DNA of 64,000 nt from Jiangella muralis (GTDB lineage Bacteria > Actinomycetota > Actinomycetes > Jiangellales > Jiangellaceae): positions 413,125 to 477,124 of the forward strand of contig NZ_KQ434752.1 in the NCBI RefSeq assembly GCF_001270745.1, written 5' to 3'. Positions 1 to 64,000 of this stretch are shown piece after piece. Position 1 is the first letter of the stretch. Every line of letters starts with the position of its first letter. The notes beneath the pieces were generated by a model, which did no database searches, had not been told where the DNA came from, and saw only the letters and a program-made list of their open reading frames with translations. A program made the translations under genes and the position numbers.

Positions 1-156
1 GAGCCAGCTCAAGCGTCGCATGAAGCGTGAGTCCAGGTGGGCGAGTCCCCCCACGGAGTTGCCCACTCACCCCGCGCGTGCTGGCGCGCCGTGCTGCTCG
101 GAGACGTCGTCGGAGGACTACGTCGTGAATGCCATCCATGCCCTTCCGGCCATCGT

Positions 157-1335
157 TCAGGTGCGGCGGAAGGCCTCGTCGAGGATATCCGCGGTGGCTG
201 GATTCACCATCTCGTTGCGGCGGATGTAGTGTGCGATGGTGATCTTGGTGTCGCTGTGGCCGAGGAGCTCCGCGGCCAGGTTGACGCCGGCAGCCTCGTT
301 GACCGCGGTCGCGACCGTGCGGCGGAACGCGTGCGGGGTGACGCCGTCGATCTCAGCCAGCTTCATGACGCGGCGGAGCTGGCGACGCACGTTGTTCGGG
401 GTCAGTGGTGTTCCGTTGCGGCTGCAGAACAGCAGCGCGTCCGGGGACCGCTCCCCCATCACCGCGAGCCGCTGGCGAACCGCTTCGGCCGCGTAGGACG
501 GCAGGGCCATGGTCCGACGGGACTTGGCGGTCTTCGGGTGGTCCTGGCGGTGCGCTGGCTCGCCACGGCGGGTGACGATCGTTCCGGCGATCCGCAGCGT
601 TGGGGGCGAGCCGGCGACGTCAACGTCGCAGCGCCGGATCGCGAGCACCTCTCCGATGCGGGCCGACGAACCGAGCATGACCTCGATGATCTGCCCGAGC
701 TGACCGTCGGGACGAGGGCCCGACCGCGATAGTCCGGACTCCCAGTGCCGGACTGCGGCGCGGACGGCGTCGACCTCGGCCACCGTGAGCGCATCCGGAG
801 TAGACGGGGTGCGGTGCAGGCGGGAGATGTGATCCATCGGGTTCCTGGGGATGATCTCGTGCCGGACCGCCAGCGCGAGCGCCAGCCGGAGGACGACGCG
901 GGCGTGCTTGGCGCGGCTGTAGCTCTGCTTCGCGAGCTGCTTGATGAACCGGTCGCAGCGGGCGACACCGATCTCGCGGAGGGTGAGCTCGGCGAAGGTC
1001 GGCAGGACGAGGGTGCGCATGTCGCGCTCGTAGAGCTCGCGTGTGGACGGTGACAGCCGGTCCTCGAGGTCGAGGTCTTCGAGCCAGTACTCCACGAGGG
1101 CGGGGAACCCGCTGCCCGGTGTGAGCGCAGTGAACGAGCCCTGGAACAGCGACCGCTCGGACAGCTTCACCTTCAATGCCCGTTCGGCGGCGGGCTCCGT
1201 GTCAGCGGTGGCCTGGACGATACGCGTCTTGCCGTCCCAATCCCGATACCGAGTCCGTGCCTCGACGCGTCCTCGGGCGGTCCGGCGGTGTGTGATCTCG
1301 CCAAAGGTGCCGATCGGCAGACGGGGCCTAGGCAT
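157..1335 (-). CDS. Tyrosine recombinase (phage/AICE-type integrase)
   Basis: This 392-residue protein is a site-specific tyrosine recombinase that would integrate and excise its element. An N-terminal arm-binding-like region (about 1-75) and a SAM-like core-binding domain (about 75-175) precede the catalytic domain. Visible catalytic residues are R226 (in SSARIGEV), H335 and R338 (HAFRRT), H360 (LLGHSD) and the nucleophile Y370 (AHY). Full length and an intact active set suggest a functional enzyme. The ATG start lies 6 bases after the stop of the excisionase-like gene, so the two are co-transcribed. It differs clearly from the AICE integrase at 13252-14490, which argues for a separate element. 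Confidence 0.9.
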   Translation of the reverse strand: MPRPRLPIGTFGEITHRRTARGRVEARTRYRDWDGKTRIVQATADTEPAAERALKVKLSERSLFQGSFTALTPGSGFPALVEYWLEDLDLEDRLSPSTRELYERDMRTLVLPTFAELTLREIGVARCDRFIKQLAKQSYSRAKHARVVLRLALALAVRHEIIPRNPMDHISRLHRTPSTPDALTVAEVDAVRAAVRHWESGLSRSGPRPDGQLGQIIEVMLGSSARIGEVLAIRRCDVDVAGSPPTLRIAGTIVTRRGEPAHRQDHPKTAKSRRTMALPSYAAEAVRQRLAVMGERSPDALLFCSRNGTPLTPNNVRRQLRRVMKLAEIDGVTPHAFRRTVATAVNEAAGVNLAAELLGHSDTKITIAHYIRRNEMVNPATADILDEAFRRT

Positions 1336-1341
1336 CGCGGA

Positions 1342-1560
1342 TCACCCCGCCCCAGGCTCGCGCTGCGCGGCCAGCCAGGTCCGCACGTCCGAGACCGCGA
1401 ACTTGAGCCGCTTCCCGAACCGGAACGCGGGCGGACCCTTCCCGTGGGTGCGCCAGTCGTAGATCGTCGTCACCGGGACACCGAGATACTCGGCCAGCTC
1501 CTCGACGTCGATCAGTGGTTCCAGGCCCCACGGGCCCGAAGACTCCGCCATGTCGTCCAT
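1342..1560 (-). CDS. Excisionase-like helix-turn-helix protein (Xis)
   Basis: This small protein (about 72 residues from the ATG at 1560) carries a MerR/Xis-type winged helix: a helix ending in EELAEYLGV, the turn PVTTIYDWR, and the typical wing GKGPPAFRFGKRLKF. Proteins of this fold bend att DNA and bias the recombinase toward excision. It sits immediately upstream of the integrase gene, the usual xis-int order. An in-frame ATG at 1602 gives a longer version, but the added 14 residues look unlike the family. Confidence 0.75.
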   Translation of the reverse strand: MDDMAESSGPWGLEPLIDVEELAEYLGVPVTTIYDWRTHGKGPPAFRFGKRLKFAVSDVRTWLAAQREPGAG

Positions 1561-1741
1561 GCCGGCCAGGTGCGTGGCCGACACCCTGACGACCAGGGGC
1601 ATCGACAGCCGACCCGCAGCAACCGAGCACGACGCGACGAAGCGCCGCCGAGCGGCAGGGTTTGTGATGGGTTTTCGATGGGCGGTTCAAATTCCACCTA
1701 CCAGGAAGGTCCTGGGAACCGCCAACTACCAGGACCGATCC

Positions 1742-1785
1742 GTCGGGCTGACAGGATTTGAACCTGCGACCCCCTGACCCCCAGT
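1742..1785. repeat. Left attachment site (attL) of the AICE: 44-bp copy of the tRNA-Pro 3' half
   Basis: The 44 bases are identical to 14518-14561, which run from the anticodon loop to the 3' end of the intact tRNA-Pro gene. Identity stops sharply at both edges. This is the usual core of an element that integrates into a tRNA 3' end. The surrounding gene-free stretch 1561-1989 also holds two copies of CTACCAGGA (near 1697 and 1724), the first followed by AGGTCCTGG to form an inverted repeat, and the arm-type repeat at 1877. No coding region is visible in it. Confidence 0.9.
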
Positions 1786-1876
1786 TGCCCTCAACTGCAT
1801 TTCGCCAGGTCAGCAATCTGCGCGCCGCGTGCCACAGGAAGGCCCTGCGTGCAGGACGTGCATGCGGGTGACCCGC

Positions 1877-1899
1877 GGTGGTCCCCATCTGGTCCCCGC
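1877..1899. repeat. 23-bp arm-type direct repeat, left copy
   Basis: The sequence is GGTGGTCCCC followed by ATCTGGTCCCCGC and is identical to 14411-14433. It contains an internal duplication of TGGTCCCC. In the excised circle the two 23-mers would flank the att core at 91 and 84 bp in direct orientation. That geometry fits integrase arm-binding sites. Confidence 0.6.
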
Positions 1900-1989
1900 G
1901 CGCCATGTCCCTTGTAGTCGCCCCCGGCCGGTGCTGGACACACCGGGCCGGGGACTTGATCCCAACCTGAGCTAAGCAGGAGGAGACCC

Positions 1990-2541
1990 ATGGTCACCGT
2001 ACCGAAGCCGAAGAAGCGAGAGATCATCACCCGTGCACCGTTCGTGCATCCCGACGTCGGGGAGATCGTCGCGTTCCATGACGAGGAGGGCCCGACCATC
2101 GATGTGACGATCCGCCCGGAGGGCTCGGAGGAGTACGCGCACTTCGCCCTCACGGCGATCGATGCGCACCAACTGGCCGACGAGCTGCATCGCATCGGCA
2201 CCATCGTTCAGCGGGCCGGCTGGACCCCAACCATCCTCACGGACGCGCGGACGTACTTGCCGGGCATGACCGATGAGCAGATCATCGAGCGCCTGGACCG
2301 TCTCTACCGCCGCTGGGGCGGGCTCGTGATCGGGTTCCGCGGTCGCCTGGATCGGGCCGCCGGCCGTTCACTGGCGGTCGAGGTCCACATGGAGACGCTG
2401 GACCGGTCGATGACGCTGGTCGAGGAGCATGCCGAGACGCTGTCGGGCATCCCGGAGCTGGCGGACCGACTGAGCGAGCTGCGCTCGTCGCTGGAAGACG
2501 TGCGGAATCTGTACATCGCGGAGCAGGAGCGCCAGCCGTGA
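1990..2541 (+). CDS. Hypothetical protein, first cargo gene of the AICE
   Basis: I do not recognise a family for this 183-residue protein. The ATG has a strong ribosome-binding site (AGGAGGAG, 1979-1986). The N-terminal half is a mixed alpha/beta segment with many charged residues. The second half (about 115-180) is predicted mostly helical with heptad-like leucines and could form a coiled coil. No signal peptide or membrane segment is visible. It overlaps the next gene by 4 bases (GTGA) and is probably translated together with it. Codon use is typical of the chromosome. Confidence 0.75.
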   Translation: MVTVPKPKKREIITRAPFVHPDVGEIVAFHDEEGPTIDVTIRPEGSEEYAHFALTAIDAHQLADELHRIGTIVQRAGWTPTILTDARTYLPGMTDEQIIERLDRLYRRWGGLVIGFRGRLDRAAGRSLAVEVHMETLDRSMTLVEEHAETLSGIPELADRLSELRSSLEDVRNLYIAEQERQP

Positions 2542-2855
2542 CCGGGCCTGTCGACCGCAATGCGGCGTGCTCGGTGAAGTGGTGCGACGAGACCGGCACG
2601 CACACGGTGCACCGCAAGTACCTGGCGTCGGTGAAGGGCGGGCTCCGTGACGGCGGCCTGGTCGGCGTGAACCTCGCCCAACGCGTCCAGCCGCGGGCGT
2701 CGGTGTGCGTCGAGGTGACGGTCACCACGCCATGGGCCTCCACTGCTGACTATCTGTTCGCAGCCGCATCCGTGCCGGAGATCACGTCGGCGCTGACCGA
2801 AGCCGCCGAACGCGCGACAGAGCTGGGCGGGACGGTCCGTAACCAGCGTGACTGA
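2538..2855 (+). CDS. Hypothetical small protein
   Basis: This protein of 105 residues starts with GTG inside the stop region of the preceding gene (GTGA overlap). An N-terminal stretch has two cysteines (AACSVKWCDETGTHTVHR) that could form a small knuckle. The rest is a beta-rich segment ending in a helical tail. I see no known domain. Its coupling to the upstream gene suggests a two-gene cargo unit. Confidence 0.65.
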   Translation: MTGPVDRNAACSVKWCDETGTHTVHRKYLASVKGGLRDGGLVGVNLAQRVQPRASVCVEVTVTTPWASTADYLFAAASVPEITSALTEAAERATELGGTVRNQRD

Positions 2856-2945
2856 TAGCTCGCGCCACGCATGAGCAGCCGGCTCTCCCCCGATCACTGA
2901 CGAGCCGGGCGAGAGCCGGCCGCTCGCGTGGCAGGAAGGACACTC

Positions 2946-3218
2946 GTGGACGACAAGCAAGCGTCAGGGTATCCTGACAGTGGAATGGTGATCGCGGACA
3001 GCGCCCGCAAGCACAGCGTGTCCGACGAGGACATGGTGCACGCGGCACGACATGCGATCACCGAAGTTGGGCAGGGCGACCGTGTTCTGCTCATCGGGGC
3101 CGGGGTCGACGGCAACCTGCTGGAAGTCGTGGTGCTCGACCCGGACACCGATCCGGTGATCATCCACGCGATGGCTCTCCGGCCGAAGTTCTACGCCTAC
3201 TTGCCCTGGGGGCGGTGA
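2946..3218 (+). CDS. Putative toxin of a toxin-antitoxin-like pair
   Basis: The protein (about 90 residues) has the pattern SDEDMVHAARHAI, then a strand with LLIGAG, then LLEVVVLD, ending in IIHAMALRPKFYAYL. Short actinobacterial proteins with this layout, in particular the C-terminal HAM-x-LRPKFY motif, often lie beside small DNA-binding proteins and resemble BrnT-like toxins; I recall this from family patterns and have not tested it. The GTG at 2946 is chosen because AGGAAGG lies 6 bases upstream; an in-frame ATG at 2985 is the alternative. The next gene follows within 6 bases. Confidence 0.55.
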   Translation: MDDKQASGYPDSGMVIADSARKHSVSDEDMVHAARHAITEVGQGDRVLLIGAGVDGNLLEVVVLDPDTDPVIIHAMALRPKFYAYLPWGR

Positions 3219-3223
3219 AGCAT

Positions 3224-3505
3224 ATGGCAAACAAGCCCGACACGGACCAGCGAGCCGCCGACGCCGACGCATGGCTCGACGGACTCGACCCCGCCACCAC
3301 GCCGGCCGAGGACACAGCGGACCTCAAGGCCGTCGCCGAGGCCGCAGACGAGGTCGCCGTAGCGGAACGACGAGTCCGCGCCGCCGTCCAGGCAGCTCGT
3401 GCGAACGGCCGGTCCTGGGCCCGCATCGGCCTCGCACTCGGCGTTAGCCGTCAATCCGCCCACGAGCGCTACGGCTCACGAGCCGACACCAAACGAGCCT
3501 CGTAG
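3224..3505 (+). CDS. Helix-turn-helix protein, putative antitoxin partner
   Basis: This acidic protein of about 93 residues has a long helical N-terminal region rich in Ala, Asp and Glu. A C-terminal helix-turn-helix follows, with the sequence SWARIGLALGVSRQSAHERYG. The position directly after the toxin-like gene and the DNA-binding C-terminus suggest an antitoxin/autoregulator. A GTG at 3215 would overlap the upstream stop (GTGA) and add three residues; the ATG at 3224 gives a more natural N-terminus. Confidence 0.6.
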   Translation: MANKPDTDQRAADADAWLDGLDPATTPAEDTADLKAVAEAADEVAVAERRVRAAVQAARANGRSWARIGLALGVSRQSAHERYGSRADTKRAS

Positions 3506-4119
3506 ACGCGACGCTCCACACGCGTCGAGCCCAGCGCCCGTCCCCACTCTGCGGCGTCGTCCTCATAGCTGCCGGTCGTTGGCCGGAGCGCAGGGGGGTC
3601 AAGGGTGGCGCTTGCGCCATCGCGCAGCGACGTCAAGATGGTTCGCCCCTCGTTGATTCAGGGCGACCTGCCCGGTCCGTATGGCGAACGATCTTGACGC
3701 CCTTGATGCCCGGAGTGAGGCCATAAGAATGGCTGCGATGAGGGGGACGACGCTCCGTGAGATATCCGCGTGGCCTGAGTCGGTGTCGGCCAGCTCGTGC
3801 ACACGCCCGGGCCCGCGCCCGGAACGGCCGCCAGGCCGCACGCCCGGCGCGGGCCCGGGCGTGCTGCGGCGCGCTTGCGCGCCGCCTTGACGGAGTACAG
3901 AAAGTTCTCACCACACCCGCCTTTAGGCACGCCTCAAGGCGCCCAGCGTCACCAGGTGTCCTCCCGGAGCGTTCACTTGTGTCGCCGAACTCTGGCCGGC
4001 CACGAACCGGAGAACGCGTCGGATGCGTGGAAGCCCGCCAGGTGAGATTGCACCTTGCAACTACCCTGCGCCGTTACGTATCCTGCGATTTCATAGCTTG
4101 GACCAATTTGGGGGGTCTC
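3506..4119. other. Gene-free stretch with possible HTH-gene remnant
   Basis: No gene is convincing here. A short plus-strand reading frame from 3681 encodes about 30 residues (ALDARSEAIRMAAMRGTTLREIS) resembling the first helices of a small AICE helix-turn-helix protein, then degenerates where the palindromes at 3802-3885 begin. It may be a fragment disrupted by the palindrome cluster. Confidence 0.35.
3802..3885. repeat. Cluster of two long perfect palindromes
   Basis: An 18-bp perfect inverted repeat (arms 3802-3819 and 3846-3863, loop 26) is followed at once by a 9-bp hairpin with a two-base loop (3866-3885, arms GCGGCGCGC and GCGCGCCGC). There is no T-run, so a simple terminator is not the only option. 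A cis site for transfer or for lagging-strand initiation is possible. Confidence 0.7.
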
Positions 4120-5415
4120 ATGCGAATACGAGCGGCAATAACGGCCACCTTGCCTGCCGCACTAGTGGTGACAGCTCTCGCAACGACGTCGAGCGCCGTT
4201 CGGGAGTCGGTACCCGGTGTGAACGCGTCAGGGAACGAAGGAATGGCAGCCGAGTCTTCAGTGAACCTAAAGGAGCAATACACTGCCCTTCAGGCATCTG
4301 CGGAGCTCACTGCCTCCTCCAAGATCGCTGAAGGCGGCCAGGGTGCAGAGGTGGCCACTGTTCATTGGAGCGCTGAAGACGAAGCGCTTATCGTCGCCTA
4401 TAAACCCGATCCGAATGCAGACGCTCAAGCCATCGAAGACTACAAGGATTCGGTTCAGCAGCATTTCAATGATGCTGGCGTTGGGCACTTAATCGAGCAG
4501 ATGGAAGTCTCTTATACCGACTCTGAACTTCTCGCGGCCGCAGAGCGTCTGTCGGAAACGGACACGGCCTGGGCAGGGGATCTGGCGGACCTAATTACGA
4601 TTATCGGACCCGATCCCATGAATTCGGCAATATATCTCGCCACGTCTGTCGAGGCTCCAGGACTTGCAGAGTTGGCATCCACCGCTTCCGGGTATCCGAT
4701 CCGTGCGGATGTTTCAGGCCCGATCATGTCAGCGAATCGTGTCATCGACACGTCACCCTGGACCGCAGGGAATGCGCTGACGGACATCCAATCTGACGCT
4801 GGCCGGGCAGGTGAACACGTTTGCACCCAGGGATTTGGCTGGATTTCGTGGGCCACAGGCAACGAGATATCGAGCACTGCGGGGCATTGCTTCGCGCTCA
4901 ACGCGAGCGTTTATCAAGGAAATCCGAATCAGAGAATTGGATTTGTTAGCCAGAATCACTTCGCGGGAGCAACTGCTGACGCTGCAGCCATTACATTAAG
5001 GAGCGGAGTTCCTGACACTGGATTCTGGTTAGGACGAGCAAGCACTGAGGTCCGACTTCCCGTCCATGCTGCCGATCCGAAGCCGGACTCAACGGGAACG
5101 TATGTGTGTGTTAGCGGCGCGACAACGGACGAGCGTTGCGGCTCTATTACGCTCAGAAACCAGATCCTAAGGTACAGTGACGGAACCCGCCATTTACGGA
5201 TGTCGTGCGCGAAAATGGATCCGGGTCCACGAGGCGGTGACTCCGGAGGACCAGTGTACGCCGGGTGGGTCTCGGCGGAGTGGAATGTTGCTTACGGACA
5301 ACTTTCGGCATTTATCGTCCCCGGCAGCGATGGCAAACCAAACCAGTGCGCGGCAATATTCTCACCGGCGGTCGAGATCTCTGGGGCTTTACAGGCCACA
5401 ATTATGCTCGACTAA
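4120..5415 (+). CDS. Secreted trypsin-like (S1 family) serine protease
   Basis: This 431-residue protein has a Sec-type signal peptide (about 1-25, ending ATTSSA), a prodomain-like region (about 45-205) and a chymotrypsin-fold protease domain. The catalytic triad is visible: H256 in TAGHC, D287 in TADAAAITL and S375 in GDSGGP. Cysteine spacing fits three disulfides (C235-C257, C330-C340, C363-C410), as in streptogrisin-like enzymes. Base composition is clearly less GC-rich than its neighbours, and four TTA leucine codons occur (residues 124, 293, 304, 359), which is rare in such genomes and a sign of transfer. The ATG at 4120 is chosen because it opens the signal peptide; GGGGG lies just upstream. 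It is likely cargo acting outside the cell. Confidence 0.85.
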   Translation: MRIRAAITATLPAALVVTALATTSSAVRESVPGVNASGNEGMAAESSVNLKEQYTALQASAELTASSKIAEGGQGAEVATVHWSAEDEALIVAYKPDPNADAQAIEDYKDSVQQHFNDAGVGHLIEQMEVSYTDSELLAAAERLSETDTAWAGDLADLITIIGPDPMNSAIYLATSVEAPGLAELASTASGYPIRADVSGPIMSANRVIDTSPWTAGNALTDIQSDAGRAGEHVCTQGFGWISWATGNEISSTAGHCFALNASVYQGNPNQRIGFVSQNHFAGATADAAAITLRSGVPDTGFWLGRASTEVRLPVHAADPKPDSTGTYVCVSGATTDERCGSITLRNQILRYSDGTRHLRMSCAKMDPGPRGGDSGGPVYAGWVSAEWNVAYGQLSAFIVPGSDGKPNQCAAIFSPAVEISGALQATIMLD

Positions 5416-5443
5416 GCGTTAATACCTTGCGCCGCATCGCTCA

Positions 5444-5809
5444 TCATGCAATGACAATGTCGTGGGATGCAATGAACGTCTTTTCGCGAGCGCAGTCATG
5501 ATTGGGAGGCGGCGGGCCAAGTCCGCCGCCGATCCCGATCCGTTGACCCTCGGTTGCAACGATTGAACCACTAGTGTCCCGGAGAACGGCCAAGCCCAAA
5601 CCGTCCGCCTCAACTGTCCAGCCGTAGGGCCAAACGACTGCAGCAATCGCTCCCGGGTCGGAGCCCTGCCGTATGGCCAAGCAGTTGTTCGCAGTCACCA
5701 CCAGCACCCCCCATAAGCGCGCCGCCGCCGAAGCACGGCTCGCGTTCTCCTCCTGGGTCATGAGCCGAATCTCTCGGCGCCGATCGTCGGCGTCCGGGTG
5801 GAGGTTCAT
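5444..5809 (-). CDS. Hypothetical small domain protein
   Basis: This 121-residue protein starts at the ATG preceded by GAAAGGGG. The C-terminal half has a repeating beta pattern: LVVTANNCLAI, then AVVWPYGWTVEADGLGL, then GSIVATEGQRIGIGGG. Short actinobacterial proteins with the pattern CL...VVWP.G...V...G..I.IGGG are often lipoproteins or exported, but this copy shows no signal peptide. It faces the protease gene tail to tail. Function unknown. Confidence 0.6.
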   Translation of the reverse strand: MNLHPDADDRRREIRLMTQEENASRASAAARLWGVLVVTANNCLAIRQGSDPGAIAAVVWPYGWTVEADGLGLAVLRDTSGSIVATEGQRIGIGGGLGPPPPNHDCAREKTFIASHDIVIA

Positions 5810-6371
5810 TGCTGGTGCCCCTTTCTCGAAACTCGTGAGCTGCCAGGCAAGACGACGTGCGTAGGAGCCGCACGACCCTAGCGTCACCGAGGAAGCGCCG
5901 CCTCTATGAGTTCGCCTGTCAACTTCCAGCTTCGCACATCGCGGGCAGAGGAAGGATGCCTGACGCTGGAGCTGCGCCACCGCCGCCGCGCCTGTGCTGA
6001 AGACCGCATCCGCATCGCGAAAGACACCGGCTGGCCAACCTGCCGCTGCACGACCTGGACCAGAACCGGATCTAGTGCGCCCTCGTCGCCTAGCCTGCGA
6101 ATTCACCGCCTGGCTGTAGGTTCATCGCCAGCACCTTCCTCGATGCGCTCGGGTCGGCAGCACGCCGGCGAGGGGCGGCGCGCAACGCCAAAACCGCAGC
6201 AAGCGTGGGGTTCGATGGATCTGGTTCGTGCCGTTCTAGCGTCGCACACTCGCTGAGGTCCGTGGATATGTGTCTCGGCGGGGAGAGACTCGTGCCGGCA
6301 CGTCGCCCATCGGACCGTCGCAGAACGATAATCGCAGCGGAAGAAGCGGCCGACGAGCGGATGCACCGAGC
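5810..6371. other. Gene-free stretch of cargo DNA
   Basis: No reading frame in this 560-bp stretch has a recognisable domain, a ribosome-binding site or the third-position GC pattern of a real gene. It may hold decayed coding DNA. Confidence 0.4.
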
Positions 6372-6929
6372 CTACGGGCCTGCGGCCGCTCGGAGGATGG
6401 TTGTGCGGATGGTCGCCCACGGTAGCTGCCGTCCGGGTGCACTGCGCGGAGCGTGCAAGGGCCAGACATCGTCTCCGACGACAAGGTGAACGCCGACGCG
6501 TTGGAGTGTGTCGACATGACCTCGCCACGCCGGATGCGCCGCATGGGCGGCGTTGATCCGGGGGAAAACGACGATCGGCGGTGTGCCGTTGCCGATGGCC
6601 TCGCTCACGCCCGTGAGTGCGTGATTGTCGGCTATTCCGAGTGCGAGCTTGGCAACGGTGTTGGCCGTCGCGGGAACGACCGCATAGCAGTCGACTTGCG
6701 GATGGGGACTTGCCTCGGTGGGCAGGCGGGCTTGGTCGCGCACTGCCAGCCCGGTGGCCTCCTGGATCTCGTCGAACTCCCCCGATGCGCGTAGCCAGGT
6801 TGCGGCGGTTGGCGTGAGGGTGACGGCGACGGTCCAGCCGTCGGCCTGCATGGGCTCGATCAGCTGGGTTCGGAGATCTTCGATGCCGCCGGCCGCGCAG
6901 GCGACGAGTCCGAGGACGGGGCCGCTCAT
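6372..6929 (-). CDS. Flavoprotein of the phosphopantothenoylcysteine decarboxylase-like fold
   Basis: This 185-residue protein has a Rossmann-like flavodoxin fold of the HFCD family (PPC decarboxylase, lantibiotic decarboxylases, flavin prenyltransferase). Visible hallmarks are the nucleotide-binding start LGLVACAAGG, the central PATANTVAKLALGIADN segment and the strand PPIVVFPRIN before a helix. Its substrate cannot be read from sequence. It overlaps the upstream XRE regulator by 4 bases, so the two are translationally coupled, a pairing common in actinomycetes and their elements. The role could be redox or metabolite sensing, which is inference. Confidence 0.8.
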   Translation of the reverse strand: MSGPVLGLVACAAGGIEDLRTQLIEPMQADGWTVAVTLTPTAATWLRASGEFDEIQEATGLAVRDQARLPTEASPHPQVDCYAVVPATANTVAKLALGIADNHALTGVSEAIGNGTPPIVVFPRINAAHAAHPAWRGHVDTLQRVGVHLVVGDDVWPLHAPRSAPGRQLPWATIRTTILRAAAGP

Positions 6930-8140
6930 ACGGCTCGGCAGCGTTCGGCGAGTTGCATGACCTCGGACTGTCGGCCACCCATGGTGACGGGTGAGCGTCG
7001 GTAGATCGCCCGGACGGTCTCGCGGACGGCGGGGTTGTGGCGGACGAACTGTGGCGCCTGTTGCTCAGCCGTCAGCAGCGCGTCGACGGCTTCGTCGTCC
7101 TGGGCAAGGTGGCTGTAGGCGCGCGCCACGTCGATGCGGTGACAGACCTGCCGCTCGATGGGCAGCGGGCTCGGGTCGATCCGCGGGCCGTGCTCGGCTA
7201 CGTAGGCGACGTCTCCGAGGTCCAGAGCTGTGGAGACGCGATGCACGTGGACGTTGGTCGGGCCGAAGGCGGTCTGCCAGTGGTTCGCGTCGTGGCCCAG
7301 TCGGGCCGCTGCTTGGGTCGCTCGATCGAGGAGCGCAGTTGTTGTCGGGCGGTCCTGCCGACGGGCAGCGGCCACGGCCATGCGTAGGTCGAGCATGCCG
7401 AGCAGACTGAGCGCTTCGGGCTCGCCAGCTCGGACCGTGCCCGCCAACCAGCTGCGGGCCGCGTCCCCGACCTGAAGAGCATCGTCGTAGCGGCCGACTG
7501 ACAGGAGCGCGTGAGTGCCGGCGCGAGCGGCGGAGGCGAGTGCGAGTGGGTCTTCGGACTGGCCGGCCGCGCTCATGGCTCGCTCGGCTGCGATCCACGC
7601 AAGGTCGACTTCGCCGATCTTGCTGAGTGTGGTGGCGGCGAGGTGGTGCGCTCTGGCGGACACCCGCCAGCCGGCTCGGGTTCCCTCCGCTTCGAGCGCT
7701 TGAGCAGACGCCAGCAGCTGGGGCAGGACGGCGATGGTTCGGCCGAGTCCGCCGTTCTGGTAGTCCTCCCAGGCCGTCACGGTCATTCGCTCGGCGTGCG
7801 TGAGGTCGATCTGCACGACCGCGGTCTGGTTGAACAGCAACTGTGAGAGCCGGCGTGGGCTCATCAGCGCATCGCGGATGGCGGGCACGTCGTCATTGGC
7901 GCGGTCGTCCTCGACGAGGACCGGTTGGCCGATGAGGTCGGCCAGGGTGACCCGTAGGGCTCGCGCCAACTCGGTGAGGACGTCGAGCCGCCGGATCTCG
8001 CGCTCACCGCGCTCGATCTTGCTGAGCCAATCCTCCGAGCGGCCCACGAGGTTCGCGAGCACGGATTGGGTCAGGCCGCGCCGCACTCTGAAGAACGCGA
8101 TGCGCTCTCCGATGCTGAGGGTGTCCCCTGCTCCACGCAT
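6926..8140 (-). CDS. XRE-family transcriptional regulator with TPR-like C-terminus
   Basis: This 404-residue protein has an N-terminal Cro/CI helix-turn-helix (about 9-65; core LTQSVLANLVGRSEDWLSKIERGER) followed by about 320 residues of Ala/Leu-rich helical repeats of the TPR type. The layout resembles peptide- or ligand-sensing actinobacterial regulators. It is the first gene of the pair with the flavoprotein. The ATG at 8140 lies exactly 7 bases after a TATCGT -10 element, so the mRNA is probably leaderless. A palindrome overlaps the predicted -35 region, consistent with autoregulation. Confidence 0.85.
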   Translation of the reverse strand: MRGAGDTLSIGERIAFFRVRRGLTQSVLANLVGRSEDWLSKIERGEREIRRLDVLTELARALRVTLADLIGQPVLVEDDRANDDVPAIRDALMSPRRLSQLLFNQTAVVQIDLTHAERMTVTAWEDYQNGGLGRTIAVLPQLLASAQALEAEGTRAGWRVSARAHHLAATTLSKIGEVDLAWIAAERAMSAAGQSEDPLALASAARAGTHALLSVGRYDDALQVGDAARSWLAGTVRAGEPEALSLLGMLDLRMAVAAARRQDRPTTTALLDRATQAAARLGHDANHWQTAFGPTNVHVHRVSTALDLGDVAYVAEHGPRIDPSPLPIERQVCHRIDVARAYSHLAQDDEAVDALLTAEQQAPQFVRHNPAVRETVRAIYRRSPVTMGGRQSEVMQLAERCRAV

Positions 8141-8147
8141 AGTGTCA

Positions 8148-8193
8148 ACGATAGGTCAGCAGGTCAGTCACGCACCCGGACAGTTTGTCCGGG
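8148..8193 (-). promoter_or_regulatory. Promoter and palindromic operator of the XRE/flavoprotein pair
   Basis: On the minus strand a -10 TATCGT (8153-8148) lies 7 bases before the ATG at 8140. A perfect palindrome, CCCGGACA-GTT-TGTCCGGG (8175-8193), covers the -35 position. Its placement suggests binding by the XRE protein itself. Confidence 0.55.
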
Positions 8194-8266
8194 CACCTAC
8201 CGGCGAGGCGGGTTCTGCTGGTGGTGTGACAGCCCGCATCAACCAACGAAGCACGCCTGCCCATGG

Positions 8267-8596
8267 TCACTCGCGGCCAGCGGCAAGCTCGTCGACGCGT
8301 TCAGTCAGGGTCCGAACGGCCTCTTCAAGGCGATCGAGCCGCGCCTGGGTGTCGTCGGGTCGACGATCCGCGCCGCTCACGTCATCAGCGACGAAGACGC
8401 CCTTGCCCTGGCGACCGATGATCAGTCCGTCGCGGCGCAGCTCGTTGAGTGCGTCCCGGACGACGGTGCTGGACACGCTGTGCTTCTCGCGCAGCTGGGT
8501 CATGGACGGCAGCTGGCTTCCCGGCGGCAACTCCCCCGCCGCGATCCGCGCGCGCAAATCGTCCGCGAGCTGCCGGAACGCCGGTCCAGTCGCCAT
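8267..8596 (-). CDS. GntR-family repressor, KorSA-like
   Basis: This 109-residue protein carries a GntR winged helix (about 5-72: FRQLADDLRARIAAGEL, SVSSTVVRDALNELRRDGLI, GKGVFVAD) and a C-terminal coiled-coil segment (LDRLEEAVRTLTERVDEL). In pSAM2, KorSA of this family silences replication and transfer. Here it stands divergent from the transfer operon with palindromic operators between. The ATG at 8596 has GGAGG upstream; the reading frame extends further up, but that part covers the operator region. Confidence 0.85.
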   Translation of the reverse strand: MATGPAFRQLADDLRARIAAGELPPGSQLPSMTQLREKHSVSSTVVRDALNELRRDGLIIGRQGKGVFVADDVSGADRRPDDTQARLDRLEEAVRTLTERVDELAAGRE

Positions 8597-8627
8597 CGCC
8601 AGCCTCCATCCGCGGACACCTGTTGCC

Positions 8628-8638
8628 GCACTAAGTGC
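8628..8638. promoter_or_regulatory. Second operator for the GntR repressor (short palindrome)
   Basis: GCACT-A-AGTGC shares both half-sites with the larger palindrome at 8686-8705 and lies 32 bp before the gntR start. This is consistent with autoregulation. Confidence 0.5.
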
Positions 8639-8680
8639 ATCTGGTTCGCAACACCCTATCGCTCGGGTGTGCAAACCATC

Positions 8681-8710
8681 TTGACGCACTATGTCGACAT
8701 AGTGCATTCT
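8681..8710 (+). promoter_or_regulatory. Promoter of the transfer operon with a 20-bp perfect palindromic operator
   Basis: A -35 TTGACG (8681-8686) and a weak -10 CATTCT (8705-8710) flank the perfect palindrome GCACTATGTCGACATAGTGC (8686-8705), which fills the spacer. A repressor bound there would block polymerase. The GntR protein beside it is the obvious candidate. Confidence 0.65.
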
Positions 8711-8775
8711 TAAGACGTCCCGCGCACCTCCGAGTGCGGGATCGGGGAGAGTCCCCGGCTACGAAAGGAGAGGTC

Positions 8776-9180
8776 ATGGCGACCTATGCAGTGGACAGCA
8801 AGCGGCAGCAGATGACGGCGACCGGTGTCGTCAACTCGGTGCATGAGTGGGAGGACACTCCGGAGGGTCGTCGGCAGTCGGAGCGGCAGGCGGTGGATGA
8901 GGAGTCGCGGCTGCCGTTGTGGTCGGTGGAGGTCAATTACCGGACGGTGTCGTTCGATCGGGAGTTGACGGCGCGGGCGCAGGTGACGGTCCCGGCGCCG
9001 TTGAAGCCGGAGATCGCGGACTATTCACCGATCGAGTTCGGTGACCTGGTGGCGTCGGCGCGGGCGACGAAGACGGGCCAGCTGGTGGAGTCGTGGCGGG
9101 CCGGCGGGATCGCGTCGCACACGCCGCCGCGCAAGGACGCCGGCAAGACCAGCGCCGGCAGCGGCGAGAAGGCGGCCTGA
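8776..9180 (+). CDS. Conserved AICE protein of unknown function
   Basis: This 134-residue protein is first in the transfer operon; AAAGGAGAGG precedes its ATG. A central segment (LWSVEVNYRTVSFDRELTAR, then VTVPAPLKPEI) looks like a compact beta domain, followed by a Lys/Ala-rich tail. Proteins of similar size and position occur in many AICEs just upstream of the translocase gene. A role in activation, replication or transfer is likely by context only. Confidence 0.7.
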   Translation: MATYAVDSKRQQMTATGVVNSVHEWEDTPEGRRQSERQAVDEESRLPLWSVEVNYRTVSFDRELTARAQVTVPAPLKPEIADYSPIEFGDLVASARATKTGQLVESWRAGGIASHTPPRKDAGKTSAGSGEKAA

Positions 9181-9182
9181 CG

Positions 9183-9707
9183 ATGACCGTCATCGAGGTC
9201 CCGACCGATGCGTACGCGGCGGCTGACTGGCTCGCTGGCCGGCATCCGTGGGTGCGGCAGCTGGTCGAGCGGATCGCCGGCAGCATCGACGCGCACCCCG
9301 GCTGGCTGGACGTCGTCACCGCGGCCGTCAACGGCCAGCTGGCGGACGCGGCCGCGTGGGAGGCGTACGAAGCCCGGCACCCGGCCCCGGACGACGACGA
9401 CGCGTTCTGGGAGTGGCACGCACACGGCCCGAAGACCTCGGCCGAGGTGCAGGCGTTCGGCGTCATGTCCAGCGGAGAGAAGAACCTCGTCCGCCTGGTC
9501 GCCACCCTCGGCGGCCGGGTCGCCTGGTCCCCACATGACGTGTCGTTCGACCAGCGCGGCGCGGCTGTCCTCGCGGACTGGCTGGCGATCGTGCACGCCC
9601 AGCTGCCGGCGTCGCTGTACCCGGCCACGAGTGATGACGCGCTGATCGTGCGGCTGGCCGCCGTGAGCGACGCGGTCAACGGTGAGGTTCGCGCCGTCTC
9701 GCGATGA
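9183..9707 (+). CDS. Hypothetical AICE protein
   Basis: This 174-residue acidic protein starts 2 bases after the previous stop. It is predicted mainly alpha-helical, with several Trp (ADWLAG, AFWEWHAHGP, VLADWLAIV). I recognise no catalytic motif, signal peptide or membrane segment. Operon position suggests a transfer- or maintenance-related function. Confidence 0.65.
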   Translation: MTVIEVPTDAYAAADWLAGRHPWVRQLVERIAGSIDAHPGWLDVVTAAVNGQLADAAAWEAYEARHPAPDDDDAFWEWHAHGPKTSAEVQAFGVMSSGEKNLVRLVATLGGRVAWSPHDVSFDQRGAAVLADWLAIVHAQLPASLYPATSDDALIVRLAAVSDAVNGEVRAVSR

Positions 9708-9793
9708 GACCCCACCGGGGACGGGTGACAGGCCTAGGAAACCAACCCCGTCCCCGGTGGCCCCAATCAACACCCCGAATGGAGGGGATTGGT

Positions 9794-9958
9794 GTGTCCA
9801 ACCCTACGACCCGGCGACTGCCCCTCGCCGCTCTCGGCGTCGTCCTCGCCCAGCTGTTGACCGTTGCCGCCCTCGTGGCCGGCGCGGACGAGGTCCAAGC
9901 GCAGCGGTCCGACGCCGTCCGTGACGCCTCGGTGACCCGCTGCGGTGACCGCCCATGA
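9794..9958 (+). CDS. Small single-span membrane protein (Spd-like by position)
   Basis: About 54 residues long, it starts at the GTG that follows GGAGGGG with 6-base spacing. One hydrophobic segment ([20 protein letters not shown]) near the N-terminus is followed by a short charged tail. Small membrane proteins encoded before traB in Streptomyces elements are often spread proteins that help intramycelial plasmid movement; the analogy rests on position and topology only. It overlaps the next gene by 4 bases (ATGA). Confidence 0.55.
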   Translation: MSNPTTRRLPLAALGVVLAQLLTVAALVAGADEVQAQRSDAVRDASVTRCGDRP

Positions 9959-10125
9959 AGCAGCCCCTAGCCGTGGTGGTCGCGTGCTCCGGCTGCGGCC
10001 GCCTGGTCGCCGCCATCAAGGCGTGGTTCCACCCCGGTACCGGCGACACCGTCTGCGACTCCTGCCACGCCGCCGCCCACGCCCGGCACGCCGCCCTGAC
10101 CGCCGTTGAAGGACTGCTTCGATGA
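9955..10125 (+). CDS. Small zinc-ribbon-like protein in the transfer operon
   Basis: The frame encodes 56 residues between two ATGA overlaps, one with each neighbour, which strongly supports translation. It has two paired cysteines, CSGC at 11-14 and CDSC at 34-37, about 20 residues apart, as in a small treble-clef or ribbon zinc site, followed by an Ala/His helix. Function unknown. A DNA- or protein-binding helper of the translocase is possible. Confidence 0.65.
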   Translation: MKQPLAVVVACSGCGRLVAAIKAWFHPGTGDTVCDSCHAAAHARHAALTAVEGLLR

Positions 10126-11606
10126 GCCCACGGCCCGAACTGAGCGCGAGCGTCATCCAGGCCGTCGTGACCTTCGTGCAGAACCTGTTCGATCACGACT
10201 CGCTGATCCGGCGGCTGCTGCGCGGCCTGGGCTGGGTGACGCTGACGCCACTGATGCTGCTGCACAAGCTCCCCCAGGTCTTCGCCGCCGGGGCCGTGCT
10301 GCTCCTCGCCTACAGCATGCTCGGCGCTGGCGGCCTGGTCCTCATGCTTACGGTCCCGATGGTCGGTTGGGTGGTGTGGCGGCTCGCGCACCCCGAGTCC
10401 GCGGAACGCGTCGCCGCGCGGGTGCGGGGCCGGTGGCGGTACCGGAGGATCTACCGCAAGCACTGGCCCACCGTCGCCGCCGGCTGCGGCCTCACCGTCG
10501 TCGCTGGCCCGTTCGGCCGCCAGGTGGCGCCCGAGCTGATCGGCGTGACCGCCCACCCAGCCGCCGACGCCGTGCACGTGCGCATGTTCGCCGGCCAGTC
10601 ACCGGCCGACTACGCCGACCGGGCCGACGCCCTGGCGCACGCGTTCGGCGTGACTCAGGTCCGCGTCCGGAGTGATCAGCCCGGCACGGTGACGTTGTTG
10701 TTCAGCACCGGGGACATGCTCACCGACCCCATTCCCGCGATGACGCTGGACGCATCGGACGTGGACTTCGAGGCGCTACAGGTGGGGTTCACCGAGGACG
10801 GCTCCCCGTATCGGCTGCGGCTGCTCTACAGCCACGTCCTGACCGTCGGCGCGACCGGGTCCGGGAAGGGCTCCGCGCTGTGGTCGACCGTGCGTGCGCT
10901 CGCCCCGGCCGTCCCGTCCGGGCTGGTGCAGCTGTGGGGCGCGGACCCGAAGGGCGGCATCGAGCTGGCGATGGGCCGCGGGCTGTTCTCCCGGTTCGCC
11001 GCCGACGACGAGCCCGGCGACATGGTCGACCTCGTCACCGAGGCCGCCGAACTGGTCCGGGCACGCTCGAAGCGGCTGCGCGGGCACTCCCGCAAGCACA
11101 CACCGACGCCGGGTGAGCCGTTCGTGGTGCTGATCATCGACGAGCTGGCATTCCTGTCGGACTACCAGGACGACACCAAGCTCAAGCACCAGTTCAACAA
11201 GTCCCTGAAGGTCGTCCTGTCCCAGGGCCGCGCCGCCGGTGTTTCCGTGCTCGCGTTCGTCCAGGACCCCCGCAAGTCCGTCGTCGACGCCCGCAACCTG
11301 TTCCCCACCAAAGTCGCCCTCCGCCTCGATACCGCGTCCGAGGTCGAGATGGTCCTCGGCAAGGACGCCTGGGAACGCGGCGCCCACGCCGAGTCGATCC
11401 CCGAGGCTCAGCCCGGCACCGGATACGTGCTCGTCGACGGCGACCCCACCCCGGCCCGCATCCGGTTCACCTGGGTCACCGACGACGACATCCGCGCCAT
11501 GGCCCGCGACTACCCCGCCGCGCCGCCGCGTCACGGCTTCACCGTCGTCACCGACACCGACGACCAGGACGACGCCAAGGGCGACGACACAGGGGCGGTC
11601 GCGTGA
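10122..11606 (+). CDS. traSA: TraB/TraSA-type FtsK-like DNA translocase
   Basis: This 494-residue protein is the main transfer gene of the element: a hexameric ATPase that moves double-stranded DNA between mycelial cells. The N-terminus has two membrane segments (about 50-72 and 73-88). The FtsK/SpoIIIE motor domain has Walker A GATGSGKGS (243-251), Walker B VVLIIDE (335-341) and a later QGRAAGVSV segment. Length and layout match TraB/TraSA proteins. It is coupled by ATGA overlaps on both sides. The C-terminus is short and acidic, so the DNA-recognition winged helix may be reduced or diverged. Confidence 0.92.
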   Translation: MSPRPELSASVIQAVVTFVQNLFDHDSLIRRLLRGLGWVTLTPLMLLHKLPQVFAAGAVLLLAYSMLGAGGLVLMLTVPMVGWVVWRLAHPESAERVAARVRGRWRYRRIYRKHWPTVAAGCGLTVVAGPFGRQVAPELIGVTAHPAADAVHVRMFAGQSPADYADRADALAHAFGVTQVRVRSDQPGTVTLLFSTGDMLTDPIPAMTLDASDVDFEALQVGFTEDGSPYRLRLLYSHVLTVGATGSGKGSALWSTVRALAPAVPSGLVQLWGADPKGGIELAMGRGLFSRFAADDEPGDMVDLVTEAAELVRARSKRLRGHSRKHTPTPGEPFVVLIIDELAFLSDYQDDTKLKHQFNKSLKVVLSQGRAAGVSVLAFVQDPRKSVVDARNLFPTKVALRLDTASEVEMVLGKDAWERGAHAESIPEAQPGTGYVLVDGDPTPARIRFTWVTDDDIRAMARDYPAAPPRHGFTVVTDTDDQDDAKGDDTGAVA

Positions 11607-13027
11607 GCACGCACGCGCTGAGTCACACGGAGCTGCTGTTCCAGCTGGCCTCCCTGTCCCGCAGCAGAGCCGGCGAACAGGCCCGCGGGTGCGTCAACCC
11701 CATCCGACTCACCGGCTCCTCCACCACTGTGCACGCGGCTACGGGTGAGGTCGTACGCACCTACTCCTCCGACGACGAACCGGACGGGCACACCTACGTC
11801 CGCTGCGGCAACCGCCGCGCCGCGGTCTGCCCGTCCTGCAGCAGGGAGTACAAGGGCGACGCGTGGCACCTGCTGTCCTGCGGCCTGGCCGGCGGCAAGA
11901 CCGTCCCCGAGACGGTGGCGCAGCATCCGGCGACGTTCGCGACGTTCACCGCGCCGTCGTTCGGGGCCGTGCACCGCCACACCCGACCGACGAACGGCCG
12001 CACGTCGCCGTGCCGGGCACGACGCGATCGCCCGCGCTGTCCGCACGGCCGGCCGCTGTCGTGTGTGCGGCGGCACGACGCCGACGACCCGCAGGTAGGT
12101 CAGCCGCTGTGCTTCCAGTGCTACGACTACACCGCCCACGCCGCCTGGCAGTGGTGGGCACCGCAGCTGTGGCGGTACTTCACCATGGCGCTACGCCGCC
12201 GCCTCGCCCGCACCGCCGGCATGACGATGAAGGCGTTCACGAGCGCGGCCAAGGTCTCCTACACCAGAGTCGTAGAGTTCCAGGCGCGCGGCGTCGTGCA
12301 CTTCCACGTCGTCATCCGCCTCGACGGACCCGACGGCCCCGCCACCCCGCCACAGCTGGACCTCACGGTGACCGAGCTCGAGGACGCCGTCAGGCACGCC
12401 GCCACCCACGCGCACAAGGACGTCCCGATCCCCGGCGGGCAGACACTCCGGCTGCGATGGGGGAAGCAGCTCGACCTACGCACCATTACCCCCGGCGCCG
12501 GCCGCGACAACCAGGCCGGGCCGGCGCACCCGCACCAGGTCGCCGCCTACCTCGCCAAGTACTTGACGAAGAGTACGGAGGACTTCGGGCTGCCCGTTGC
12601 CGGGAAGCTGTACAGCGCGAACCATGCCGCCAAACACGGCGCGACCCCGCACGCCGTCCGACTGATCAAGGCCGCGCAGCAGCTCGTGCCCATCCACGAC
12701 GACTACGAGCGCTTGAAGGACAGGTACGCCACCCTCGGCTACCGGGGCCACCCCATCACCAAGAGCCGCGCCTACTCCGTGACGTTCGGCGCGCTCCGCA
12801 CCGCCCGCCGGCACTGGCGGCAGCGCCGCGCCCAACTCCCGGCCAACGCAGCCGTCCGAGACGTCCTCGACGTCGACCAGGCCGAGCACGACACCACGGC
12901 GACAACCGTCGTCGTCGGTGACTGGCGCTACGCCGGACGCGGCTACCTCGACACCGCGGCGGCCGCCAACGCGACCCGCTCGGCCAACCTCGCCCGCATC
13001 CGCCGCGCCGACGACGTCACCAGCTGA
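11603..13027 (+). CDS. repSA: RepSA-like rolling-circle replication initiator
   Basis: This 474-residue protein is the autonomous replication initiator of the excised element. The HUH metal-binding motif is HFH (233-235, in GVVHFHVVIRLDG), and candidate nucleophile tyrosines lie in VAAYLAKYLTKS (Y316, Y320), as in RepSA of pSAM2. N-terminal paired cysteines (CPSC 76-79; C170, C173) suggest a zinc-binding module. It overlaps the translocase gene by 4 bases and precedes xis and int, the conserved pSAM2 order. It appears intact. Confidence 0.9.
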   Translation: MSTHALSHTELLFQLASLSRSRAGEQARGCVNPIRLTGSSTTVHAATGEVVRTYSSDDEPDGHTYVRCGNRRAAVCPSCSREYKGDAWHLLSCGLAGGKTVPETVAQHPATFATFTAPSFGAVHRHTRPTNGRTSPCRARRDRPRCPHGRPLSCVRRHDADDPQVGQPLCFQCYDYTAHAAWQWWAPQLWRYFTMALRRRLARTAGMTMKAFTSAAKVSYTRVVEFQARGVVHFHVVIRLDGPDGPATPPQLDLTVTELEDAVRHAATHAHKDVPIPGGQTLRLRWGKQLDLRTITPGAGRDNQAGPAHPHQVAAYLAKYLTKSTEDFGLPVAGKLYSANHAAKHGATPHAVRLIKAAQQLVPIHDDYERLKDRYATLGYRGHPITKSRAYSVTFGALRTARRHWRQRRAQLPANAAVRDVLDVDQAEHDTTATTVVVGDWRYAGRGYLDTAAAANATRSANLARIRRADDVTS

Positions 13028-13054
13028 TCAGACCGAAGCGCAGGGAGACCGACC

Positions 13055-13255
13055 ATGAGAAGACCGAACCTGGGCCGCTTGCTCACCACTGAAGAGACAG
13101 CGCGGCGGCTCCGTGTCGACCCGTCGACGGTGCGCCGCTGGCGTCGCGACGGTGTCGGCCCACGCCACCTCAAGATGGGCAGCGTGTACCGCTATCCGGC
13201 GAATGAGCTGGAAGCCTGGATCGCCGCGAGCATGGGCCGGCGCGTCGCATCATGA
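13055..13255 (+). CDS. xis: Excisionase (Xis) of the AICE
   Basis: This 66-residue basic protein is almost entirely a MerR/Xis-type winged helix: LLTTEETARRLRVDPSTVRRW, then a wing with GVGPRHLKMGSVYRYP. It directs excision together with the integrase. AGGGAG precedes the ATG. It overlaps int by 4 bases (ATGA), giving coupled synthesis. Confidence 0.88.
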   Translation: MRRPNLGRLLTTEETARRLRVDPSTVRRWRRDGVGPRHLKMGSVYRYPANELEAWIAASMGRRVAS

Positions 13256-14490
13256 CAGCCCCGGAGAAGCTGCCGCCGCTGGGCGTTCGGCTCACCGTCG
13301 ACATCGAGCCCGTAGAGCGCCAGAAGGGCATGGTCTACAAGGCTCGTGTGCGTTGGACGGACCCGGTCACCGGCAAGCGCGACGGCTGCAAGAGAGTGTT
13401 CGATAGTGAGGATGCCGCCGCCGCGTGGGTGGATCGCATGACACGCACTGCCGCGACCGGCCTCGATCCGGGCCAGACGTTGAAGGACTACGTCGACAGC
13501 ATCGGTGATCGCTGGGCGCGCAAGATCGACACGACCTCGACACTCGATGGCTATTCGGCGGGTCTGAGATTGCGCGTGGTTCCGGCGATGGGCCACCTGC
13601 CGGTGAACATGATCACGGCGGGGCTGATCGACCGCGTCATCGATGAGTGGGAGGACAAGGGCATCGGCCGGTCTACGATCAAGAACACCATCGCTCCGCT
13701 GGTCCTGGTGCTCAACGAGGCCAAGCGGGACGAGCTGATCAGCCGCAACCCAGCCGACGACCGCGCGCGCCGGACCGCCGTCGGCCGACGAACGGGCGAC
13801 GACGAAGAAGAGGCGCCGAATCCTCGCGACTATGCGCTGCCCGACGTCGCCGCACTCGAAGAGCTGGTGGCCGAAGTGGTCAAGGCTGGGCGGCATCAGT
13901 GCTGGGGCGACATGGTGACGATCCTGGCCACCACGGCGATGCGGATCAGCGAGGCGTCCGGCCTGGATGCGCGGTATGTGGACTGGGAGAACGGGATCAT
14001 CCGGGTCGAGTGGCAGCGTTACCCCGGCCGGGGCGGCCTGGTCCGCAAGCGCACCAAGGGCCGGCGTCGCCGGAAGGTGCCGATCACCGAACCGTTGGTG
14101 CCGACCCTGGAGCGTCTGATGAAGGGTCGGAAGCCTGATGATCGGCTGCTGCGTGGTCCCCGCGGGGGCGTGATCACGACGGCGACCCTGCGCGATGCGA
14201 CTCGCTGGGACGAGCTGGTGACGCGCCTTGGTCATCCGACGCTCGTCCGTCACGGGCTACGGCACACCGCGTTGACGTGGATGGCTGACGCCGGCATCCC
14301 GCTCGACGTCCTGCAGAAGGTCGCCGGCCACCAGTCGCCTGACGTGACGTCGCGGTACCTGCACCCGGACCTTTCGGCGTTGAAGGCCGCCGGGGAGTCC
14401 TTCTCGGCCTGGTGGTCCCCATCTGGTCCCCGCCGACCCAAGCTGACGATCGTGAAGGGAGGTGATGCGAGACGAGAAAACCCCCGCTGA
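13252..14490 (+). CDS. int: Tyrosine integrase of the AICE
   Basis: This 412-residue tyrosine recombinase catalyses integration into the tRNA-Pro gene, whose 3' end is 26 bases downstream. An AP2-like N-terminal arm-binding region (about 10-65) and a core-binding domain (about 75-175) precede the catalytic domain with R231 (TAMRISEA), H334 and R337 (HGLRHTA), H360 (AGHQSPD) and Y369 (SRYLHPD). The last 25 codons (WWSPSGPRR) are written by the 23-bp arm-type repeat, so the gene and the att region overlap physically. It appears functional. Confidence 0.93.
   Translation: MTAPEKLPPLGVRLTVDIEPVERQKGMVYKARVRWTDPVTGKRDGCKRVFDSEDAAAAWVDRMTRTAATGLDPGQTLKDYVDSIGDRWARKIDTTSTLDGYSAGLRLRVVPAMGHLPVNMITAGLIDRVIDEWEDKGIGRSTIKNTIAPLVLVLNEAKRDELISRNPADDRARRTAVGRRTGDDEEEAPNPRDYALPDVAALEELVAEVVKAGRHQCWGDMVTILATTAMRISEASGLDARYVDWENGIIRVEWQRYPGRGGLVRKRTKGRRRRKVPITEPLVPTLERLMKGRKPDDRLLRGPRGGVITTATLRDATRWDELVTRLGHPTLVRHGLRHTALTWMADAGIPLDVLQKVAGHQSPDVTSRYLHPDLSALKAAGESFSAWWSPSGPRRPKLTIVKGGDARRENPR
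14411..14433. repeat. 23-bp arm-type direct repeat, right copy
   Basis: Identical to 1877-1899 and embedded in the 3' coding end of int. It lies 84 bp from the att core, against 91 bp on the left side. Confidence 0.6.
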
Positions 14491-14515
14491 CCTGCGTCAA
14501 CGAGGGCTGATCACA

Positions 14516-14592
14516 TGGTCGGGCTGACAGGATTTGAACCTGCGACCCCCTGACCCCCAGTCAGGTGCGCTACCAAGCTGCGCCACAGCCCG
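14516..14592 (-). tRNA. tRNA-Pro (anticodon GGG)
   Basis: The reverse complement folds as a full cloverleaf. The acceptor stem is CGGGCTG/CAGCCCG, the D arm contains GCGC...GCGC, the anticodon arm is CCTGA-CTGGGGG-TCAGG with GGG at 34-36, and the T arm contains GGTTCAAATCC. The discriminator A and CCA are encoded (14519-14516). The gene is intact; the AICE inserted at its 3' half and restored it through the 44-bp core. Confidence 0.95.
14518..14561. repeat. Right attachment site (attR) of the AICE
   Basis: This copy of the 44-bp core overlaps the tRNA gene from the anticodon loop to its 3' end and matches 1742-1785 base for base. Confidence 0.9.
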
Positions 14593-14661
14593 TGGCTACC
14601 CCGGCCACGAGGGCGGCGGAGCGATGAACAGTGTAGCGCCTCCGGGGCACCGCTCCGGACA

Positions 14662-14796
14662 TCAGGTCCGGGGCCGGCGGCTGTCGTAGTCGGGGCGGAC
14701 GGGTTGGGGGCGGACGTCCCCGTGACGGGCGGCCCAGAGGGCGGCCGAGAGCGCCCACGCCAGCAGCAACATCGTCACAACCACAACCGCTCCCAT
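14662..14796 (-). CDS. Possible small membrane protein
   Basis: The frame from the ATG at 14796 encodes 44 residues: one hydrophobic span (AVVVVTMLLLAWALSAALW) and a basic, proline-rich tail. An upstream ATG at 14883 gives 73 residues with a second hydrophobic stretch. The ribosome-binding site is weak (GGTGGCGG). It lies divergent from the MocR gene. The remainder of 14593-14897 is AT-richer promoter DNA without other genes. Confidence 0.4.
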   Translation of the reverse strand: MGAVVVVTMLLLAWALSAALWAARHGDVRPQPVRPDYDSRRPRT

Positions 14797-14851
14797 GATC
14801 AACCGCCACCCGAAGAACAAGACCAATCGAACAACTACCTCCACCAAACAC

Positions 14852-14897
14852 CAGTCCACTCCTTCCAACAAGATGCCAATCATGGAACACTGGACTG
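14852..14897 (+). promoter_or_regulatory. Inverted half-sites before the MocR gene
   Basis: CAGTCCA (14852-14858) and TGGACTG (14891-14897) are exact inverted copies, the second touching the start codon at 14898. MocR/GntR regulators commonly bind repeats in their own promoters; binding here is inference. Confidence 0.35.
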
Positions 14898-16325
14898 ATG
14901 AACGGCGCGAGACTCGGCCCGAAGGACCTGCGGACGCTGCTCGGCGAGTGGGAGACCGGCGGGCAGAGCGCGTATCACGCCCTGGCCGACCGCATCCGGC
15001 TGCTGATCATCGACGGGCGCATCGCGACGCGGACGCGGCTGCCGGCCGAGCGGGAGCTGGCGGACGAGCTCGACCGCAGCCGCACGACCATCGTCTCCGC
15101 GTACCGGACGCTCAGGGAGACCGGCCACCTCGTCAGCCAGCGCGGCTCGGGCAGCGTCGTCGCGCTGCCGCAGGCGCACAGCAGACAGGGAGCGCTCCCC
15201 CAACCGGCCGTCGTCGACTTCGCGAGGGCGGCGCCGGCGGCGATCGGCGGGCTGGAGACGATCATCCGGCGGGCCACCGAGCGGCTCCCGGAGGTCCTCG
15301 GCAAGAGCGGCTTCGACCTCGTGGGCAGCCTGCCGCTGCGCGAACGCATCGCCGCCCACTACAGCGCGCGCGGCCTGCCGACCCACCCCGGGCAGCTGAT
15401 GATCACGCTCGGCGCGCAGCATGCCATCGCGCTGGTCGCGCGCACGCTGGTGCGCCAGGCCGACCGCGCCCTGGTCGAGTCGCCGACGTACCCGCACGCG
15501 CTGGACGGGCTCAGGGTGAGTGGCGCGCGGCTGGTCACGGTCCCGGTCAGCGCGGACGGCTGGGACGGCGACCGGTTGCGCGACGCGCTGGAGCGGGTCC
15601 GGCCGGCGGTGGCGTACCTGATCCCCGACTTCCACAACCCGACCGGCGCCTCCATGCCCCCGGCACAGCGCGACGAGGTCATCAGAGATGCAGCCCGCGC
15701 GGGCACCGTCCTCGTCATCGACGAGACGACGGCGGACCTCGACATCGACCGCGGCTGGACCGACGTCCCGTTCGCCGCGCGCGCCGAGGGCCACCGCACC
15801 GTCAGCATCGGCTCGCTCGGCAAGAGCGTCTGGGGCGGCTTGCGCATCGGCTGGATCAGGGCCGACGACGACGTCGTGGGCGCGCTGCACGCGGCCCGCG
15901 CGGCTGGTGACCTCGGGACGCCGGAGCTGGAGCAGCTGGTCGCCACCGAGGTGTTCGACGACTACGCGGCGCTGGTGCAGCGACGCACGGAGCAGCTGCG
16001 CCACCACCGCGACGTGCTGGTGCGGGAGCTGCGCGAGCGGCTGCCGCACTGGGACGTGCCGGTGCCGGACGGCGGCTCGTCGCTGTGGGTGGGCCTGGGC
16101 GCGCCGATCAGCTCGGCGCTCGCCCTCTTCGGCATGACCCGCGGCCTCAGCCTGATCGCCGGCCCGAAGTTCGGCGTCGACGGCGCGTTCGAGCGGTTCC
16201 TGCGCCTCCCCTACACGGGCCGGGTGGACGAGCTGACGCGCGGCGTCCACCTGCTGGAGGACACCGCGCGCTCGCTCCCCACGCTCCCGGCCGGGCGGTC
16301 ACCCCACCTGGCCGACGTGGTGTAG
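14898..16325 (+). CDS. MocR-type regulator (GntR winged helix fused to class I aminotransferase)
   Basis: This 475-residue regulator has a GntR winged helix (about 25-95: YHALADRIRLLIIDGRI, RSRTTIVSAYRTLRETGHLV) joined to a fold-type I PLP-binding domain (about 125-460). The PLP lysine lies in SIGSLGKSVWGGLR, preceded by conserved PDFHNPTG. Members sense PLP or amino compounds and activate a neighbouring target. No pyridoxine or GABA gene is adjacent. It ends 4 bases from the oppositely oriented ABC operon, so its target may be elsewhere. Confidence 0.88.
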   Translation: MNGARLGPKDLRTLLGEWETGGQSAYHALADRIRLLIIDGRIATRTRLPAERELADELDRSRTTIVSAYRTLRETGHLVSQRGSGSVVALPQAHSRQGALPQPAVVDFARAAPAAIGGLETIIRRATERLPEVLGKSGFDLVGSLPLRERIAAHYSARGLPTHPGQLMITLGAQHAIALVARTLVRQADRALVESPTYPHALDGLRVSGARLVTVPVSADGWDGDRLRDALERVRPAVAYLIPDFHNPTGASMPPAQRDEVIRDAARAGTVLVIDETTADLDIDRGWTDVPFAARAEGHRTVSIGSLGKSVWGGLRIGWIRADDDVVGALHAARAAGDLGTPELEQLVATEVFDDYAALVQRRTEQLRHHRDVLVRELRERLPHWDVPVPDGGSSLWVGLGAPISSALALFGMTRGLSLIAGPKFGVDGAFERFLRLPYTGRVDELTRGVHLLEDTARSLPTLPAGRSPHLADVV

Positions 16326-16329
16326 ATGC

Positions 16330-17061
16330 TCACTCCCAGCGGAACACCCGCGCCGACACCGCGCCCGCGACCACCGTCACCACGATCAGCGCGAGCAGGT
16401 TCGTCGCGCTCGGCCAGTGGCCCTCCCACGCCGACTGCATGGCCTCCATGCCGGCGCCCAGCGGCGACACGTCACGGATCGGGCGGGCCCACTCGGGCAT
16501 CAGGTCGCCGGGGGTCCACACGCCGGCGAAGAACATGCTCGGGAAGAACAGCAGCATGCCGATCGAGGTGGCCGCCTTGCCGGTCGGCGCCAGTGCCGCG
16601 ACCAGCAGGCCGAGCCCGAACAGCGACGACGCCATCAGCAGGAAGCCGATCAGGAACCCGACCGGGTTGTCCGGCATCCCGATGTCGAAGGCGACCGCGC
16701 CGAGCGCCAGCACGATCACCGCCGCAACCACCGCGGCAGCCAGGTTGACCAGCAGCTGCGCCGTCAGCACGTTGGCCGGGTGGACCGGCGTCGTCGACAG
16801 CCGGCGCAGGATCCCCTTCTCGCGGTAGGTCGCGAGGACTGTCGGCAGCACGCTCAGCCCGAGCATCGCCGCGGCCAGGGCCAGCGACAGCACCGGCAGG
16901 AAGCCGGCGCTCACGTTGTTCTCGTTGTCGCCCTCGGTGAAGCCGATCGAGCCGAAGATGACCAGGATGCCGATGGGCATGGCGAAGGTCATGACCGCGG
17001 ACGTGCTGTCGCGGAGAAACAGCTTGGACTCGACGGTGGTGATCTTGGTCAGGGTGGACAT
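16330..17061 (-). CDS. ABC-2 type transporter permease
   Basis: This 243-residue integral membrane protein has about six hydrophobic spans and the ABC-2/DrrB-like pattern, with a cytoplasmic loop around YREKGILRRLSTTPV before the core and a PSMFFAGVWTP segment between later spans. It pairs with the ATPase gene 28 bp upstream to form an exporter. It is the last gene of the five-gene operon that begins with the GntR regulator at 20021. Substrate unknown; drugs, lipids or antimicrobial peptides are typical. Confidence 0.85.
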   Translation of the reverse strand: MSTLTKITTVESKLFLRDSTSAVMTFAMPIGILVIFGSIGFTEGDNENNVSAGFLPVLSLALAAAMLGLSVLPTVLATYREKGILRRLSTTPVHPANVLTAQLLVNLAAAVVAAVIVLALGAVAFDIGMPDNPVGFLIGFLLMASSLFGLGLLVAALAPTGKAATSIGMLLFFPSMFFAGVWTPGDLMPEWARPIRDVSPLGAGMEAMQSAWEGHWPSATNLLALIVVTVVAGAVSARVFRWE

Positions 17062-17089
17062 CGGGGTCTCTTCTCGGTCGTGGACGGCG

Positions 17090-18010
<921 letters not shown>

Positions 18011-18037
18011 GGGGGTGTCCTCTCCGAAGAGTCGGGG

Positions 18038-18775
18038 TCAGGCCTTCTGCGGCCGGAGGTCGATGGTGCGGACGAAGTGCTGGATGCCCGCGAGCGTCAG
18101 GGCCAGGACGGCGACCGCGGCGAGCACCGCGACGCCGTCGGGCAGCCGGCCGGCGCCGAGCGCGTCCATGGCCGCGCCGGCCCAGCCGACCGACATGATC
18201 GCCTCGACGGCCAGCAGCGGCAGCAGCAGGAGCGGCAGCGAAACCGTCGGCCAGAACCAGCCCCACTTGTAGTAGGCCGAGCCGATCAGCCAGCCGCCGG
18301 CCACGTTGGCCGCGACGACGATCCAGACCTCGGGGATGACCAGCCAGACCTGGTAGCCGTGGTCGAACAGGTGCGGCGTCGTGAACGTCGGCGTCGTGTC
18401 GGCGGCCCGGTAGAGGCCGTACTCGACGAGGTAGCCGGCGGCCTCGAGCAGCGCCATGACGAGCGCCATCGCGATGACGACGGCGGAGCCGGCCCACCCG
18501 AAGCTGCGCCGCGTGACGCCGGACGCGATGGCCACCGGCAGGTAGGCCGCGGTGATCATGATGCCCATCGAGAGCGGGAAGTACCGCGTCGCATACTGGG
18601 AGTTCTCCCAGATGCTCTGGCCGTCGTCGGTGCCGCCGGTCAGCTGGACGACCACCGCGACGGCCAGGAAGACGACCGCGACGATCGCGATGAACAGTAC
18701 GAAGCCCCTGGCGAGGCCGGTCGAGAGGTCCAGGAACGAGGACCGGGCGCGGCGGTAGGTGAGCGCGGCGCTCAT
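18038..18775 (-). CDS. Multi-span membrane protein, YtrC/D-like permease partner
   Basis: This 245-residue protein is predicted to have six membrane spans and no soluble domain. It has no strong sequence signature, but it overlaps the preceding ATPase gene by 4 bases and so is probably the membrane part of that transporter, in the manner of ytrA-type operons. The RTIDLRPQKA tail is basic and cytoplasmic. Confidence 0.75.
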   Translation of the reverse strand: MSAALTYRRARSSFLDLSTGLARGFVLFIAIVAVVFLAVAVVVQLTGGTDDGQSIWENSQYATRYFPLSMGIMITAAYLPVAIASGVTRRSFGWAGSAVVIAMALVMALLEAAGYLVEYGLYRAADTTPTFTTPHLFDHGYQVWLVIPEVWIVVAANVAGGWLIGSAYYKWGWFWPTVSLPLLLLPLLAVEAIMSVGWAGAAMDALGAGRLPDGVAVLAAVAVLALTLAGIQHFVRTIDLRPQKA

Positions 18776-19650
18776 GCCGGGTCTCCCTTCGTGAGGTGGA
18801 CGAACAGGTCCTGCAGCGCGACGGGCGACAGCTCCAGCCCCCAGTCGGCGGCGACGGCGCGCGCGTCGGCGGGGATCTCGCCGTAGACCGTGACCGACTT
18901 CGTCCCGCCGAGCCGCTGCTCGCCGAGGACCGTCATGCCGGTGGTGAAGTCGTCGACGGCGGCAGCCGGGCCGACGACCGCGGCGCCGCGCATGCGCAGC
19001 GTCTCGGTGTCGTCATGGGCGACCAGCCGGCCGCGGTCGATGATCACGACCTGCTCGAACAGCCGCGACACCTCCTCGATGAGGTGCGTCGACAGGATGA
19101 TCGTGCGCGGGTGCTCCATGTAGTCCTCGAGCAGCACGTCGTAGAACGCGTACCGCGACGGCGCGTCGAGGCCGAGGTAGGACTCGTCCAGCATGGTCAG
19201 CGGCGCCCGTGAGGCGAGGCCGGCGGTGATGCCGAGCGCCGAGCGCTGCCCGCGCGACAACTTGGTGACGCCGCGGTTCACCGGCACCTGGAACAGGTCG
19301 ATCAGCCGCTGCGCGAAGTCGTCGTCCCAGCGTGGCCGGAACCGCCGGCCCCGGCGCAGGATGCCCTTGACGCTCTCGCCCTCGACGACGGTGTCGCCGC
19401 TCTCGCGGACCAGGCAGATCTCCTGCGTCAGTTCCTCGTTCTCGAACGGCACCCGGCCGTCGACGAGGATGCCGCCCTCTGTGACCCGGCGGAACGCCGC
19501 GATCTGCGACAGCAGCGTGGTCTTGCCCGACCCGTTGCGGCCGAGCAGCCCGTAGATCTTGCCGCCCTCGAGCTTCAGCGTGAGGTCGTCGACCGCCGTG
19601 ACGCCCGGGTAGCGGACGGTCAGGTTCTGGATGTCGATGCCGAACGTCAT
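18772..19650 (-). CDS. ABC transporter ATPase, YtrB-like
   Basis: This 292-residue ATPase has Walker A GRNGSGKTT, an atypical signature LSRGQRSALGI in place of LSGGQ, Walker B LTMLDESYLGLD with DES in place of DEP, and the H-loop STHLIEE. The variant signature and Walker B are characteristic of YtrB-type ATPases that accompany GntR/YtrA regulators. It is ATGA-coupled to the regulator upstream and to the membrane protein downstream. Confidence 0.88.
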   Translation of the reverse strand: MTFGIDIQNLTVRYPGVTAVDDLTLKLEGGKIYGLLGRNGSGKTTLLSQIAAFRRVTEGGILVDGRVPFENEELTQEICLVRESGDTVVEGESVKGILRRGRRFRPRWDDDFAQRLIDLFQVPVNRGVTKLSRGQRSALGITAGLASRAPLTMLDESYLGLDAPSRYAFYDVLLEDYMEHPRTIILSTHLIEEVSRLFEQVVIIDRGRLVAHDDTETLRMRGAAVVGPAAAVDDFTTGMTVLGEQRLGGTKSVTVYGEIPADARAVAADWGLELSPVALQDLFVHLTKGDPA

Positions 19651-20021
19651 GCCGACTCACGACCCTTCAGCGTCTGGATGTGGGCGACGATGTCGTCGAG
19701 CGGGATGCCGATGACCCGGGCCTCGGCGACCATCGGCTCGACGATGTCGGCGAAGAAACGCTCGCGCCGCTGGGCCAGCAGCGCGTCGTGGGCGTCGGCG
19801 CTGACGAACATGCCGATCCCCCGCCGCTTGTAGAGGACGCCTTCGTCCACCAGTTGTTGGAACCCCTTGGCGGCCGTTGCCGGGTTGATGCGGTAGTAGG
19901 CCGCGTACTGGTTGGTGGACATCACCTGCTCGTCAGCTCCCAACTCGCCGCTGAGGATGTCGTTCTTGATGGACTCCGCGATCTGGTGGTAGATCGGGCT
20001 CCGGTCGTCGAACATGCGCAC
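19647..20021 (-). CDS. GntR-family regulator of the YtrA subfamily
   Basis: This 124-residue protein has an N-terminal winged helix (YHQIAESIKNDILSGELGADEQVMST, NPATAAKGFQQLVDEG, KRRGIGMFV) and a short helical C-terminus of about 45 residues, the defining size of YtrA regulators. It heads the five-gene ABC operon and most likely represses it; cell-envelope antibiotics induce homologous operons. A dyad lies 16 bp upstream of its start. Confidence 0.88.
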   Translation of the reverse strand: MRMFDDRSPIYHQIAESIKNDILSGELGADEQVMSTNQYAAYYRINPATAAKGFQQLVDEGVLYKRRGIGMFVSADAHDALLAQRRERFFADIVEPMVAEARVIGIPLDDIVAHIQTLKGRESA

Positions 20022-20036
20022 CCCCTCCGGTTCTTA

Positions 20037-20060
20037 GGTTCTTTACTTGACTAATGAACC
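20037..20060. promoter_or_regulatory. Dyad operator upstream of the YtrA-type regulator
   Basis: GGTTC (20037-20041) and GAACC (20056-20060) are inverted arms, with inner TTA/TAA also paired, giving the pattern GGTTCnTTA...TAAnGAACC. Position and symmetry suit autorepression by the adjacent GntR protein. Confidence 0.5.
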
Positions 20061-20144
20061 GTAGCACCGCAGAACCAACGAACGCAACGTGATGGTTGAC
20101 TGGCGAGCTCCAGCGCTCACCGGTTGCCTGAAGGAGAACCCGTC

Positions 20145-20567
20145 GTGATGCCCCTGACGCTGCAGCTCAAGCGGCACGTCCCGGCCGAGCCCGCGCGAGT
20201 GTGGCGGGCATGGACCGACGCTGACGAGCTGGCCCGCTGGTATTGGCCCGCCTCGTTCGCGACGGCGTGCCGCGTCGACCTGCGGCCCGGCGGGCTGTTC
20301 CGCATCGCGTCGGCCGCGGCAGGCACGGCGGTCAGCGGCGAGTTCGCGGCCGTCGAGGCGCCCGGCCGGCTCGTGCACACCTGGCGGTGGGACGGCGAGG
20401 ACGCGGAGACGCTGGTGACGGTCGAGTTCCTGGCCGGCGCGGACGGCGGCACGGACGTCGTCGTCACGCACGAGCGGTTCACCGACCCCGGCGGGAGCGC
20501 GAACCACGCCCAGGGCTGGAACGATTGCCTGGCCCGGCTGGTGGCGTACGACTTCAGCGCCGCCTGA
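20145..20567 (+). CDS. SRPBCC (AHSA1-like) domain protein
   Basis: About 140 residues long, it covers the whole START/Bet v1-like fold of the Aha1-N-terminal-related family: HVPAEPARVWRAWTDADELARWYWP at the start, then GGLFRI, a central TWRWDG strand and the terminal HAQGWNDCLARL helix. These proteins bind hydrophobic ligands; many are uncharacterised. AAGGAG lies 8 bases before the GTG at 20145; ATG at 20148 is equally possible. It stands alone, divergent from the YtrA operon and convergent with def. Confidence 0.8.
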   Translation: MMPLTLQLKRHVPAEPARVWRAWTDADELARWYWPASFATACRVDLRPGGLFRIASAAAGTAVSGEFAAVEAPGRLVHTWRWDGEDAETLVTVEFLAGADGGTDVVVTHERFTDPGGSANHAQGWNDCLARLVAYDFSAA

Positions 20568-20588
20568 CGCGCCGGGCGGGGGACGTCG

Positions 20589-21134
20589 TCAGATGGCGCG
20601 GCCGAAGGTGGCGTGCGGCGAGTCGCGGATGACCGGCGCCTGCTCGCCCGCCCAGTCGGCCTCGCGGATGACCTTCATCGCGGCCTTGCGGGCCTCGCGG
20701 TCCAGCTTGTCGATGAACAGGACGCCGTCGAGGTGGTCGGTCTCGTGCTGGATGGCGCGCGCCAGCCGCTCCGAGCCCTCGATGGCGACCGGGTCGCCGT
20801 ACATGTTGAAGCCGTGCGCGACGACGCGGAGGGCGCGGCGGCAGTCGTACTCGAGGCCGGGCAGGGAGAGGCAGCCCTCGGGGCCGAACTGCTCCTCCTC
20901 GGACAGCTCCAGCGTCGGGTTGATCAGGTGACCTACGACGTCGTCGACGTCGTAGCTGAAGACACGCAGGGAGACGCCGATCTGCGGGGCGGCGAGGCCG
21001 GCGCCGGGCGCGGCCTGCATGGTGTCGACGAGGTCGGTGACCAGCTGCTGGAGCTCGCGGTCGAAGTCGACCACCGGCTCGGCCTGGGTGCGCAACACCG
21101 GGTCGCCGAACAGCCGGATCGGACGGACGGCCAT
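20589..21134 (-). CDS. def: Peptide deformylase
   Basis: This 181-residue metalloenzyme removes the formyl group from nascent N-terminal methionine. All three family motifs are present: GAGLAAPQIG (44-53), EGCLSLPG (86-93) and QHETDHLDG (129-137), giving the metal ligands C88, H130 and H134 and catalytic E131. Full length. It follows the HAD phosphatase gene by 3 bases on the same strand. Confidence 0.96.
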   Translation of the reverse strand: MAVRPIRLFGDPVLRTQAEPVVDFDRELQQLVTDLVDTMQAAPGAGLAAPQIGVSLRVFSYDVDDVVGHLINPTLELSEEEQFGPEGCLSLPGLEYDCRRALRVVAHGFNMYGDPVAIEGSERLARAIQHETDHLDGVLFIDKLDREARKAAMKVIREADWAGEQAPVIRDSPHATFGRAI

Positions 21135-21137
21135 CTG

Positions 21138-21773
21138 TTACTCCTCGGACGAACGATCGGAAGCGACCAGGCCGAGCTGCGACAGCTCGTCGCGCAGCCG
21201 GTCCGGGCCGGTGAAGTGCAGGCTGATCATGCCGAGCTCCGCGGCGGCGTCGACGTTGGACGGGTTGTCGTCGATGTACACCGACGACGCCGCGTCCAGG
21301 CCGTAGCGGTCCAGCAGCACCTGGTACAGCCGCGGGTCCGGCTTGACCAGCCGCTCCGCGCCGGACACCACGATGCCCTCGAACCACGACAGGAACTCGA
21401 ACCGTTCCAACGCCAGCGGGAACTTCTCCGCCGACCAGTTGGTCAGGGCATACAGCCCGACGGAGCCACCGGAGCGCAGCTCGCGCAGCAGGTCGACGGT
21501 GCCGTCGATGTGCCCGCCGATGGTCTCGATCCAGCGGCTGTCGTAGGCCGCGATCAGCTCCGCGTGCTCAGGGTGCCGCGCGGACAGCTCCGCCACCGCG
21601 TCGGCCCACGACCGGCCGGCGTCCTGCGCGGTGTTCCACTCCGGCGTCGTGACCTCGGTGAGAAACCGCTCCACCTCGGCGTCGGACGGCAGCAGCGTGC
21701 GGTACAGGTAGCGGGGGTCCCAGTCGACCAGCACTCCCCCGAGGTCGAACACGACCGTCCGCGGCGCGCTCAT
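21138..21773 (-). CDS. HAD-superfamily hydrolase, subfamily IA
   Basis: This 211-residue phosphatase-like protein has the HAD motifs: I, VFDLGGVLVDWD (nucleophile Asp, where the general acid Asp is replaced by Gly); II, LTNWS; III, K in LVKPDP; IV, YIDDNPSN. The DLGG form of motif I occurs in epoxide hydrolase N-terminal-like and YihX-like phosphatases. It overlaps the sufT-like gene by 4 bases (ATGA) and may be a passenger at the end of the suf operon. Substrate unknown. Confidence 0.85.
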   Translation of the reverse strand: MSAPRTVVFDLGGVLVDWDPRYLYRTLLPSDAEVERFLTEVTTPEWNTAQDAGRSWADAVAELSARHPEHAELIAAYDSRWIETIGGHIDGTVDLLRELRSGGSVGLYALTNWSAEKFPLALERFEFLSWFEGIVVSGAERLVKPDPRLYQVLLDRYGLDAASSVYIDDNPSNVDAAAELGMISLHFTGPDRLRDELSQLGLVASDRSSEE

Positions 21774-22087
21774 ACGTTGAAGCCGAGCGCGCGCAGCTGC
21801 TCCCGCCCCTCGTCGGTGATCTTGTCGGGCCCCCACGGCGGCATCCACACCCAGTTGATGCGCAGCTCGGCGACGAGCCCGTCGACGGCGGCGTTGGCCT
21901 GCTCCTCGATGAGGTCGGTGAGCGGGCAAGCGGCGCTGGTGAGCGTCATGTCGACGGTGGCGACGTTCTGCTCGTCGACGCTGACGCCGTAGATCAGGCC
22001 GAGGTCGACGACGTTGATGCCCAGCTCGGGGTCGACGACGTCGCGGAGGGCCTCCCTGAGGTCCTCGAGGTCGACGGTGGTGGTCAT
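21770..22087 (-). CDS. sufT: SufT-like metal-sulfur cluster assembly factor (MIP18/DUF59)
   Basis: This 105-residue single-domain protein has the DUF59 signature DPELGINVVDLGLIY and the reactive cysteine in SAACPLTDLI. SufT proteins act late in iron-sulfur cluster maturation. It overlaps sufU by 4 bases and continues the suf operon, which supports the assignment. Confidence 0.9.
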   Translation of the reverse strand: MTTTVDLEDLREALRDVVDPELGINVVDLGLIYGVSVDEQNVATVDMTLTSAACPLTDLIEEQANAAVDGLVAELRINWVWMPPWGPDKITDEGREQLRALGFNV

Positions 22088-22545
22088 CGTGCATCCTCCT
22101 CAACGGTGACGGGGCCGGCCATGGCCCGCGCCGTCGCGTCCTTGAAAGCCATCCAGCTCAGCAGCGCGCACTTGACCCGGGCCGGGTACTTGGCGACGCC
22201 GGCGAAGGCGATGCCGTCGCCGAGCACGTCCTCGTCGGGCTCGATCTGCCCCTTGCCCTGCATCAGCTCGACGAACGTCCGCTCGACGGCGAACGCGTCG
22301 TCGACGGTGCGGCCGGTGAGCAGTTCGTGCAGGACGCTCGCCGACGCCTGGCTGATCGAGCAGCCCTGGCCGTCGTACGAGACGTCGGTGATGGTCGAGC
22401 CGTCGAGCGCGACCCGGATGGTGATCTCGTCGCCGCACGTGGGGTTGACGTGGTGCGCCTCGCCGCCGAACGGCTCGCGCAGGCCGCGCCCGTGCGGGTG
22501 CTTGTAGTGGTCCAGGATGATCTCCTGGTACAGGCTGTCGCTCAC
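22084..22545 (-). CDS. sufU: SufU zinc-dependent sulfurtransferase/scaffold
   Basis: This 153-residue IscU-like protein of the SufU type accepts persulfide sulfur from SufS. The zinc ligands are visible: C37 and D39 (PTCGDE), C62 (GQGCSIS) and C126 (VKCALL). The SufU-specific insertion between the second and third cysteines is present. The GTG start overlaps the sufS stop by 4 bases. Confidence 0.93.
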   Translation of the reverse strand: MSDSLYQEIILDHYKHPHGRGLREPFGGEAHHVNPTCGDEITIRVALDGSTITDVSYDGQGCSISQASASVLHELLTGRTVDDAFAVERTFVELMQGKGQIEPDEDVLGDGIAFAGVAKYPARVKCALLSWMAFKDATARAMAGPVTVEEDAR

Positions 22546-23807
22546 CCGAAGAACCTCTTCACCTGGTCGAGACCGGCGGCGAGCGCGTCGATCTCGTCGA
22601 ACGTGGTGTACAGGTAGAACGACGCTCGGGTGGTCGCGGGTATTCCGTACCGGACGCAGACCGGCCGCGCGCAGTGGTGCCCGACGCGCACGGCGACCCC
22701 CCGCTCGTCGAGCAGTTGGCCGACGTCGTGCGGGTGGATGCCGTCGACGACGAACGAGACGGTGCCGCCGCGGGACTCGGTCGAGTTCGGCCCGATGATC
22801 CGGACGCCGTCGACGGCGTTGAGCTTCTCCAGCGCGTACGCCGTCAGCGCCTGCTCGTGCGCGTGGATGCGGTCCAGGCCGATGCCGGTGAGGTAGTCGA
22901 CCGCCGCGCCCAGGCCGATGGCCTGCGCGATCGGCGGCGTGCCGGCCTCGAACTTGTGCGGGATGGGAGCGAACGTGGAGCCCGTCATCTCGACGGTCTC
23001 GATCATCTCGCCGCCGCCGAGGAACGGCGGCAGCGCGTCGAGGACGTCGCGGCGGCCCCACAGCACGCCGATGCCCGTCGGGCCGACCATCTTGTGGCCG
23101 GTGAACGCGAGCAGGTCGACGCCCAGTTCGGTGACGTCGATGGGCTGGTGCGGCACCGACTGCGAGCCGTCCAGCAGGACCAGCGCGCCCACCTCGCGGG
23201 CCCGTGCCACCACCGTCGCGACGTCGTTGACGGTGCCGAGGCTGTTCGACTGGTGCACCAGCGAGACGATCTTCGTCCGCTCGTTGATCAGCTCGCCGAT
23301 GGTCGAGAGGTCCAGCCGGCCGTCGTCGGTCAGCCCGAACCAGCGGAACGCCGCACCCGTGCGCTTCGCCGCCAGCTGCCACGGCACGATGTTGGAGTGG
23401 TGCTCCATCTCGGTGACGACGATCTCGTCGCCCGGGCCGAGGCGGAACCGCGGGTCGTCGGCCATGCCGCTGGCCAGCGTGTGCGCGACCAGGTTGAGCG
23501 CCTCGGAGGCGTTCTTGGTGAAGATGATCTCGTCGCGGCTGGGCGCCTTGATCAGCACGGCCAGCTTGTCGCGGGCACCCTCGTAGGCCGCCGTCGACTC
23601 CTCGCCGAGCTGGTGCACGGCCCGCGCCACGTTGGCGTTGTGCCGCGAGTAGTGCTCGGCGAGGGTGTCGAGGACGGCCGTCGGCTTCTGCGAGGTGTTC
23701 GCGGAGTCGAGGTAGACCAGCGGGTGGTCACCGGCGAGCCGCCGTTCGAGGATCGGGAAGTCCTTGCGGACCCGATCCACGTCCAGCGGGCTGTGCGGTG
23801 CGCTCAC
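22542..23807 (-). CDS. sufS: Cysteine desulfurase SufS
   Basis: This 421-residue PLP enzyme, class II of the NifS/CsdB family, supplies sulfur to SufU. The PLP lysine is K239 (FTGHKMVGPTGIG) and the persulfide cysteine is C379 (RVGHHCARPV), in the short, ordered loop typical of SufS. The HHSN motif and N-terminal YLDSANTSQKP are also conserved. It lies 28 bp downstream of sufC. Confidence 0.96.
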   Translation of the reverse strand: MSAPHSPLDVDRVRKDFPILERRLAGDHPLVYLDSANTSQKPTAVLDTLAEHYSRHNANVARAVHQLGEESTAAYEGARDKLAVLIKAPSRDEIIFTKNASEALNLVAHTLASGMADDPRFRLGPGDEIVVTEMEHHSNIVPWQLAAKRTGAAFRWFGLTDDGRLDLSTIGELINERTKIVSLVHQSNSLGTVNDVATVVARAREVGALVLLDGSQSVPHQPIDVTELGVDLLAFTGHKMVGPTGIGVLWGRRDVLDALPPFLGGGEMIETVEMTGSTFAPIPHKFEAGTPPIAQAIGLGAAVDYLTGIGLDRIHAHEQALTAYALEKLNAVDGVRIIGPNSTESRGGTVSFVVDGIHPHDVGQLLDERGVAVRVGHHCARPVCVRYGIPATTRASFYLYTTFDEIDALAAGLDQVKRFFG

Positions 23808-23835
23808 GATGGCTCCTCGGTGTCGTTCTGGCGGC

Positions 23836-24594
23836 TCAGGCGGGGGTGCCGACGTAGTCGACGTAGCCCTTCTCCTCCAGCTTCTCCGCCAGCTTCGGGC
23901 CGCCCTCCTCGGCGACGCGGCCGGCGACGAAGACGTGCACGAAGTCGGGCTTGATGTAGCGCAGGATGCGCGTGTAGTGCGTGATCAGCAGGACGCCCTT
24001 GTCGCCCGACGCGGAGAAACGGTTGACGCCGTCGGACACGACCCGCAGCGCGTCGATGTCGAGGCCGGAGTCGGTCTCGTCGAGCACGGCGAAGGTCGGG
24101 TTCAGCAACTCCAGCTGCAGGATCTCGTGCCGCTTCTTCTCACCGCCGGAGAAGCCGGTGTTGAGGTCGCGCTCGGCGAAGTCGTCGGAGATGGCCAGCT
24201 GGTCCATGGCCGTCTTGACCTCCTTCACCCAGGTGCGCAGCTTCGGCGCCTCGCCGTCCACGGCAGTCTTGGCGGTGCGCAGGAAGTTCGACACCGACAC
24301 GCCCGGCACCTCGACCGGGTACTGCATGGCCAGGAACAGGCCCGCGCGAGCCCGCGCGTCGACCGTCATGGCCAGCACGTCCTCGCCGTCGAGCAGCACC
24401 TCGCCGCTGGTGACGGTGTACTTCGGGTGCCCGGCCAGCGAGTAGGCCAGGGTGGACTTGCCGGAGCCGTTCGGGCCCATGATGGCGTGCGTCTGACCGC
24501 TCTGGACGGTGAGGTCGACGCCGCGCAGGATCTCCTTGGGGCCGGCCTCGGTCTCGACCGAGACGTGCAGGTCGCGGATCTCCAGGGTGCTCAT
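23836..24594 (-). CDS. sufC: SufC ATPase of the Fe-S scaffold complex
   Basis: This 252-residue ABC-type ATPase is soluble and powers SufBCD. Walker A is GPNGSGKST (40-48), the signature is FSGGEKKRHEI, and Walker B is FAVLDETDSGLD with the SufC-typical DET. The ATG at 24594 follows the SufD stop by 29 bp. An upstream open frame exists but is an artefact of GC-rich DNA. Confidence 0.96.
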   Translation of the reverse strand: MSTLEIRDLHVSVETEAGPKEILRGVDLTVQSGQTHAIMGPNGSGKSTLAYSLAGHPKYTVTSGEVLLDGEDVLAMTVDARARAGLFLAMQYPVEVPGVSVSNFLRTAKTAVDGEAPKLRTWVKEVKTAMDQLAISDDFAERDLNTGFSGGEKKRHEILQLELLNPTFAVLDETDSGLDIDALRVVSDGVNRFSASGDKGVLLITHYTRILRYIKPDFVHVFVAGRVAEEGGPKLAEKLEEKGYVDYVGTPA

Positions 24595-24623
24595 TCTCGA
24601 TGCCTCTCGGGTGTTCTCGGTGG

Positions 24624-25844
24624 TCAGTGCGTCGTCGACGTGGCGGCCGGCAGGCCCTCGCCCAGCGCCAGCTCGCGCTCGACGGTGGCGGTCAGCCGCT
24701 CGGCGATCTCCGGTACGCCGAGCTTGTTGATCAGCTCGGTGAAGAAGCCGCGCACGACCAGCCGGCGGGCCTCGTCGGCCGGGATGCCCCGCGCCATCAG
24801 GTAGAACAGCTGCTCGTCGTCGAACCGGCCGGTGGCGCTGGCGTGGCCGGCGCCCACGATCTCGCCGGTCTCGATCTCGAGGTTCGGGACGGAGTCGGCG
24901 CGGGCGCCGTCGGTGAGCACCAGGTTGCGGTTGAGCTCGTAGGTGCTGATGCCCTCGGCCGCGGGCCGGATGAGCACGTTGCCGATCCACACCGTGTGCG
25001 CCTTCTTGCCCTGCAGCGCGCCCTTGTAGAGCACGTTGCTGCGGCAGTTGGGCTGGTTGTGGTCGACGAACAGGCGCTTCTCGAGGTGCTGGCCGCTGTC
25101 GGCGAAGTACAGACCGAGCAGTTCGGCGTCGCCGCCGGGTGCCGCGTAGTCGAGGGTGACCGACGTGCGCACGAGGTCGCCGCCGAAGCTGACGACGGCG
25201 TGCTTGACGACGGAGTCGCGGCCCACGTTGACGTGGTGGTGCGACAGGTGGACGGAGTCGCCGGCCCAGTCCTGCAGGCTGACCACGGTGAGCCGGGCGC
25301 CGTCGTGCGTGACGATCTCGACGTTGTCGGCGAACGCCGCGGAGCCCTCGTGCTCGAGGACGACGACGGACTGGCTGAACCGCTCGGCGGTGATGACGAC
25401 GTGGCCGGCGGCCGCCTTCTCCGCGCTCAGGCCGCGGAGGCGGACGATCGTCGGTTTCTCGGCGACGACGTCGGCCGGGATGGTGATGGCCAGCACCTTG
25501 TCGGCCTCGGCCCACGCCCGGGCGCTGATGCGGTCGTTCGGCACGTAGCCGGACGAGCCCCGTCGCGGATCGGTGGCCTCGACCGTCTCGACGACGACCT
25601 GCGGGGCGGCCTCGACGCTGACCTCGTAGTCGTGGCCGTCGAGCGGGGCGTCGTCGTGCAGGCCGCGCAGCCGCGCCATGGGCGTGAAGCGCCACTCCTC
25701 TTCGCGCCCGCGCGGCACGACGTGATCGGCGACGTCGAACGAGGCGACGGTGTCGAAGGCACTGCCGCCGTGGTCGGGCGCACCGGCGCCGTGCGAGTGC
25801 TCGGTGAGGCCGTGCTGGGCCTGCTGAGCCGTGTCGGTGGTCAT
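24624..25844 (-). CDS. sufD: SufD component of the Fe-S scaffold complex
   Basis: This 406-residue protein forms the right-handed beta-helix core that pairs with SufB. Conserved segments include EEEWRFTP near the N-terminus, the beta-helix repeats from 120 on, DHNQPNCRSNVLYKGAL and the C-terminal GRFDDEQLFYLMARGIP / ARRLVVRGFFTEL. The conserved C-terminal His-containing region is present. Standard length. Confidence 0.94.
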   Translation of the reverse strand: MTTDTAQQAQHGLTEHSHGAGAPDHGGSAFDTVASFDVADHVVPRGREEEWRFTPMARLRGLHDDAPLDGHDYEVSVEAAPQVVVETVEATDPRRGSSGYVPNDRISARAWAEADKVLAITIPADVVAEKPTIVRLRGLSAEKAAAGHVVITAERFSQSVVVLEHEGSAAFADNVEIVTHDGARLTVVSLQDWAGDSVHLSHHHVNVGRDSVVKHAVVSFGGDLVRTSVTLDYAAPGGDAELLGLYFADSGQHLEKRLFVDHNQPNCRSNVLYKGALQGKKAHTVWIGNVLIRPAAEGISTYELNRNLVLTDGARADSVPNLEIETGEIVGAGHASATGRFDDEQLFYLMARGIPADEARRLVVRGFFTELINKLGVPEIAERLTATVERELALGEGLPAATSTTH

Positions 25845-25887
25845 CTGCTCTCTCTCGTGGGTCTCGGGCTGGCTTCGGGCGGCGGCG

Positions 25888-27300
25888 TCAGCCGACCGCG
25901 CCCTCCATCTGCAGCTCGATCAGCCGGTTCAGCTCCAGCGCGTACTCCATGGGCAGCTCGCGCGCGATGGGCTCGATGAAGCCGCGCACGATCATCGCCA
26001 TGGCCTCCTCCTCGGTGAGGCCGCGGCTCATCAGGTAGAAGAGCTGGTCCTCGCTGACCTTGGAGACGGTGGCCTCGTGGCCCATGGAGACGTCGTCGTT
26101 GCGGATATCGACGTACGGGTAGGTGTCCGACCGCGAGATGGTGTCGACCAGCAGCGCGTCGCAGCGCACCGTGCTGGCGCTGTGGGTGGCGCGCGGCATG
26201 ACCTGCACCAGGCCGCGGTACGACGTCCGGCCGCCGCCGCGGGCGACCGACTTCGACACGATGGAGCTGGAGGTGTTCGGCGCCATGTGCACCATCTTCG
26301 ACCCGGAGTCCTGGTGCTGGCCCTCGCCGGCGAACGCCAGCGACAGCGTCTCGCCCTTGGCGTGCTCGCCCATGAGGTAGATGGCCGGGTACTTCATGGT
26401 GATCTTCGAGCCGATGTTGCCGTCGATCCACTCCATGGTGGCGCCCTCGGCGGCCGTGGCGCGCTTCGTCACCAGGTTGTACACGTTGTTCGACCAGTTC
26501 TGGATGGTGGTGTACCGGACCCGGGCGCCCTTCTTCACCACGATCTCGACGACCGCGCTGTGCAGCGAGTCGGACGTGTAGATGGGCGCGGTGCAGCCCT
26601 CGACGTAGTGGACGTAGGAGTCCTCGTCGGCGATGATCAGCGTCCGCTCGAACTGGCCCATGTTCTCGGTGTTGATGCGGAAGTAGGCCTGCAGCGGGAT
26701 CTCGACGTGCACGCCCTTCGGCACGTAGATGAAGCTGCCGCCGGACCACACTGCCGTGTTCAGCGCGGAGAACTTGTTGTCGCCGGCCGGGATGACCGAG
26801 GCGAAGTACTCCTTGAACAGCTCGGGGTGCTCCCTGAGGCCGGTGTCGGTGTCGAGGAAGATGACGCCCTGCTCCTCGAGGTCCTCACGGATCTTGTGGT
26901 AGACGACCTCGGACTCGTACTGCGCCGCGACGCCGGCGACCAGGCGCTGCTTCTCGGCCTCCGGGATGCCGAGCCGGTCGTAGGTGTTCTTGATGTCGTC
27001 GGGCAGCTCTTCCCAGGACGCGGCCTGCTTCTCCGTCGAGCGGACGAAGTACTTGATGTTGTCGAAGTCGATGGTCGACAGGTCGGCGCCCCAGGTGGGG
27101 ACCGGCTTCTTGTCGTAGAGACGCAGCGCCTTGAGCCGCGTCTCGAGCATCCACTCGGGCTCGTTCTTGAGCGCGGAGATCTCGCGGACCACGTTCTCGT
27201 TCAGCCCGCGCTTCGCGGCGGCGCCGGCCTTGTCGCTGTCGGCCCAGCCGTACTCGTAACGACCCAGGCCCTCGAGCTCGGGATGAGCGGTGGTGGTCAT
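25888..27300 (-). CDS. sufB: SufB, cluster-building scaffold
   Basis: This 470-residue scaffold assembles the cluster with SufC and SufD. It shows the family blocks [37 protein letters not shown] (catalytic Cys), [23 protein letters not shown] and [10 protein letters not shown]. The ATG at 27300 overlaps the sufR stop by 4 bases, placing sufR and sufB in one transcript. Confidence 0.96.
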
Positions 27301-28031
27301 ATCTGGGAGATCCTCTCCGTCTTTCCTGTGGTCTCCGTGGCGCTGCCGCCCCGGGGGATGTGCGTCGTGCAGACACCTTCGCCGTGCGCGATGGTGGCGA
27401 TGCGCTGGACGTGGGTGTCGAGCAGTCGGGCGAACGCCTCCGTCTCGGCCTCGCACAACTGCGGGAACTGCTCGGCGACGTGGGCCACCGGGCAGTGGTG
27501 CTGGCACAGCTGCTCGCCGGTGACCGGCGACGCCTGGGCCGACGCGGCATACCCGTCGGCGCTGAGGGCGTCGGCGAGCGCGGCCGCGCGCTGCTCCGGA
27601 GGTACCGACTCGATGATAGGCCGGTACCGCTCCTCGATGTCGGCGATGCGGCGACGCGCGAACTCGGCGACCAGGTGCTCTCCCCCGGTCTCGGCGAGGA
27701 ACTTCAGCGCGCCGACCGCGAGATCGTCATAGGCCTGCTCGAACGCGTCGCGACCGGCCGGTGTCAGCACGAACACCTTCGCCGGGCGGCCGCGGCCGCG
27801 GTGGCCGTAGACTCGCTCTTCGCGGGACTCGATGACGCCGTCGCCCAGCAGGGTGTCGAGGTGGCGCCGCACGGCCGCCGGGGTCAGTCCCAGCCGCTCG
27901 CCCAGCGCGGCCGCCGTCGACGGGCCGTTCTCGAGGATGGAGCGGGCGACCCGCTCCCGGGTGCGCGCATGCACGTCCTGGACGCCGGGCTCGTCGCCCG
28001 GTGCCCGTGTGGCGTCGCGCACGTATTTCAC
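27297..28031 (-). CDS. sufR: SufR, iron-sulfur-sensing repressor of the suf operon
   Basis: This 244-residue ArsR/DeoR-like winged-helix regulator (helices [17 protein letters not shown] and [13 protein letters not shown], wing YGHRGRGRP) has a C-terminal cluster-binding region with cysteines in [21 protein letters not shown] and GVCTTH. Homologs hold a [4Fe-4S] or [2Fe-2S] cluster and repress suf when cluster supply is adequate. The GTG at 28031 is chosen because homologs begin near this residue; it lacks its own ribosome-binding site and overlaps a short leader frame. An upstream in-frame GTG (28064) lies too close to GAGGAGG. Confidence 0.92.
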
Positions 28032-28054
28032 AACACCATCGTGCTCTTTTTCAT
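28028..28054 (-). other. Eight-codon leader frame overlapping the sufR start
   Basis: ATG-AAA-AAG-AGC-ACG-ATG-GTG-TTG-TGA ends with a TGA that overlaps the sufR GTG (GTGA). The only good ribosome-binding site nearby, GAGGAGG, lies 12 bases before this ATG. The arrangement suggests translational coupling of sufR to a leader peptide. It is short enough to be chance. Confidence 0.35.
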
Positions 28055-28090
28055 GGCCGGTCACAACCTCCTCGTCGTGCGATGCATCAC

Positions 28091-28109
28091 GCAGGTCAGC
28101 CTTACCTTT
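28091..28109. promoter_or_regulatory. DtxR/IdeR-like iron box upstream of sufR
   Basis: The site reads GCAGGTCAGCCTTACCTTT. Against the 19-bp iron box TTAGGTTAGCCTAACCTAA it matches 13 of 19 positions, and 13 of the central 15. It lies 60 bp upstream of the sufR start. The iron-box consensus is established knowledge; binding here is inferred. Confidence 0.5.
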
Positions 28110-28169
28110 GTTGCAGGGCGGCCCTGACCGGGCGGTGGCGGTCCGGCATCGCCGTGCGAGACTCGCGGG

Positions 28170-29114
28170 ATGAGCGCAGTGCCGGCCGTCGAGATCTCCT
28201 CTCTGGTCAAGCGCTACGGCTCCACCGCCGCCGTCGACGGGCTGTCGTTCCAGGTGGCGGCCGGGACCATCACCGCCGTCCTCGGTCCGAACGGCGCCGG
28301 CAAGACGACCACCGTCGAAATCTGCGAGGGCTTCCGCCGCCCCGACGACGGCGCCGTTCGCGTGCTCGGGCTCGATCCCTGGCGCGACGGCGCCGCGCTG
28401 CGGCCGCGGGTGGGCGTCATGCTGCAGGACGGCGCCGGCTTCTACCCCGGCGCGCGGCCGGTCGAACTGCTGACCCACCTGGCCCGGCTGCACGCGTCGC
28501 CGCTCGACGTCTCGATGCTGGTGGCGCGGCTGGGCCTGGAGTCGCTGGCGCGTGGGCGGGCGCCGCTGCGGCGGCTGTCCGGTGGCGAGCGGCAGCGGGT
28601 CGCGCTGGCGGCGGCGCTGGTCGGGCGGCCGGACCTGGTCTTCCTCGACGAGCCGACGGCCGGCCTCGACCCGCAGGGCCGCCGCGCGACGTGGCAACTC
28701 CTGGATGAGCTGCGGGCCGCCGGGGTCACCGTCGTGCTGACGACGCACCTCATCGACGAGGCCGAGCGGCTGGCCGACCACGTCGTCATCATCGACGCCG
28801 GCCGGGTCCTCGCCGAGGGAACGCCACAAGAGCTGACCAGCGGCGTCTCCGACGACGTCATCCGTTTCGGCGGACCGCCCCGCCTGGACGTCGGCTCGTT
28901 GCGGGCGGCGCTCCCCGCCGCGGCGACGGTGCGCGAGGTGGCGCCCGGCTCGTACGAGGTGACGGCCCCGGTCGACCCGAGCCTGCTGGCCACGCTGACC
29001 TCCTGGTGCGCGGCGCAGGACATCCTGGCCGAGGGCTTGCAGGTCGGGCGCCGGTCGCTGGAGGACGTGTACCTGGAGCTGATCGGAGCCTCGGCCGGAA
29101 GGACGGCGCCGTGA
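28170..29114 (+). CDS. ABC exporter ATPase
   Basis: This 314-residue CcmA/DrrA-type ATPase has Walker A GPNGAGKTTT, signature LSGGERQRVALA, Walker B LVFLDEPTAGLD and H-loop TTHLIDEAE, plus the C-terminal extension seen in drug or hemin exporters. It is divergent from sufR and GTGA-coupled to the permease gene. This pair sits beside suf in many actinobacteria; its substrate is not known to me. Confidence 0.9.
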   Translation: MSAVPAVEISSLVKRYGSTAAVDGLSFQVAAGTITAVLGPNGAGKTTTVEICEGFRRPDDGAVRVLGLDPWRDGAALRPRVGVMLQDGAGFYPGARPVELLTHLARLHASPLDVSMLVARLGLESLARGRAPLRRLSGGERQRVALAAALVGRPDLVFLDEPTAGLDPQGRRATWQLLDELRAAGVTVVLTTHLIDEAERLADHVVIIDAGRVLAEGTPQELTSGVSDDVIRFGGPPRLDVGSLRAALPAAATVREVAPGSYEVTAPVDPSLLATLTSWCAAQDILAEGLQVGRRSLEDVYLELIGASAGRTAP

Positions 29115-29950
29115 CCGCGCCGGATCCGCCGCCGGTTCCCCCGCCGTCCGACGCGTCGGTCCCCCCGCCGGACGACGCGTCGGCGCGGCCGTCGCTGTTC
29201 GCGCCGGCGCCGGGTGCGGCCCCGGTCGGCCGGATGCTGCTGGCCCAGACGCTGTTCGAGGTCCGTCTGCTGCTGCGCAACGGCGAGCAGCTGCTGCTGA
29301 CCGCCGCCATTCCCGTCGTGCTGTTGTGGCTGCTGACCGCCGCGCCGGTGTTCGACACGGGCGACTACGAGCGGGTCGATTTCCTCGTGCCCGGAATTCT
29401 GGCGCTGTGCGTGATGTCGACGGCGTTCACGTCGCTGGCGATCTCCACCGGGTACGAGCGCCGTTACGGCGCGCTGAAACGCCTGGCCGTGTCGCCGCTC
29501 CCCCGGTGGACGTTGCTGCTGGCCAAGGCGCTGACGGTGCTGGTGATCGAGGCGTTCCAGGTGGTGCTGGTCGGCGGGCTGGGGCTGGCGCTGGGCTGGC
29601 GGCCGTCGGGATCGCCGCTGGCCGTGGCCGTGCTGCTGGTCGCCGGGACGCTGGCGTTCGCCGGGCTCGGCCTGCTGATGGCCGGCACGCTCCGCGCCGA
29701 GGCCACGCTCGCGGCAGCGAACCTCGTCTACCTGTTGCTCCTGGTGCTGGGCGGCGTGGTGATCCCGCTGTCCGGCTTCCCGTCCGGCCTGCGCACGGTG
29801 CTGGAGCTCACGCCGGCCGGCGCCCTGGCCGACGGCCTGCGGTCGGTCCTGGCGGACGGCGCCGGCCTGCCGTGGGGATCGGTCGCCGTGCTGGCGGCCT
29901 GGGCGCTGGCCGGGCTCACCGCGGCGGCCCGCTGGTTCCGCTGGGAGTGA
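29111..29950 (+). CDS. ABC-2 type exporter permease
   Basis: This 279-residue membrane protein has a Pro/Ser-rich cytoplasmic N-terminus (about 1-40) and six hydrophobic spans. The ABC-2 pattern is visible in STGYERRYGALKRLAVSPL and in GGVVIPLSGFPSGLRTVLELTPAGALADGLR. The GTG start lies within the stop of the ATPase gene (GTGA). Together they form a half-size two-component exporter. Confidence 0.88.
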   Translation: MTAPDPPPVPPPSDASVPPPDDASARPSLFAPAPGAAPVGRMLLAQTLFEVRLLLRNGEQLLLTAAIPVVLLWLLTAAPVFDTGDYERVDFLVPGILALCVMSTAFTSLAISTGYERRYGALKRLAVSPLPRWTLLLAKALTVLVIEAFQVVLVGGLGLALGWRPSGSPLAVAVLLVAGTLAFAGLGLLMAGTLRAEATLAAANLVYLLLLVLGGVVIPLSGFPSGLRTVLELTPAGALADGLRSVLADGAGLPWGSVAVLAAWALAGLTAAARWFRWE

Positions 29951-29965
29951 GCCTCCTGCCGTTCG

Positions 29966-30023
29966 GCCATGATCATCGGCGACCGACCCCGCCATGGTGT
30001 GGTGGATCGCCGATGATCATGGC
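29966..30023. terminator. Large hairpin between convergent genes
   Basis: Perfect 17-bp arms GCCATGATCATCGGCGA (29966-29982) and TCGCCGATGATCATGGC (30007-30023) enclose a 24-base loop. It lies between the exporter permease and the convergent PH-domain gene and supplies the last residues of that gene. It could serve as a bidirectional terminator or be a repetitive palindromic element. Confidence 0.6.
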
Positions 30024-31610
30024 GGTGGTCGAGCGCGGCGGGTCACGGACGAGGAAGGGGTCGAGCAGGCCGGGAACGGCCTCGGCGCCGAACTCGAGGA
30101 CCTCGTGCTCGTCGGCGTCGATGACCGAGTAGCGGCGCGCGCCGGCCGCCGTCGTGGCGGTGAGGGTCAGCAGCCCGGCGCGGCGCTGGAAGACCGACTG
30201 GCTCACGCGCCAGCCGATGATGCCCTGCCGCTGCAAGTACACCGTCGCCCGGCGGACGCTGCCCTTGCGGGCGACCAGGAACTCACCGTCGAGATCGTGG
30301 CCCAGCGACCGGTAGGCGTCACCGGCGAGCAGCACCAGGGCCACGCACGCGGCCGCAGCCAGCACCGTCAGCACGATGGCCCAGAAGTCGCGCACCGGCG
30401 AGGCGACCGCCAGCCAGCTCACCACCGCCGCCAGCACGGCGTCGGCCGCGAGCGCCCAGCGCAGCCGCCGGGCCCGCGCGGCCGCCGGATGTCGTCGCAA
30501 CCGTCCGCCGGGCCGCACACCGGCGACAGCCGCGGCCACCGACGCGGCGACCGTCATCGGCGCGGCGGGCAGCAGCGTCGACGCCTCGGATTTGGGGTCG
30601 GCGCGCAGGCCGGTCGTGACGACGTCGACCCGCGCCGCGCCGGCGGACCGCACCCCGAGCGGCTCGACGATCTCGACGCCGCGGACGCGCTGCTCCTCGA
30701 TGCTGACCGAGCGCGTGGTGAGCAGCCCGCGCCGGACCCGCAAGGTGCCGCCGGGCTCGCGTTCCAGCCGGTAGGCCCACCACGCCTCCAACGTCAGCGC
30801 CAGCGTCGCCACGACCCCGACCAGCACGAACACCACCGCGAACAGCACCAGCGTCTGCGTCGCCCCGATGTCCTCGACGATGTCGCGGGTGGTGTCGACC
30901 GGCAGGCTCTCGCGACCGAACCAGTTCAGCACCTGGAACAGGCCGCCGACCGCGATGCCCGCCAGCGCGAACGTCCAGAACGACAGTGGCGCGAAGCGCA
31001 GCCAGCCCGGATCCCAGCGGGCCAGCACCCGCACGCCGGGCTCGGTGCCGTCGGCAGCCAGGGGTGCGCGGTCGAGCAGCAGCGCACGCAGTCGCTCGCC
31101 CTCGTCGCGGCTGACGGGATCGAGCACCAGCGTCTGCGGGGTCTGCCCCGGACCGCCGGCCTCGACCTGCTCGCCGGTGCCGATGCTCACCTTCACCAGT
31201 CCGAACACCCGCTGGACCGGGTCGGCCGAGAGGTCGACGGTGCGGATGCGTTCGCGGGCGAGGGATCGTTTCGTCGTGAAGATCATGCCCTTGTGCAGTT
31301 CCATGCGCGCCGGCGTGACGCGGTACCGGCTGTGCCGCCAGCGCACGTCGTCGGCGATGACCGAGCCCAGCACGACCAGGGCGACCGCCGGCACGACCCA
31401 CGCCAGGGCGATGCCGTAGGACGTCCCGGAGCCGACGCCGATGGTGGTGGGGATGGCGCCGCCGAGGGCCAGGACGAAGACCCAGATGCCGGTGACCTTG
31501 AGAGTGTCGCGGTGCAGCACGAGCCAGCCGGGACCGCCATCGGCGGAAGGGTTGCCGCGCGCGGCGGGCAGGTCGCCAGGACCGTCGGCGGGGTCGTCGG
31601 GGTGGCTCAC
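29973..31610 (-). CDS. PH-domain membrane protein, YdbT-like
   Basis: This 545-residue protein has two N-terminal membrane spans and repeated bacterial PH domains (bPH2/DUF304): RVTPARMELHKGMIF...RIRTVDLSADPVQRVFGLVKVSIGT, then LRVRRGLLTTRSVSIEEQRVRGVEIVEPLGVR, and a third degenerate copy near 455-520, separated by further membrane spans. The architecture is that of B. subtilis YdbT. It is GTGA-coupled to the smaller PH protein. The extreme C-terminus is encoded inside the hairpin at 29966-30023, suggesting the original stop was replaced. Confidence 0.85.
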   Translation of the reverse strand: MSHPDDPADGPGDLPAARGNPSADGGPGWLVLHRDTLKVTGIWVFVLALGGAIPTTIGVGSGTSYGIALAWVVPAVALVVLGSVIADDVRWRHSRYRVTPARMELHKGMIFTTKRSLARERIRTVDLSADPVQRVFGLVKVSIGTGEQVEAGGPGQTPQTLVLDPVSRDEGERLRALLLDRAPLAADGTEPGVRVLARWDPGWLRFAPLSFWTFALAGIAVGGLFQVLNWFGRESLPVDTTRDIVEDIGATQTLVLFAVVFVLVGVVATLALTLEAWWAYRLEREPGGTLRVRRGLLTTRSVSIEEQRVRGVEIVEPLGVRSAGAARVDVVTTGLRADPKSEASTLLPAAPMTVAASVAAAVAGVRPGGRLRRHPAAARARRLRWALAADAVLAAVVSWLAVASPVRDFWAIVLTVLAAAACVALVLLAGDAYRSLGHDLDGEFLVARKGSVRRATVYLQRQGIIGWRVSQSVFQRRAGLLTLTATTAAGARRYSVIDADEHEVLEFGAEAVPGLLDPFLVRDPPRSTTAMIIGDPPHHGGVGRR

Positions 31611-32101
31611 GTCGCGTCGCCGGGGATGTCGTGGGTGATACGGGTGAGCTCCTCGGCGAGTTCGGCGGCCCGCTCGTGGTCGAGGCCCTCGATCTTCACC
31701 GCCCCCGCCGAGGACGCCGTCGTCACCGTGACCGTCGACAGGCCGAAGGTGCGCTGCAGCGGGCCGCGGACGGTGTCGACCGTCTGGATGCGCGACATCG
31801 GCGCGACCCGCCAGACCTGCCACAACACGCCACCACGGGTGTAGACGGCCTGATCGGTAACCTCCCAGCGGTGGATCCGGAACCACCAGGGTGGCAGCAG
31901 CAGGACCGCGAGCAACCCCACGACGGTCAGCACCGCGGCCGGGATCAGGAACCACGGCCGCGCCGGCGCGATCAGCAGGCCGAGGATCAGCAGCGGGACC
32001 ACCACGACGGCCGTCAGCACGCCGACCTGCGCGCGCCACCAGGCCACGACGCGGTGGTCCAGCCAGTTCCGGGGCGGTCGCAGCCGAGTGGCGCCGCTCA
32101 T
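31607..32101 (-). CDS. PH-domain membrane protein, YdbS-like
   Basis: This 164-residue protein has two N-terminal hydrophobic spans (AQVGVLTAVVVVPLLILGLLI and FLIPAAVLTVVGLLAVLLLP, described separately) and one bPH2 domain (RWEVTDQAVYTRGGVLWQVW, SRIQTVDTVRGPLQRTFGL, STVTVTTASSAG). GGAGGCAAGGAAC precedes the ATG. With the downstream gene it forms the ydbS-ydbT pair; in B. subtilis this pair has been linked to resistance to heterologous amylolysin. Confidence 0.88.
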   Translation of the reverse strand: MSGATRLRPPRNWLDHRVVAWWRAQVGVLTAVVVVPLLILGLLIAPARPWFLIPAAVLTVVGLLAVLLLPPWWFRIHRWEVTDQAVYTRGGVLWQVWRVAPMSRIQTVDTVRGPLQRTFGLSTVTVTTASSAGAVKIEGLDHERAAELAEELTRITHDIPGDAT

Positions 32102-32387
32102 GTTCCTTGCCTCCCGCAGATGGTCGCAGCGAACGAGCCCACTGCCAGAGCCCGCCGGCGTGCCCACGGCGGCTGTCTCGGCGATCATGGCGTGCCCGTA
32201 GACGCACGGTAGCGGAGCCGACGTGCCGCGGCGACCGAAGCGGGACGAACCATGCCGCTGCGGGCCCGGCCGGCACAGGTCCACGCTCGCCATGGCAGCG
32301 GCAGGCGGTGAGTACCGCGCGCCGGCGCTCGACGAGGACGACGGATGCGGCCGGCGCGACGTCGTCGCCGGCAGGCGCCGCCGCACC

Positions 32388-32471
32388 GTCAGGGTGCGCC
32401 TCGCGGACGTCAGGATGCGCCTCGCGGACGTCAGGGTCCGCCTCGCGGACGTCGGCAGGCGCCTCGCGGAC
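32388..32471. repeat. Four tandem 21-bp repeats
   Basis: Units GTCAGGGTGCGCC + TCGCGGAC begin at 32388, 32409, 32430 and 32451, with one to five differences. The 21-bp period keeps reading frame and, on the minus strand, would encode VREAxPD heptads in the candidate signal-peptide frame. Confidence 0.85.
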
Positions 32472-32612
32472 CGCCGGCGCACGACCGAGCAACCCGCCGC
32501 CGGCGAGGGCGGCGGCGAGCACCGCGGCCACCGCCAGGGCGGCGCGCAGAGGAGCGGATCGAAGGGCCATAACCCGGACGCTAAGCCCGAATCCGGCCGG
32601 CTCGACGGTTTC

Positions 32613-32648
32613 GGCGTTTGCCCGAATGGCCAGGGCGTTTGCCCGAAT
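32613..32648. repeat. Two direct copies of GGCGTTTGCCCGAAT
   Basis: Exact 15-base copies begin at 32613 and 32634, again with a 21-bp period. Related GCCCGAATCCGG copies lie at 32584-32595 and 32641-32652. Two helical turns between copies would suit a DNA-binding protein. Confidence 0.5.
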
Positions 32649-32797
32649 CCGGGCTAACCACAACCCACCCGCGGAGTGGGTGGGGCTAACTTCCGGGCTA
32701 CCGCGGACGGGAGTCGGGCAAACCGCCGACCCTTGACAGAACCGCGGCCGTGAGGCAGCCCACGCCGACCCGGAGATCGGGATCAGTCGACGCGTCC

Positions 32798-32803
32798 TAC
32801 CAT
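32798..32803 (+). promoter_or_regulatory. -10 element for leaderless ctaA mRNA
   Basis: TACCAT fits TAnnnT and lies 6 bases before the GTG at 32810. No ribosome-binding site is present, so translation is probably leaderless. Confidence 0.5.
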
Positions 32804-32809
32804 GACGTG

Positions 32810-33793
32810 GTGACCGCGACCCTTCCGACGACTCCGGCTCCGGCGCCCGGCCGGGCCGCCCGGCTGGTACGGCGGCTGCCGCTCCCGTCGGAGCTGGCGC
32901 TGCGGCGGCTGGCGGTCGCGTCGCTGGTCACGCAGGCCGGCATCATCGTGACGGGCGGCGCGGTCCGGCTCACCGACTCCGGGCTCGGCTGTCCCGACTG
33001 GCCGCACTGCACCGCCGGCTCCATCGCCGCGACGCCCGAGATGGGGCTGCACGGGGCGATCGAGTTCGGGAACCGGCTGCTCACCTTCGTGGTCGGGGCC
33101 GTCGCGTTGGTGATGCTGGTCGCGGTGCTGCGGACGCTCACCTCGGACCGGCCGCGCCGCGACCTGCTGGTGCTGTCGGCGGTGCTGGTCGGCTTCGTGC
33201 CGGCGCAGGCGGTCATCGGCGGCATCACCGTCTGGACCGACCTGAACCCGTGGGTCGTCATGTTCCACTTCCTGGTGTCGACCGTCCTGGTCGGATTCGC
33301 GACGGTGCTGGTCAGACGGACGCAGCGGCCGTACGGTGCGGTTCCGGCGCGGGTCGGGCAGCCGTGGCTGGAACGGCTCGGGCTGCTGACGCTGGTGGTC
33401 ACCGCCGTCGCCGTCTACCTGGGCGCCGTCGTCACCGGCAGCGGACCGCACGCCGGCGACCCCGACGCCAAGCGCACCGGTCTCGACGTCGCGGTCATGA
33501 CGCAGGTGCACGCGGACTCGGTTCTGGTGCTCATCGGCATCTCGATCGGCCTCTGGTTCACCACCCGGGCGGTCGGCTCCCCCGGCCGGGCCGCCCGCGC
33601 CGCCGCCGTCCTGCTCGCCGTCGAGCTCGGGCAGGGGCTCATCGGCCTGGTGCAGTACCGGCTCGAGCTGCCGGAGCTGCTGGTCGGACTGCACATGCTC
33701 GGCGCGGCGCTCATGATCATGGCCGCGACCGACGCCTGGCTCGCCACGCGCTGGCTGCCCTCGCGCCAGCCGGCCACCGCGGCCGCTCCCTGA
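32810..33793 (+). CDS. ctaA: Heme A synthase (CtaA/COX15 family)
   Basis: This 327-residue protein has eight predicted membrane spans and oxidises heme O to heme A for cytochrome aa3. Conserved His residues expected to bind heme lie in DWPHCTAG, GLHGAIEFGNR, WVVMFHFLVS, MTQVHADSVL and GLHMLGAAL; GGAVRLTDSGLGCPDWP is the family signature with a conserved Cys. It works with CtaB (36108-37061). Confidence 0.93.
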   Translation: MTATLPTTPAPAPGRAARLVRRLPLPSELALRRLAVASLVTQAGIIVTGGAVRLTDSGLGCPDWPHCTAGSIAATPEMGLHGAIEFGNRLLTFVVGAVALVMLVAVLRTLTSDRPRRDLLVLSAVLVGFVPAQAVIGGITVWTDLNPWVVMFHFLVSTVLVGFATVLVRRTQRPYGAVPARVGQPWLERLGLLTLVVTAVAVYLGAVVTGSGPHAGDPDAKRTGLDVAVMTQVHADSVLVLIGISIGLWFTTRAVGSPGRAARAAAVLLAVELGQGLIGLVQYRLELPELLVGLHMLGAALMIMAATDAWLATRWLPSRQPATAAAP

Positions 33794-33848
33794 CGACGCG
33801 GCCAGCGCCCGACGGCGCGACGACATCGACCCGATCTGAACCCGCAGG

Positions 33849-34730
33849 TCAGCGCACGACCTCGCCGGCCGCGAGCCGGCGCAGCGCGGCGCCGGTCCCG
33901 AGTTCGGGGCGGGCGTCCGCGTGCTCCAGGTAGTACCGCAGCGTGTGGTCGACGAGCACCGGGTCGGCGCCGAGACGCGCGGCCGGGATCGCGGCGGCCG
34001 TGTTCGCCGGCGCCGTCGCCGTCAAGCGGCCGAGCGCCGCGGTCCGCCGCCCAGACGCCGCGATCCGCCGGCCGGACGGCGCAGCCGCGAGATTCACCGG
34101 CTCGTGCGTCACCACCGTCAGCCAGTTCTGCACCGGCGCCAGGCCGAATCCATAGCGGATCGACGTGCTGCCGATGCGGTCGATCTGATCCCAGGTCAGC
34201 TCGACGGGGTCGCCGCCCAGCCCGACGACGAGGTGTGACGGCGTGAGGTCCAGGCCGAGGCGCCGGCGGGAGGCGATCAGCCCGACGATCCCGCCGAGCG
34301 CCAGCACCGACCCGACCACCAGCAGCACGACGAAGCCCACGACGGCCGACCAGTCGCCACGCACCGCCGCGATGACGAGGGCCGCCACACCGAGCCCGAG
34401 AAGCGCCAGCCCCAGGATCGCCAGCGCCAGGCTGACCAGTGGCGACGTCGGCCGAACCGGGATGCGCACGACCGTCTGCCGGACCCCGCCGACCTCGATC
34501 GAGGCCTCCTCGACGGCGAACCCGCGGCCGCGTGGGCGGCTGCCGACGGCGATGGGCGCGAGGACCAGCAGGATCGCCCCGATCACCGCCGCGCCGACCC
34601 GGTTGCCCGCCGCCAGCGCAATCACGCCAGCCGGCGCCAGGAAGAGCGCGAGGAGTCCGAACACGACGACGCCGAGCCAGCCGCCGAGGGGCGGACGGCG
34701 CCAGTGCGGCGGCCACGGCAGCGGAGTCAC
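33849..34730 (-). CDS. Hypothetical membrane protein with a PH-like C-terminal domain
   Basis: About 293 residues from the GTG at 34730. It has two pairs of hydrophobic segments (about 15-60 and 95-165) and then a soluble beta-rich domain (LGLDLTPSHLVVGLGGDPVELTWDQIDRIGS) resembling bacterial PH/YcxB-type domains. The last 70 residues are Ala/Arg-rich. No enzyme motif is visible. The start is uncertain because no strong ribosome-binding site is seen; upstream sequence is the hairpin array. Confidence 0.65.
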   Translation of the reverse strand: MTPLPWPPHWRRPPLGGWLGVVVFGLLALFLAPAGVIALAAGNRVGAAVIGAILLVLAPIAVGSRPRGRGFAVEEASIEVGGVRQTVVRIPVRPTSPLVSLALAILGLALLGLGVAALVIAAVRGDWSAVVGFVVLLVVGSVLALGGIVGLIASRRRLGLDLTPSHLVVGLGGDPVELTWDQIDRIGSTSIRYGFGLAPVQNWLTVVTHEPVNLAAAPSGRRIAASGRRTAALGRLTATAPANTAAAIPAARLGADPVLVDHTLRYYLEHADARPELGTGAALRRLAAGEVVR

Positions 34731-34776
34731 GGCGACGATGCTCTCACGCGAGGCCCGGACGGACGCGACGAGCCGC

Positions 34777-34952
34777 TGGTGCTCTGCCGTCGGAAACGAC
34801 CGCAGAGCACCAACACCCCCGTTAGAGGTCTGCCGCCGGAAACGACCGCAGAGCACCAACACCCCCGCTGGAGGTCTGCCGCCGGAAACGACCGCAGAGC
34901 ACCAACACCCCCGCTGGAGGTCTGCCGTCGGATACGACGGCAGACCTCCAGC
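34777..34952. repeat. Array of hairpins with 46-bp period
   Basis: Four units with a 46-bp period lie 46 bp upstream of the GTG at 34730 (gene on the minus strand). The first unit is a hairpin with perfect 11-bp outer arms (TGGTGCTCTGC / GCAGAGCACCA, 34777-34812) and a GAAA loop. The last is a perfect 18-bp stem with a GATA loop (34913-34952). The middle two units combine the left arm of the last type with the right arm of the first. The frame through it is not coding. Confidence 0.9.
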
Positions 34953-35011
34953 GCCGCATCCACCAGACCCGGAGGCGGCAGCCCACCCCGCAGGTCGAGC
35001 ATCGCCGCAGG

Positions 35012-36073
35012 TCAGGAGTCTGCAGCCGCCAGGAGCGCCTGAGCGAACCACTCCATGGTGGCGACGCTGCCGGAGCTCACCTGGGCGGCCGGCCAGCCGT
35101 TGATGACGCCGACGAGCTCCCAGTAGCGCTCGACCCGGCGGTCGGAGAAGAGGGCGATCTGCTCGCCCAGCTCCTGCCGGAAGTCCGCGTCGTCGTCGAC
35201 GCCGCGGGCATGGGCGAACCGGGGCGCCAACTGGTCGACCACCAGCCGGCCCTCCGGCGAGGACGGCGGGATGCCGGCCGAGTCGAGCGGGGTCACCAGT
35301 TCGGACACGCTCGAGTAGAGCGCCAGCTCCTCCGGCGACGGGCCGACCGAGCCCGAGCCAGCCGAGCCGTCCGAGCCCGAACCGACCGAGCCCGAGCCGG
35401 AGCCAGCCGAGCCGGAGCCAGCCGAGCCGGAGTCAGCCGAGCCGGAGCCGGCCGCGCCGTCGCTCGCGCTCGCGCCGGCCTCGGCCATCTGCCGGACCCG
35501 CGCCCGGTAGGACGGGTCCTGCACCAGCTCGGCCAGCTCGACCCACGCCTCCACCTGGGCCGGCGTGGGGTCGTCCGGAAGGTCCACGCGCACGGAGCGC
35601 ATCCGGGCGGCGAACGCGGGGTCGGTGTCCAGGCCGTCGAACGCCGACGACCAGTAGTCGTCGATGATCTGCTGCCGTTCGGCGGCGGACAGGTGGGCCA
35701 GGCGGTTCATGAGATCCAGCTCCTCGTGGTCGTCGATCCCCAGCGCGGCCACCGCCCGCAACACCGAACGGCGGGTCCGGAGCAGCCGGATCTGCGCGTC
35801 GAGGGCGGCGGCGTGCGCCGTCGCCATGTCGGCCAGCGACAACGTCCGGTCGAGGACCTGCCGGACGGTCGCGAGGTCGACGCCGAGCTCGCGGAGCGTG
35901 CGGACGAGATCCAGCCGGGCCAGCGCGACGGCGTCGTAGCGGCGGTAGCCCGCCGGGGATCGGTCGGTCGGCGGCACCAGCCCGATGTCGGCGTAGTACC
36001 TGATCGTCTTCACCGGGAGTCCGGTGCGCCGGGCCAGGTCGCCGATGCTCAGGAAGGCGTCGTCGTCGGTCAC
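35012..36073 (-). CDS. MerR-family regulator with Ser/Gly linker
   Basis: This regulator of about 353 residues has an N-terminal MerR winged helix and coiled coil (FLSIGDLARRTGLPVKTIRYY, SPAGYRRYD, LRELGVDLATVRQVLD). A helical ligand-domain-like region (about 110-200) follows, then about 40 residues of Gly/Ser repeats and a helical C-terminal half. The DNA encoding the linker is a 15-bp-type tandem repeat. The GTG at 36073 is preferred over 36082 because a MerR-type promoter predicts a leaderless transcript there. Ligand unknown. Confidence 0.85.
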   Translation of the reverse strand: MTDDDAFLSIGDLARRTGLPVKTIRYYADIGLVPPTDRSPAGYRRYDAVALARLDLVRTLRELGVDLATVRQVLDRTLSLADMATAHAAALDAQIRLLRTRRSVLRAVAALGIDDHEELDLMNRLAHLSAAERQQIIDDYWSSAFDGLDTDPAFAARMRSVRVDLPDDPTPAQVEAWVELAELVQDPSYRARVRQMAEAGASASDGAAGSGSADSGSAGSGSAGSGSGSVGSGSDGSAGSGSVGPSPEELALYSSVSELVTPLDSAGIPPSSPEGRLVVDQLAPRFAHARGVDDDADFRQELGEQIALFSDRRVERYWELVGVINGWPAAQVSSGSVATMEWFAQALLAAADS

Positions 36074-36080
36074 GAGAACC

Positions 36081-36111
36081 ACCGTGGTGTCTCCAGCGAC
36101 TGGAGAGTCAA
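36081..36111 (-). promoter_or_regulatory. MerR-type promoter with dyad operator
   Basis: On the minus strand, -35 TTGACT (36111-36106) and -10 CACGGT (36086-36081) are separated by 19 bp, the long spacer typical of MerR-regulated promoters. The spacer holds TCTCCAG-TCG-CTGGAGA (36106-36090). The GTG at 36073 lies 7 bases after the -10. It overlaps the 3' end of ctaB. Confidence 0.65.
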
Positions 36112-37061
36112 CCCAGGATCAGCACGTCCGCCATCACCGCGACGAACACGACGGTGAGGTAGGTGATGGAACCGTGGAAGAGCCGCATCGCGGTCAGCCC
36201 GGCGCCGTCCGGCGTCCGCTTGGCACGGCCGTACAGGCGGTGCGCCTCGACGAGGAACCAGATGCCGGTCAGCACGGACGCCACCCCGAAGATCCAGCCG
36301 AGCGACGCGACCGGCCAGAGCACGAACGTCGTGGCGACCATGGCCCACGAGTAGAGCAGGATCTGCAGCGCCACCGTGCGCGCCGGCGCGACGACCGGCA
36401 GCATGGGCACGCCGGCCCGGGCGTAGTCGTCGCGGTAGCGCATGGCCAGCGGCCAGTAGTGCGGCGGCGTCCAGAAGAACACGACGAGGAACAGCAGCAC
36501 CGGCGGCCAGTCGAGCGACCCGGTGACGGCGGCCCAGCCGATCAGGGTCGGCACGCAACCGGCCACCCCGCCCCACACGATGTTCTGCGACGTCCGCCGC
36601 TTCAGCAGCATGGTGTAGACGAGGACGTAGAACAGGTTGGCCGCGATGGTCAGCGCGGCGGCCAGCGCGTTGACCCACACCAGCATGATCGCCACGGACG
36701 CGACGAGCAGCAGCGACGCGAACGCGAACGCCCGGTACGGCGAGACGACGGCGCGGGCGACCGGCCGGCGCCGGGTGCGGTGCATGACGGCGTCGATGTC
36801 GCGCTCGAGCACCTGGTTGAACGCGTGCGCGCTACCGCCGGCCAGTGTTCCGGCGATCAGCGTGGCCAGCGCCAGGCCCAGCGGCGGCAGCCCGCGCTCG
36901 GCCAGCACCATGGCCGGCAGCGTCGTGATGAGCAGCAGCTCGACGACGCGCAGCTTCATGAGCGACGCGTACACGCCGACGACGGCACCCAGCCGTCCCA
37001 ACCGCCCACGCGGCCCCGGTGCGCGCCGGGTCGCCGCAGGGCTCGGCTCGACGGACGTCAA
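36108..37061 (-). CDS. ctaB: Protoheme IX farnesyltransferase (heme O synthase)
   Basis: This 317-residue UbiA-family prenyltransferase converts heme B to heme O. It has about eight membrane spans and the two Asp-rich motifs: NQVLERDIDAVMHRTRRRPV and YRDDYARAGVPMLPVV. The start is TTG at 37061, the only in-frame option below an upstream stop, with GAAGGTG nearby. It is divergent from tkt, a conserved actinobacterial arrangement. Confidence 0.95.
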   Translation of the reverse strand: MTSVEPSPAATRRAPGPRGRLGRLGAVVGVYASLMKLRVVELLLITTLPAMVLAERGLPPLGLALATLIAGTLAGGSAHAFNQVLERDIDAVMHRTRRRPVARAVVSPYRAFAFASLLLVASVAIMLVWVNALAAALTIAANLFYVLVYTMLLKRRTSQNIVWGGVAGCVPTLIGWAAVTGSLDWPPVLLFLVVFFWTPPHYWPLAMRYRDDYARAGVPMLPVVAPARTVALQILLYSWAMVATTFVLWPVASLGWIFGVASVLTGIWFLVEAHRLYGRAKRTPDGAGLTAMRLFHGSITYLTVVFVAVMADVLILG

Positions 37062-37268
37062 CGTTCACCTTCGTGTGGTCGAAGAGACAGGCGGGGGTGG
37101 AACATCCGCCAGCATGGCCTGTTGAGTCTAACGGTGCGCCCAATCCGCCGAGCGGCCGGGCACACGTCCGGGTGACGTCGATACGCTCGACCGTGGAACG
37201 GCCGTCTCGCCGACGGCGCCGTGAGCAGAGACGTAGGGATCCATCCGCCTGAGAGGAACGTCACGCCG

Positions 37269-39371
37269 GTGAACACGACACCCGAGAACAGCGCAGACTT
37301 CGAGTGGACGGAGCTCGACGACCGGGCGGTCGACACCGTGCGGCTGCTGGCCATGGATGCCGTCGAGAAGGTCGGCAACGGCCACCCCGGCACCGCGATG
37401 AGCCTGGCCCCGGTGGCCTACACGCTCTACCAGAAGGTGCTCCGCCACGACCCGTCCGACCAGCACTGGCTGGGCCGCGACCGGTTCGTGCTGTCGGCCG
37501 GGCACAGCAGCCTCACGCAGTACATCCAGCTGTACCTGTCCGGCTACGACGTCACGCTGGACGACCTGAAGGCGTTCCGCACCTGGGGCTCGGCCACGCC
37601 GGGGCACCCGGAGTACCGGCACACCAACGGCGTCGAGGTGACGACCGGCCCGCTCGGGTCGGGTTTCGGGTCGGCGGTCGGCATGGCGTTCGCGCAGCGC
37701 CGGGTCCGCGGCCTGCTCGACCCCGACGCACTGCCGGGTGAGAGCGTCTTCGACCACCACGTCTTCGTCATCGCCTCCGACGGCGACCTCGAGGAGGGCG
37801 TGTCGAGCGAGGCCAGCTCGCTGGCGGGCACGCAGGAGCTGGGCAACCTCGTGGTGCTGTGGGACGACAACCACATCTCCATCGAGGACGACACCAACAT
37901 CGCCTTCACCGAGGACACCGTCGCCCGCTACGAGGCGTACGGCTGGCACACCCAGGTGGTCGACTTCACCGCCGCCGGGGCAGATCGTGAGTACACCGAA
38001 GATCCCAAGGCGATCTTCGAGGCGCTGCAGAACGCGAAGGCCGTCACCGACCGCCCGTCGTTCATCGCGGTGCGGACGATCATCGGCTGGCCGGCGCCGA
38101 ACAAGCAGAACACCGGCGCCATCCACGGCTCCGCGCTGGGCGCCGACGAGGTCGCCGCCACCAAGCGGGTGCTGGGGGCCGACCCGGCGAAGAGCTTCGA
38201 CGTCGACGGCGACGTGCTGGCGCACGCCCGCGAGGTCGGCGACCGCGGCAAGTCCGTCCGCACCGAGTGGGAGCAGCGCTACGACGCCTGGCGGGCCGCG
38301 AACCCCGACCGCGCCGCCCTGCTCGACCGCCTGCAGGGCCACGAGCTGCCGGATGGCTGGACGCGGAGCCTGCCGACCTTCGAGCCGTCGGAGAAGGGTA
38401 TCGCCACCCGCGCCGCGTCGGGCAAGGTCATCAACGCCGTCGCGTCGGTGCTGCCGGAGCTGTGGGGCGGCTCGGCCGACCTCGCCGGCTCCAACAACAC
38501 GACCATCGAGGGCGAGCCGAGCTTCCTGCCCGAGAAGCGCTCCTCGAAGATGTTCCCCGGCGACCCCTATGGCCGCACGCTGCACTTCGGCGTCCGCGAG
38601 TTCGCCTCCGGCCTGATCGTCAACGGCATCGCGCTGAACGGCCTGACCCGCCCGTACGCGGCGACGTTCCTGGTGTTCAGCGACTACCAGCGGGCCGCGG
38701 TCCGGCTGGCGGCGATCCAGCAGCTGCCGGTGACGTTCGTGTGGACGCACGACTCCATCGGCCTCGGCGAGGACGGCCCGACGCACCAGCCGGTCGAGCA
38801 CCTGTCGGCGCTGCGCGCGATCCCCGGCCTGGACGTCGTCCGCCCGGCCGACGCGAACGAGACGGCGGTCGCGTGGCGCACCATCCTGGAGCGGCAGCAC
38901 CCGGCCGGCCTGGCGCTGACCCGGCAGAACGTGCCCACCTTCGACCGCACCGTCTACGCGTCCGCCGAGGGCACCGCGCGCGGCGGCTACGTGTTCGCCG
39001 AGGCCGACGGCGGCACGCCGCAGGTCATCCTCATCGGCACCGGCTCGGAGCTGCAGCTGGCCGTTCAGGCCCGCGAGACGCTGCAGGCCGGCGGCGTGCC
39101 CACCCGCGTCGTCTCGATGCCGTCGCAGGAGTGGTTCGAGGAGCAGGACGCCGAGTACCGCGAGTCCGTCCTCCCGGCGAGCACGAAGGCCCGCGTCTCC
39201 GTCGAGGCCGGCATTGCGATGAGCTGGCACCGCTACCTCGGCGACGCCGGCCGCGCGGTCAGCCTCGAGCACTTCGGCGCGTCGGCCGACTACCAGACCC
39301 TGTACCGCGAGTTCGGCATCACGGTGGACGCGGTGGTGGCCGCGGCCCGCGATTCCATCTCCAACGCCTGA
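37269..39371 (+). CDS. tkt: Transketolase
   Basis: This 700-residue thiamine-diphosphate enzyme moves two-carbon units in the non-oxidative pentose phosphate pathway. Visible blocks are the N-terminal GNGHPGTAMSLAP, the ThDP motif SDGDLEEGVSSEA with downstream DDN, the catalytic FGVREF region, and HDSIGLGEDGPTHQP. The GTG at 37269 gives the usual length; a GTG at 37221 is possible. It heads a six-gene operon with tal, pgi, zwf, opcA and pgl. Confidence 0.95.
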   Translation: MNTTPENSADFEWTELDDRAVDTVRLLAMDAVEKVGNGHPGTAMSLAPVAYTLYQKVLRHDPSDQHWLGRDRFVLSAGHSSLTQYIQLYLSGYDVTLDDLKAFRTWGSATPGHPEYRHTNGVEVTTGPLGSGFGSAVGMAFAQRRVRGLLDPDALPGESVFDHHVFVIASDGDLEEGVSSEASSLAGTQELGNLVVLWDDNHISIEDDTNIAFTEDTVARYEAYGWHTQVVDFTAAGADREYTEDPKAIFEALQNAKAVTDRPSFIAVRTIIGWPAPNKQNTGAIHGSALGADEVAATKRVLGADPAKSFDVDGDVLAHAREVGDRGKSVRTEWEQRYDAWRAANPDRAALLDRLQGHELPDGWTRSLPTFEPSEKGIATRAASGKVINAVASVLPELWGGSADLAGSNNTTIEGEPSFLPEKRSSKMFPGDPYGRTLHFGVREFASGLIVNGIALNGLTRPYAATFLVFSDYQRAAVRLAAIQQLPVTFVWTHDSIGLGEDGPTHQPVEHLSALRAIPGLDVVRPADANETAVAWRTILERQHPAGLALTRQNVPTFDRTVYASAEGTARGGYVFAEADGGTPQVILIGTGSELQLAVQARETLQAGGVPTRVVSMPSQEWFEEQDAEYRESVLPASTKARVSVEAGIAMSWHRYLGDAGRAVSLEHFGASADYQTLYREFGITVDAVVAAARDSISNA

Positions 39372-39380
39372 GAGGGAGAC

Positions 39381-40493
39381 ATGAACACCAACGATCCGCT
39401 CGGCCGGCTCTCCGCGGAGGGCGTCGCCATCTGGCTCGACGACCTGTCCCGCGACCGCCTGACCACCGGGAACCTGCAGTCACTGATCGACGACAAGCAC
39501 GTCGTCGGCGTCACCACGAACCCGTCGATCTTCCAGGCCGCCATCACCAAGAGCAGCCTGTACGACGACGACCTGCGCCGCCACGCCGGCCAGGGCTCCG
39601 ACGCCGACGCCGCCGTGCGCGATCTCACCACCGACGACGTCCGCGCGGCCGCCGACCTGTTCGGGCCGGTCGCACAGCGCAGCACGAACGGCGACGGCCG
39701 GGTCTCCATCGAGGTCGACCCGCGGCTGGCGCACGACACCGGCGCCACCATCGCCCAGGCCGAGGAGCTGTGGGCCGAGGTCGACCGGCCGAACGTCTTC
39801 GTCAAGATCCCCGCGACGAAGGCCGGCCTGCCGGCGATCACCGCGGGCATCGCGGCGGGAATCAGCGTGAACGTCACGCTGATCTTCTCCATCGACCGCT
39901 ACCGTGAGGTCATGGACGCCTACCAGGCGGGACTCGAGCAGCGGGTCGCCGCCGGTGAGTCGCTCGACGGCATCGCCTCGGTCGCGTCCTTCTTCGTCAG
40001 CCGGGTCGACTCCGAGATCGACAAGCGGCTCGAGTCGATCGGCTCCGACGAAGCGCTGGCGCTGCGCGGCCAGTCCGCCATCGCGAACGCCCGGCTGGCC
40101 TACGCCGCCTACGAGGACGTCATCGCGGCCGAGCGCTGGCAGCGGCTCGAGCAGGCCGGGGCGCAGCGGCAGCGGCCGCTGTGGGCGTCGACGTCGACGA
40201 AGAACCCCGACTACGACGACACCATGTACGTCACCCAGCTGGTCGCGCCCGACACCGTCAACACCATGCCCGAGGCGACCATCGAGGCGGTCGCCGACCA
40301 CGGCGACATCACCGGCGACACCATCCGGCCCAACCGCGAGAACGCGTGGAACACGCTGGCCGCCGTCCGCGCCGCCGGCGTCGATCTCGACGACGTCAGC
40401 GAGGTGCTCGAGCGCGAGGGCGTGGAGAAGTTCGAGACCAGCTGGAACGACCTGCTCGAGTCCGTGAACGCCAAGCTGGAGGCCGCCAAGTGA
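39381..40493 (+). CDS. tal: Transaldolase
   Basis: This 370-residue class I aldolase-fold enzyme, of the longer actinobacterial type, transfers dihydroxyacetone units. The Schiff-base lysine lies in [27 protein letters not shown] near the N-terminus and the [11 protein letters not shown] block are conserved. GAGAGGGAGAC precedes the ATG, 9 bases after tkt. Confidence 0.95.
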
Positions 40494-42076
40494 CCGCTCT
40501 GACCGTCACCACGTACGGCGTCGACGCCGTCGTCGAGGGCCTGGTCGGCGAGAAGGTCGCGTCGCGCATCGCGGCGAAGGACGCCACGCTGTGGGGCCCG
40601 GAGGCCGAGCCGGAGGCGTCCATCCGGCTGGGCTGGACCGACCTGCACGAGACGTCGCGGCCACTGCTGGCCGAGATCGAGGCGCTGTCGGCCGAGCTGC
40701 GGGCCGAGGGCCTGGACCGCATCGTGCTGGCCGGCATGGGCGGCTCGTCGCTGGCGCCGGAGGTCATCACCCGGACGGCGGGCGTCGAGCTGACGGTGCT
40801 CGACACGACCGACCCGGGCTCGGTGACCCGGGCGCTGGCCGACCGCCTCGACCGCACCGTCATCGTGGTGTCCAGCAAGTCCGGCTCGACGGTCGAGACC
40901 GACAGCCAGCGGCGGGTCTTCGCGGCCGCGTTCGAGGCGGCCGGCATCGATTCCGCCAGCCGCATCGTCGCCGTCACCGACCCGGGGTCGGGGCTGGCCG
41001 AGCTGGCCGAGGCGGGCGGCTACCGCCGGGTGTTCCTCGCCGACCCGAACGTCGGCGGCCGCTACTCCGCGCTGACGGCGTTCGGGCTGGTCCCGAGCGG
41101 GCTGGCCGGCGCCGACATCGCCGCGCTGCTGGACGAGGCAGCGGCCGCCGCCGAGCGGCTGGGCGGCGACGTCACCGACAACCCGGCACTGCGGCTGGGC
41201 GCCGCGCTCGCCGGCGGCAAGGCCGACGGCCGCGACAAGGTCGCCATCGCCGACGCCGGCTCGGGCATCTCCGGCCTGGCCGACTGGGCCGAGCAGCTGA
41301 TCGCCGAGTCCACCGGCAAGCTGGGCACCGGCATCCTGCCGATCGCCAGCGGCAGCGTCGATGATCCCGAGATCGCGCACCCCGCCGCCGACGTCCTCCC
41401 GGCCATCGTCGGCGCGCCCGCCGAAACACCCGCCAAGGGCGTCGTCGTCACCGGTGAGCTGGGCGCGCAGTTCCTGCTGTGGGAGTACGCGACGGCCGTC
41501 GCCGGCAAGCTGCTGGGCATCAACCCGTTCGACCAGCCCGACGTCGAGAGCGCGAAGAACGCCGCCCGTGGCCTGCTCGACGCCACGCCGGCGCCCGAGA
41601 CGCCCGCCTTCACCGACGGCGTCGTCGAGGTGCGCGGCTCAGCCGGCCTGCTCGACGGGGTGACGACCTTGAGCGGCGCCGTCGACGCGCTGCTCGGCCG
41701 GCTGGCGCCGGACGGCTACCTCGCCGTCATGGCCTACCTCGACCGCGAGGGCGACGACGCCGGGCTGGCCGACGTCCGCGTGCCGCTGGAGCGGCGGACC
41801 GAGCGGCCCGTGACGTTCGGGTGGGGCCCGCGGTTCCTGCACTCCACCGGCCAGTACCACAAGGGCGGGCCGGCGCAGGGCGTGTATCTGCAGGTCACCG
41901 GCGCGCCGGCGGACGACCTGGCGATCCCGGACCGGCCGTTCACGTTCGGGCAGCTGATCGCCGCGCAGGCGACCGGCGACGCCCAGGTGCTGGCCGACCA
42001 CGACCGCCCGGTGCTCCGGCTGCATCTGACCGACCGCAAGGCAGGCATCGAGACGCTGAGGGACATTCTGCGGTGA
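40490..42076 (+). CDS. pgi: Glucose-6-phosphate isomerase
   Basis: This 528-residue protein has two SIS folds. Key segments are [11 protein letters not shown], the phosphate-binding [24 protein letters not shown] and the C-terminal [14 protein letters not shown]. It is the bacterial variant found next to tal in actinobacteria; some homologs have been annotated as tal-pgi fusions, but here they are separate genes with a GTGA overlap. Confidence 0.93.
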
Positions 42077-43602
42077 ACTACCAGAACCCGCTGCGCGACA
42101 AACGCGACAAGCGGCTGCCCCGCATCGCCGGCCCGTCCGGCCTGGTGATCTTCGGGGTCACCGGCGACCTCGCGCGCAAGAAGCTGATGCCGGCGGTGTA
42201 CGACCTCGCCAACCGCGGCCTGCTGCCGCCCGGGTTCTCGCTGGTCGGGTTCGCCCGGCGCGACTGGGCCACGCAGGACTTCGGCAAGATCGTGCACGAC
42301 GCCGTCAAGCAGCACGCGCGCACCCCGTTCCGGGAGGCGACCTGGCGGCAGCTCGCGCAGGGGTTCCGGTTCGTCCCGGGCGACTTCTCCGACGACGACG
42401 CGTTCGACCGGCTGGCCGAGACCGTCCACGAGCTGGACGAACAGCAGGGCACGGGCGGCAACCACGCGTTCTACCTGTCGATCCCGCCGTCGTTCTTCGA
42501 CATCGTCTGCAAGCAACTGGACCGCTCCGGGCTGGCCCACCCGGACGGCCCGGAGCAGTGGCGCCGGGTGATCATCGAGAAGCCGTTCGGCCACGACCTC
42601 CAGAGTGCCCGGCAGCTCAACGCGACGGTCGAGAGCATCTTCCCGCCCGACTCGATCTTCCGCATCGACCACTACCTGGGCAAGGAGACGGTCCAGAACA
42701 TCCTGGCGCTGCGCTTCGCCAACCAGCTGTTCGAGCCGATCTGGAACGCCCACTTCGTCGACCACGTGCAGATCACGATGGCCGAGGACATCGGCATCGA
42801 GAGCCGGGCCGGCTACTACGACGGCATCGGCGCGGCCCGCGACGTCATCCAGAACCACCTGCTCCAGCTGCTGGCGCTGGTGGCCATGGAGGAGCCGGTC
42901 TCGTTCAACGCGTCGGACCTGCGGGCGGAGAAGGAGAAGGTGCTCTCCGCGGTCCGGCTGCCCCCGGACCTCGGTCAGCACACCGCGCGCGGGCAGTACG
43001 CGGCGGGCTGGGCCGGCGGGCAGAAGGTCCAGGGCTTCCTCGACGAGGACGGCATCCCGGCCGAGTCCACGACCGAGACCTTCGCCGCCGTCCGCCTCGA
43101 CATCGACACCCGTCGCTGGGCCGGCGTGCCGTTCTACCTGCGCACCGGCAAGCGGCTCGGGCGCCGGGTCACCGAGGTGGCGATCGTGTTCAAGCGGGCG
43201 CCGCACCTGCCGTTCGAGTCCACCGCCACCGAGGAGCTGGGGCAGAACGCGCTGGTCATCCGGGTGCAGCCGGACGAGGGCGTGACCATCCGGTTCGGGT
43301 CGAAGGTGCCGGGCACCGCTATGGAGGTGCGCGACGTCACCATGGACTTCGGCTACGGCGGCTCGTTCACCGAGGAGAGCCCCGAGGCGTACGAGCGGCT
43401 GATCCTCGACGTCCTGCTGGGCGACCCGCCGCTGTTCCCGCGGCACGAGGAGGTCGAGCTGTCCTGGCAGATCCTCGACCCGATCGAGGAGTTCTGGGCG
43501 GCGAGTCCGGGGCAGCCCGAGCAGTACCCGCCCGGCGGCTGGGGTCCCCCGTCGGCCGAGGAGATGCTGGCCCGCGACGGCCGCACCTGGAGGCGTCCAT
43601 GA
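42073..43602 (+). CDS. zwf: Glucose-6-phosphate 1-dehydrogenase
   Basis: This 509-residue enzyme makes NADPH and 6-phosphogluconolactone. The nucleotide fingerprint is FGVTGDLARKKL, followed by EKPFGHD and the substrate/catalytic RIDHYLGKE motif. GTG start, overlapping pgi by 4 bases and opcA by 4 bases. Confidence 0.96.
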   Translation: MNYQNPLRDKRDKRLPRIAGPSGLVIFGVTGDLARKKLMPAVYDLANRGLLPPGFSLVGFARRDWATQDFGKIVHDAVKQHARTPFREATWRQLAQGFRFVPGDFSDDDAFDRLAETVHELDEQQGTGGNHAFYLSIPPSFFDIVCKQLDRSGLAHPDGPEQWRRVIIEKPFGHDLQSARQLNATVESIFPPDSIFRIDHYLGKETVQNILALRFANQLFEPIWNAHFVDHVQITMAEDIGIESRAGYYDGIGAARDVIQNHLLQLLALVAMEEPVSFNASDLRAEKEKVLSAVRLPPDLGQHTARGQYAAGWAGGQKVQGFLDEDGIPAESTTETFAAVRLDIDTRRWAGVPFYLRTGKRLGRRVTEVAIVFKRAPHLPFESTATEELGQNALVIRVQPDEGVTIRFGSKVPGTAMEVRDVTMDFGYGGSFTEESPEAYERLILDVLLGDPPLFPRHEEVELSWQILDPIEEFWAASPGQPEQYPPGGWGPPSAEEMLARDGRTWRRP

Positions 43603-44555
43603 TCATCGACATCCCGTCGACCACCGCCGGCGACGTCGCCAAGCGCCTGGTCGAGCTGCGCGAGAAGCACGGCGCGGTCGCGCTGGGCCGCGTCCTCACG
43701 CTGGTGCTCGTCACCGAGGAGGCCGGCGCCGAGGACGCCATCGAATCGGCGAACCAGGCCAGTCACGAGCACCCGTGCCGCATCATCGCCGTCATCAAGG
43801 GCACGTCGCGCGGGTCGGCCCGGCTCGACGCGCAGATCCGGGTCGGCGGCGACGCCGGCGCCAGCGAGGTGGTCGTGCTGCGGATGTTCGGGCCGCTCAC
43901 CGGGCATGCGGAGTCCGTCATCGTCCCGCTGCTGCTGCCCGACAACCCGGTGGTCGCGTGGTGGCCGGCCGAGTCTCCCCCGGTGCCCGCCGACGACCCC
44001 GTCGGGCGGCTGGCGCAGCGGCGCATCACCGACGCCGCGGCGTGCAAGCGGCCGGCCGCGGCGCTGCAGGAGCGGGCCGAGACGTACCAGCCTGGCGACA
44101 CCGACCTCTCGTGGACCCGGCTGACGCTGTGGCGGGCGCTGCTCGCGGCGGCGCTGGACCAGCCGCCGCACGAGGAGATCACGGCGGCGCGGGTCGTGGG
44201 CGGGCCGGACAACCCGAGCGCCGACCTGCTGGCCGGCTGGCTGGCGCACACGCTGCGGATCCCCGTCACGCGGACCAAGGCGACCGGCGTCGACGGCCTG
44301 TTCAGCGTGCGACTGGACCGCGCGTCCGGCCCGATCGCCATCGAGCGTCCGGACGACGAGGTGGCGACGCTGACCGTCCCGGGCCGCGCCGACCGCCGCG
44401 TCGCACTCCCCCGCCGCGGCGCCGGCGACTCGCTGGCCGAGGAGCTGCGCCGGCTCGACCCCGACGACGTCTATGCCGAGGTCATCCAGGAGGGGCTGGT
44501 GGAGCTGCACGAGACCGGCAGGATCACCCGGACCAAGGCGAAGGCCAGGCGATGA
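43599..44555 (+). CDS. opcA: OpcA, assembly/activity factor for glucose-6-phosphate dehydrogenase
   Basis: This 318-residue OpcA-family protein is needed for full activity or assembly of Zwf in actinobacteria and cyanobacteria. Characteristic segments are TLVLVTEEAGAEDAI, VPLLLPDNPVVAWWPAESP and ITDAAACKRP. It is ATGA-coupled to both zwf and pgl, which fits a stoichiometric partner. Confidence 0.94.
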   Translation: MIIDIPSTTAGDVAKRLVELREKHGAVALGRVLTLVLVTEEAGAEDAIESANQASHEHPCRIIAVIKGTSRGSARLDAQIRVGGDAGASEVVVLRMFGPLTGHAESVIVPLLLPDNPVVAWWPAESPPVPADDPVGRLAQRRITDAAACKRPAAALQERAETYQPGDTDLSWTRLTLWRALLAAALDQPPHEEITAARVVGGPDNPSADLLAGWLAHTLRIPVTRTKATGVDGLFSVRLDRASGPIAIERPDDEVATLTVPGRADRRVALPRRGAGDSLAEELRRLDPDDVYAEVIQEGLVELHETGRITRTKAKARR

Positions 44556-45325
44556 CCACACCCACGATCGTGATCCACCGCGACGTCGACGTGCTGGTCC
44601 AGGCGGTGGCGGCCCGGCTCATCACCCGGCTGGTCGACGCCCGGGCCGCACACGGCGACGCGTCCGTCGTCCTCACCGGCGGGACGGCGGGCATCGCGAC
44701 GCTGCGCGCCGTGGCCGCGTCGCCGGCCCGCTCGGCCGTCGACTGGTCCGCGCTGTCCGTCTGGTGGGGCGACGAGCGGTTCCTGCCGTCCGGCGATCCG
44801 GACCGCAACGAGACGCAGGCGCGGGCCGCCCTGCTGGACCACGTGCCGGTCGACCCGGCGCGGGTGTTCGCGATGCCGGCGTCGTCGGGGGACCTGACGC
44901 CGGAGGACGCGGCGTCGGCGTACGCGGACGTGCTGGCCGGCCAGACGGAGAAGCGGCTGCACGTCGGTGCGCCCGCGTTCGACGTCCTGCTGCTCGGCGT
45001 CGGGCCGGACGGCCACGTGGCGTCGTTGTTCCCCGAGCACCCGGCCCTGCACGACGACCGTCCCGTGGTCGGGGTGCGGGGCGCGCCGAAGCCGCCGCCG
45101 GAACGGGTCAGCCTCAGCCTGCCGGTCATCCGGTCGGCGGACGAGGTGTGGCTGGTGGTGGCGGGCGCTGACAAGGCGCCGGCGGTGCGGCTGGCGCTGG
45201 GCGGGTCCGGGCCGGTGCAGATCCCGGCGGCCGGTGCCCAGGGGCAGCGGGCGACGCGGTGGCTACTGGATCGCGCCGCCGCGGCCGAGCTCCCGCCCGG
45301 TCTGGGGCGCCCCGCCTCACCGTGA
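44552..45325 (+). CDS. pgl: 6-phosphogluconolactonase
   Basis: This 257-residue DevB/Pgl-type lactonase hydrolyses 6-phosphogluconolactone. The family blocks VVLTGGTAGIATLRA, SVWWGDERFLPSGDPDRNETQAR and LLLGVGPDGHVASLFPEH are intact. It is the last gene of the operon; a hairpin follows 12 bases after the stop. Confidence 0.95.
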   Translation: MTTPTIVIHRDVDVLVQAVAARLITRLVDARAAHGDASVVLTGGTAGIATLRAVAASPARSAVDWSALSVWWGDERFLPSGDPDRNETQARAALLDHVPVDPARVFAMPASSGDLTPEDAASAYADVLAGQTEKRLHVGAPAFDVLLLGVGPDGHVASLFPEHPALHDDRPVVGVRGAPKPPPERVSLSLPVIRSADEVWLVVAGADKAPAVRLALGGSGPVQIPAAGAQGQRATRWLLDRAAAAELPPGLGRPASP

Positions 45326-45336
45326 GAGCTGCGGCA

Positions 45337-45373
45337 CCGGATCGCCGCACCTCGGACCGGTCCTCCGATCCGG
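45337..45373 (+). terminator. Hairpin after the pentose phosphate operon
   Basis: CCGGATCG (45337-45344) and CGATCCGG (45366-45373) form an 8-bp stem, with a second inner stem from GGACC/GGTCC. There is no T-run, as is common in GC-rich actinobacteria. Confidence 0.5.
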
Positions 45374-45493
45374 CGTGTTGACGAGAGCGCCAACGGTTGG
45401 CACGGGCGTCAACCCGCCGGATCATGGCCGCCCCGCCTCGCCCCGAAATCGCCCTACATCGGGACAGATGTGACACGGCGGGGAAGGCTTGCC

Positions 45494-45499
45494 TATCCT
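45494..45499 (+). promoter_or_regulatory. -10 element for the small Cys-rich protein
   Basis: TATCCT fits TAnnnT and ends 6 bases before the GTG at 45506, predicting a leaderless transcript. Confidence 0.5.
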
Positions 45500-45505
45500 T
45501 CCCGC

Positions 45506-45682
45506 GTGGCGTCGATGAAGGCGAAGAAGAAGTGCTGCCGGGACCGGCCGCGGTGCAAGGTGTGCCCGGTCGTGCTCAAGCGGCTGTCCGACGCCGGGCT
45601 GCTGGAGCGGGAGAGCAAGCGCCGCTACTCGTTCGACGCCAAGCCGCCGAAGCCCGCCGTCGTCGCCGCCCGCGCGACCTGA
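45506..45682 (+). CDS. Conserved small basic Cys-rich protein
   Basis: This 58-residue protein has a Lys-rich start and four cysteines in CCRDRPRCKVCPVVLKRL, followed by a winged-helix-like ALL pattern and YSFDAK. The spacing would suit a metal site. Similar short proteins with CC-x5-C-x2-CP occur in other actinobacteria as far as I recall, without known function. The GTG at 45506 follows a -10 by 6 bases. Confidence 0.7.
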   Translation: MASMKAKKKCCRDRPRCKVCPVVLKRLSDAGLLERESKRRYSFDAKPPKPAVVAARAT

Positions 45683-45686
45683 CCGG

Positions 45687-46577
45687 TCAGCCGCGGAGAT
45701 AGGCGGCGACGTCGGGGTGCTGGAAGAAGTCGGCCCAGCCGGCCGGGTCCAGCTGGAACCGGTGGTCCTTCGCCGACACGTCCGCACCGCGTTCCACCAG
45801 CAGCTTCACCACGTCCAGCGCGCCCGCGCCGGCCGCGTAGTGCAGTGCACCGTCCACCGGCGCGCCGGCCGCCGCCAGCACCCGCACCACGTCCCAGTGG
45901 TGCAGCCCGGCGGCCTCGGCGACCAGCGACGGCCGGACGGCGGCGGCGCCGATCCCGCCCACTGCCGCCGTCACCGCCGCGGCGTCGCCCCGCAGCGCGG
46001 CCGCGACGACGGGGTCGCGCCGGTCCGCCCGCGCCCGGTACAGGTCGCGCAGCAGGCAGATCTCCGCGCCGTGCGCCATGACCTCCCGGTTAACGTGCAG
46101 CACGAGCTTGGCCATCGAGTCGTCCGCGTACGGCCCGCCGCGTGGCCCCAGCGGCCGCAGGATCGTCTCGTCGTCCAGCGCGGCGACCCCGGACCGCCAC
46201 AGCGCGTACGCCTCGTCCAGCAGCGCCAGCGCGCCGTCCGCCGTCCCCGGCAGCGGCTCCGGCCAGTGCCGCGCGTCGTACATGTCGGCGCCAGGAGCGG
46301 CGTCCGGGTCGAAGAACGCCCGCGCCCGCTTGCCGAGCACGTCCCGGCCGACGTGCATGGCGCGCCAGGCGATGGTCGTGACGGGCGGCAGCGGCGGCTC
46401 CGGCTGCACGGACTCGAGGTCCATCGCACCGCCGGGACCGGGCCGCAGGCTCCACGCCCCGTCCACCGGTTCCCACCGGTACTCGTCGTCGGTCAGGCCG
46501 GCCAGCCGCGGCCGGAAATGGACGGTCCAGTAGAACTCGAGCTGGTCGAGCAGGTCGGCACTCCACATACCGACCAC
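45687..46577 (-). CDS. DinB-like domain fused to ankyrin repeats
   Basis: This 296-residue protein has an N-terminal DinB/YfiT-like four-helix domain (about 1-175: LLDQLEFYWTVHFRPRLAGLTDDEY, LVLHVNREVMAHGAEI) with His residues that may bind metal, and a C-terminal region of two to three ankyrin repeats (LVAEAAGLHHWDVVRVLAAAGAPVD onward, ALDVVKLLVERGADV). DinB-like proteins include thiol-dependent transferases. The fusion is unusual. The GTG at 46577 lies 6 bases after TAGGGT, a leaderless layout; ATG at 46568 is the alternative. It is divergent from the WYL regulator and shares its operator. Confidence 0.8.
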   Translation of the reverse strand: MVGMWSADLLDQLEFYWTVHFRPRLAGLTDDEYRWEPVDGAWSLRPGPGGAMDLESVQPEPPLPPVTTIAWRAMHVGRDVLGKRARAFFDPDAAPGADMYDARHWPEPLPGTADGALALLDEAYALWRSGVAALDDETILRPLGPRGGPYADDSMAKLVLHVNREVMAHGAEICLLRDLYRARADRRDPVVAAALRGDAAAVTAAVGGIGAAAVRPSLVAEAAGLHHWDVVRVLAAAGAPVDGALHYAAGAGALDVVKLLVERGADVSAKDHRFQLDPAGWADFFQHPDVAAYLRG

Positions 46578-46584
46578 CGTAGAA

Positions 46585-46615
46585 CCCTAATAGGACACCG
46601 TCTGTCATATTAGGG
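46585..46615. promoter_or_regulatory. Shared operator and divergent -10 elements
   Basis: A 31-bp dyad has perfect 8-bp outer arms, CCCTAATA (46585-46592) and TATTAGGG (46608-46615), and inner GACA/TGTC pairs around CCGTC. On the minus strand TAGGGT (46589-46584) precedes the GTG at 46577 by 6 bases; on the plus strand CATATT (46606-46611) precedes the ATG at 46618 by 6. A regulator bound here would control both genes. Confidence 0.65.
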
Positions 46616-46617
46616 AG

Positions 46618-47583
46618 ATGCGCGCCGAACGCCTCGTCCAGGTCGTCCTGCTGCTGCAGACGCACGGCCGGTTGACGGCGGGCGAGCTGGCCCGGCGGCT
46701 TGAGGTGTCGACCCGCACGGTGCAGCGCGACCTCGACGCGCTCAGCGCGGCGGGCTTCCCCGTCTACGCCGACCGCGGCCGGGCCGGCGGCTGGTCGCTG
46801 GCGGCCGACTACCGCACCCGGCTGACCGGCCTCTCCCCCGCCGAGACCGCCGCCCTGTTCGTCGCGTCGACGGCGCACGTGCTGGCCGACCTCGGGCTGG
46901 ACGCCGCCGCCGGTACGGCCGAGGCGAAGCTGCTCGCGACGGTGCCGGCGCACGCCCGCGAGCAGGCCGACCTCGCCCGCGAACGGGTCCTCGTCGACCA
47001 CGCCGACTGGATGGAGGCGCGCGAGCCGTCGCCGTGGCTGGCGGTGCTGCGGCAGGCGGTCTGGGACGACACCCGGGTGCGGCTGCGCTACGGCAGCGGG
47101 CCCGACGCGGTCAGCGTCGAGCCACTGGGGCTGGTGGCGAAGAAGCGGTCCTGGTACCTCGTCGCCCGCAAGGACGACGACTACCGCACCTACCGGGTCG
47201 GCCGCATCGCCCGGGCCGAGAGCACCGGCGAGCGGTTCCAACGCCCGCCCGGCTTCGACCTCGCCGCACACTGGCACGACAGCAGCGAGCGTTATTTCGC
47301 CGGGCTGCGCCGCTACCCGGTCCGGCTGCGGGTGCGCGGGTACGCCGCCACCCGGCTGCGCTGGGCCCGCAACGCCGTCGTGGAGTCCGTGGCCGACGGC
47401 GACGACGGCTGGCAGCAGGTGGCCATGACCTTCGAGTCGGCCTACGAGACGCGGATCCACCTGCTCGGCCTGGCCGGCGACGTGATCGTGCTGGAACCGG
47501 CCGAGCTACGCGACGATCTGCGCCGCGCCGCTCAAGAGTTCCTGGAGCAGAACGAGGGTGTGGCTCCCGGGTCTCGGCCGTAG
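46618..47583 (+). CDS. WYL-domain regulator (YafY/DeoR-like)
   Basis: This 321-residue regulator has an N-terminal HTH_11 winged helix (RLVQVVLLLQTHGRLTAGELARRLEVSTRTVQRDLDAL), a WYL ligand domain (about 145-210; LGLVAKKRSWYLVARK has WYL) and a WCX C-terminal extension. WYL proteins respond to nucleic-acid or other ligands. Its operator is shared with the divergent DinB-ankyrin gene. Confidence 0.9.
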   Translation: MRAERLVQVVLLLQTHGRLTAGELARRLEVSTRTVQRDLDALSAAGFPVYADRGRAGGWSLAADYRTRLTGLSPAETAALFVASTAHVLADLGLDAAAGTAEAKLLATVPAHAREQADLARERVLVDHADWMEAREPSPWLAVLRQAVWDDTRVRLRYGSGPDAVSVEPLGLVAKKRSWYLVARKDDDYRTYRVGRIARAESTGERFQRPPGFDLAAHWHDSSERYFAGLRRYPVRLRVRGYAATRLRWARNAVVESVADGDDGWQQVAMTFESAYETRIHLLGLAGDVIVLEPAELRDDLRRAAQEFLEQNEGVAPGSRP

Positions 47584-47700
47584 CGAGCGGCATCCAGGTG
47601 GATGCCTCGCAAGGCCGAGGAAGGAGTCATAGCGGGGTTCTATGACGACTGACGAGAACGCAGCGAGGCGCCGCCTGGACGCCGCGCAGTAGGCCACGGA
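47584..47700. repeat. Palindrome-rich spacer between convergent genes
   Basis: It contains GGCATCCA-GG-TGGATGCC (47589-47606), extended by GCGAG/CTCGC with one bulge, then GTCATAG-CGGGGTT-CTATGAC (47626-47646), then a GC-rich GCGCCGCCTGGACGCCGCGC segment. The organisation suggests a structured RNA, double terminator or repeated extragenic element rather than coding DNA. Confidence 0.6.
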
Positions 47701-47716
47701 CCCGGGAGCCGCACCC

Positions 47717-48058
47717 TTAGAGCGAGCGGCGCTTGCGCAGCGCCTGCAGCGCCTCTTCGAGAATGGCCGCGCCGTCCTCGTCGCTGCGCCGCTCTTTCAC
47801 GTACGCGAGGTGCGTCTTGTACGGCTCGGTGCGCGGCGCGGCCGGCGGGTGCTCGCGGTCCTGGCTGGCCGGCAGCCCGCAGCGAATGCAGTCCCACGAC
47901 TCGGGGATGACGGCCTCGGCGGCGAAGCTAGGCGAACTCTCGTGCCCGTGCTCGCAGTAGTACGTCACCTTGCGGCGTGGCGCGGAATCGCCGCGCTCTG
48001 CCTCGCCCATGGGGCCGGCGCCCACCCGGCTGCCACGGATCGCGTTGCCTCCGACCAC
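47717..48058 (-). CDS. rbpA: RNA polymerase-binding protein RbpA
   Basis: This 113-residue actinobacterial transcription factor binds the beta subunit and sigma factors of group 1/2 and stabilises the open complex. It has the N-terminal IRGSRVG tail, a zinc-ribbon-like core with YYCEHGH and WDCIRCGLP, a basic linker and the C-terminal sigma-interaction helix (HLAYVKERRSDEDGAAILEEAL). The GTG start has GAGAGGAC 5 bases upstream. Confidence 0.92.
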   Translation of the reverse strand: MVGGNAIRGSRVGAGPMGEAERGDSAPRRKVTYYCEHGHESSPSFAAEAVIPESWDCIRCGLPASQDREHPPAAPRTEPYKTHLAYVKERRSDEDGAAILEEALQALRKRRSL

Positions 48059-48080
48059 AGTGCGTCCTCTCTGACGGGTA

Positions 48081-48311
48081 CTAGCTGGCGTTCAGCAGCC
48101 CGATGGCGACGATGGCCGCGCCCCAGACCAGGCCCAGTGCGACCGTCAGGCGGTCGAGGTTGCGCTCGGCCACCGAGGACCCGCCCAGCGAGGACGAGAC
48201 GCCGCCGCCGAACATGTCGGACAGGCCGCCACCCTTCCCCTTGTGCATGAGCACCAGCAGGATCAGCAACGCGCTGGTTGCGACCAGCAGAATCGAGAAT
48301 GCCAGTTCCAC
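48081..48311 (-). CDS. secG: Preprotein translocase subunit SecG
   Basis: This 76-residue protein has two membrane spans (AFSILLVATSALLILLVLMH and VALGLVWGAAIVAIGLL) around the conserved loop HKGKGGGLSDMFGGG. It enhances SecYEG export. GTG start; it follows tpiA by about 155 bp in the gap-pgk-tpiA-secG order typical of actinobacteria. Confidence 0.92.
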   Translation of the reverse strand: MELAFSILLVATSALLILLVLMHKGKGGGLSDMFGGGVSSSLGGSSVAERNLDRLTVALGLVWGAAIVAIGLLNAS

Positions 48312-48466
48312 GGTGGTGTGCCTTCGTCCTTTCGGATCGGCGGGGGGCCGGCGAGCGCCGGGCGCACGGTCCAAGACTACGCGTTCGGGCCCATCGTGCC
48401 GAATGGTACCCGGTCGCTGGGAATGATCATGTCCCCGCCCCCGGCCTAGGGGGTACGAGGGTCTGC

Positions 48467-49252
48467 TCAGGGGTTGCGGTGGTACCGGGCGATCAGCGCG
48501 AACTCGTCGGCGTTGATGCTCGCGCCGCCGACCAGCGCGCCGTCGACGTCGGGCTGCTCCATGATCGGTTTGACGTTCGCCGCCTTCACCGAGCCGCCGT
48601 AGAGGATGCGGACGCCGGCGGCCAGCTCGGCGCTGTACAGCTTGGCCAGCCGCTCGCGGATGGCCGCGGCCAGCTCCTGCGCGTCGTCCGGCGTGGCGAC
48701 CTCGCCGGTGCCGATGGCCCAGACCGGCTCGTACGCGACGACGATCTCAGCCGCCGGCTCCGCGCCCAGGCCGTCGAGCGCGCCGTCGAGCTGCGCCAGC
48801 GTGTGCTCGACGTGCCGGCCCTCCTGCCGGACCTCGAGCGGCTCGCCGACGCACAGGATCGGCGTCAGCTCGTGCTGGTAGGCCGCCTTGATCTTCGCGG
48901 CCACCAGCTGGTCGGTCTCGCCGTGGTACTCGCGCCGCTCGGAGTGGCCGACGGTGACGTACGTGCAGCCCAGCTTCGCCAGCATGGCCCCGGAGATCTC
49001 GCCGGTGTAGGCGCCGGAGGCGTGCTGCGAGAGGTCCTGCCCGCCGAAGGCGATGTTGTACCGGTCGGCGTCGATCAGCGTCTGCACCGACCGCAGGTCG
49101 GTGAACGGCGGCAGCACCGCCACCTCGACCTTCTCGAGGTCGTCGTCGTTGAGCGAGAAGGCGAGCTTCTGCACCAGCGCGATGGCCTCGAGGTGGTTGA
49201 GGTTCATCTTCCAGTTGCCGGCCATCAGCGGCCGGCGGGTCTTCGTCGCCAT
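48467..49252 (-). CDS. tpiA: Triosephosphate isomerase
   Basis: This 261-residue TIM barrel has catalytic Lys in NWKMN, His in GHSERR, Glu in [10 protein letters not shown] and phosphate loop [12 protein letters not shown] overlap with pgk. Standard length. Confidence 0.97.
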
Positions 49253-50442
49253 CAGGACTCCAAGACGGTCAGGCCGGGCAGTTCCTTGCCCTCGAGCAGC
49301 TCCAGCGAGGCGCCGCCACCGGTCGAGATGTGCGTGAACGCGCCCTCGTCCAGGCCGAGCTGGCGGACGGCGGCCGCGGAGTCGCCGCCGCCGACGACGC
49401 TGGTGCCGCCGACCTCGGACACGGCGACCGCGATCTGTCGAGTGCCCTCGGCGAACGGCGGCAGCTCGAACACGCCCATCGGGCCGTTCCAGACCACCGT
49501 CCTCGCGTCGGCCAGCTTGCCGCGGAACAGCTCGATGGTGGCCGGGCCGATGTCGAGGCCCTTCTGGTCGGCCGGGATGGCCGACGCCGGCACCACGGAC
49601 GTGGCGGCGTCGGCGCTGATGTCGGCCGCGACGACGACGTCGACCGGCAGCACCAGCTCGACGCCGCGGTCGGCCGCGCGGGTCAGGTACTCGCGGACCG
49701 TGTCGAGCTGGTCGTCCTCGAGCAGCGAGCCGCCCACCTCGTAGCCCTGGGCCTTGAGGAACGTGAACGCCATGCCGCCGCCGATGAGCAGGCGGTCGAC
49801 CTTCTCGAGCAGGTTGTCGATGACGCCCAGCTTGTCGGACACCTTCGAGCCGCCGAGCACCACGACGTACGGACGCTCGGGGTCGACGAGGACCTTCGCG
49901 AACGCCTGTACCTCGGCCTGGACCAGCAGGCCGGCCGCGTGCGGCAGCGCCTGGGCGAGGTCGTAGACGCTGGCCTGCTTGCGGTGCACGACGCCGAAGC
50001 CGTCGGACACGAACACGTCGCCCAGGTCGGCCAGCTCGGCCGCGAAGGCGCCGCGCTCGGCGTCGTCCTTGCTGGTCTCGCGGGCGTCGAAGCGCAGGTT
50101 CTCGAGCAGCGCGACCTCACCGTCGGCCAGCGCGGCGACGGTCTTCCGCGCGCTCTCACCGACGGTGTCGGTGGCGAACGCGACGTCGGCGCCGAGCAGC
50201 TCGCCCAGCCGCTTCGCCACCGGCGCCAGCGAGTACTTCGGCTCCGGCGCGCCCTTCGGCCGGCCCAGGTGCGCCATGACGACGACCCGGGCACCGGCCG
50301 CGGTGAGCCGCCGGATGGTCGGCACCGACGCGCGCACCCGGCCGTCGTCGGTGATGACCGACCCGTCGAGCGGCACGTTGAGGTCGGAGCGCAGGAGGAC
50401 CCGCTGACCGCGCAGGTCCCCCAGCTCGTCGATTCCCCTCAT
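49252..50442 (-). CDS. pgk: Phosphoglycerate kinase
   Basis: This 396-residue glycolytic kinase has RSDLNVPLD near the N-terminus, HLGRPKG, the hinge and nucleotide site [26 protein letters not shown] and GGGDSAAAV. The ATG at 50442 lies 5 bases after the gap stop. It is coupled to tpiA. Confidence 0.97.
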
Positions 50443-50447
50443 CACGC

Positions 50448-51527
<1,080 letters not shown>

Positions 51528-51649
51528 TTAGGGCATGGCTGCCGGAAACGTTGAGTGGCCCGTCATCCGCATGCTAGTACCGTCTTCGCGCCCGCGAGCG
51601 GCACCCGCTACCATCGGGCCGTCCGCGCGGCCGGCAGGGGGATCAACGG

Positions 51650-52135
51650 GTGACCATCTATCTCGTCCTGGGCTTCGCCGGGCTCGCCTTCCTCCTGGTG
51701 TCGCTACTGGCCGGCGAGTTCCTGGACGGTGTCCTCCACGTCGGCGGCGACTGGTTCTCCAGCGCCGCCGTGGCAGCGTTCCTGTCGGCGTTCGGCTTCT
51801 GCGCGTCGCTGGCGCAGTCCGCCGACCTCGGCACGCCGGCGACGCTCGGGCTCGGCGTGGTCGCCGGTGCGCTCGTCGCCGCCCTCACCGCCTGGCTGAC
51901 CCGGACGCTCAAGAACGGCGCCACCGACCAGACGCCGCGCACCTCCGACGTCGTCGGCTACGACGGTGTCGTGGTCTCGACCATTCCCGACGCGGGCTTC
52001 GGGGTGGTCAGCATCAGTGTCGGCGGCCATCTCACCCGCCTGAACGCCCGCGCCGTCGAGACGATCGAGACCGGGGCCGCGGTCACGGTCGTCGGCGTGC
52101 TGTCACCCACCGCCGTGTCCGTCGCCCGCCTGTAG
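51650..52135 (+). CDS. NfeD-like membrane protein, partner of the flotillin
   Basis: This 161-residue protein has an N-terminal region with three to four membrane spans and a C-terminal OB-fold-like domain (GYDGVVVSTIPDAGFGVVSISVGG...LNARAVETIETGAAVTVVGV), as in NfeD1b/YuaF proteins. In other bacteria these accompany flotillins in membrane microdomains. GTG start; the flotillin gene follows after 25 bp. Confidence 0.85.
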   Translation: MTIYLVLGFAGLAFLLVSLLAGEFLDGVLHVGGDWFSSAAVAAFLSAFGFCASLAQSADLGTPATLGLGVVAGALVAALTAWLTRTLKNGATDQTPRTSDVVGYDGVVVSTIPDAGFGVVSISVGGHLTRLNARAVETIETGAAVTVVGVLSPTAVSVARL

Positions 52136-52160
52136 CGGGCTCCAACGGGGAGATCCACAG

Positions 52161-53705
52161 TTGAACGAAACGACCATCACCGTCATCGGCCTCATCGCCC
52201 TCCTGGTCCTGATCGTCCTGCTCATCACCAGCCGCTACAAGGTGGCCGGCCCGAACGAGGCGTACATCGTCACCGGGCGGCGCGGCAAGGCCGTCCGCAA
52301 CCCGGAGACCGGCATCATCTCGACCGACCTGTCCGGCCAGCGCGTCGTGATGGGCGGCGGCACGTTCGTCATCCCGTTCGTGCAGAAACTGCACATCCTC
52401 GACCTCTCCAGCCGGCGGCTGTCGGTGCAGATCCGTGGCGCCGTCTCCGGCCAGGGCGTCAAGCTCAACGTCGAGGGCGTCGCGATCGTCAAGGTCGGCG
52501 GTAACGAGGACCAGATCCGGGCCTCCGCGCAGCGCTTCCTCACCCAGCAGGAAGAGGTCGAGACGTTCACCCAGGAGGTGCTGGCCGGCGCGCTGCGCTC
52601 CATCGTCGGCGGCCTCTCCGTCGAGCAGATCATCCGCGACCGCGCCGCGTTCGCCCAGCGCGTCGCCGACGAGTCGGAGAACTCGCTGACCGGCCAGGGC
52701 CTCGTCCTCGACACCTTCCAGATCCAGGACATCACCGACGACGGCAGCTACCTGTCCGACCTCGGCCGGCCCGAGGCGGCCCGGATCGGGCAGGAGGCGG
52801 CCATCGCCGAGGCCAACGCCCGGCAGGCCGCCGAGCAGGCCCGCATCCTGGCCGAGGAGGAGATCGCCGTCTCCCAGCGCGGGCTGGCGCTGCGGCAGGC
52901 CGAGATCCTGGCCGAGACCGACGCCGCGTCGGCGCGGGCGGCCGCTGCCGGGCCGCTGGCCCGGGCCGACCAGGACCAGGCGATCCTCGCCGAGCAGGAG
53001 AAGGTCGCCGTCCGCCAGGCCGCGCTGACCGAACGGCAGCTGGACACCCAGGTGCGCAAGCCCGCCGACGCCGAGCGGTACCGCGTCGAGCAGGAGGCCG
53101 AGGGCAAGCGGAACTCCGACATCGCCGAGGCCGAGGCGCGCAAGGCCGCCGCCATCGCCGCCGCCCAGGGCCGCGCCGAGGAGGCCCGGCTGGTCGGTGA
53201 GTCGGAGAAGGCGCGCCGGGCCGCACTCGCCGAGGCGGACGCGATCGAGGGTGCCAAGCGCGGTGAGGCCGAGAAGGCCCGCCGGGTCGCAGAGGCCGAG
53301 GCCGTCCGCGCCGAGGGTGACGCCGAGGCGTCGTCCATCCTCGCCCGCGGTCACGCCGAGGCGGCGGCCATGGACAAGCGGGCCGAGGCGTTCGCGCACT
53401 ACAACGAGGCGGCCGTGCTGCAGATGCTGGTGGAGGTGCTGCCGGCGCTGGCCCGCGAGGTGTCCGCCCCGATCAGCGCCATCGACAAGCTGACGGTGGT
53501 GTCGTCCGACGGCGTCAGCTCGCTGCCGCGGCAGGTCACCGACAACGTCGTGCAGACGCTGGAGATGCTGAAGAACGCCACCGGCCTCGACCTCGACGAG
53601 CTGATCAAGAGCGCCGCGTCGGGCGCGATGGGCCGGCTCGGCGGGTCGTCCGCCTCGTCGAACGGCGCCGACGGGGTCGACGGCGTCACCGTGCCGCAGC
53701 CCTGA
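52161..53705 (+). CDS. Flotillin-like SPFH protein
   Basis: This 514-residue protein has an N-terminal membrane anchor (about 5-24), an SPFH/band-7 domain (about 28-200: GPNEAYIVTGRRG, GGGTFVIPFVQ, LDTFQIQDI) and a long helical region rich in Glu-Ala repeats (about 210-420), followed by the C-terminal oligomerisation segment. Flotillins organise membrane domains. The start is TTG at 52161 with GGGGAG 8 bases upstream. Confidence 0.93.
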   Translation: MNETTITVIGLIALLVLIVLLITSRYKVAGPNEAYIVTGRRGKAVRNPETGIISTDLSGQRVVMGGGTFVIPFVQKLHILDLSSRRLSVQIRGAVSGQGVKLNVEGVAIVKVGGNEDQIRASAQRFLTQQEEVETFTQEVLAGALRSIVGGLSVEQIIRDRAAFAQRVADESENSLTGQGLVLDTFQIQDITDDGSYLSDLGRPEAARIGQEAAIAEANARQAAEQARILAEEEIAVSQRGLALRQAEILAETDAASARAAAAGPLARADQDQAILAEQEKVAVRQAALTERQLDTQVRKPADAERYRVEQEAEGKRNSDIAEAEARKAAAIAAAQGRAEEARLVGESEKARRAALAEADAIEGAKRGEAEKARRVAEAEAVRAEGDAEASSILARGHAEAAAMDKRAEAFAHYNEAAVLQMLVEVLPALAREVSAPISAIDKLTVVSSDGVSSLPRQVTDNVVQTLEMLKNATGLDLDELIKSAASGAMGRLGGSSASSNGADGVDGVTVPQP

Positions 53706-53708
53706 CGC

Positions 53709-54392
53709 TCACCACCACGCGACGGCGGTCGTGGTGCCGGGGGTGACCTCGGTCAGGCCGCCGTCGCGGACGACCACCCCGGACCGGACCAGTGCCGCCT
53801 GCCACTCGGCGGGCGGCACTGGCACGATGCGGACCGGGCAGCCGGCCGCCGTCCACTCGCGCCGCCGGTCCGCCGGCATCGCGTGCCAGGCCAGCTGGGC
53901 GGCGTGCCCGGCCTGCGCGGCCGCCTTGCCCGCCGTCATCGTCACGGCCGGGTTCAGGGCGACGGCGAGCGCGGCGGGGTCCGCGTCGTCGCGCTCTTCC
54001 GTGGTGTCCGCCACGTCGGTGCCGCCGACCTGCAGCCGGCGCACCTCGTCGGGCAGGTCGCCGACGGGGCCGGGCAGCAGCGCCCGCACGCTCGCGCCGT
54101 CATGCGTCACCCCGATGCCGGGCAGCGGCTGGACCCGCCGCCAGTGCACGCCGCGGGCGCGGCGCACCACCTTGCGGATCCAGCCGTCCTCGTACTGACG
54201 GATCGCCGCCGCCCACTCGGGGTCGGCGTCGTCGGCGTATCCGGCGGCGACCAGCCGGCCGGTCGCCGCCGCGACCGCCTCGAGCAGCGCCCGCCGGGTG
54301 GGCGGGTCGCCCTCCGGCGACCCGGGCCGGGGCAGGTGGACGACGATCTGCATCGCCCATGCCTCCGGCCCGGACGGCGGGCCGTCGCTCAC
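53709..54392 (-). CDS. PTH2-type peptidyl-tRNA hydrolase-like protein
   Basis: This 227-residue protein has a C-terminal half that resembles the PTH2 fold: [20 protein letters not shown] matches the conserved M-x-GK-x-AAQ-x-GHA signature of archaeal/eukaryotic-type hydrolases, and CPVRIVPVP follows. The N-terminal 100 residues are lineage-specific. The GTG start overlaps the whiA stop by 4 bases, so the two are co-expressed. Canonical bacterial Pth (PTH1) is a different fold, so the physiological substrate is uncertain. Confidence 0.75.
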
Positions 54393-55369
54393 GGCGCGAG
54401 CATGTCCGGCGTGAGGTTGGCCTCGGTGTCGGGAACGCCGTCGTCGGCGGCCTTGCGGTCGGCCATCGCCAGAAGGCGCCGGATGCGCCCGGCGACCGCG
54501 TCCTTCGTCATGGGCGGGTCGGACAGCTGGCCCAGCTCCTCGAGGCTGGCCTGCTTGTTCTCCAGCCGCAGCAGGCCGGCCATGCGCAGGTGGTCGGGGA
54601 CGTCCTCGCCGAGGATCTCCAGCGCCCGCTCGACCCGCGCCCCCGCCGCGACGGCCGCCCGCGCGGACCGGCGCAGGTTGGCGTCGTCGAAGTTGGCCAG
54701 CCGGTTCGCCGTGGCCCGCACCTCGCGGCGCATGCGCCGCTCCTCCCAGGCCAGCACGCTGTCGTGCGCGCCCAGCCGGGTCAGCAGCGCGCCGATGGCG
54801 TCGCCGTCGCGGACCACCACGCGGTCGGTCCCCCGGACGTCGCGCGCCTTGGCCGAGATGTGCAGCCGCCGGGCCGAGCCGACCAGCGCCAGCGCCGCCT
54901 CAGGTCCCGGACAGGTCACCTCCAGCGCGGAGCTGCGACCCGGCTCGGTCAACGAGCCGTGAGCGAGGAACGCGCCCCGCCACGCCGCCTCGGCGTCGTG
55001 GTCGGCTCCGTTCACCACCTGCGGCGGCAGCCCGCGGACCGGCCGCCCGCTGGCGTCGATCAGCCCCGTCTGCCGCGCCAGCCGCTCACCGTCGCGCACG
55101 ACGCGGACCATGTAACGACTTCCCTTGCGCAATCCCCCGGCGGCCACCATGGCGAGGTCGCTGTCGTGGCCGAACACCTCCGCTATGTCACGTCGCAGCC
55201 TGCGGGCCGCGACCCCCGTATCCAACTCGGCCTCGATGACGATCTTCCCACTGACGATGTGCAGGCCGCCGGCAAAGCGCAGCAGCGACGACACCTCAGC
55301 CTTACGGCAGCACGTCCTTGTCACCTCGAGGCGAGCCAGCTCGTCCTTCACGGATGCTGTCATCGCCAT
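54389..55369 (-). CDS. whiA: WhiA sporulation/cell-division regulator
   Basis: This 326-residue protein combines a degenerate LAGLIDADG homing-endonuclease-like N-terminal domain with a C-terminal helix-turn-helix ([24 protein letters not shown]). In Streptomyces WhiA works with WhiB to control sporulation division; homologs exist in non-sporulating bacteria. The ATG at 55369 is followed by a second ATG two codons on. It follows rapZ-yvcK on the same strand. Confidence 0.95.
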
Positions 55370-55467
55370 GCCGTGATCCTGCCACACCGGAGGGTCCGTC
55401 CGGTCACGGTCACTGCATGCCGGACGGCGCCCGTCTCGCACGAACGCACCCCGCACCCCCACGTCCG

Positions 55468-55541
55468 AGTTGATCTTGGAGCAACTGCTGAATTGCGGGG
55501 CGATATGTCCGCTAGATTCCGCGGTTACTCCAAGATCAACT
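55468..55541. repeat. 74-bp element with 18-bp inverted ends
   Basis: The left end AGTTGATCTTGGAGCAAC (55468-55485) and right end GTTACTCCAAGATCAACT (55524-55541) are inverted copies with one mismatch, around 38 AT-richer bases. It lies between yvcK and whiA. It resembles a small repetitive extragenic palindromic or MITE-like element; the 211-bp spacer holds nothing else I can name. Confidence 0.7.
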
Positions 55542-55580
55542 TGGCGGGGGCGGGGGCGGGCGGGCGACGGCGGGGCGACG

Positions 55581-56606
55581 TCAGTGCCAGGGACCGATGC
55601 CGCTGCTGCCGAGCGTCTGGGCGTAGACGCGGCCCAGCTGGACGGGGTCGTGCTGGGCGGTGCCGTCGCCCTTCGCGACGTCGGCGACGACGAGTTCGGC
55701 GCCCATCTCGCCGGCGATGCGGCGCAGCAGTTTCTCGTCGGTGCAGGATCGCCGTTCGGCGATGACGAGGTCGAGGCGCAGGTCCGGCGCGTACGCCCCG
55801 AGCACCTCCAGGTGCATCTCCGGGGTGAAGCCGGTGGTCTCGCCGCCCTCCTCGGACAGGTTCAGCGTGACGGCCCGGCGCGCGGACGTCGTCACGAGGG
55901 CGTCGCGGATCTCCGGCACCAGCAGGTGCGGCACGACGCTGCTGAACCAGGAGCCGGGGCCGAGCACCACCCAGTCGGCGTCGAAGATCGCCTCCAGGGC
56001 CTCGGGGCAGGCCGGCGGGTTGTCCGGGACCAGGCAGACGGCGACGATGTCACCGTCGGTGGTGGCCACCTCGTGCTGCCCGCTGACGGTGAAGATCTCG
56101 CGCGGCGTGCCGGGCTCCGCCGCCGGGCGGCCGACGAGCGCCTCGATGGTCAGCGGGACGAGCGCCATCGGCAGCACCCGGCCCTGGGCGCCGAGCAGCC
56201 GGCCGACCCAGTCGAGGCCCTCGACGTGGCCGCCGAGCAGCTCCCACAGCGCGACGATGAGCAGGTTGCCGGCCGCGTGGTTGTGCAGCTCTCCCCCGCT
56301 GAGGAACCGGTGCTGCAGCACCCGCGCCCAGGTGCGGCCCCAGTCGTCGTCGCCGCAGAGGGCGGCCAGCGCCATGCGGAGGTCGCCGGGCGGCAACACG
56401 CCCAGCTCCTCGCGCAGCCGGCCGCTGGAGCCGCCGTCGTCGGCGACGGTGACGACCGCGGTCAGGCGGCCGGCCATGCGGCGCAACGCCGCGAGCGACG
56501 CCGCCAGTCCGTGGCCGCCGCCCAGGGCGGCCACCTTCGGCCCGGCGAGCCGGCCCCTGCCGACACCGCCGGCGTCACCGGAGGTACTGGAGAGTGTTCC
56601 GGTCAT
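55581..56606 (-). CDS. yvcK: YvcK/GlmR-like carbon-flux regulator (UPF0052)
   Basis: This 341-residue CofD-related protein binds UDP-GlcNAc in studied homologs and tunes carbon flow to the cell wall. Signatures are [43 protein letters not shown] and [12 protein letters not shown]-like DWVVLGPGS. It overlaps rapZ by 4 bases. The yvcK-rapZ-whiA cluster is widely conserved in Gram-positive bacteria. Confidence 0.94.
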
Positions 56607-57490
56607 TCCCGTCCGAGATCGCGATGGACCACGAGGGTCTCGATGCCCTGTTTGCGCAGCCGCTGCGCGAGCGCCTCGCTCATCGCGACGCTGCGGTGCT
56701 TGCCGCCGGTGCAGCCGATGCCGATGGTGACGAACCGCTTGCCCTCGTGCAGGTAGCCGGGCGCCACCATGGCGACGAGGTCGCTGTAGTGGTCGAGGAA
56801 GTCCTCGGCGCTCGGCTGCGCCAGCACGTAGTCGCTGACCTCGGCGTCGGTGCCGTTCTGCGGGCGCAGGTGCGGCACCCAGTGCGGGTTCGGCAGGAAC
56901 CGCATGTCGGCGACGAGATCAGCGTCCACCGGCAGACCGTACTTGAATCCGAACGAGATGACGATGGCCCGCAGCCCGGTGATCTCCGGCGCCGAGAACG
57001 CCGACCGCACCCGGCCGGCCAGCTCGTGCGGGTTGAGCAGCGAGGTGTCGATGACGACGTCGGCGGCGACCCGCAGCGACGCCAGCTCCTCCCGCTCGCG
57101 CTCGATGGCCTCGAGGATGCGCCCGCCGCCCTGCAACGGGTGCGGGCGGCGCGCCGACTCGAACCGGCGGACCAGCGCTTCGTCGCCGGCCTCGAGGAAC
57201 AGCACCGTCGGACGGTAGCCCTGCTCGGTGAGGCGGTCGAGGGCGCCGCGCAGCTCGCCGAAGAACACCCCGCCTCGCACGTCGGCGACGACGGCGACGC
57301 GGCGCAGGTCGGTGCGCTGGGTGACGGTGGTGACGAGGTCCATGAGAAGCGACGGCGGCAGGTTGTCGACGACGAACCAGCCGATGTCGTCGAGCGCTGC
57401 CGTGGCGGCGGTCTTCCCGGCCCCGGACATCCCGGTGACGAGGAGCAGGTCGAGCTTCTCCGAGGCATCGGGTCGGCCCTGGTCGTTCAT
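56603..57490 (-). CDS. rapZ: RapZ-like nucleotide-binding protein (YvcJ)
   Basis: This 295-residue P-loop protein has Walker A GMSGAGKTAA, VVDNLPPSLL, ADVRGG and a conserved C-terminal half with FGFKYGLP, DMRFLPNPHW and GCTGGKHRSV. In E. coli RapZ controls GlmZ RNA; in Gram-positives the homolog YvcJ hydrolyses GTP. RNA targets in this organism are unknown. Confidence 0.94.
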   Translation of the reverse strand: MNDQGRPDASEKLDLLLVTGMSGAGKTAATAALDDIGWFVVDNLPPSLLMDLVTTVTQRTDLRRVAVVADVRGGVFFGELRGALDRLTEQGYRPTVLFLEAGDEALVRRFESARRPHPLQGGGRILEAIEREREELASLRVAADVVIDTSLLNPHELAGRVRSAFSAPEITGLRAIVISFGFKYGLPVDADLVADMRFLPNPHWVPHLRPQNGTDAEVSDYVLAQPSAEDFLDHYSDLVAMVAPGYLHEGKRFVTIGIGCTGGKHRSVAMSEALAQRLRKQGIETLVVHRDLGRE

Positions 57491-57574
57491 GGTGCGATCC
57501 CCTTGTGTTGCGTTGCGGCGGTGGATGCTCAGTGTGTCAGGGCGCGTCCGGCGAGCGACCGTGGCCAGCTGTGG

Positions 57575-59560
57575 TCACGGATCGAGGATCTCGCCGGTTG
57601 CGGTGTTCACGGCCGGGACGGCCGGGCGCTCCGCCAGCGCGTCGACCACCGCCTGCGCCGTCGCAGGACCGAAGCCGGGGACCTCCGCGATCTGCTCCAT
57701 TGTCGCAGTTCGGAGGCGTTTCAGCGACCCGAACGTGGTCATGAGCGCCTTGCGGCGGGTGGGTCCGAGGCCGGGCACGCCGTCGAGCAGGCTGTCGACC
57801 ATGGACGTGGAGCGGCGTTGCCGGTGGAACGTGATGGCGAACCGGTGCGCTTCGTCGCGGACCCGCTGCAGCAGATAGAGGCCCTCGCTGGTGCGCGGCA
57901 GGATGATCGGGTGGTCGGAGTCGGGCGGCCACACCTCCTCCAGGCGCTTGGCCAGCCCGACGACCGGGATGTCGCTGACGCCGGCCTCGTCCATGGCCTG
58001 CCGGGCCGCGTTGACCTGCGGCTGGCCGCCGTCGACGACGACCAGGCCGGGCGCGTAGGAGAACTTGCGCGGCCGCCCGGTCTCGGGGTCGATGCCGGGA
58101 CGCAGCTCGGGCGCGGCGTCGTCGGGGGCGGGCTCGTCCTGGTCGGCCTGGTGCGACTCGCGCAGCCGGCGGAACCGGCGGATCAGCACCTCGCGGATGG
58201 AGGCGACGTCGTCGGTGCCGCCCTGCTCGCCGCGGACGGTGAACTTGCGGTACTCGCTCTTGCGCGGCAGGCCGTCCTCGAACACCACCATGGACCCGAC
58301 CACCTCGGTGCCGGCCAGGTTGGAGATGTCGTAGCACTCGATGCGCAGCGGCGGCTCGTCCAGCTCGAGCGCCTCCTGGATCTCCTCCAGCGCCCGGCTG
58401 CGGGTGGTGAGGTCGCTGGCCCGCTTCGTCTTGTGCAGGTTGAGCGACTGCTTGGCGTTGGCGGCGACGGTCTCGAGCAGCGACCGCTTGTCGCCGCGCT
58501 GCGGCACCCGGATGTCGACCCGGCCGCCGCGCAGCTCGGCCAGCAGCTCCGTGAGGGCGGCCGCCTCGCCGGCGTCGTCGGGCAGCGCCGGCACCAGCAC
58601 CTCGCGCGGCACCGCCTCGCCGCCCAGTTCGCCGTAGAGCTGCAGCAGGAACCGCTCGACCAGCTCGCCCGCGGGGGTGTCGTCGGCCTTGTCGGCGACC
58701 CAGCCGCGCTGCCCGCGGACCCGTCCGCCGCGCACGTAGAACACCTGGACGGCGACCTCGAGGGCGTCGTCGGCGAGCGCGACGACATCGGCGTCGGTGC
58801 CGTCGCCGAGCACGACCGCGTTGGCCTCCATGGCCCGCTCGAGCGCGGCGATGTCGTCGCGCAGCCGGGCGGCCCGCTCGAAGTCGAGCTCGGCCGCGGC
58901 GCCCTTCATCTCCTTCTCCAGCCGCCGGACGTAGCCCGACGTCCTGCCGTCGAGGAAGGAGCAGAGGTCGTCGGCGATCTGCCGGTGCTCGTCGGCGTCG
59001 ACCCGTCCGACGCACGGCGCCGAGCACTTGCCGATGTAGCCGAGCAGGCACGGCCGGCCGATCTGCTTCGACCGGTTGAACACCCCTTTGGAGCAGCTGC
59101 GCACCGGGAACACCCGCAGCAGCTGGTCGAGCGACTCGCGGATGGCCCAGGCGTGTGCGTACGGCCCGAAGTAGCGGACGCCGCGCTTCTTCGCCCCGCG
59201 CATGACCATGGCCCGCGGGAACTCCTCGTTCAGCGTGACCGCGAGGTACGGGTAGGACTTGTCGTCGCGGTAGCGGACGTTGAACCGCGGGTCGTACTCC
59301 TTGATCCAGGAGTACTCCAGCTGCAGCGCCTCGACCTCGGTGCGCACCACCGTCCACTCGACCTTGGCGGCGGTGGTGACCATGGCGAACGTGCGCGGGT
59401 GCAGAGCGGAGAGGTCCTGGAAGTACGACGACAGCCGCGCGCGCAGGCTCTTGGCCTTGCCGACGTAGATGACCCGGCCCCGAGCGTCGCTGAAGCGATA
59501 GACCCCGGGCTCGACCGGGATCGACCCCGGGGCCGGTCGGTACGTCGTCGGATCGGCCAC
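57575..59560 (-). CDS. uvrC: UvrC, excinuclease ABC subunit C
   Basis: This 661-residue dual-incision nuclease has a GIY-YIG domain ([26 protein letters not shown]), a UVR/UvrB-interaction segment ([21 protein letters not shown]), an RNase H-like C-terminal nuclease ([24 protein letters not shown]) and a helix-hairpin-helix pair at the end. The GTG at 59560 is chosen because TAAGCT lies 7 bases upstream and homologs begin near this residue; an in-frame extension to 59662 is not needed. Confidence 0.95.
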
Positions 59561-59567
59561 GACAGAC

Positions 59568-59573
59568 AGCTTA
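59568..59573 (-). promoter_or_regulatory. -10 element for leaderless uvrC mRNA
   Basis: TAAGCT on the minus strand fits TAnnnT and is 7 bases from the GTG at 59560. No ribosome-binding site is seen. Confidence 0.45.
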
Positions 59574-59772
59574 TGACCTCCCACCGACAGCGGCCGCATG
59601 CCGGTGTTCGCCGTGGGCGTGACCGGGCGCCCGACCGGCAATGTGCGGTGATGTGCCGACAATTCTCACACCTCCCTCGACCGAATAGCGGAACAAATCG
59701 GAATCGCCATGATCGGTTACCCGGCCGGAACTATGTTCGGGAGCACCTTTGAGACAAGGCGGGAGGCATGGA

Positions 59773-60606
59773 ATGCCCACATCTGTGCGTACAGAGAATT
59801 TCGTCGACCAACTCGGCGACTCGTTCAGCGAACTCGGCTCCGACATCGGCGACTTCGTGCCGCGCCTGGTGGTCGCGCTACTACTGCTGCTGGTCGGGCA
59901 CTGGGTCGCGAAGCTGATTCGTCGGCTGCTCACGGCCGGACTGGACAAGGTCGGCGCCGGTCGCCTGACCGAGGCCGCCGGTATCGAGAACACCCTGCGC
60001 CAGGCCGGAACCAGCGGCGTGGCGCTGATCGGCCAGGTGGCCTATTTCCTCATCTTCATCATCTTCGTGCAGATCGCCGCGGAAGTGCTGCGGATCGATC
60101 AGCTCACGTCGATGCTGAACCGGCTCATCGCGTATCTGCCCCTGGTGGCCATCGCGCTTCTGGTGTTGTTCGTGGCGGCCGCGATCGCCAATTGGGCGGC
60201 GAATGTCGTCCGGCCGTTCGCGGAGAGCCGGAACATGGGCTGGGTCAGCACCGCCGTGCGCATCGGCGTGCTGGTGATCGGGGTCCTGGCCGCGTTCGAC
60301 ACGCTGAACTTCGCGTCGTCGGTGACGTCGAAGATCGAGAACACGCTGCTGCAGTACCTGCCGCTGGCGATCCTGGGCGCGGTGACGATCGCGTTCGGCG
60401 TCGGTGGCATCAACACCGCCCGCGAGTGGTGGGCGAAGCTGTCGCCGTCGAACGTCGACTCGCCGCTGGGCCGCGGCGCCGCCGCTCCGGCGTCGTCCTA
60501 CGCCTCGGCCGGCGACGGTTCGGACGCGGGTGCGCCCGCCGACCCGCCGGGGCAGTCGCTGTTCGGCGACGAGGAGCCGCCAACGGAGCCGCGTCCGGGC
60601 GCCTGA
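59773..60606 (+). CDS. Membrane protein with mechanosensitive-channel-like helices (CmpX-like)
   Basis: This 277-residue protein has about five membrane spans, with the pattern LVVALLLLLVGHWVAKLIRRLL and paired helices typical of the 'conserved TM helix' family (Pfam PF05552) found in small-conductance mechanosensitive channel relatives. The soluble MscS beta domain is missing; a Ser/Pro/Ala-rich tail (about 230-277) follows instead. GGGAGG lies 6 bases before the ATG at 59773. Confidence 0.8.
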   Translation: MPTSVRTENFVDQLGDSFSELGSDIGDFVPRLVVALLLLLVGHWVAKLIRRLLTAGLDKVGAGRLTEAAGIENTLRQAGTSGVALIGQVAYFLIFIIFVQIAAEVLRIDQLTSMLNRLIAYLPLVAIALLVLFVAAAIANWAANVVRPFAESRNMGWVSTAVRIGVLVIGVLAAFDTLNFASSVTSKIENTLLQYLPLAILGAVTIAFGVGGINTAREWWAKLSPSNVDSPLGRGAAAPASSYASAGDGSDAGAPADPPGQSLFGDEEPPTEPRPGA

Positions 60607-60626
60607 GCCCGCGCTGCTCCCCTGAC

Positions 60627-60674
60627 GCCGCACCCGGCCGCCGGTTCACCCCGTTCGCACCGGCCGGGTGCGGC
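60627..60674. terminator. Strong hairpin between convergent genes
   Basis: GCCGCACCCGGCCG (60627-60640) and CGGCCGGGTGCGGC (60661-60674) form a perfect 14-bp stem with a 20-base loop, 20 bases after the membrane protein stop and before the convergent Rieske gene. It probably terminates both. Confidence 0.65.
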
Positions 60675-60736
60675 CCCGTCAGACCACGATCCGGTCGCCG
60701 ACCTCGAACGCGCGGGCGGCGGCCGGATCGCCTGTT

Positions 60737-61282
60737 TCAACCGGCGAGGATCTGGTCGCCCTCGACGAGGATCGCCACCTCCGGCAGCGGCTGCTCGGCC
60801 GGGCCACGGGCCACCGAGCCGTCGGCGACGTTGTACTGGCTGCCGTGGCAGTCGCAGGTGATCAGGCCGTCGGCCACGGTGGTGACGGCGCAGCCCTGGT
60901 GCGTGCAGGTGCTGCTGTAGGCGACGAACGTGCCGGCCTCGGGCTGCGCGACGACGACGCCGGGGGCGTGCAGCACCACGCCGCCGCCCACCGGGACGTC
61001 GGCGGTGCTGGTGAGCGGTTCGCCGCCCGGCTCTCCCGCCGGCGTCGACGGTTCGGCCGGCGGCGTGGACTCGCTGCTCGTGCCGCCGTCGGGTGCCTCG
61101 GCGCTGGGCTGCGCGGACGGCGCGCCGCCCGTGCTCGGCTCGTCGTCACCGCCGCCGCAGGCCGCCAGCAGGCCCGCGACGCCGACGGCGCCCAGGCCCA
61201 TCAGGGCCGTGCGGCGGCCGACACAGTGGCCGCAGTCCACGTGGTCGCTGGTCGGGGTGGGTGCCGCATGCTGCTGTGCCAT
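60737..61282 (-). CDS. Rieske [2Fe-2S] lipoprotein
   Basis: This 181-residue protein has an N-terminal Tat-like segment (GRRTALMGLG) ending in a lipobox LAAC (lipid Cys at 42), a Ser/Pro/Gly-rich linker (about 45-90) and a Rieske domain. Cluster ligands are C126 and H128 (CTHQGC) and C143 and H146 (CDCHGS); C131 and C145 can form the disulfide. No oxygenase or bc1 genes are adjacent, so it is probably a stand-alone membrane-anchored electron carrier outside the cell membrane. Confidence 0.88.
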   Translation of the reverse strand: MAQQHAAPTPTSDHVDCGHCVGRRTALMGLGAVGVAGLLAACGGGDDEPSTGGAPSAQPSAEAPDGGTSSESTPPAEPSTPAGEPGGEPLTSTADVPVGGGVVLHAPGVVVAQPEAGTFVAYSSTCTHQGCAVTTVADGLITCDCHGSQYNVADGSVARGPAEQPLPEVAILVEGDQILAG

Positions 61283-61352
61283 CGATCGCCTCTCCGTATG
61301 GGTCCGTTCACCATCATGTACGAACCAGTGGCCCAGACGGATTGCCTCGCCG

Positions 61353-64000
61353 CTAGACGCCGAGGACGTCGCGGAGGAAGGTGCCGGTGTGCGACGCCTG
61401 GACCTTGGCGACCTGCTCGGGCGTGCCGGTGGCGACGACGGTGCCGCCGCCGGTGCCGCCCTCGGGGCCCATGTCGACGATCCAGTCGGCGGTCTTGACG
61501 ACGTCGAGGTTGTGCTCGATGACGACGACGGTGTTGCCCTTGTCGACCAGGCCCTGCAGCACGCCGATGAGCTTGCGGATGTCTTCGAAGTGCAGGCCGG
61601 TGGTGGGTTCGTCGAGCACGTAGATGGTCTTGCCGGTGGACCGTTTCTGCAGCTCGGCCGCCAGTTTGACCCGCTGCGCCTCGCCGCCGGACAGCGTGGG
61701 CGCCGGCTGGCCCAGCCGTACGTACCCCAGCCCGACCTCCTTGAGCGTGCGCAGGTGCCGGGCGATGCGCTCGACCGGGGCGAAGAACTCCGTCGCCTCC
61801 TCGATGGGCATCTCGAGCACCTCGGAGATGCTCTTACCCTTGTAGTGCACCTCGAGCGTCTCGCGGTTGTACCGGGCGCCGTGGCAGACCTCGCACGGCA
61901 CGTAGACGTCGGGCAGGAAGTTCATCTCGATCTTGATGGTGCCGTCGCCGGAGCACGCCTCGCAGCGCCCGCCCTTGACGTTGAAGGAGAACCGCCCCTG
62001 CTGGTAGCCGCGGACCTTCGCCTCCTGCGTCTCGGCGAACAGCTTGCGGACGACGTCGAACACGCCGGTGTAGGTGGCCGGGTTGCTGCGCGGGGTGCGG
62101 CCGATGGGCGACTGGTCGACGTGCACGACCTTGTCGACCAGGCCCATGCCCTCGATGCGCTTGTGCCGGCCCGGCACCGCGCGGGCGTTGTAGATCTCCT
62201 TCGCCAGCGACGTGTACAGGATGTCGTTGACCAGCGTCGACTTGCCCGAACCGCTGACGCCGGTGACGGCGACGAAGCAGCCCAGCGGGAAGCTGACGGT
62301 GACGTCCTTGAGGTTGTTGGCGCGCGCCCCGACGACCTTGAGCGCGCGGTCCTTCGCCGGTGGACGGCGCACCGGCGGGATGTCGATGCGCTTCTTCCCG
62401 GACAGGTACGCGCCGGTCAGGGAGTCTTCCTGGGCCAGGAGGTCGTCGACGGTGCCGCTGACGACGACCTGGCCGCCGTGCTCGCCGGCGCCCGGGCCGA
62501 TGTCGACCACCCAGTCGGCCACCTTGATGGTGTCTTCGTCGTGCTCGACCACGATCAGCGTGTTGCCGAGGTCGCGCAGCCGGATGAGCGTCTCGATGAG
62601 CCGGTGGTTGTCGCGCTGGTGCAGCCCGATGGACGGCTCGTCGAGCACGTACAGGACGCCGACCAGGCCGGAGCCGATCTGCGTGGCCAGCCGGATGCGC
62701 TGTGCCTCGCCGCCGGCCAGCGTGGCCGACGCGCGGTCGAGGCTGAGGTAGTGCAGGCCGACGTCGACCAGGAACTGCAGCCGCTCGTTGACCTCCTTGA
62801 GCACCCGGGCGGCGATCTGCTCCTCGCGCTCGGACAGCTTCAGCGTGCGCAGGAACTCGGCGCACTCGCCGATGGGCAGCGCGGCGACGTCGGCGATGCT
62901 CCGGCCGCCGACCGTGACCGCCAGCACCACCGGCTTGAGCCGGGTGCCGCCGCAGGCCGGGCACGGGACCTCGCGCATGAAGCCCTCGAACCGCTCGCGG
63001 CTGGCGTCGGACTCGGCCTCGGCGTAGCGGCGCCGCACCCACGGCAGCACGCCCTCGTAGGAGGTGTAGTAGGAGCGCTCGCGGCCGTAGCGGTTCTTGT
63101 AGCGGACGTGCACCTGCTCGGGGTGGCCGTGCAGGACGGCCTCGCGCGCCTTCTTCGGCAGCGTCTCGAACGGGACGTCGGTGCGGAACCCGATGGCCTC
63201 GGCCAGCGCCGTGACCAGCCGGTCGAAGTACTCGGAGGTGTTGCCGGGCGCCCACGGGGCCAGCGCGCCGCCGTCGAGGGTCTTCGAGGGGTCGGGCACG
63301 ACCAGTTCGTCGTCGACCTCCATGCGGGTGCCCAGGCCGGTGCACTCGGGGCAGGCGCCGAACGGCGAGTTGAACGAGAACGACCGCGGCTCGAGCTCTT
63401 CGAACGACAGTTCGTCGTACGGGCAGTACAGGTGCTCGGAGTAGACCCGCTCGCGGTGCTCGTCGTCCTCGGGGAGGTCGACGAAGTCGAGGGTGATCAG
63501 GCCGCCGGAGAGCCGTAGCGCGGTCTCGACGGAGTCGGTGAGCCGCCGCTTCGCGGACTCCTTCACCGCCAGCCGGTCGACCACCACCTCGATGGTGTGC
63601 TTCTCCTGCTTCTTCAGCTTGGGGACCTCGTCGAGCTGGTACACCGTGCCGTCGACCCGGGCGCGGGAGTAGCCCTGCCCCTGCAGCGTGCGGAAGAGGT
63701 CGGCGTACTCGCCCTTGCGGGCCCGGACCACCGGCGCCAGCACCTGGAACCGGGCGCCGTCCTCGAGCTCGAGCACCTGGTCGACGATGGACTGCGGCGT
63801 CTGCCGGCCGATCGGCCGCCCGCACTCGGGACAGTGCGGATGCCCGGCCCGCGCGTACAGCAGCCGCAGGTAGTCGTAGACCTCGGTGATGGTGCCGACG
63901 GTCGAGCGCGGGTTGCGCGACGTCGACTTCTGGTCGATGGAGACCGCCGGCGACAACCCCTCGATGAAGTCGACGTCCGGTTTGTCCATCTGCCCCAGGA
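61353..64000 (-). CDS. uvrA: UvrA, excinuclease ABC subunit A (N-terminal part beyond the window)
   Basis: At least 882 residues are in the window; the N-terminus with the first Walker A continues past position 64000. Visible blocks are [15 protein letters not shown], zinc-finger cysteines ([14 protein letters not shown]), the first ABC signature [18 protein letters not shown], the second Walker [10 protein letters not shown], zinc module CEACSGDG and [16 protein letters not shown], signature [13 protein letters not shown] and Walker [11 protein letters not shown]. It detects damage in nucleotide excision repair with UvrB and the nearby UvrC. It ends at 61353. Confidence 0.96.

Follow-up and report, generated by a model that had tools for sequence, protein, structure and literature searches.

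The question raised by this locus is whether the DNA between two identical 44-bp repeats at a tRNA-Pro gene of Jiangella muralis is a complete AICE, as an earlier note had claimed, and how such an element would integrate, replicate and move. Within the window (the whole 64-kb stretch of DNA that was analysed) we find what is very probably a complete RepSA-type AICE, for which we propose integration by a tyrosine recombinase that acts on a 44-bp core and on the 3′ half of tRNA-Pro(GGG), and the further steps set out below. tRNA genes are frequent insertion sites of AICE-like mobile elements, and the boundaries are as follows:

1742-1785, no strand: distal att core (44 bp) with the same sequence as 14518-14561; doubles as the right end of the int2 island
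14518-14561, no strand: tRNA-side att core, 44 bp, covering the 3′ half of tRNA-Pro
14516-14592, minus strand: tRNA-Pro (GGG), Rfam RF00005

The two cores form a direct repeat of 100% identity. A tyrosine or serine integrase with att repeats, usually at a tRNA 3′ end, is expected of an AICE, and both are present here. In three relatives (G004, G010 and G007) the sequence left of 1785 joins that from 14518 with a 44-base overlap, leaving a single copy of the core; in G010 the alignment is confined to the final 372 bases of the left flank. The boundaries are not due to chance, because these empty sites carry one core copy; the comparison with relatives lacking the element, which the earlier note had proposed, thus came out as it had claimed, with exact 44-bp ends in tRNA-Pro. 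Three other genomes (G001, G003 and G011) retain mere parts of int at the same tRNA, and an Rfam scan of positions 1-17000 gave nothing but the tRNA above threshold. The right half of the element holds the following genes:

8267-8707, minus strand: GntR regulator (Pfam), KorSA-like by position; the start may be 8596
8776-9180, plus strand: Pra-like by position only, conserved in AICE relatives
9183-9707, plus strand: o2, AICE-conserved protein
9704-9958, plus strand: small protein, membrane-like when read by eye and Spd-like in position alone, no match
9955-10125, plus strand: o4, small CxxC protein
10122-11606, plus strand: TraB/TraSA-like FtsK DNA translocase (Pfam FtsK/SpoIIIE, E 1.2e-6)
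11603-13027, plus strand: RepSA rolling-circle replication initiator (Pfam PF20199, E 1.8e-144)
13055-13255, plus strand: Xis (Pfam HTH_17, E 5.5e-14)
13252-14490, plus strand: Int, tyrosine recombinase (Pfam phage integrase, E 7.9e-24)

The int, xis, rep and traB-like genes are all open frames. Reading the translations by eye, we assign the R, HxxR, H and Y residues of a tyrosine recombinase to Int, Walker A and B motifs to the FtsK-like protein and, to Rep, an HUH motif accompanied by a tyrosine. The boundaries and backbone genes noted earlier are confirmed. Among the replication proteins accepted for an AICE (RepSA, RepAM or Prim-Pol), RepSA is identified by its PF20199 match, and in this respect the label "pSAM2-type" given earlier stands at the level of the family; the score for the NCBIfam RepSA equivalog is 337 bits, below the 700-bit cut-off. 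The FtsK/SpoIIIE domain of the Tra protein (PF01580) is recognised weakly, with 28.5 bits against a cut-off of 24, and its traB-like match to NCBIfam reaches 46.6 of 800 bits. As to the Pra activator and KorSA repressor of a pSAM2-type element in the narrow sense, a GntR gene was found, and neither Pfam nor NCBIfam gives a family for the protein in the place of Pra. A phage origin of the integrase clade was considered and rejected, its matches to phage records being weak (5, identity 23-30%), and the 10 plasmid matches of the clade are weak as well; the whole element matched 24 phage records, over short stretches only (44 bp among the five matches listed).

Inside the cores lies a second direct repeat, of 23 bp and 100% identity (1877-1899 and 14411-14433), which is probably an integrase arm site of the form GGTCCCC-N4-GGTCCCC:

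1880-1897, plus strand: predicted arm site for Int, GGTCCCC-ATCT-GGTCCCC, whose start lies 138 bp to the right of where the distal core begins
14414-14431, plus strand: predicted integrase arm site of the same sequence, within the last codons of int

In the 64-kb window the exact pattern occurs at the two AICE ends only. It recurs beside related integrases in other families, and outside the genus it is exact in all nine cases compared. With one mismatch at most it was found at 24 of 40 int loci versus 9 of 1664 control windows, while 10 of the 40 loci have at least four mismatches (two are Jiangella variants, and eight are without a tRNA-Pro within 300 bp). The left arm lies about 140 bp from the core in this element, G091 and G349; five distant elements were extended in search of it, and it was found in two and not in G155, G137 or G017. 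The arm is also absent at the distal cores of G001 and at the nearer distal core of G017. In three Jiangella elements the arm letters at the two ends co-vary (CCCC, CCG and CCAA), with K or W at Int residue 30; here the residue is K30, in the N-terminal, presumed arm-binding region. In the titles and abstract openings considered from literature on GGTCCCC with integrases or arm-type sites, the motif does not appear.

The element also carries, between its left end and the cargo, a candidate for the site at which RepSA would begin replication:

3536-3632, plus strand: a further non-coding piece close to the origin candidate, conserved in some relatives
3804-3916, plus strand: predicted rolling-circle origin, with hairpins, then CTTGA (3886-3890), then a subfamily-specific tail

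The hairpin element at 3804-3916 is likely the rolling-circle origin of RepSA, as judged from its distribution. A model of the element gave 109 matches, of which 75 lie within 15 kb of a RepSA gene, 14 of these being training copies (independent share 61 of 95), and all 75 are on the RepSA strand, with about 1.6 expected. The remaining 34 have no RepSA within 15 kb and may belong to elements that borrow replication. In Jiangella, 33 of 34 RepSA genes have an origin match (13 of them used in training); outside the genus a match within 15 kb accompanies only 40 of 129 RepSA loci, these coming from 44 genomes picked for having an origin match. None of six RepSA loci in Knoellia, Terrabacter, Aeromicrobium and Nocardioides had a match at E 0.01 (best E 0.43), and among five named RepSA records four gave an origin-model match at E <0.02 and four the tail pattern. 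The 3′ tail types divide with the RepSA score class without exception (43/43 and 29/29), a split that is descriptive, the tail rule having been adjusted after the sequences were viewed; the first regular expressions had left 20 of the 72 tails unclassified. These 72 are drawn from the 75 matches near RepSA, omitting two G006 copies and one G003 copy, and include 14 training copies (13 from Jiangella and L215, L215 and L116 being one locus); for three RepSA genes, two of high and one of low score, the score was summed over split rows. CTTGA is replaced by TTTAA in 3 of the 72 copies. Folding was clearly better than that of shuffled sequences in some copies and not in others (z -5.84 to +0.41), and consensus folding showed slight covariation, a result of which the origin claim is independent. 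The portion of PMC3218068 considered here reports that RepSA proteins are predicted to share a nick mechanism and that one subfamily recognises its own origin regions; the split tails fit this prediction, with the reservation that our classes are RepSA score classes and those of the paper subfamilies. In the titles and abstract openings considered from literature on the attP, origin and nick of pSAM2, this element is not mentioned.

The rest of the left half contains the following features:

1990-2541, plus strand: c1, AICE-conserved protein without a Pfam match
2538-2855, plus strand: c2, AICE-conserved protein
2928-3218, plus strand: c3, conserved in the G009 AICE
3215-3505, plus strand: c4, small protein with a weak HTH match that stays under the cut-off; it too is conserved in the G009 AICE
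4120-5415, plus strand: S1-type serine protease, variable cargo of about 57% GC, in which a signal peptide and a pro-region can be made out by eye
5444-6106, minus strand: cargo-slot open reading frame without a match; the true start may be internal
6372-6929, minus strand: flavoprotein
6926-8140, minus strand: XRE-type HTH regulator with a long C-terminal region

All of 1990-8140 had been taken as cargo unlike the backbone. This was upheld for one low-GC slot at about 3.9-6.3 kb, which is the true cargo and here holds the serine protease, but not for c1-c2 and 3536-3916, which recur in other AICEs and include the probable origin. We regard the protease as predicted secreted cargo because of the signal peptide seen by eye and a weak alpha-lytic-like match; of its catalytic triad, GHC and GDSGGP are visible and the placement of the Asp is not firm. 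A defence role was considered for the protease and dropped, PADLOC giving no match. In related AICEs the same slot contains AbiTii, GmrSD-like and HEPN proteins among others, with PADLOC matching 3 of 10 slot proteins and several large ones having no match.

The left flank, overlooked in the earlier note, is the int/xis end of a neighbouring island of about 95 kb that has the att core in common with the AICE:

157-1335, minus strand: int2, integrase belonging to the ~95-kb island and lying outside the AICE
1342-1602, minus strand: xis2 of that island, resembling the Xis of the AICE at 31-35%

A third copy of the core lies at C2:320075, all three copies having the same direction, and the ends of the int2 island are conserved. 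The distance from the chromosomal anchor to the tRNA is about 116 kb here versus about 7.6 kb in G002, and the whole is an accretion array in which the AICE is the unit nearest the tRNA.

Several other readings have to be weighed. The moving unit could be larger, consisting of the island together with the AICE and using the distal copy of the core (C2:320075), transfer being supplied in cis by the AICE. The direction of the three cores and the island's own int2/xis2 would suit this, as would the island interior, in which no RepSA, FtsK or origin-model match was found, and the part of PMC9513070 considered proposes that AICEs in tandem arrays can be mobilised in cis. We nevertheless hold it to be quite unlikely, given that the match of the distal core extends for only about 32 bp here (and for 35 bp in G004 and G005), without the anticodon part, and that the G004 island with the same ends has no adjoining AICE. 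It is unlikely, too, that the AICE is decayed or silent, its boundaries intact and its regulation or transfer lost: decay is common among AICEs according to the same portion of PMC9513070, and kin show it (the G009 traB is broken across two frames, and the int remnants noted above tell the same), yet here the backbone genes are open, and each core and each arm site is exact.

As to the predicted sites, the arm motif could be a mere by-product of a conserved Int C-terminus, since it falls within the int frame in this element and in 4 of 9 distant relatives; this is very improbable, the motif lying outside the frame in the other 5 and being repeated at the opposite end of this element, G009, G005, G091 and G349. 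We consider it rather unlikely that 3804-3916 serves as a single-strand origin, or as a clt locus for transfer, and not as the double-strand origin: a hairpin-rich, strand-specific element would fit a single-strand origin equally, and many RepSA loci outside Jiangella are without a match, but variation of the tail with the RepSA score class is expected of a site read by Rep and not of one read by the host.

We accordingly retain the AICE itself as the unit, and it is plausible that it can excise, replicate and transfer. On integration the core of the circular form would recombine with the 3′ half of tRNA-Pro(GGG) in such a way that the tRNA stays intact; the N-terminal domain of Int would bind two tandem GGTCCCC half-sites per arm, and Int together with Xis would excise the circle. 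RepSA would nick CTTGA beside the hairpins and recognise the 3′ tail, starting rolling-circle replication, and the FtsK-like protein would move double-stranded DNA into a recipient. Judged by distribution, the rep/tra module appears to be exchanged between integrase modules, and the cargo would be swapped in the single slot that has the origin on one side and the flavoprotein and regulator genes on the other. The AICE lies on the tRNA side of the island, which has its own recombination genes and the same core.

The comparison yielded two predicted sites whose letters change in step with their presumed reader proteins, and a likely origin can be placed in nearly all Jiangella RepSA elements and in a minority elsewhere. 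A broader reading would be that many RepSA AICEs across Actinomycetia have a single type of origin (hairpins, CTTGA as the shared nick site and, on the 3′ side, a recognition tail that is replaced when the RepSA subfamily changes), and that a clade of tRNA-Pro integrases in the same elements recognises GGTCC-N2 half-sites in tandem, spaced by one helical turn, with arm specificity changed within one genus, residue 30 (K/R versus W) being the leading switch candidate and both codes being readable from sequence alone. We put this forward tentatively, at somewhat less than an even chance, because so few of the RepSA loci outside Jiangella show the origin element.

Among known systems, pACPL of Actinoplanes sp. 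SE50/110, as described in the part of PMC3364876 considered, is a similar 13.6-kb AICE with int, xis and repSA, a 43-nt att in a proline tRNA gene and arm-type repeats flanking the core; it differs in that its arm repeats are pSAM2-type and not GGTCCCC-N4-GGTCCCC, in its Nudix gene, and in its host and cargo. With pSAM2 of Streptomyces ambofaciens our element has in common the RepSA family (after which Pfam PF20199 is named), an FtsK-like Tra, a GntR regulator and, from the portion of PMC9033027 considered, a tyrosine Int plus Xis. It differs in having no Nudix (Pif) match at E 0.01 among its 17 proteins scanned with Pfam, so that the hydrolase of conjugal immunity that marks a pSAM2-type element in the narrow sense was not found, and its arm sites are unlike the pSAM2-like repeats quoted in PMC3364876; the support for the label "pSAM2-type" comes from its RepSA family and gene order and not from its integrase. 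The parts of PMC3218068 and PMC9513070 considered describe, for AICE families of Frankia and Streptomyces, neither covarying arm pairs nor an origin element across RepSA subfamilies, and otherwise agree with what is seen here: rep and tra are common while int and site differ, tandem elements occupy one tRNA, and cargo is variable. The element itself is ordinary for actinobacteria, and the new part is the two mapped predicted sites.

The earlier note had claimed exact 44-bp attachment repeats, a tRNA-Pro boundary and recognizable backbone genes for the AICE at window 1742-14561, and all three were borne out. The repeat comparison found the repeat exact and in place, the tRNA scan placed the right copy (14518-14561) in the 3′ half of tRNA-Pro GGG, and Pfam matches were obtained to RepSA, FtsK/SpoIIIE, an HTH excisionase and a phage integrase, the gene order at the right end being traB-rep-xis-int, running up to the tRNA. 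The own genome (G000) is a 7.27-Mb draft. The proposed comparison with relatives lacking the element at this tRNA agreed as well, since the compared genomes G004, G010 and G007 join the sequence left of 1785 to 14518 with a 44-base overlap, the G010 alignment covering just the last 372 bases of the left flank. The nearest occupied site, in G009 (about 85% identity), has another int end and core on its left; in G005 the tRNA-Pro is occupied by another AICE. In the circle, an inverted pair surrounds the core, with GCTGACCTG left of the tRNA-side core (14470-14517) and CAGGTCAGC right of the distal core (1786-1820); the pair is present in G009 too. The core at 1742-1785 also matches 24 phage records, including 23 of mycobacteriophages, over short lengths (44 bp in the best 5 of 24), so that other mobile DNA seems to use the tRNA-Pro site. 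In G007, a ~15.7-kb insertion (C58:158453-174317, stretch L038) separates the 5′ side of tRNA-Pro from the conserved right flank.

The predicted integrase arm site lies in a 23-bp repeat that holds two GGTCCCC half-sites 11 bp apart. Both ends read GGTCCG..GGTCCG in G009 and GGTCCAA..GGTCCAA in G005, and when these were compared with the own element, every left arm was best matched by its own right arm; no such predicted arm accompanies the distal core in G001 or, in G017, the nearer of its distal cores. A related integrase (E 1e-60 or better) was found in 13 of 393 class genomes, own included, and the nine outside the genus all adjoin tRNA-Pro GGG and all have the exact arm pattern. Five of these nine loci were read out to 80-100 kb. 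A second core, with a predicted arm about 140 bp inside it as in the own AICE, is present in G091 and G349, and no such pair was found in the stretches of G155, G137 and G017. In the family to which G155 belongs, the integrase was matched at E 1e-50 in 56 of 394 genomes, and 28 new loci among the matches listed, together with 12 others, made a set of 40. The arm pattern with at most one mismatch occurs in 24 of these 40 loci vs 9 of 1664 control windows. In 26 loci a tRNA-Pro is found no more than 300 bp from the int stop; three mismatches or fewer separate 24 of these 26 from the arm pattern, and G005 and G009 are the two exceptions. The amino acid just before ARVRW, or before the variant of it, is K or R in 23 of those 24 loci (one unread) and W in G005 and G009; it may be tied to the arm sequence, a lead rather than proof given just two W cases, both from Jiangella.

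The origin candidate (window 3804-3916) recurs at 79-90% in the compared Jiangellaceae AICEs, with an additional shorter copy (76%) in G003. A covariance model built from 14 copies matched 56 of 393 class genomes and 22 of 137 genera under stricter filters, and RepSA was mapped in 12 genus genomes and in the 44 other genomes with a match, 39 of which have it. RepSA is found no more than 15 kb from 75 of the 109 matches, against about 1.6 expected (61 of 95 without the training copies); all 75 are on the RepSA strand and 69 are upstream. In Jiangella, 33 of 34 RepSA genes have an origin match (20 of 21 once training copies are set aside, with two rows that belong to a single gene counted together). 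Of the RepSA loci outside Jiangella, a low share has an origin match, 40 of 129 in the same 44 genomes, and six named loci from Knoellia, Terrabacter, Aeromicrobium and Nocardioides gave no match at E 0.01; either the model is blind to diverged origins or many RepSA elements have a different site. Strong matches without RepSA within 15 kb were seen at G004:C4:506013, G007:C91:64289 and G009:C1:6391955. An int2-like gene, resembling the integrase of the neighbouring island, lies about 6 kb downstream of the G004 match, which points to possibly rep-less elements.

Among 72 origin sequences read, CTTGA is exact in 69 and immediately preceded 5′ by a stem of at least 5 bp in 65. The tail is GTA-N-GAAA-like in 43/43 with a RepSA score of at least 440 bits (29/29 without training copies) and ends GCA-like in 29/29 below it, a descriptive split, the rule having been written after the sequences were seen. 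For five of the 21 RepSA-matching plasmid records, the model gave E <0.02 in four and 0.42 in the fifth; allowing up to two mismatches, the tail pattern occurs on the Rep strand of four of the five, the E 0.42 record among them, and once on the opposite strand as well in record L279. Record L277 (NZ_CP071873.1), a 27.8-kb circular Streptomyces formicae sequence, contains the same ~10.4-kb pSAM2-like AICE more than once, resembling a concatemer.

Six other Jiangella AICEs share 88-93% identity in rep and 82-90% in traB with the own element, whereas their integrases share merely 24-26%. Five adjoin tRNA-Phe (J. rhizosphaerae, J. endophytica, J. aurantiaca), tRNA-Arg (G003) or tRNA-Lys (J. anatolica), and the stretch examined for the sixth (G009) showed no tRNA. 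The tRNA-Pro AICE of G005 is the converse case, at 84% for int, 65% for rep and 42% for traB. Across nine elements read, gene content differs in the slot from the origin candidate to a flavoprotein or GntR gene, and the larger slot genes are mostly of GC 0.53-0.60. The own slot holds a protease, matched in 3 of 12 genus genomes, own included, with no homologue above 39% in the others; slots elsewhere hold AAA and AbiTii, or GmrSD-like and HEPN genes, and several slot proteins of other AICEs matched nothing.

A second integrase, int2, and a second xis lie in the left flank of the AICE, at one end of a neighbouring island. In G004 the int2 end is next to the tRNA and the opposite island end is 86 kb off; the end corresponding to the latter lies at C2:320075 in the own genome, about 94.8 kb from window 1742, and 5.6 kb away in G005. 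Sequence flanking the distal core is common to own, G004, G005 and others, and, short matches excepted, the interior of the own island shows no alignment with that of G004. The chromosomal anchor is about 116 kb from the tRNA in the own genome vs about 7.6 kb in G002, in agreement with 94.8 + 12.8 kb. All RepSA, FtsK and origin-model matches in searches of the own genome fall outside the island, whose open reading frames look metabolic by eye. A PIN-domain-like and HTH gene pair (C2:318701-319692), which by eye resembles a toxin-antitoxin system, is placed immediately outside the distal core in the own genome and immediately inside it in G005. A ~115-bp sequence at C2:309280-309397 (about 3281-3398 of stretch L045) has at least 19 further own-genome copies (78-91%) and none in relatives among the matches listed, and is like a small interspersed repeat.

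The arm site and the origin are two testable predicted recognition sites of real use to specialists. The AICE itself is an element of an already known kind; accretion of tandem elements of this type is already known (PMC3218068, PMC9513070), and PMC3218068 gives the RepSA nick class as pC194/phiX174-like.
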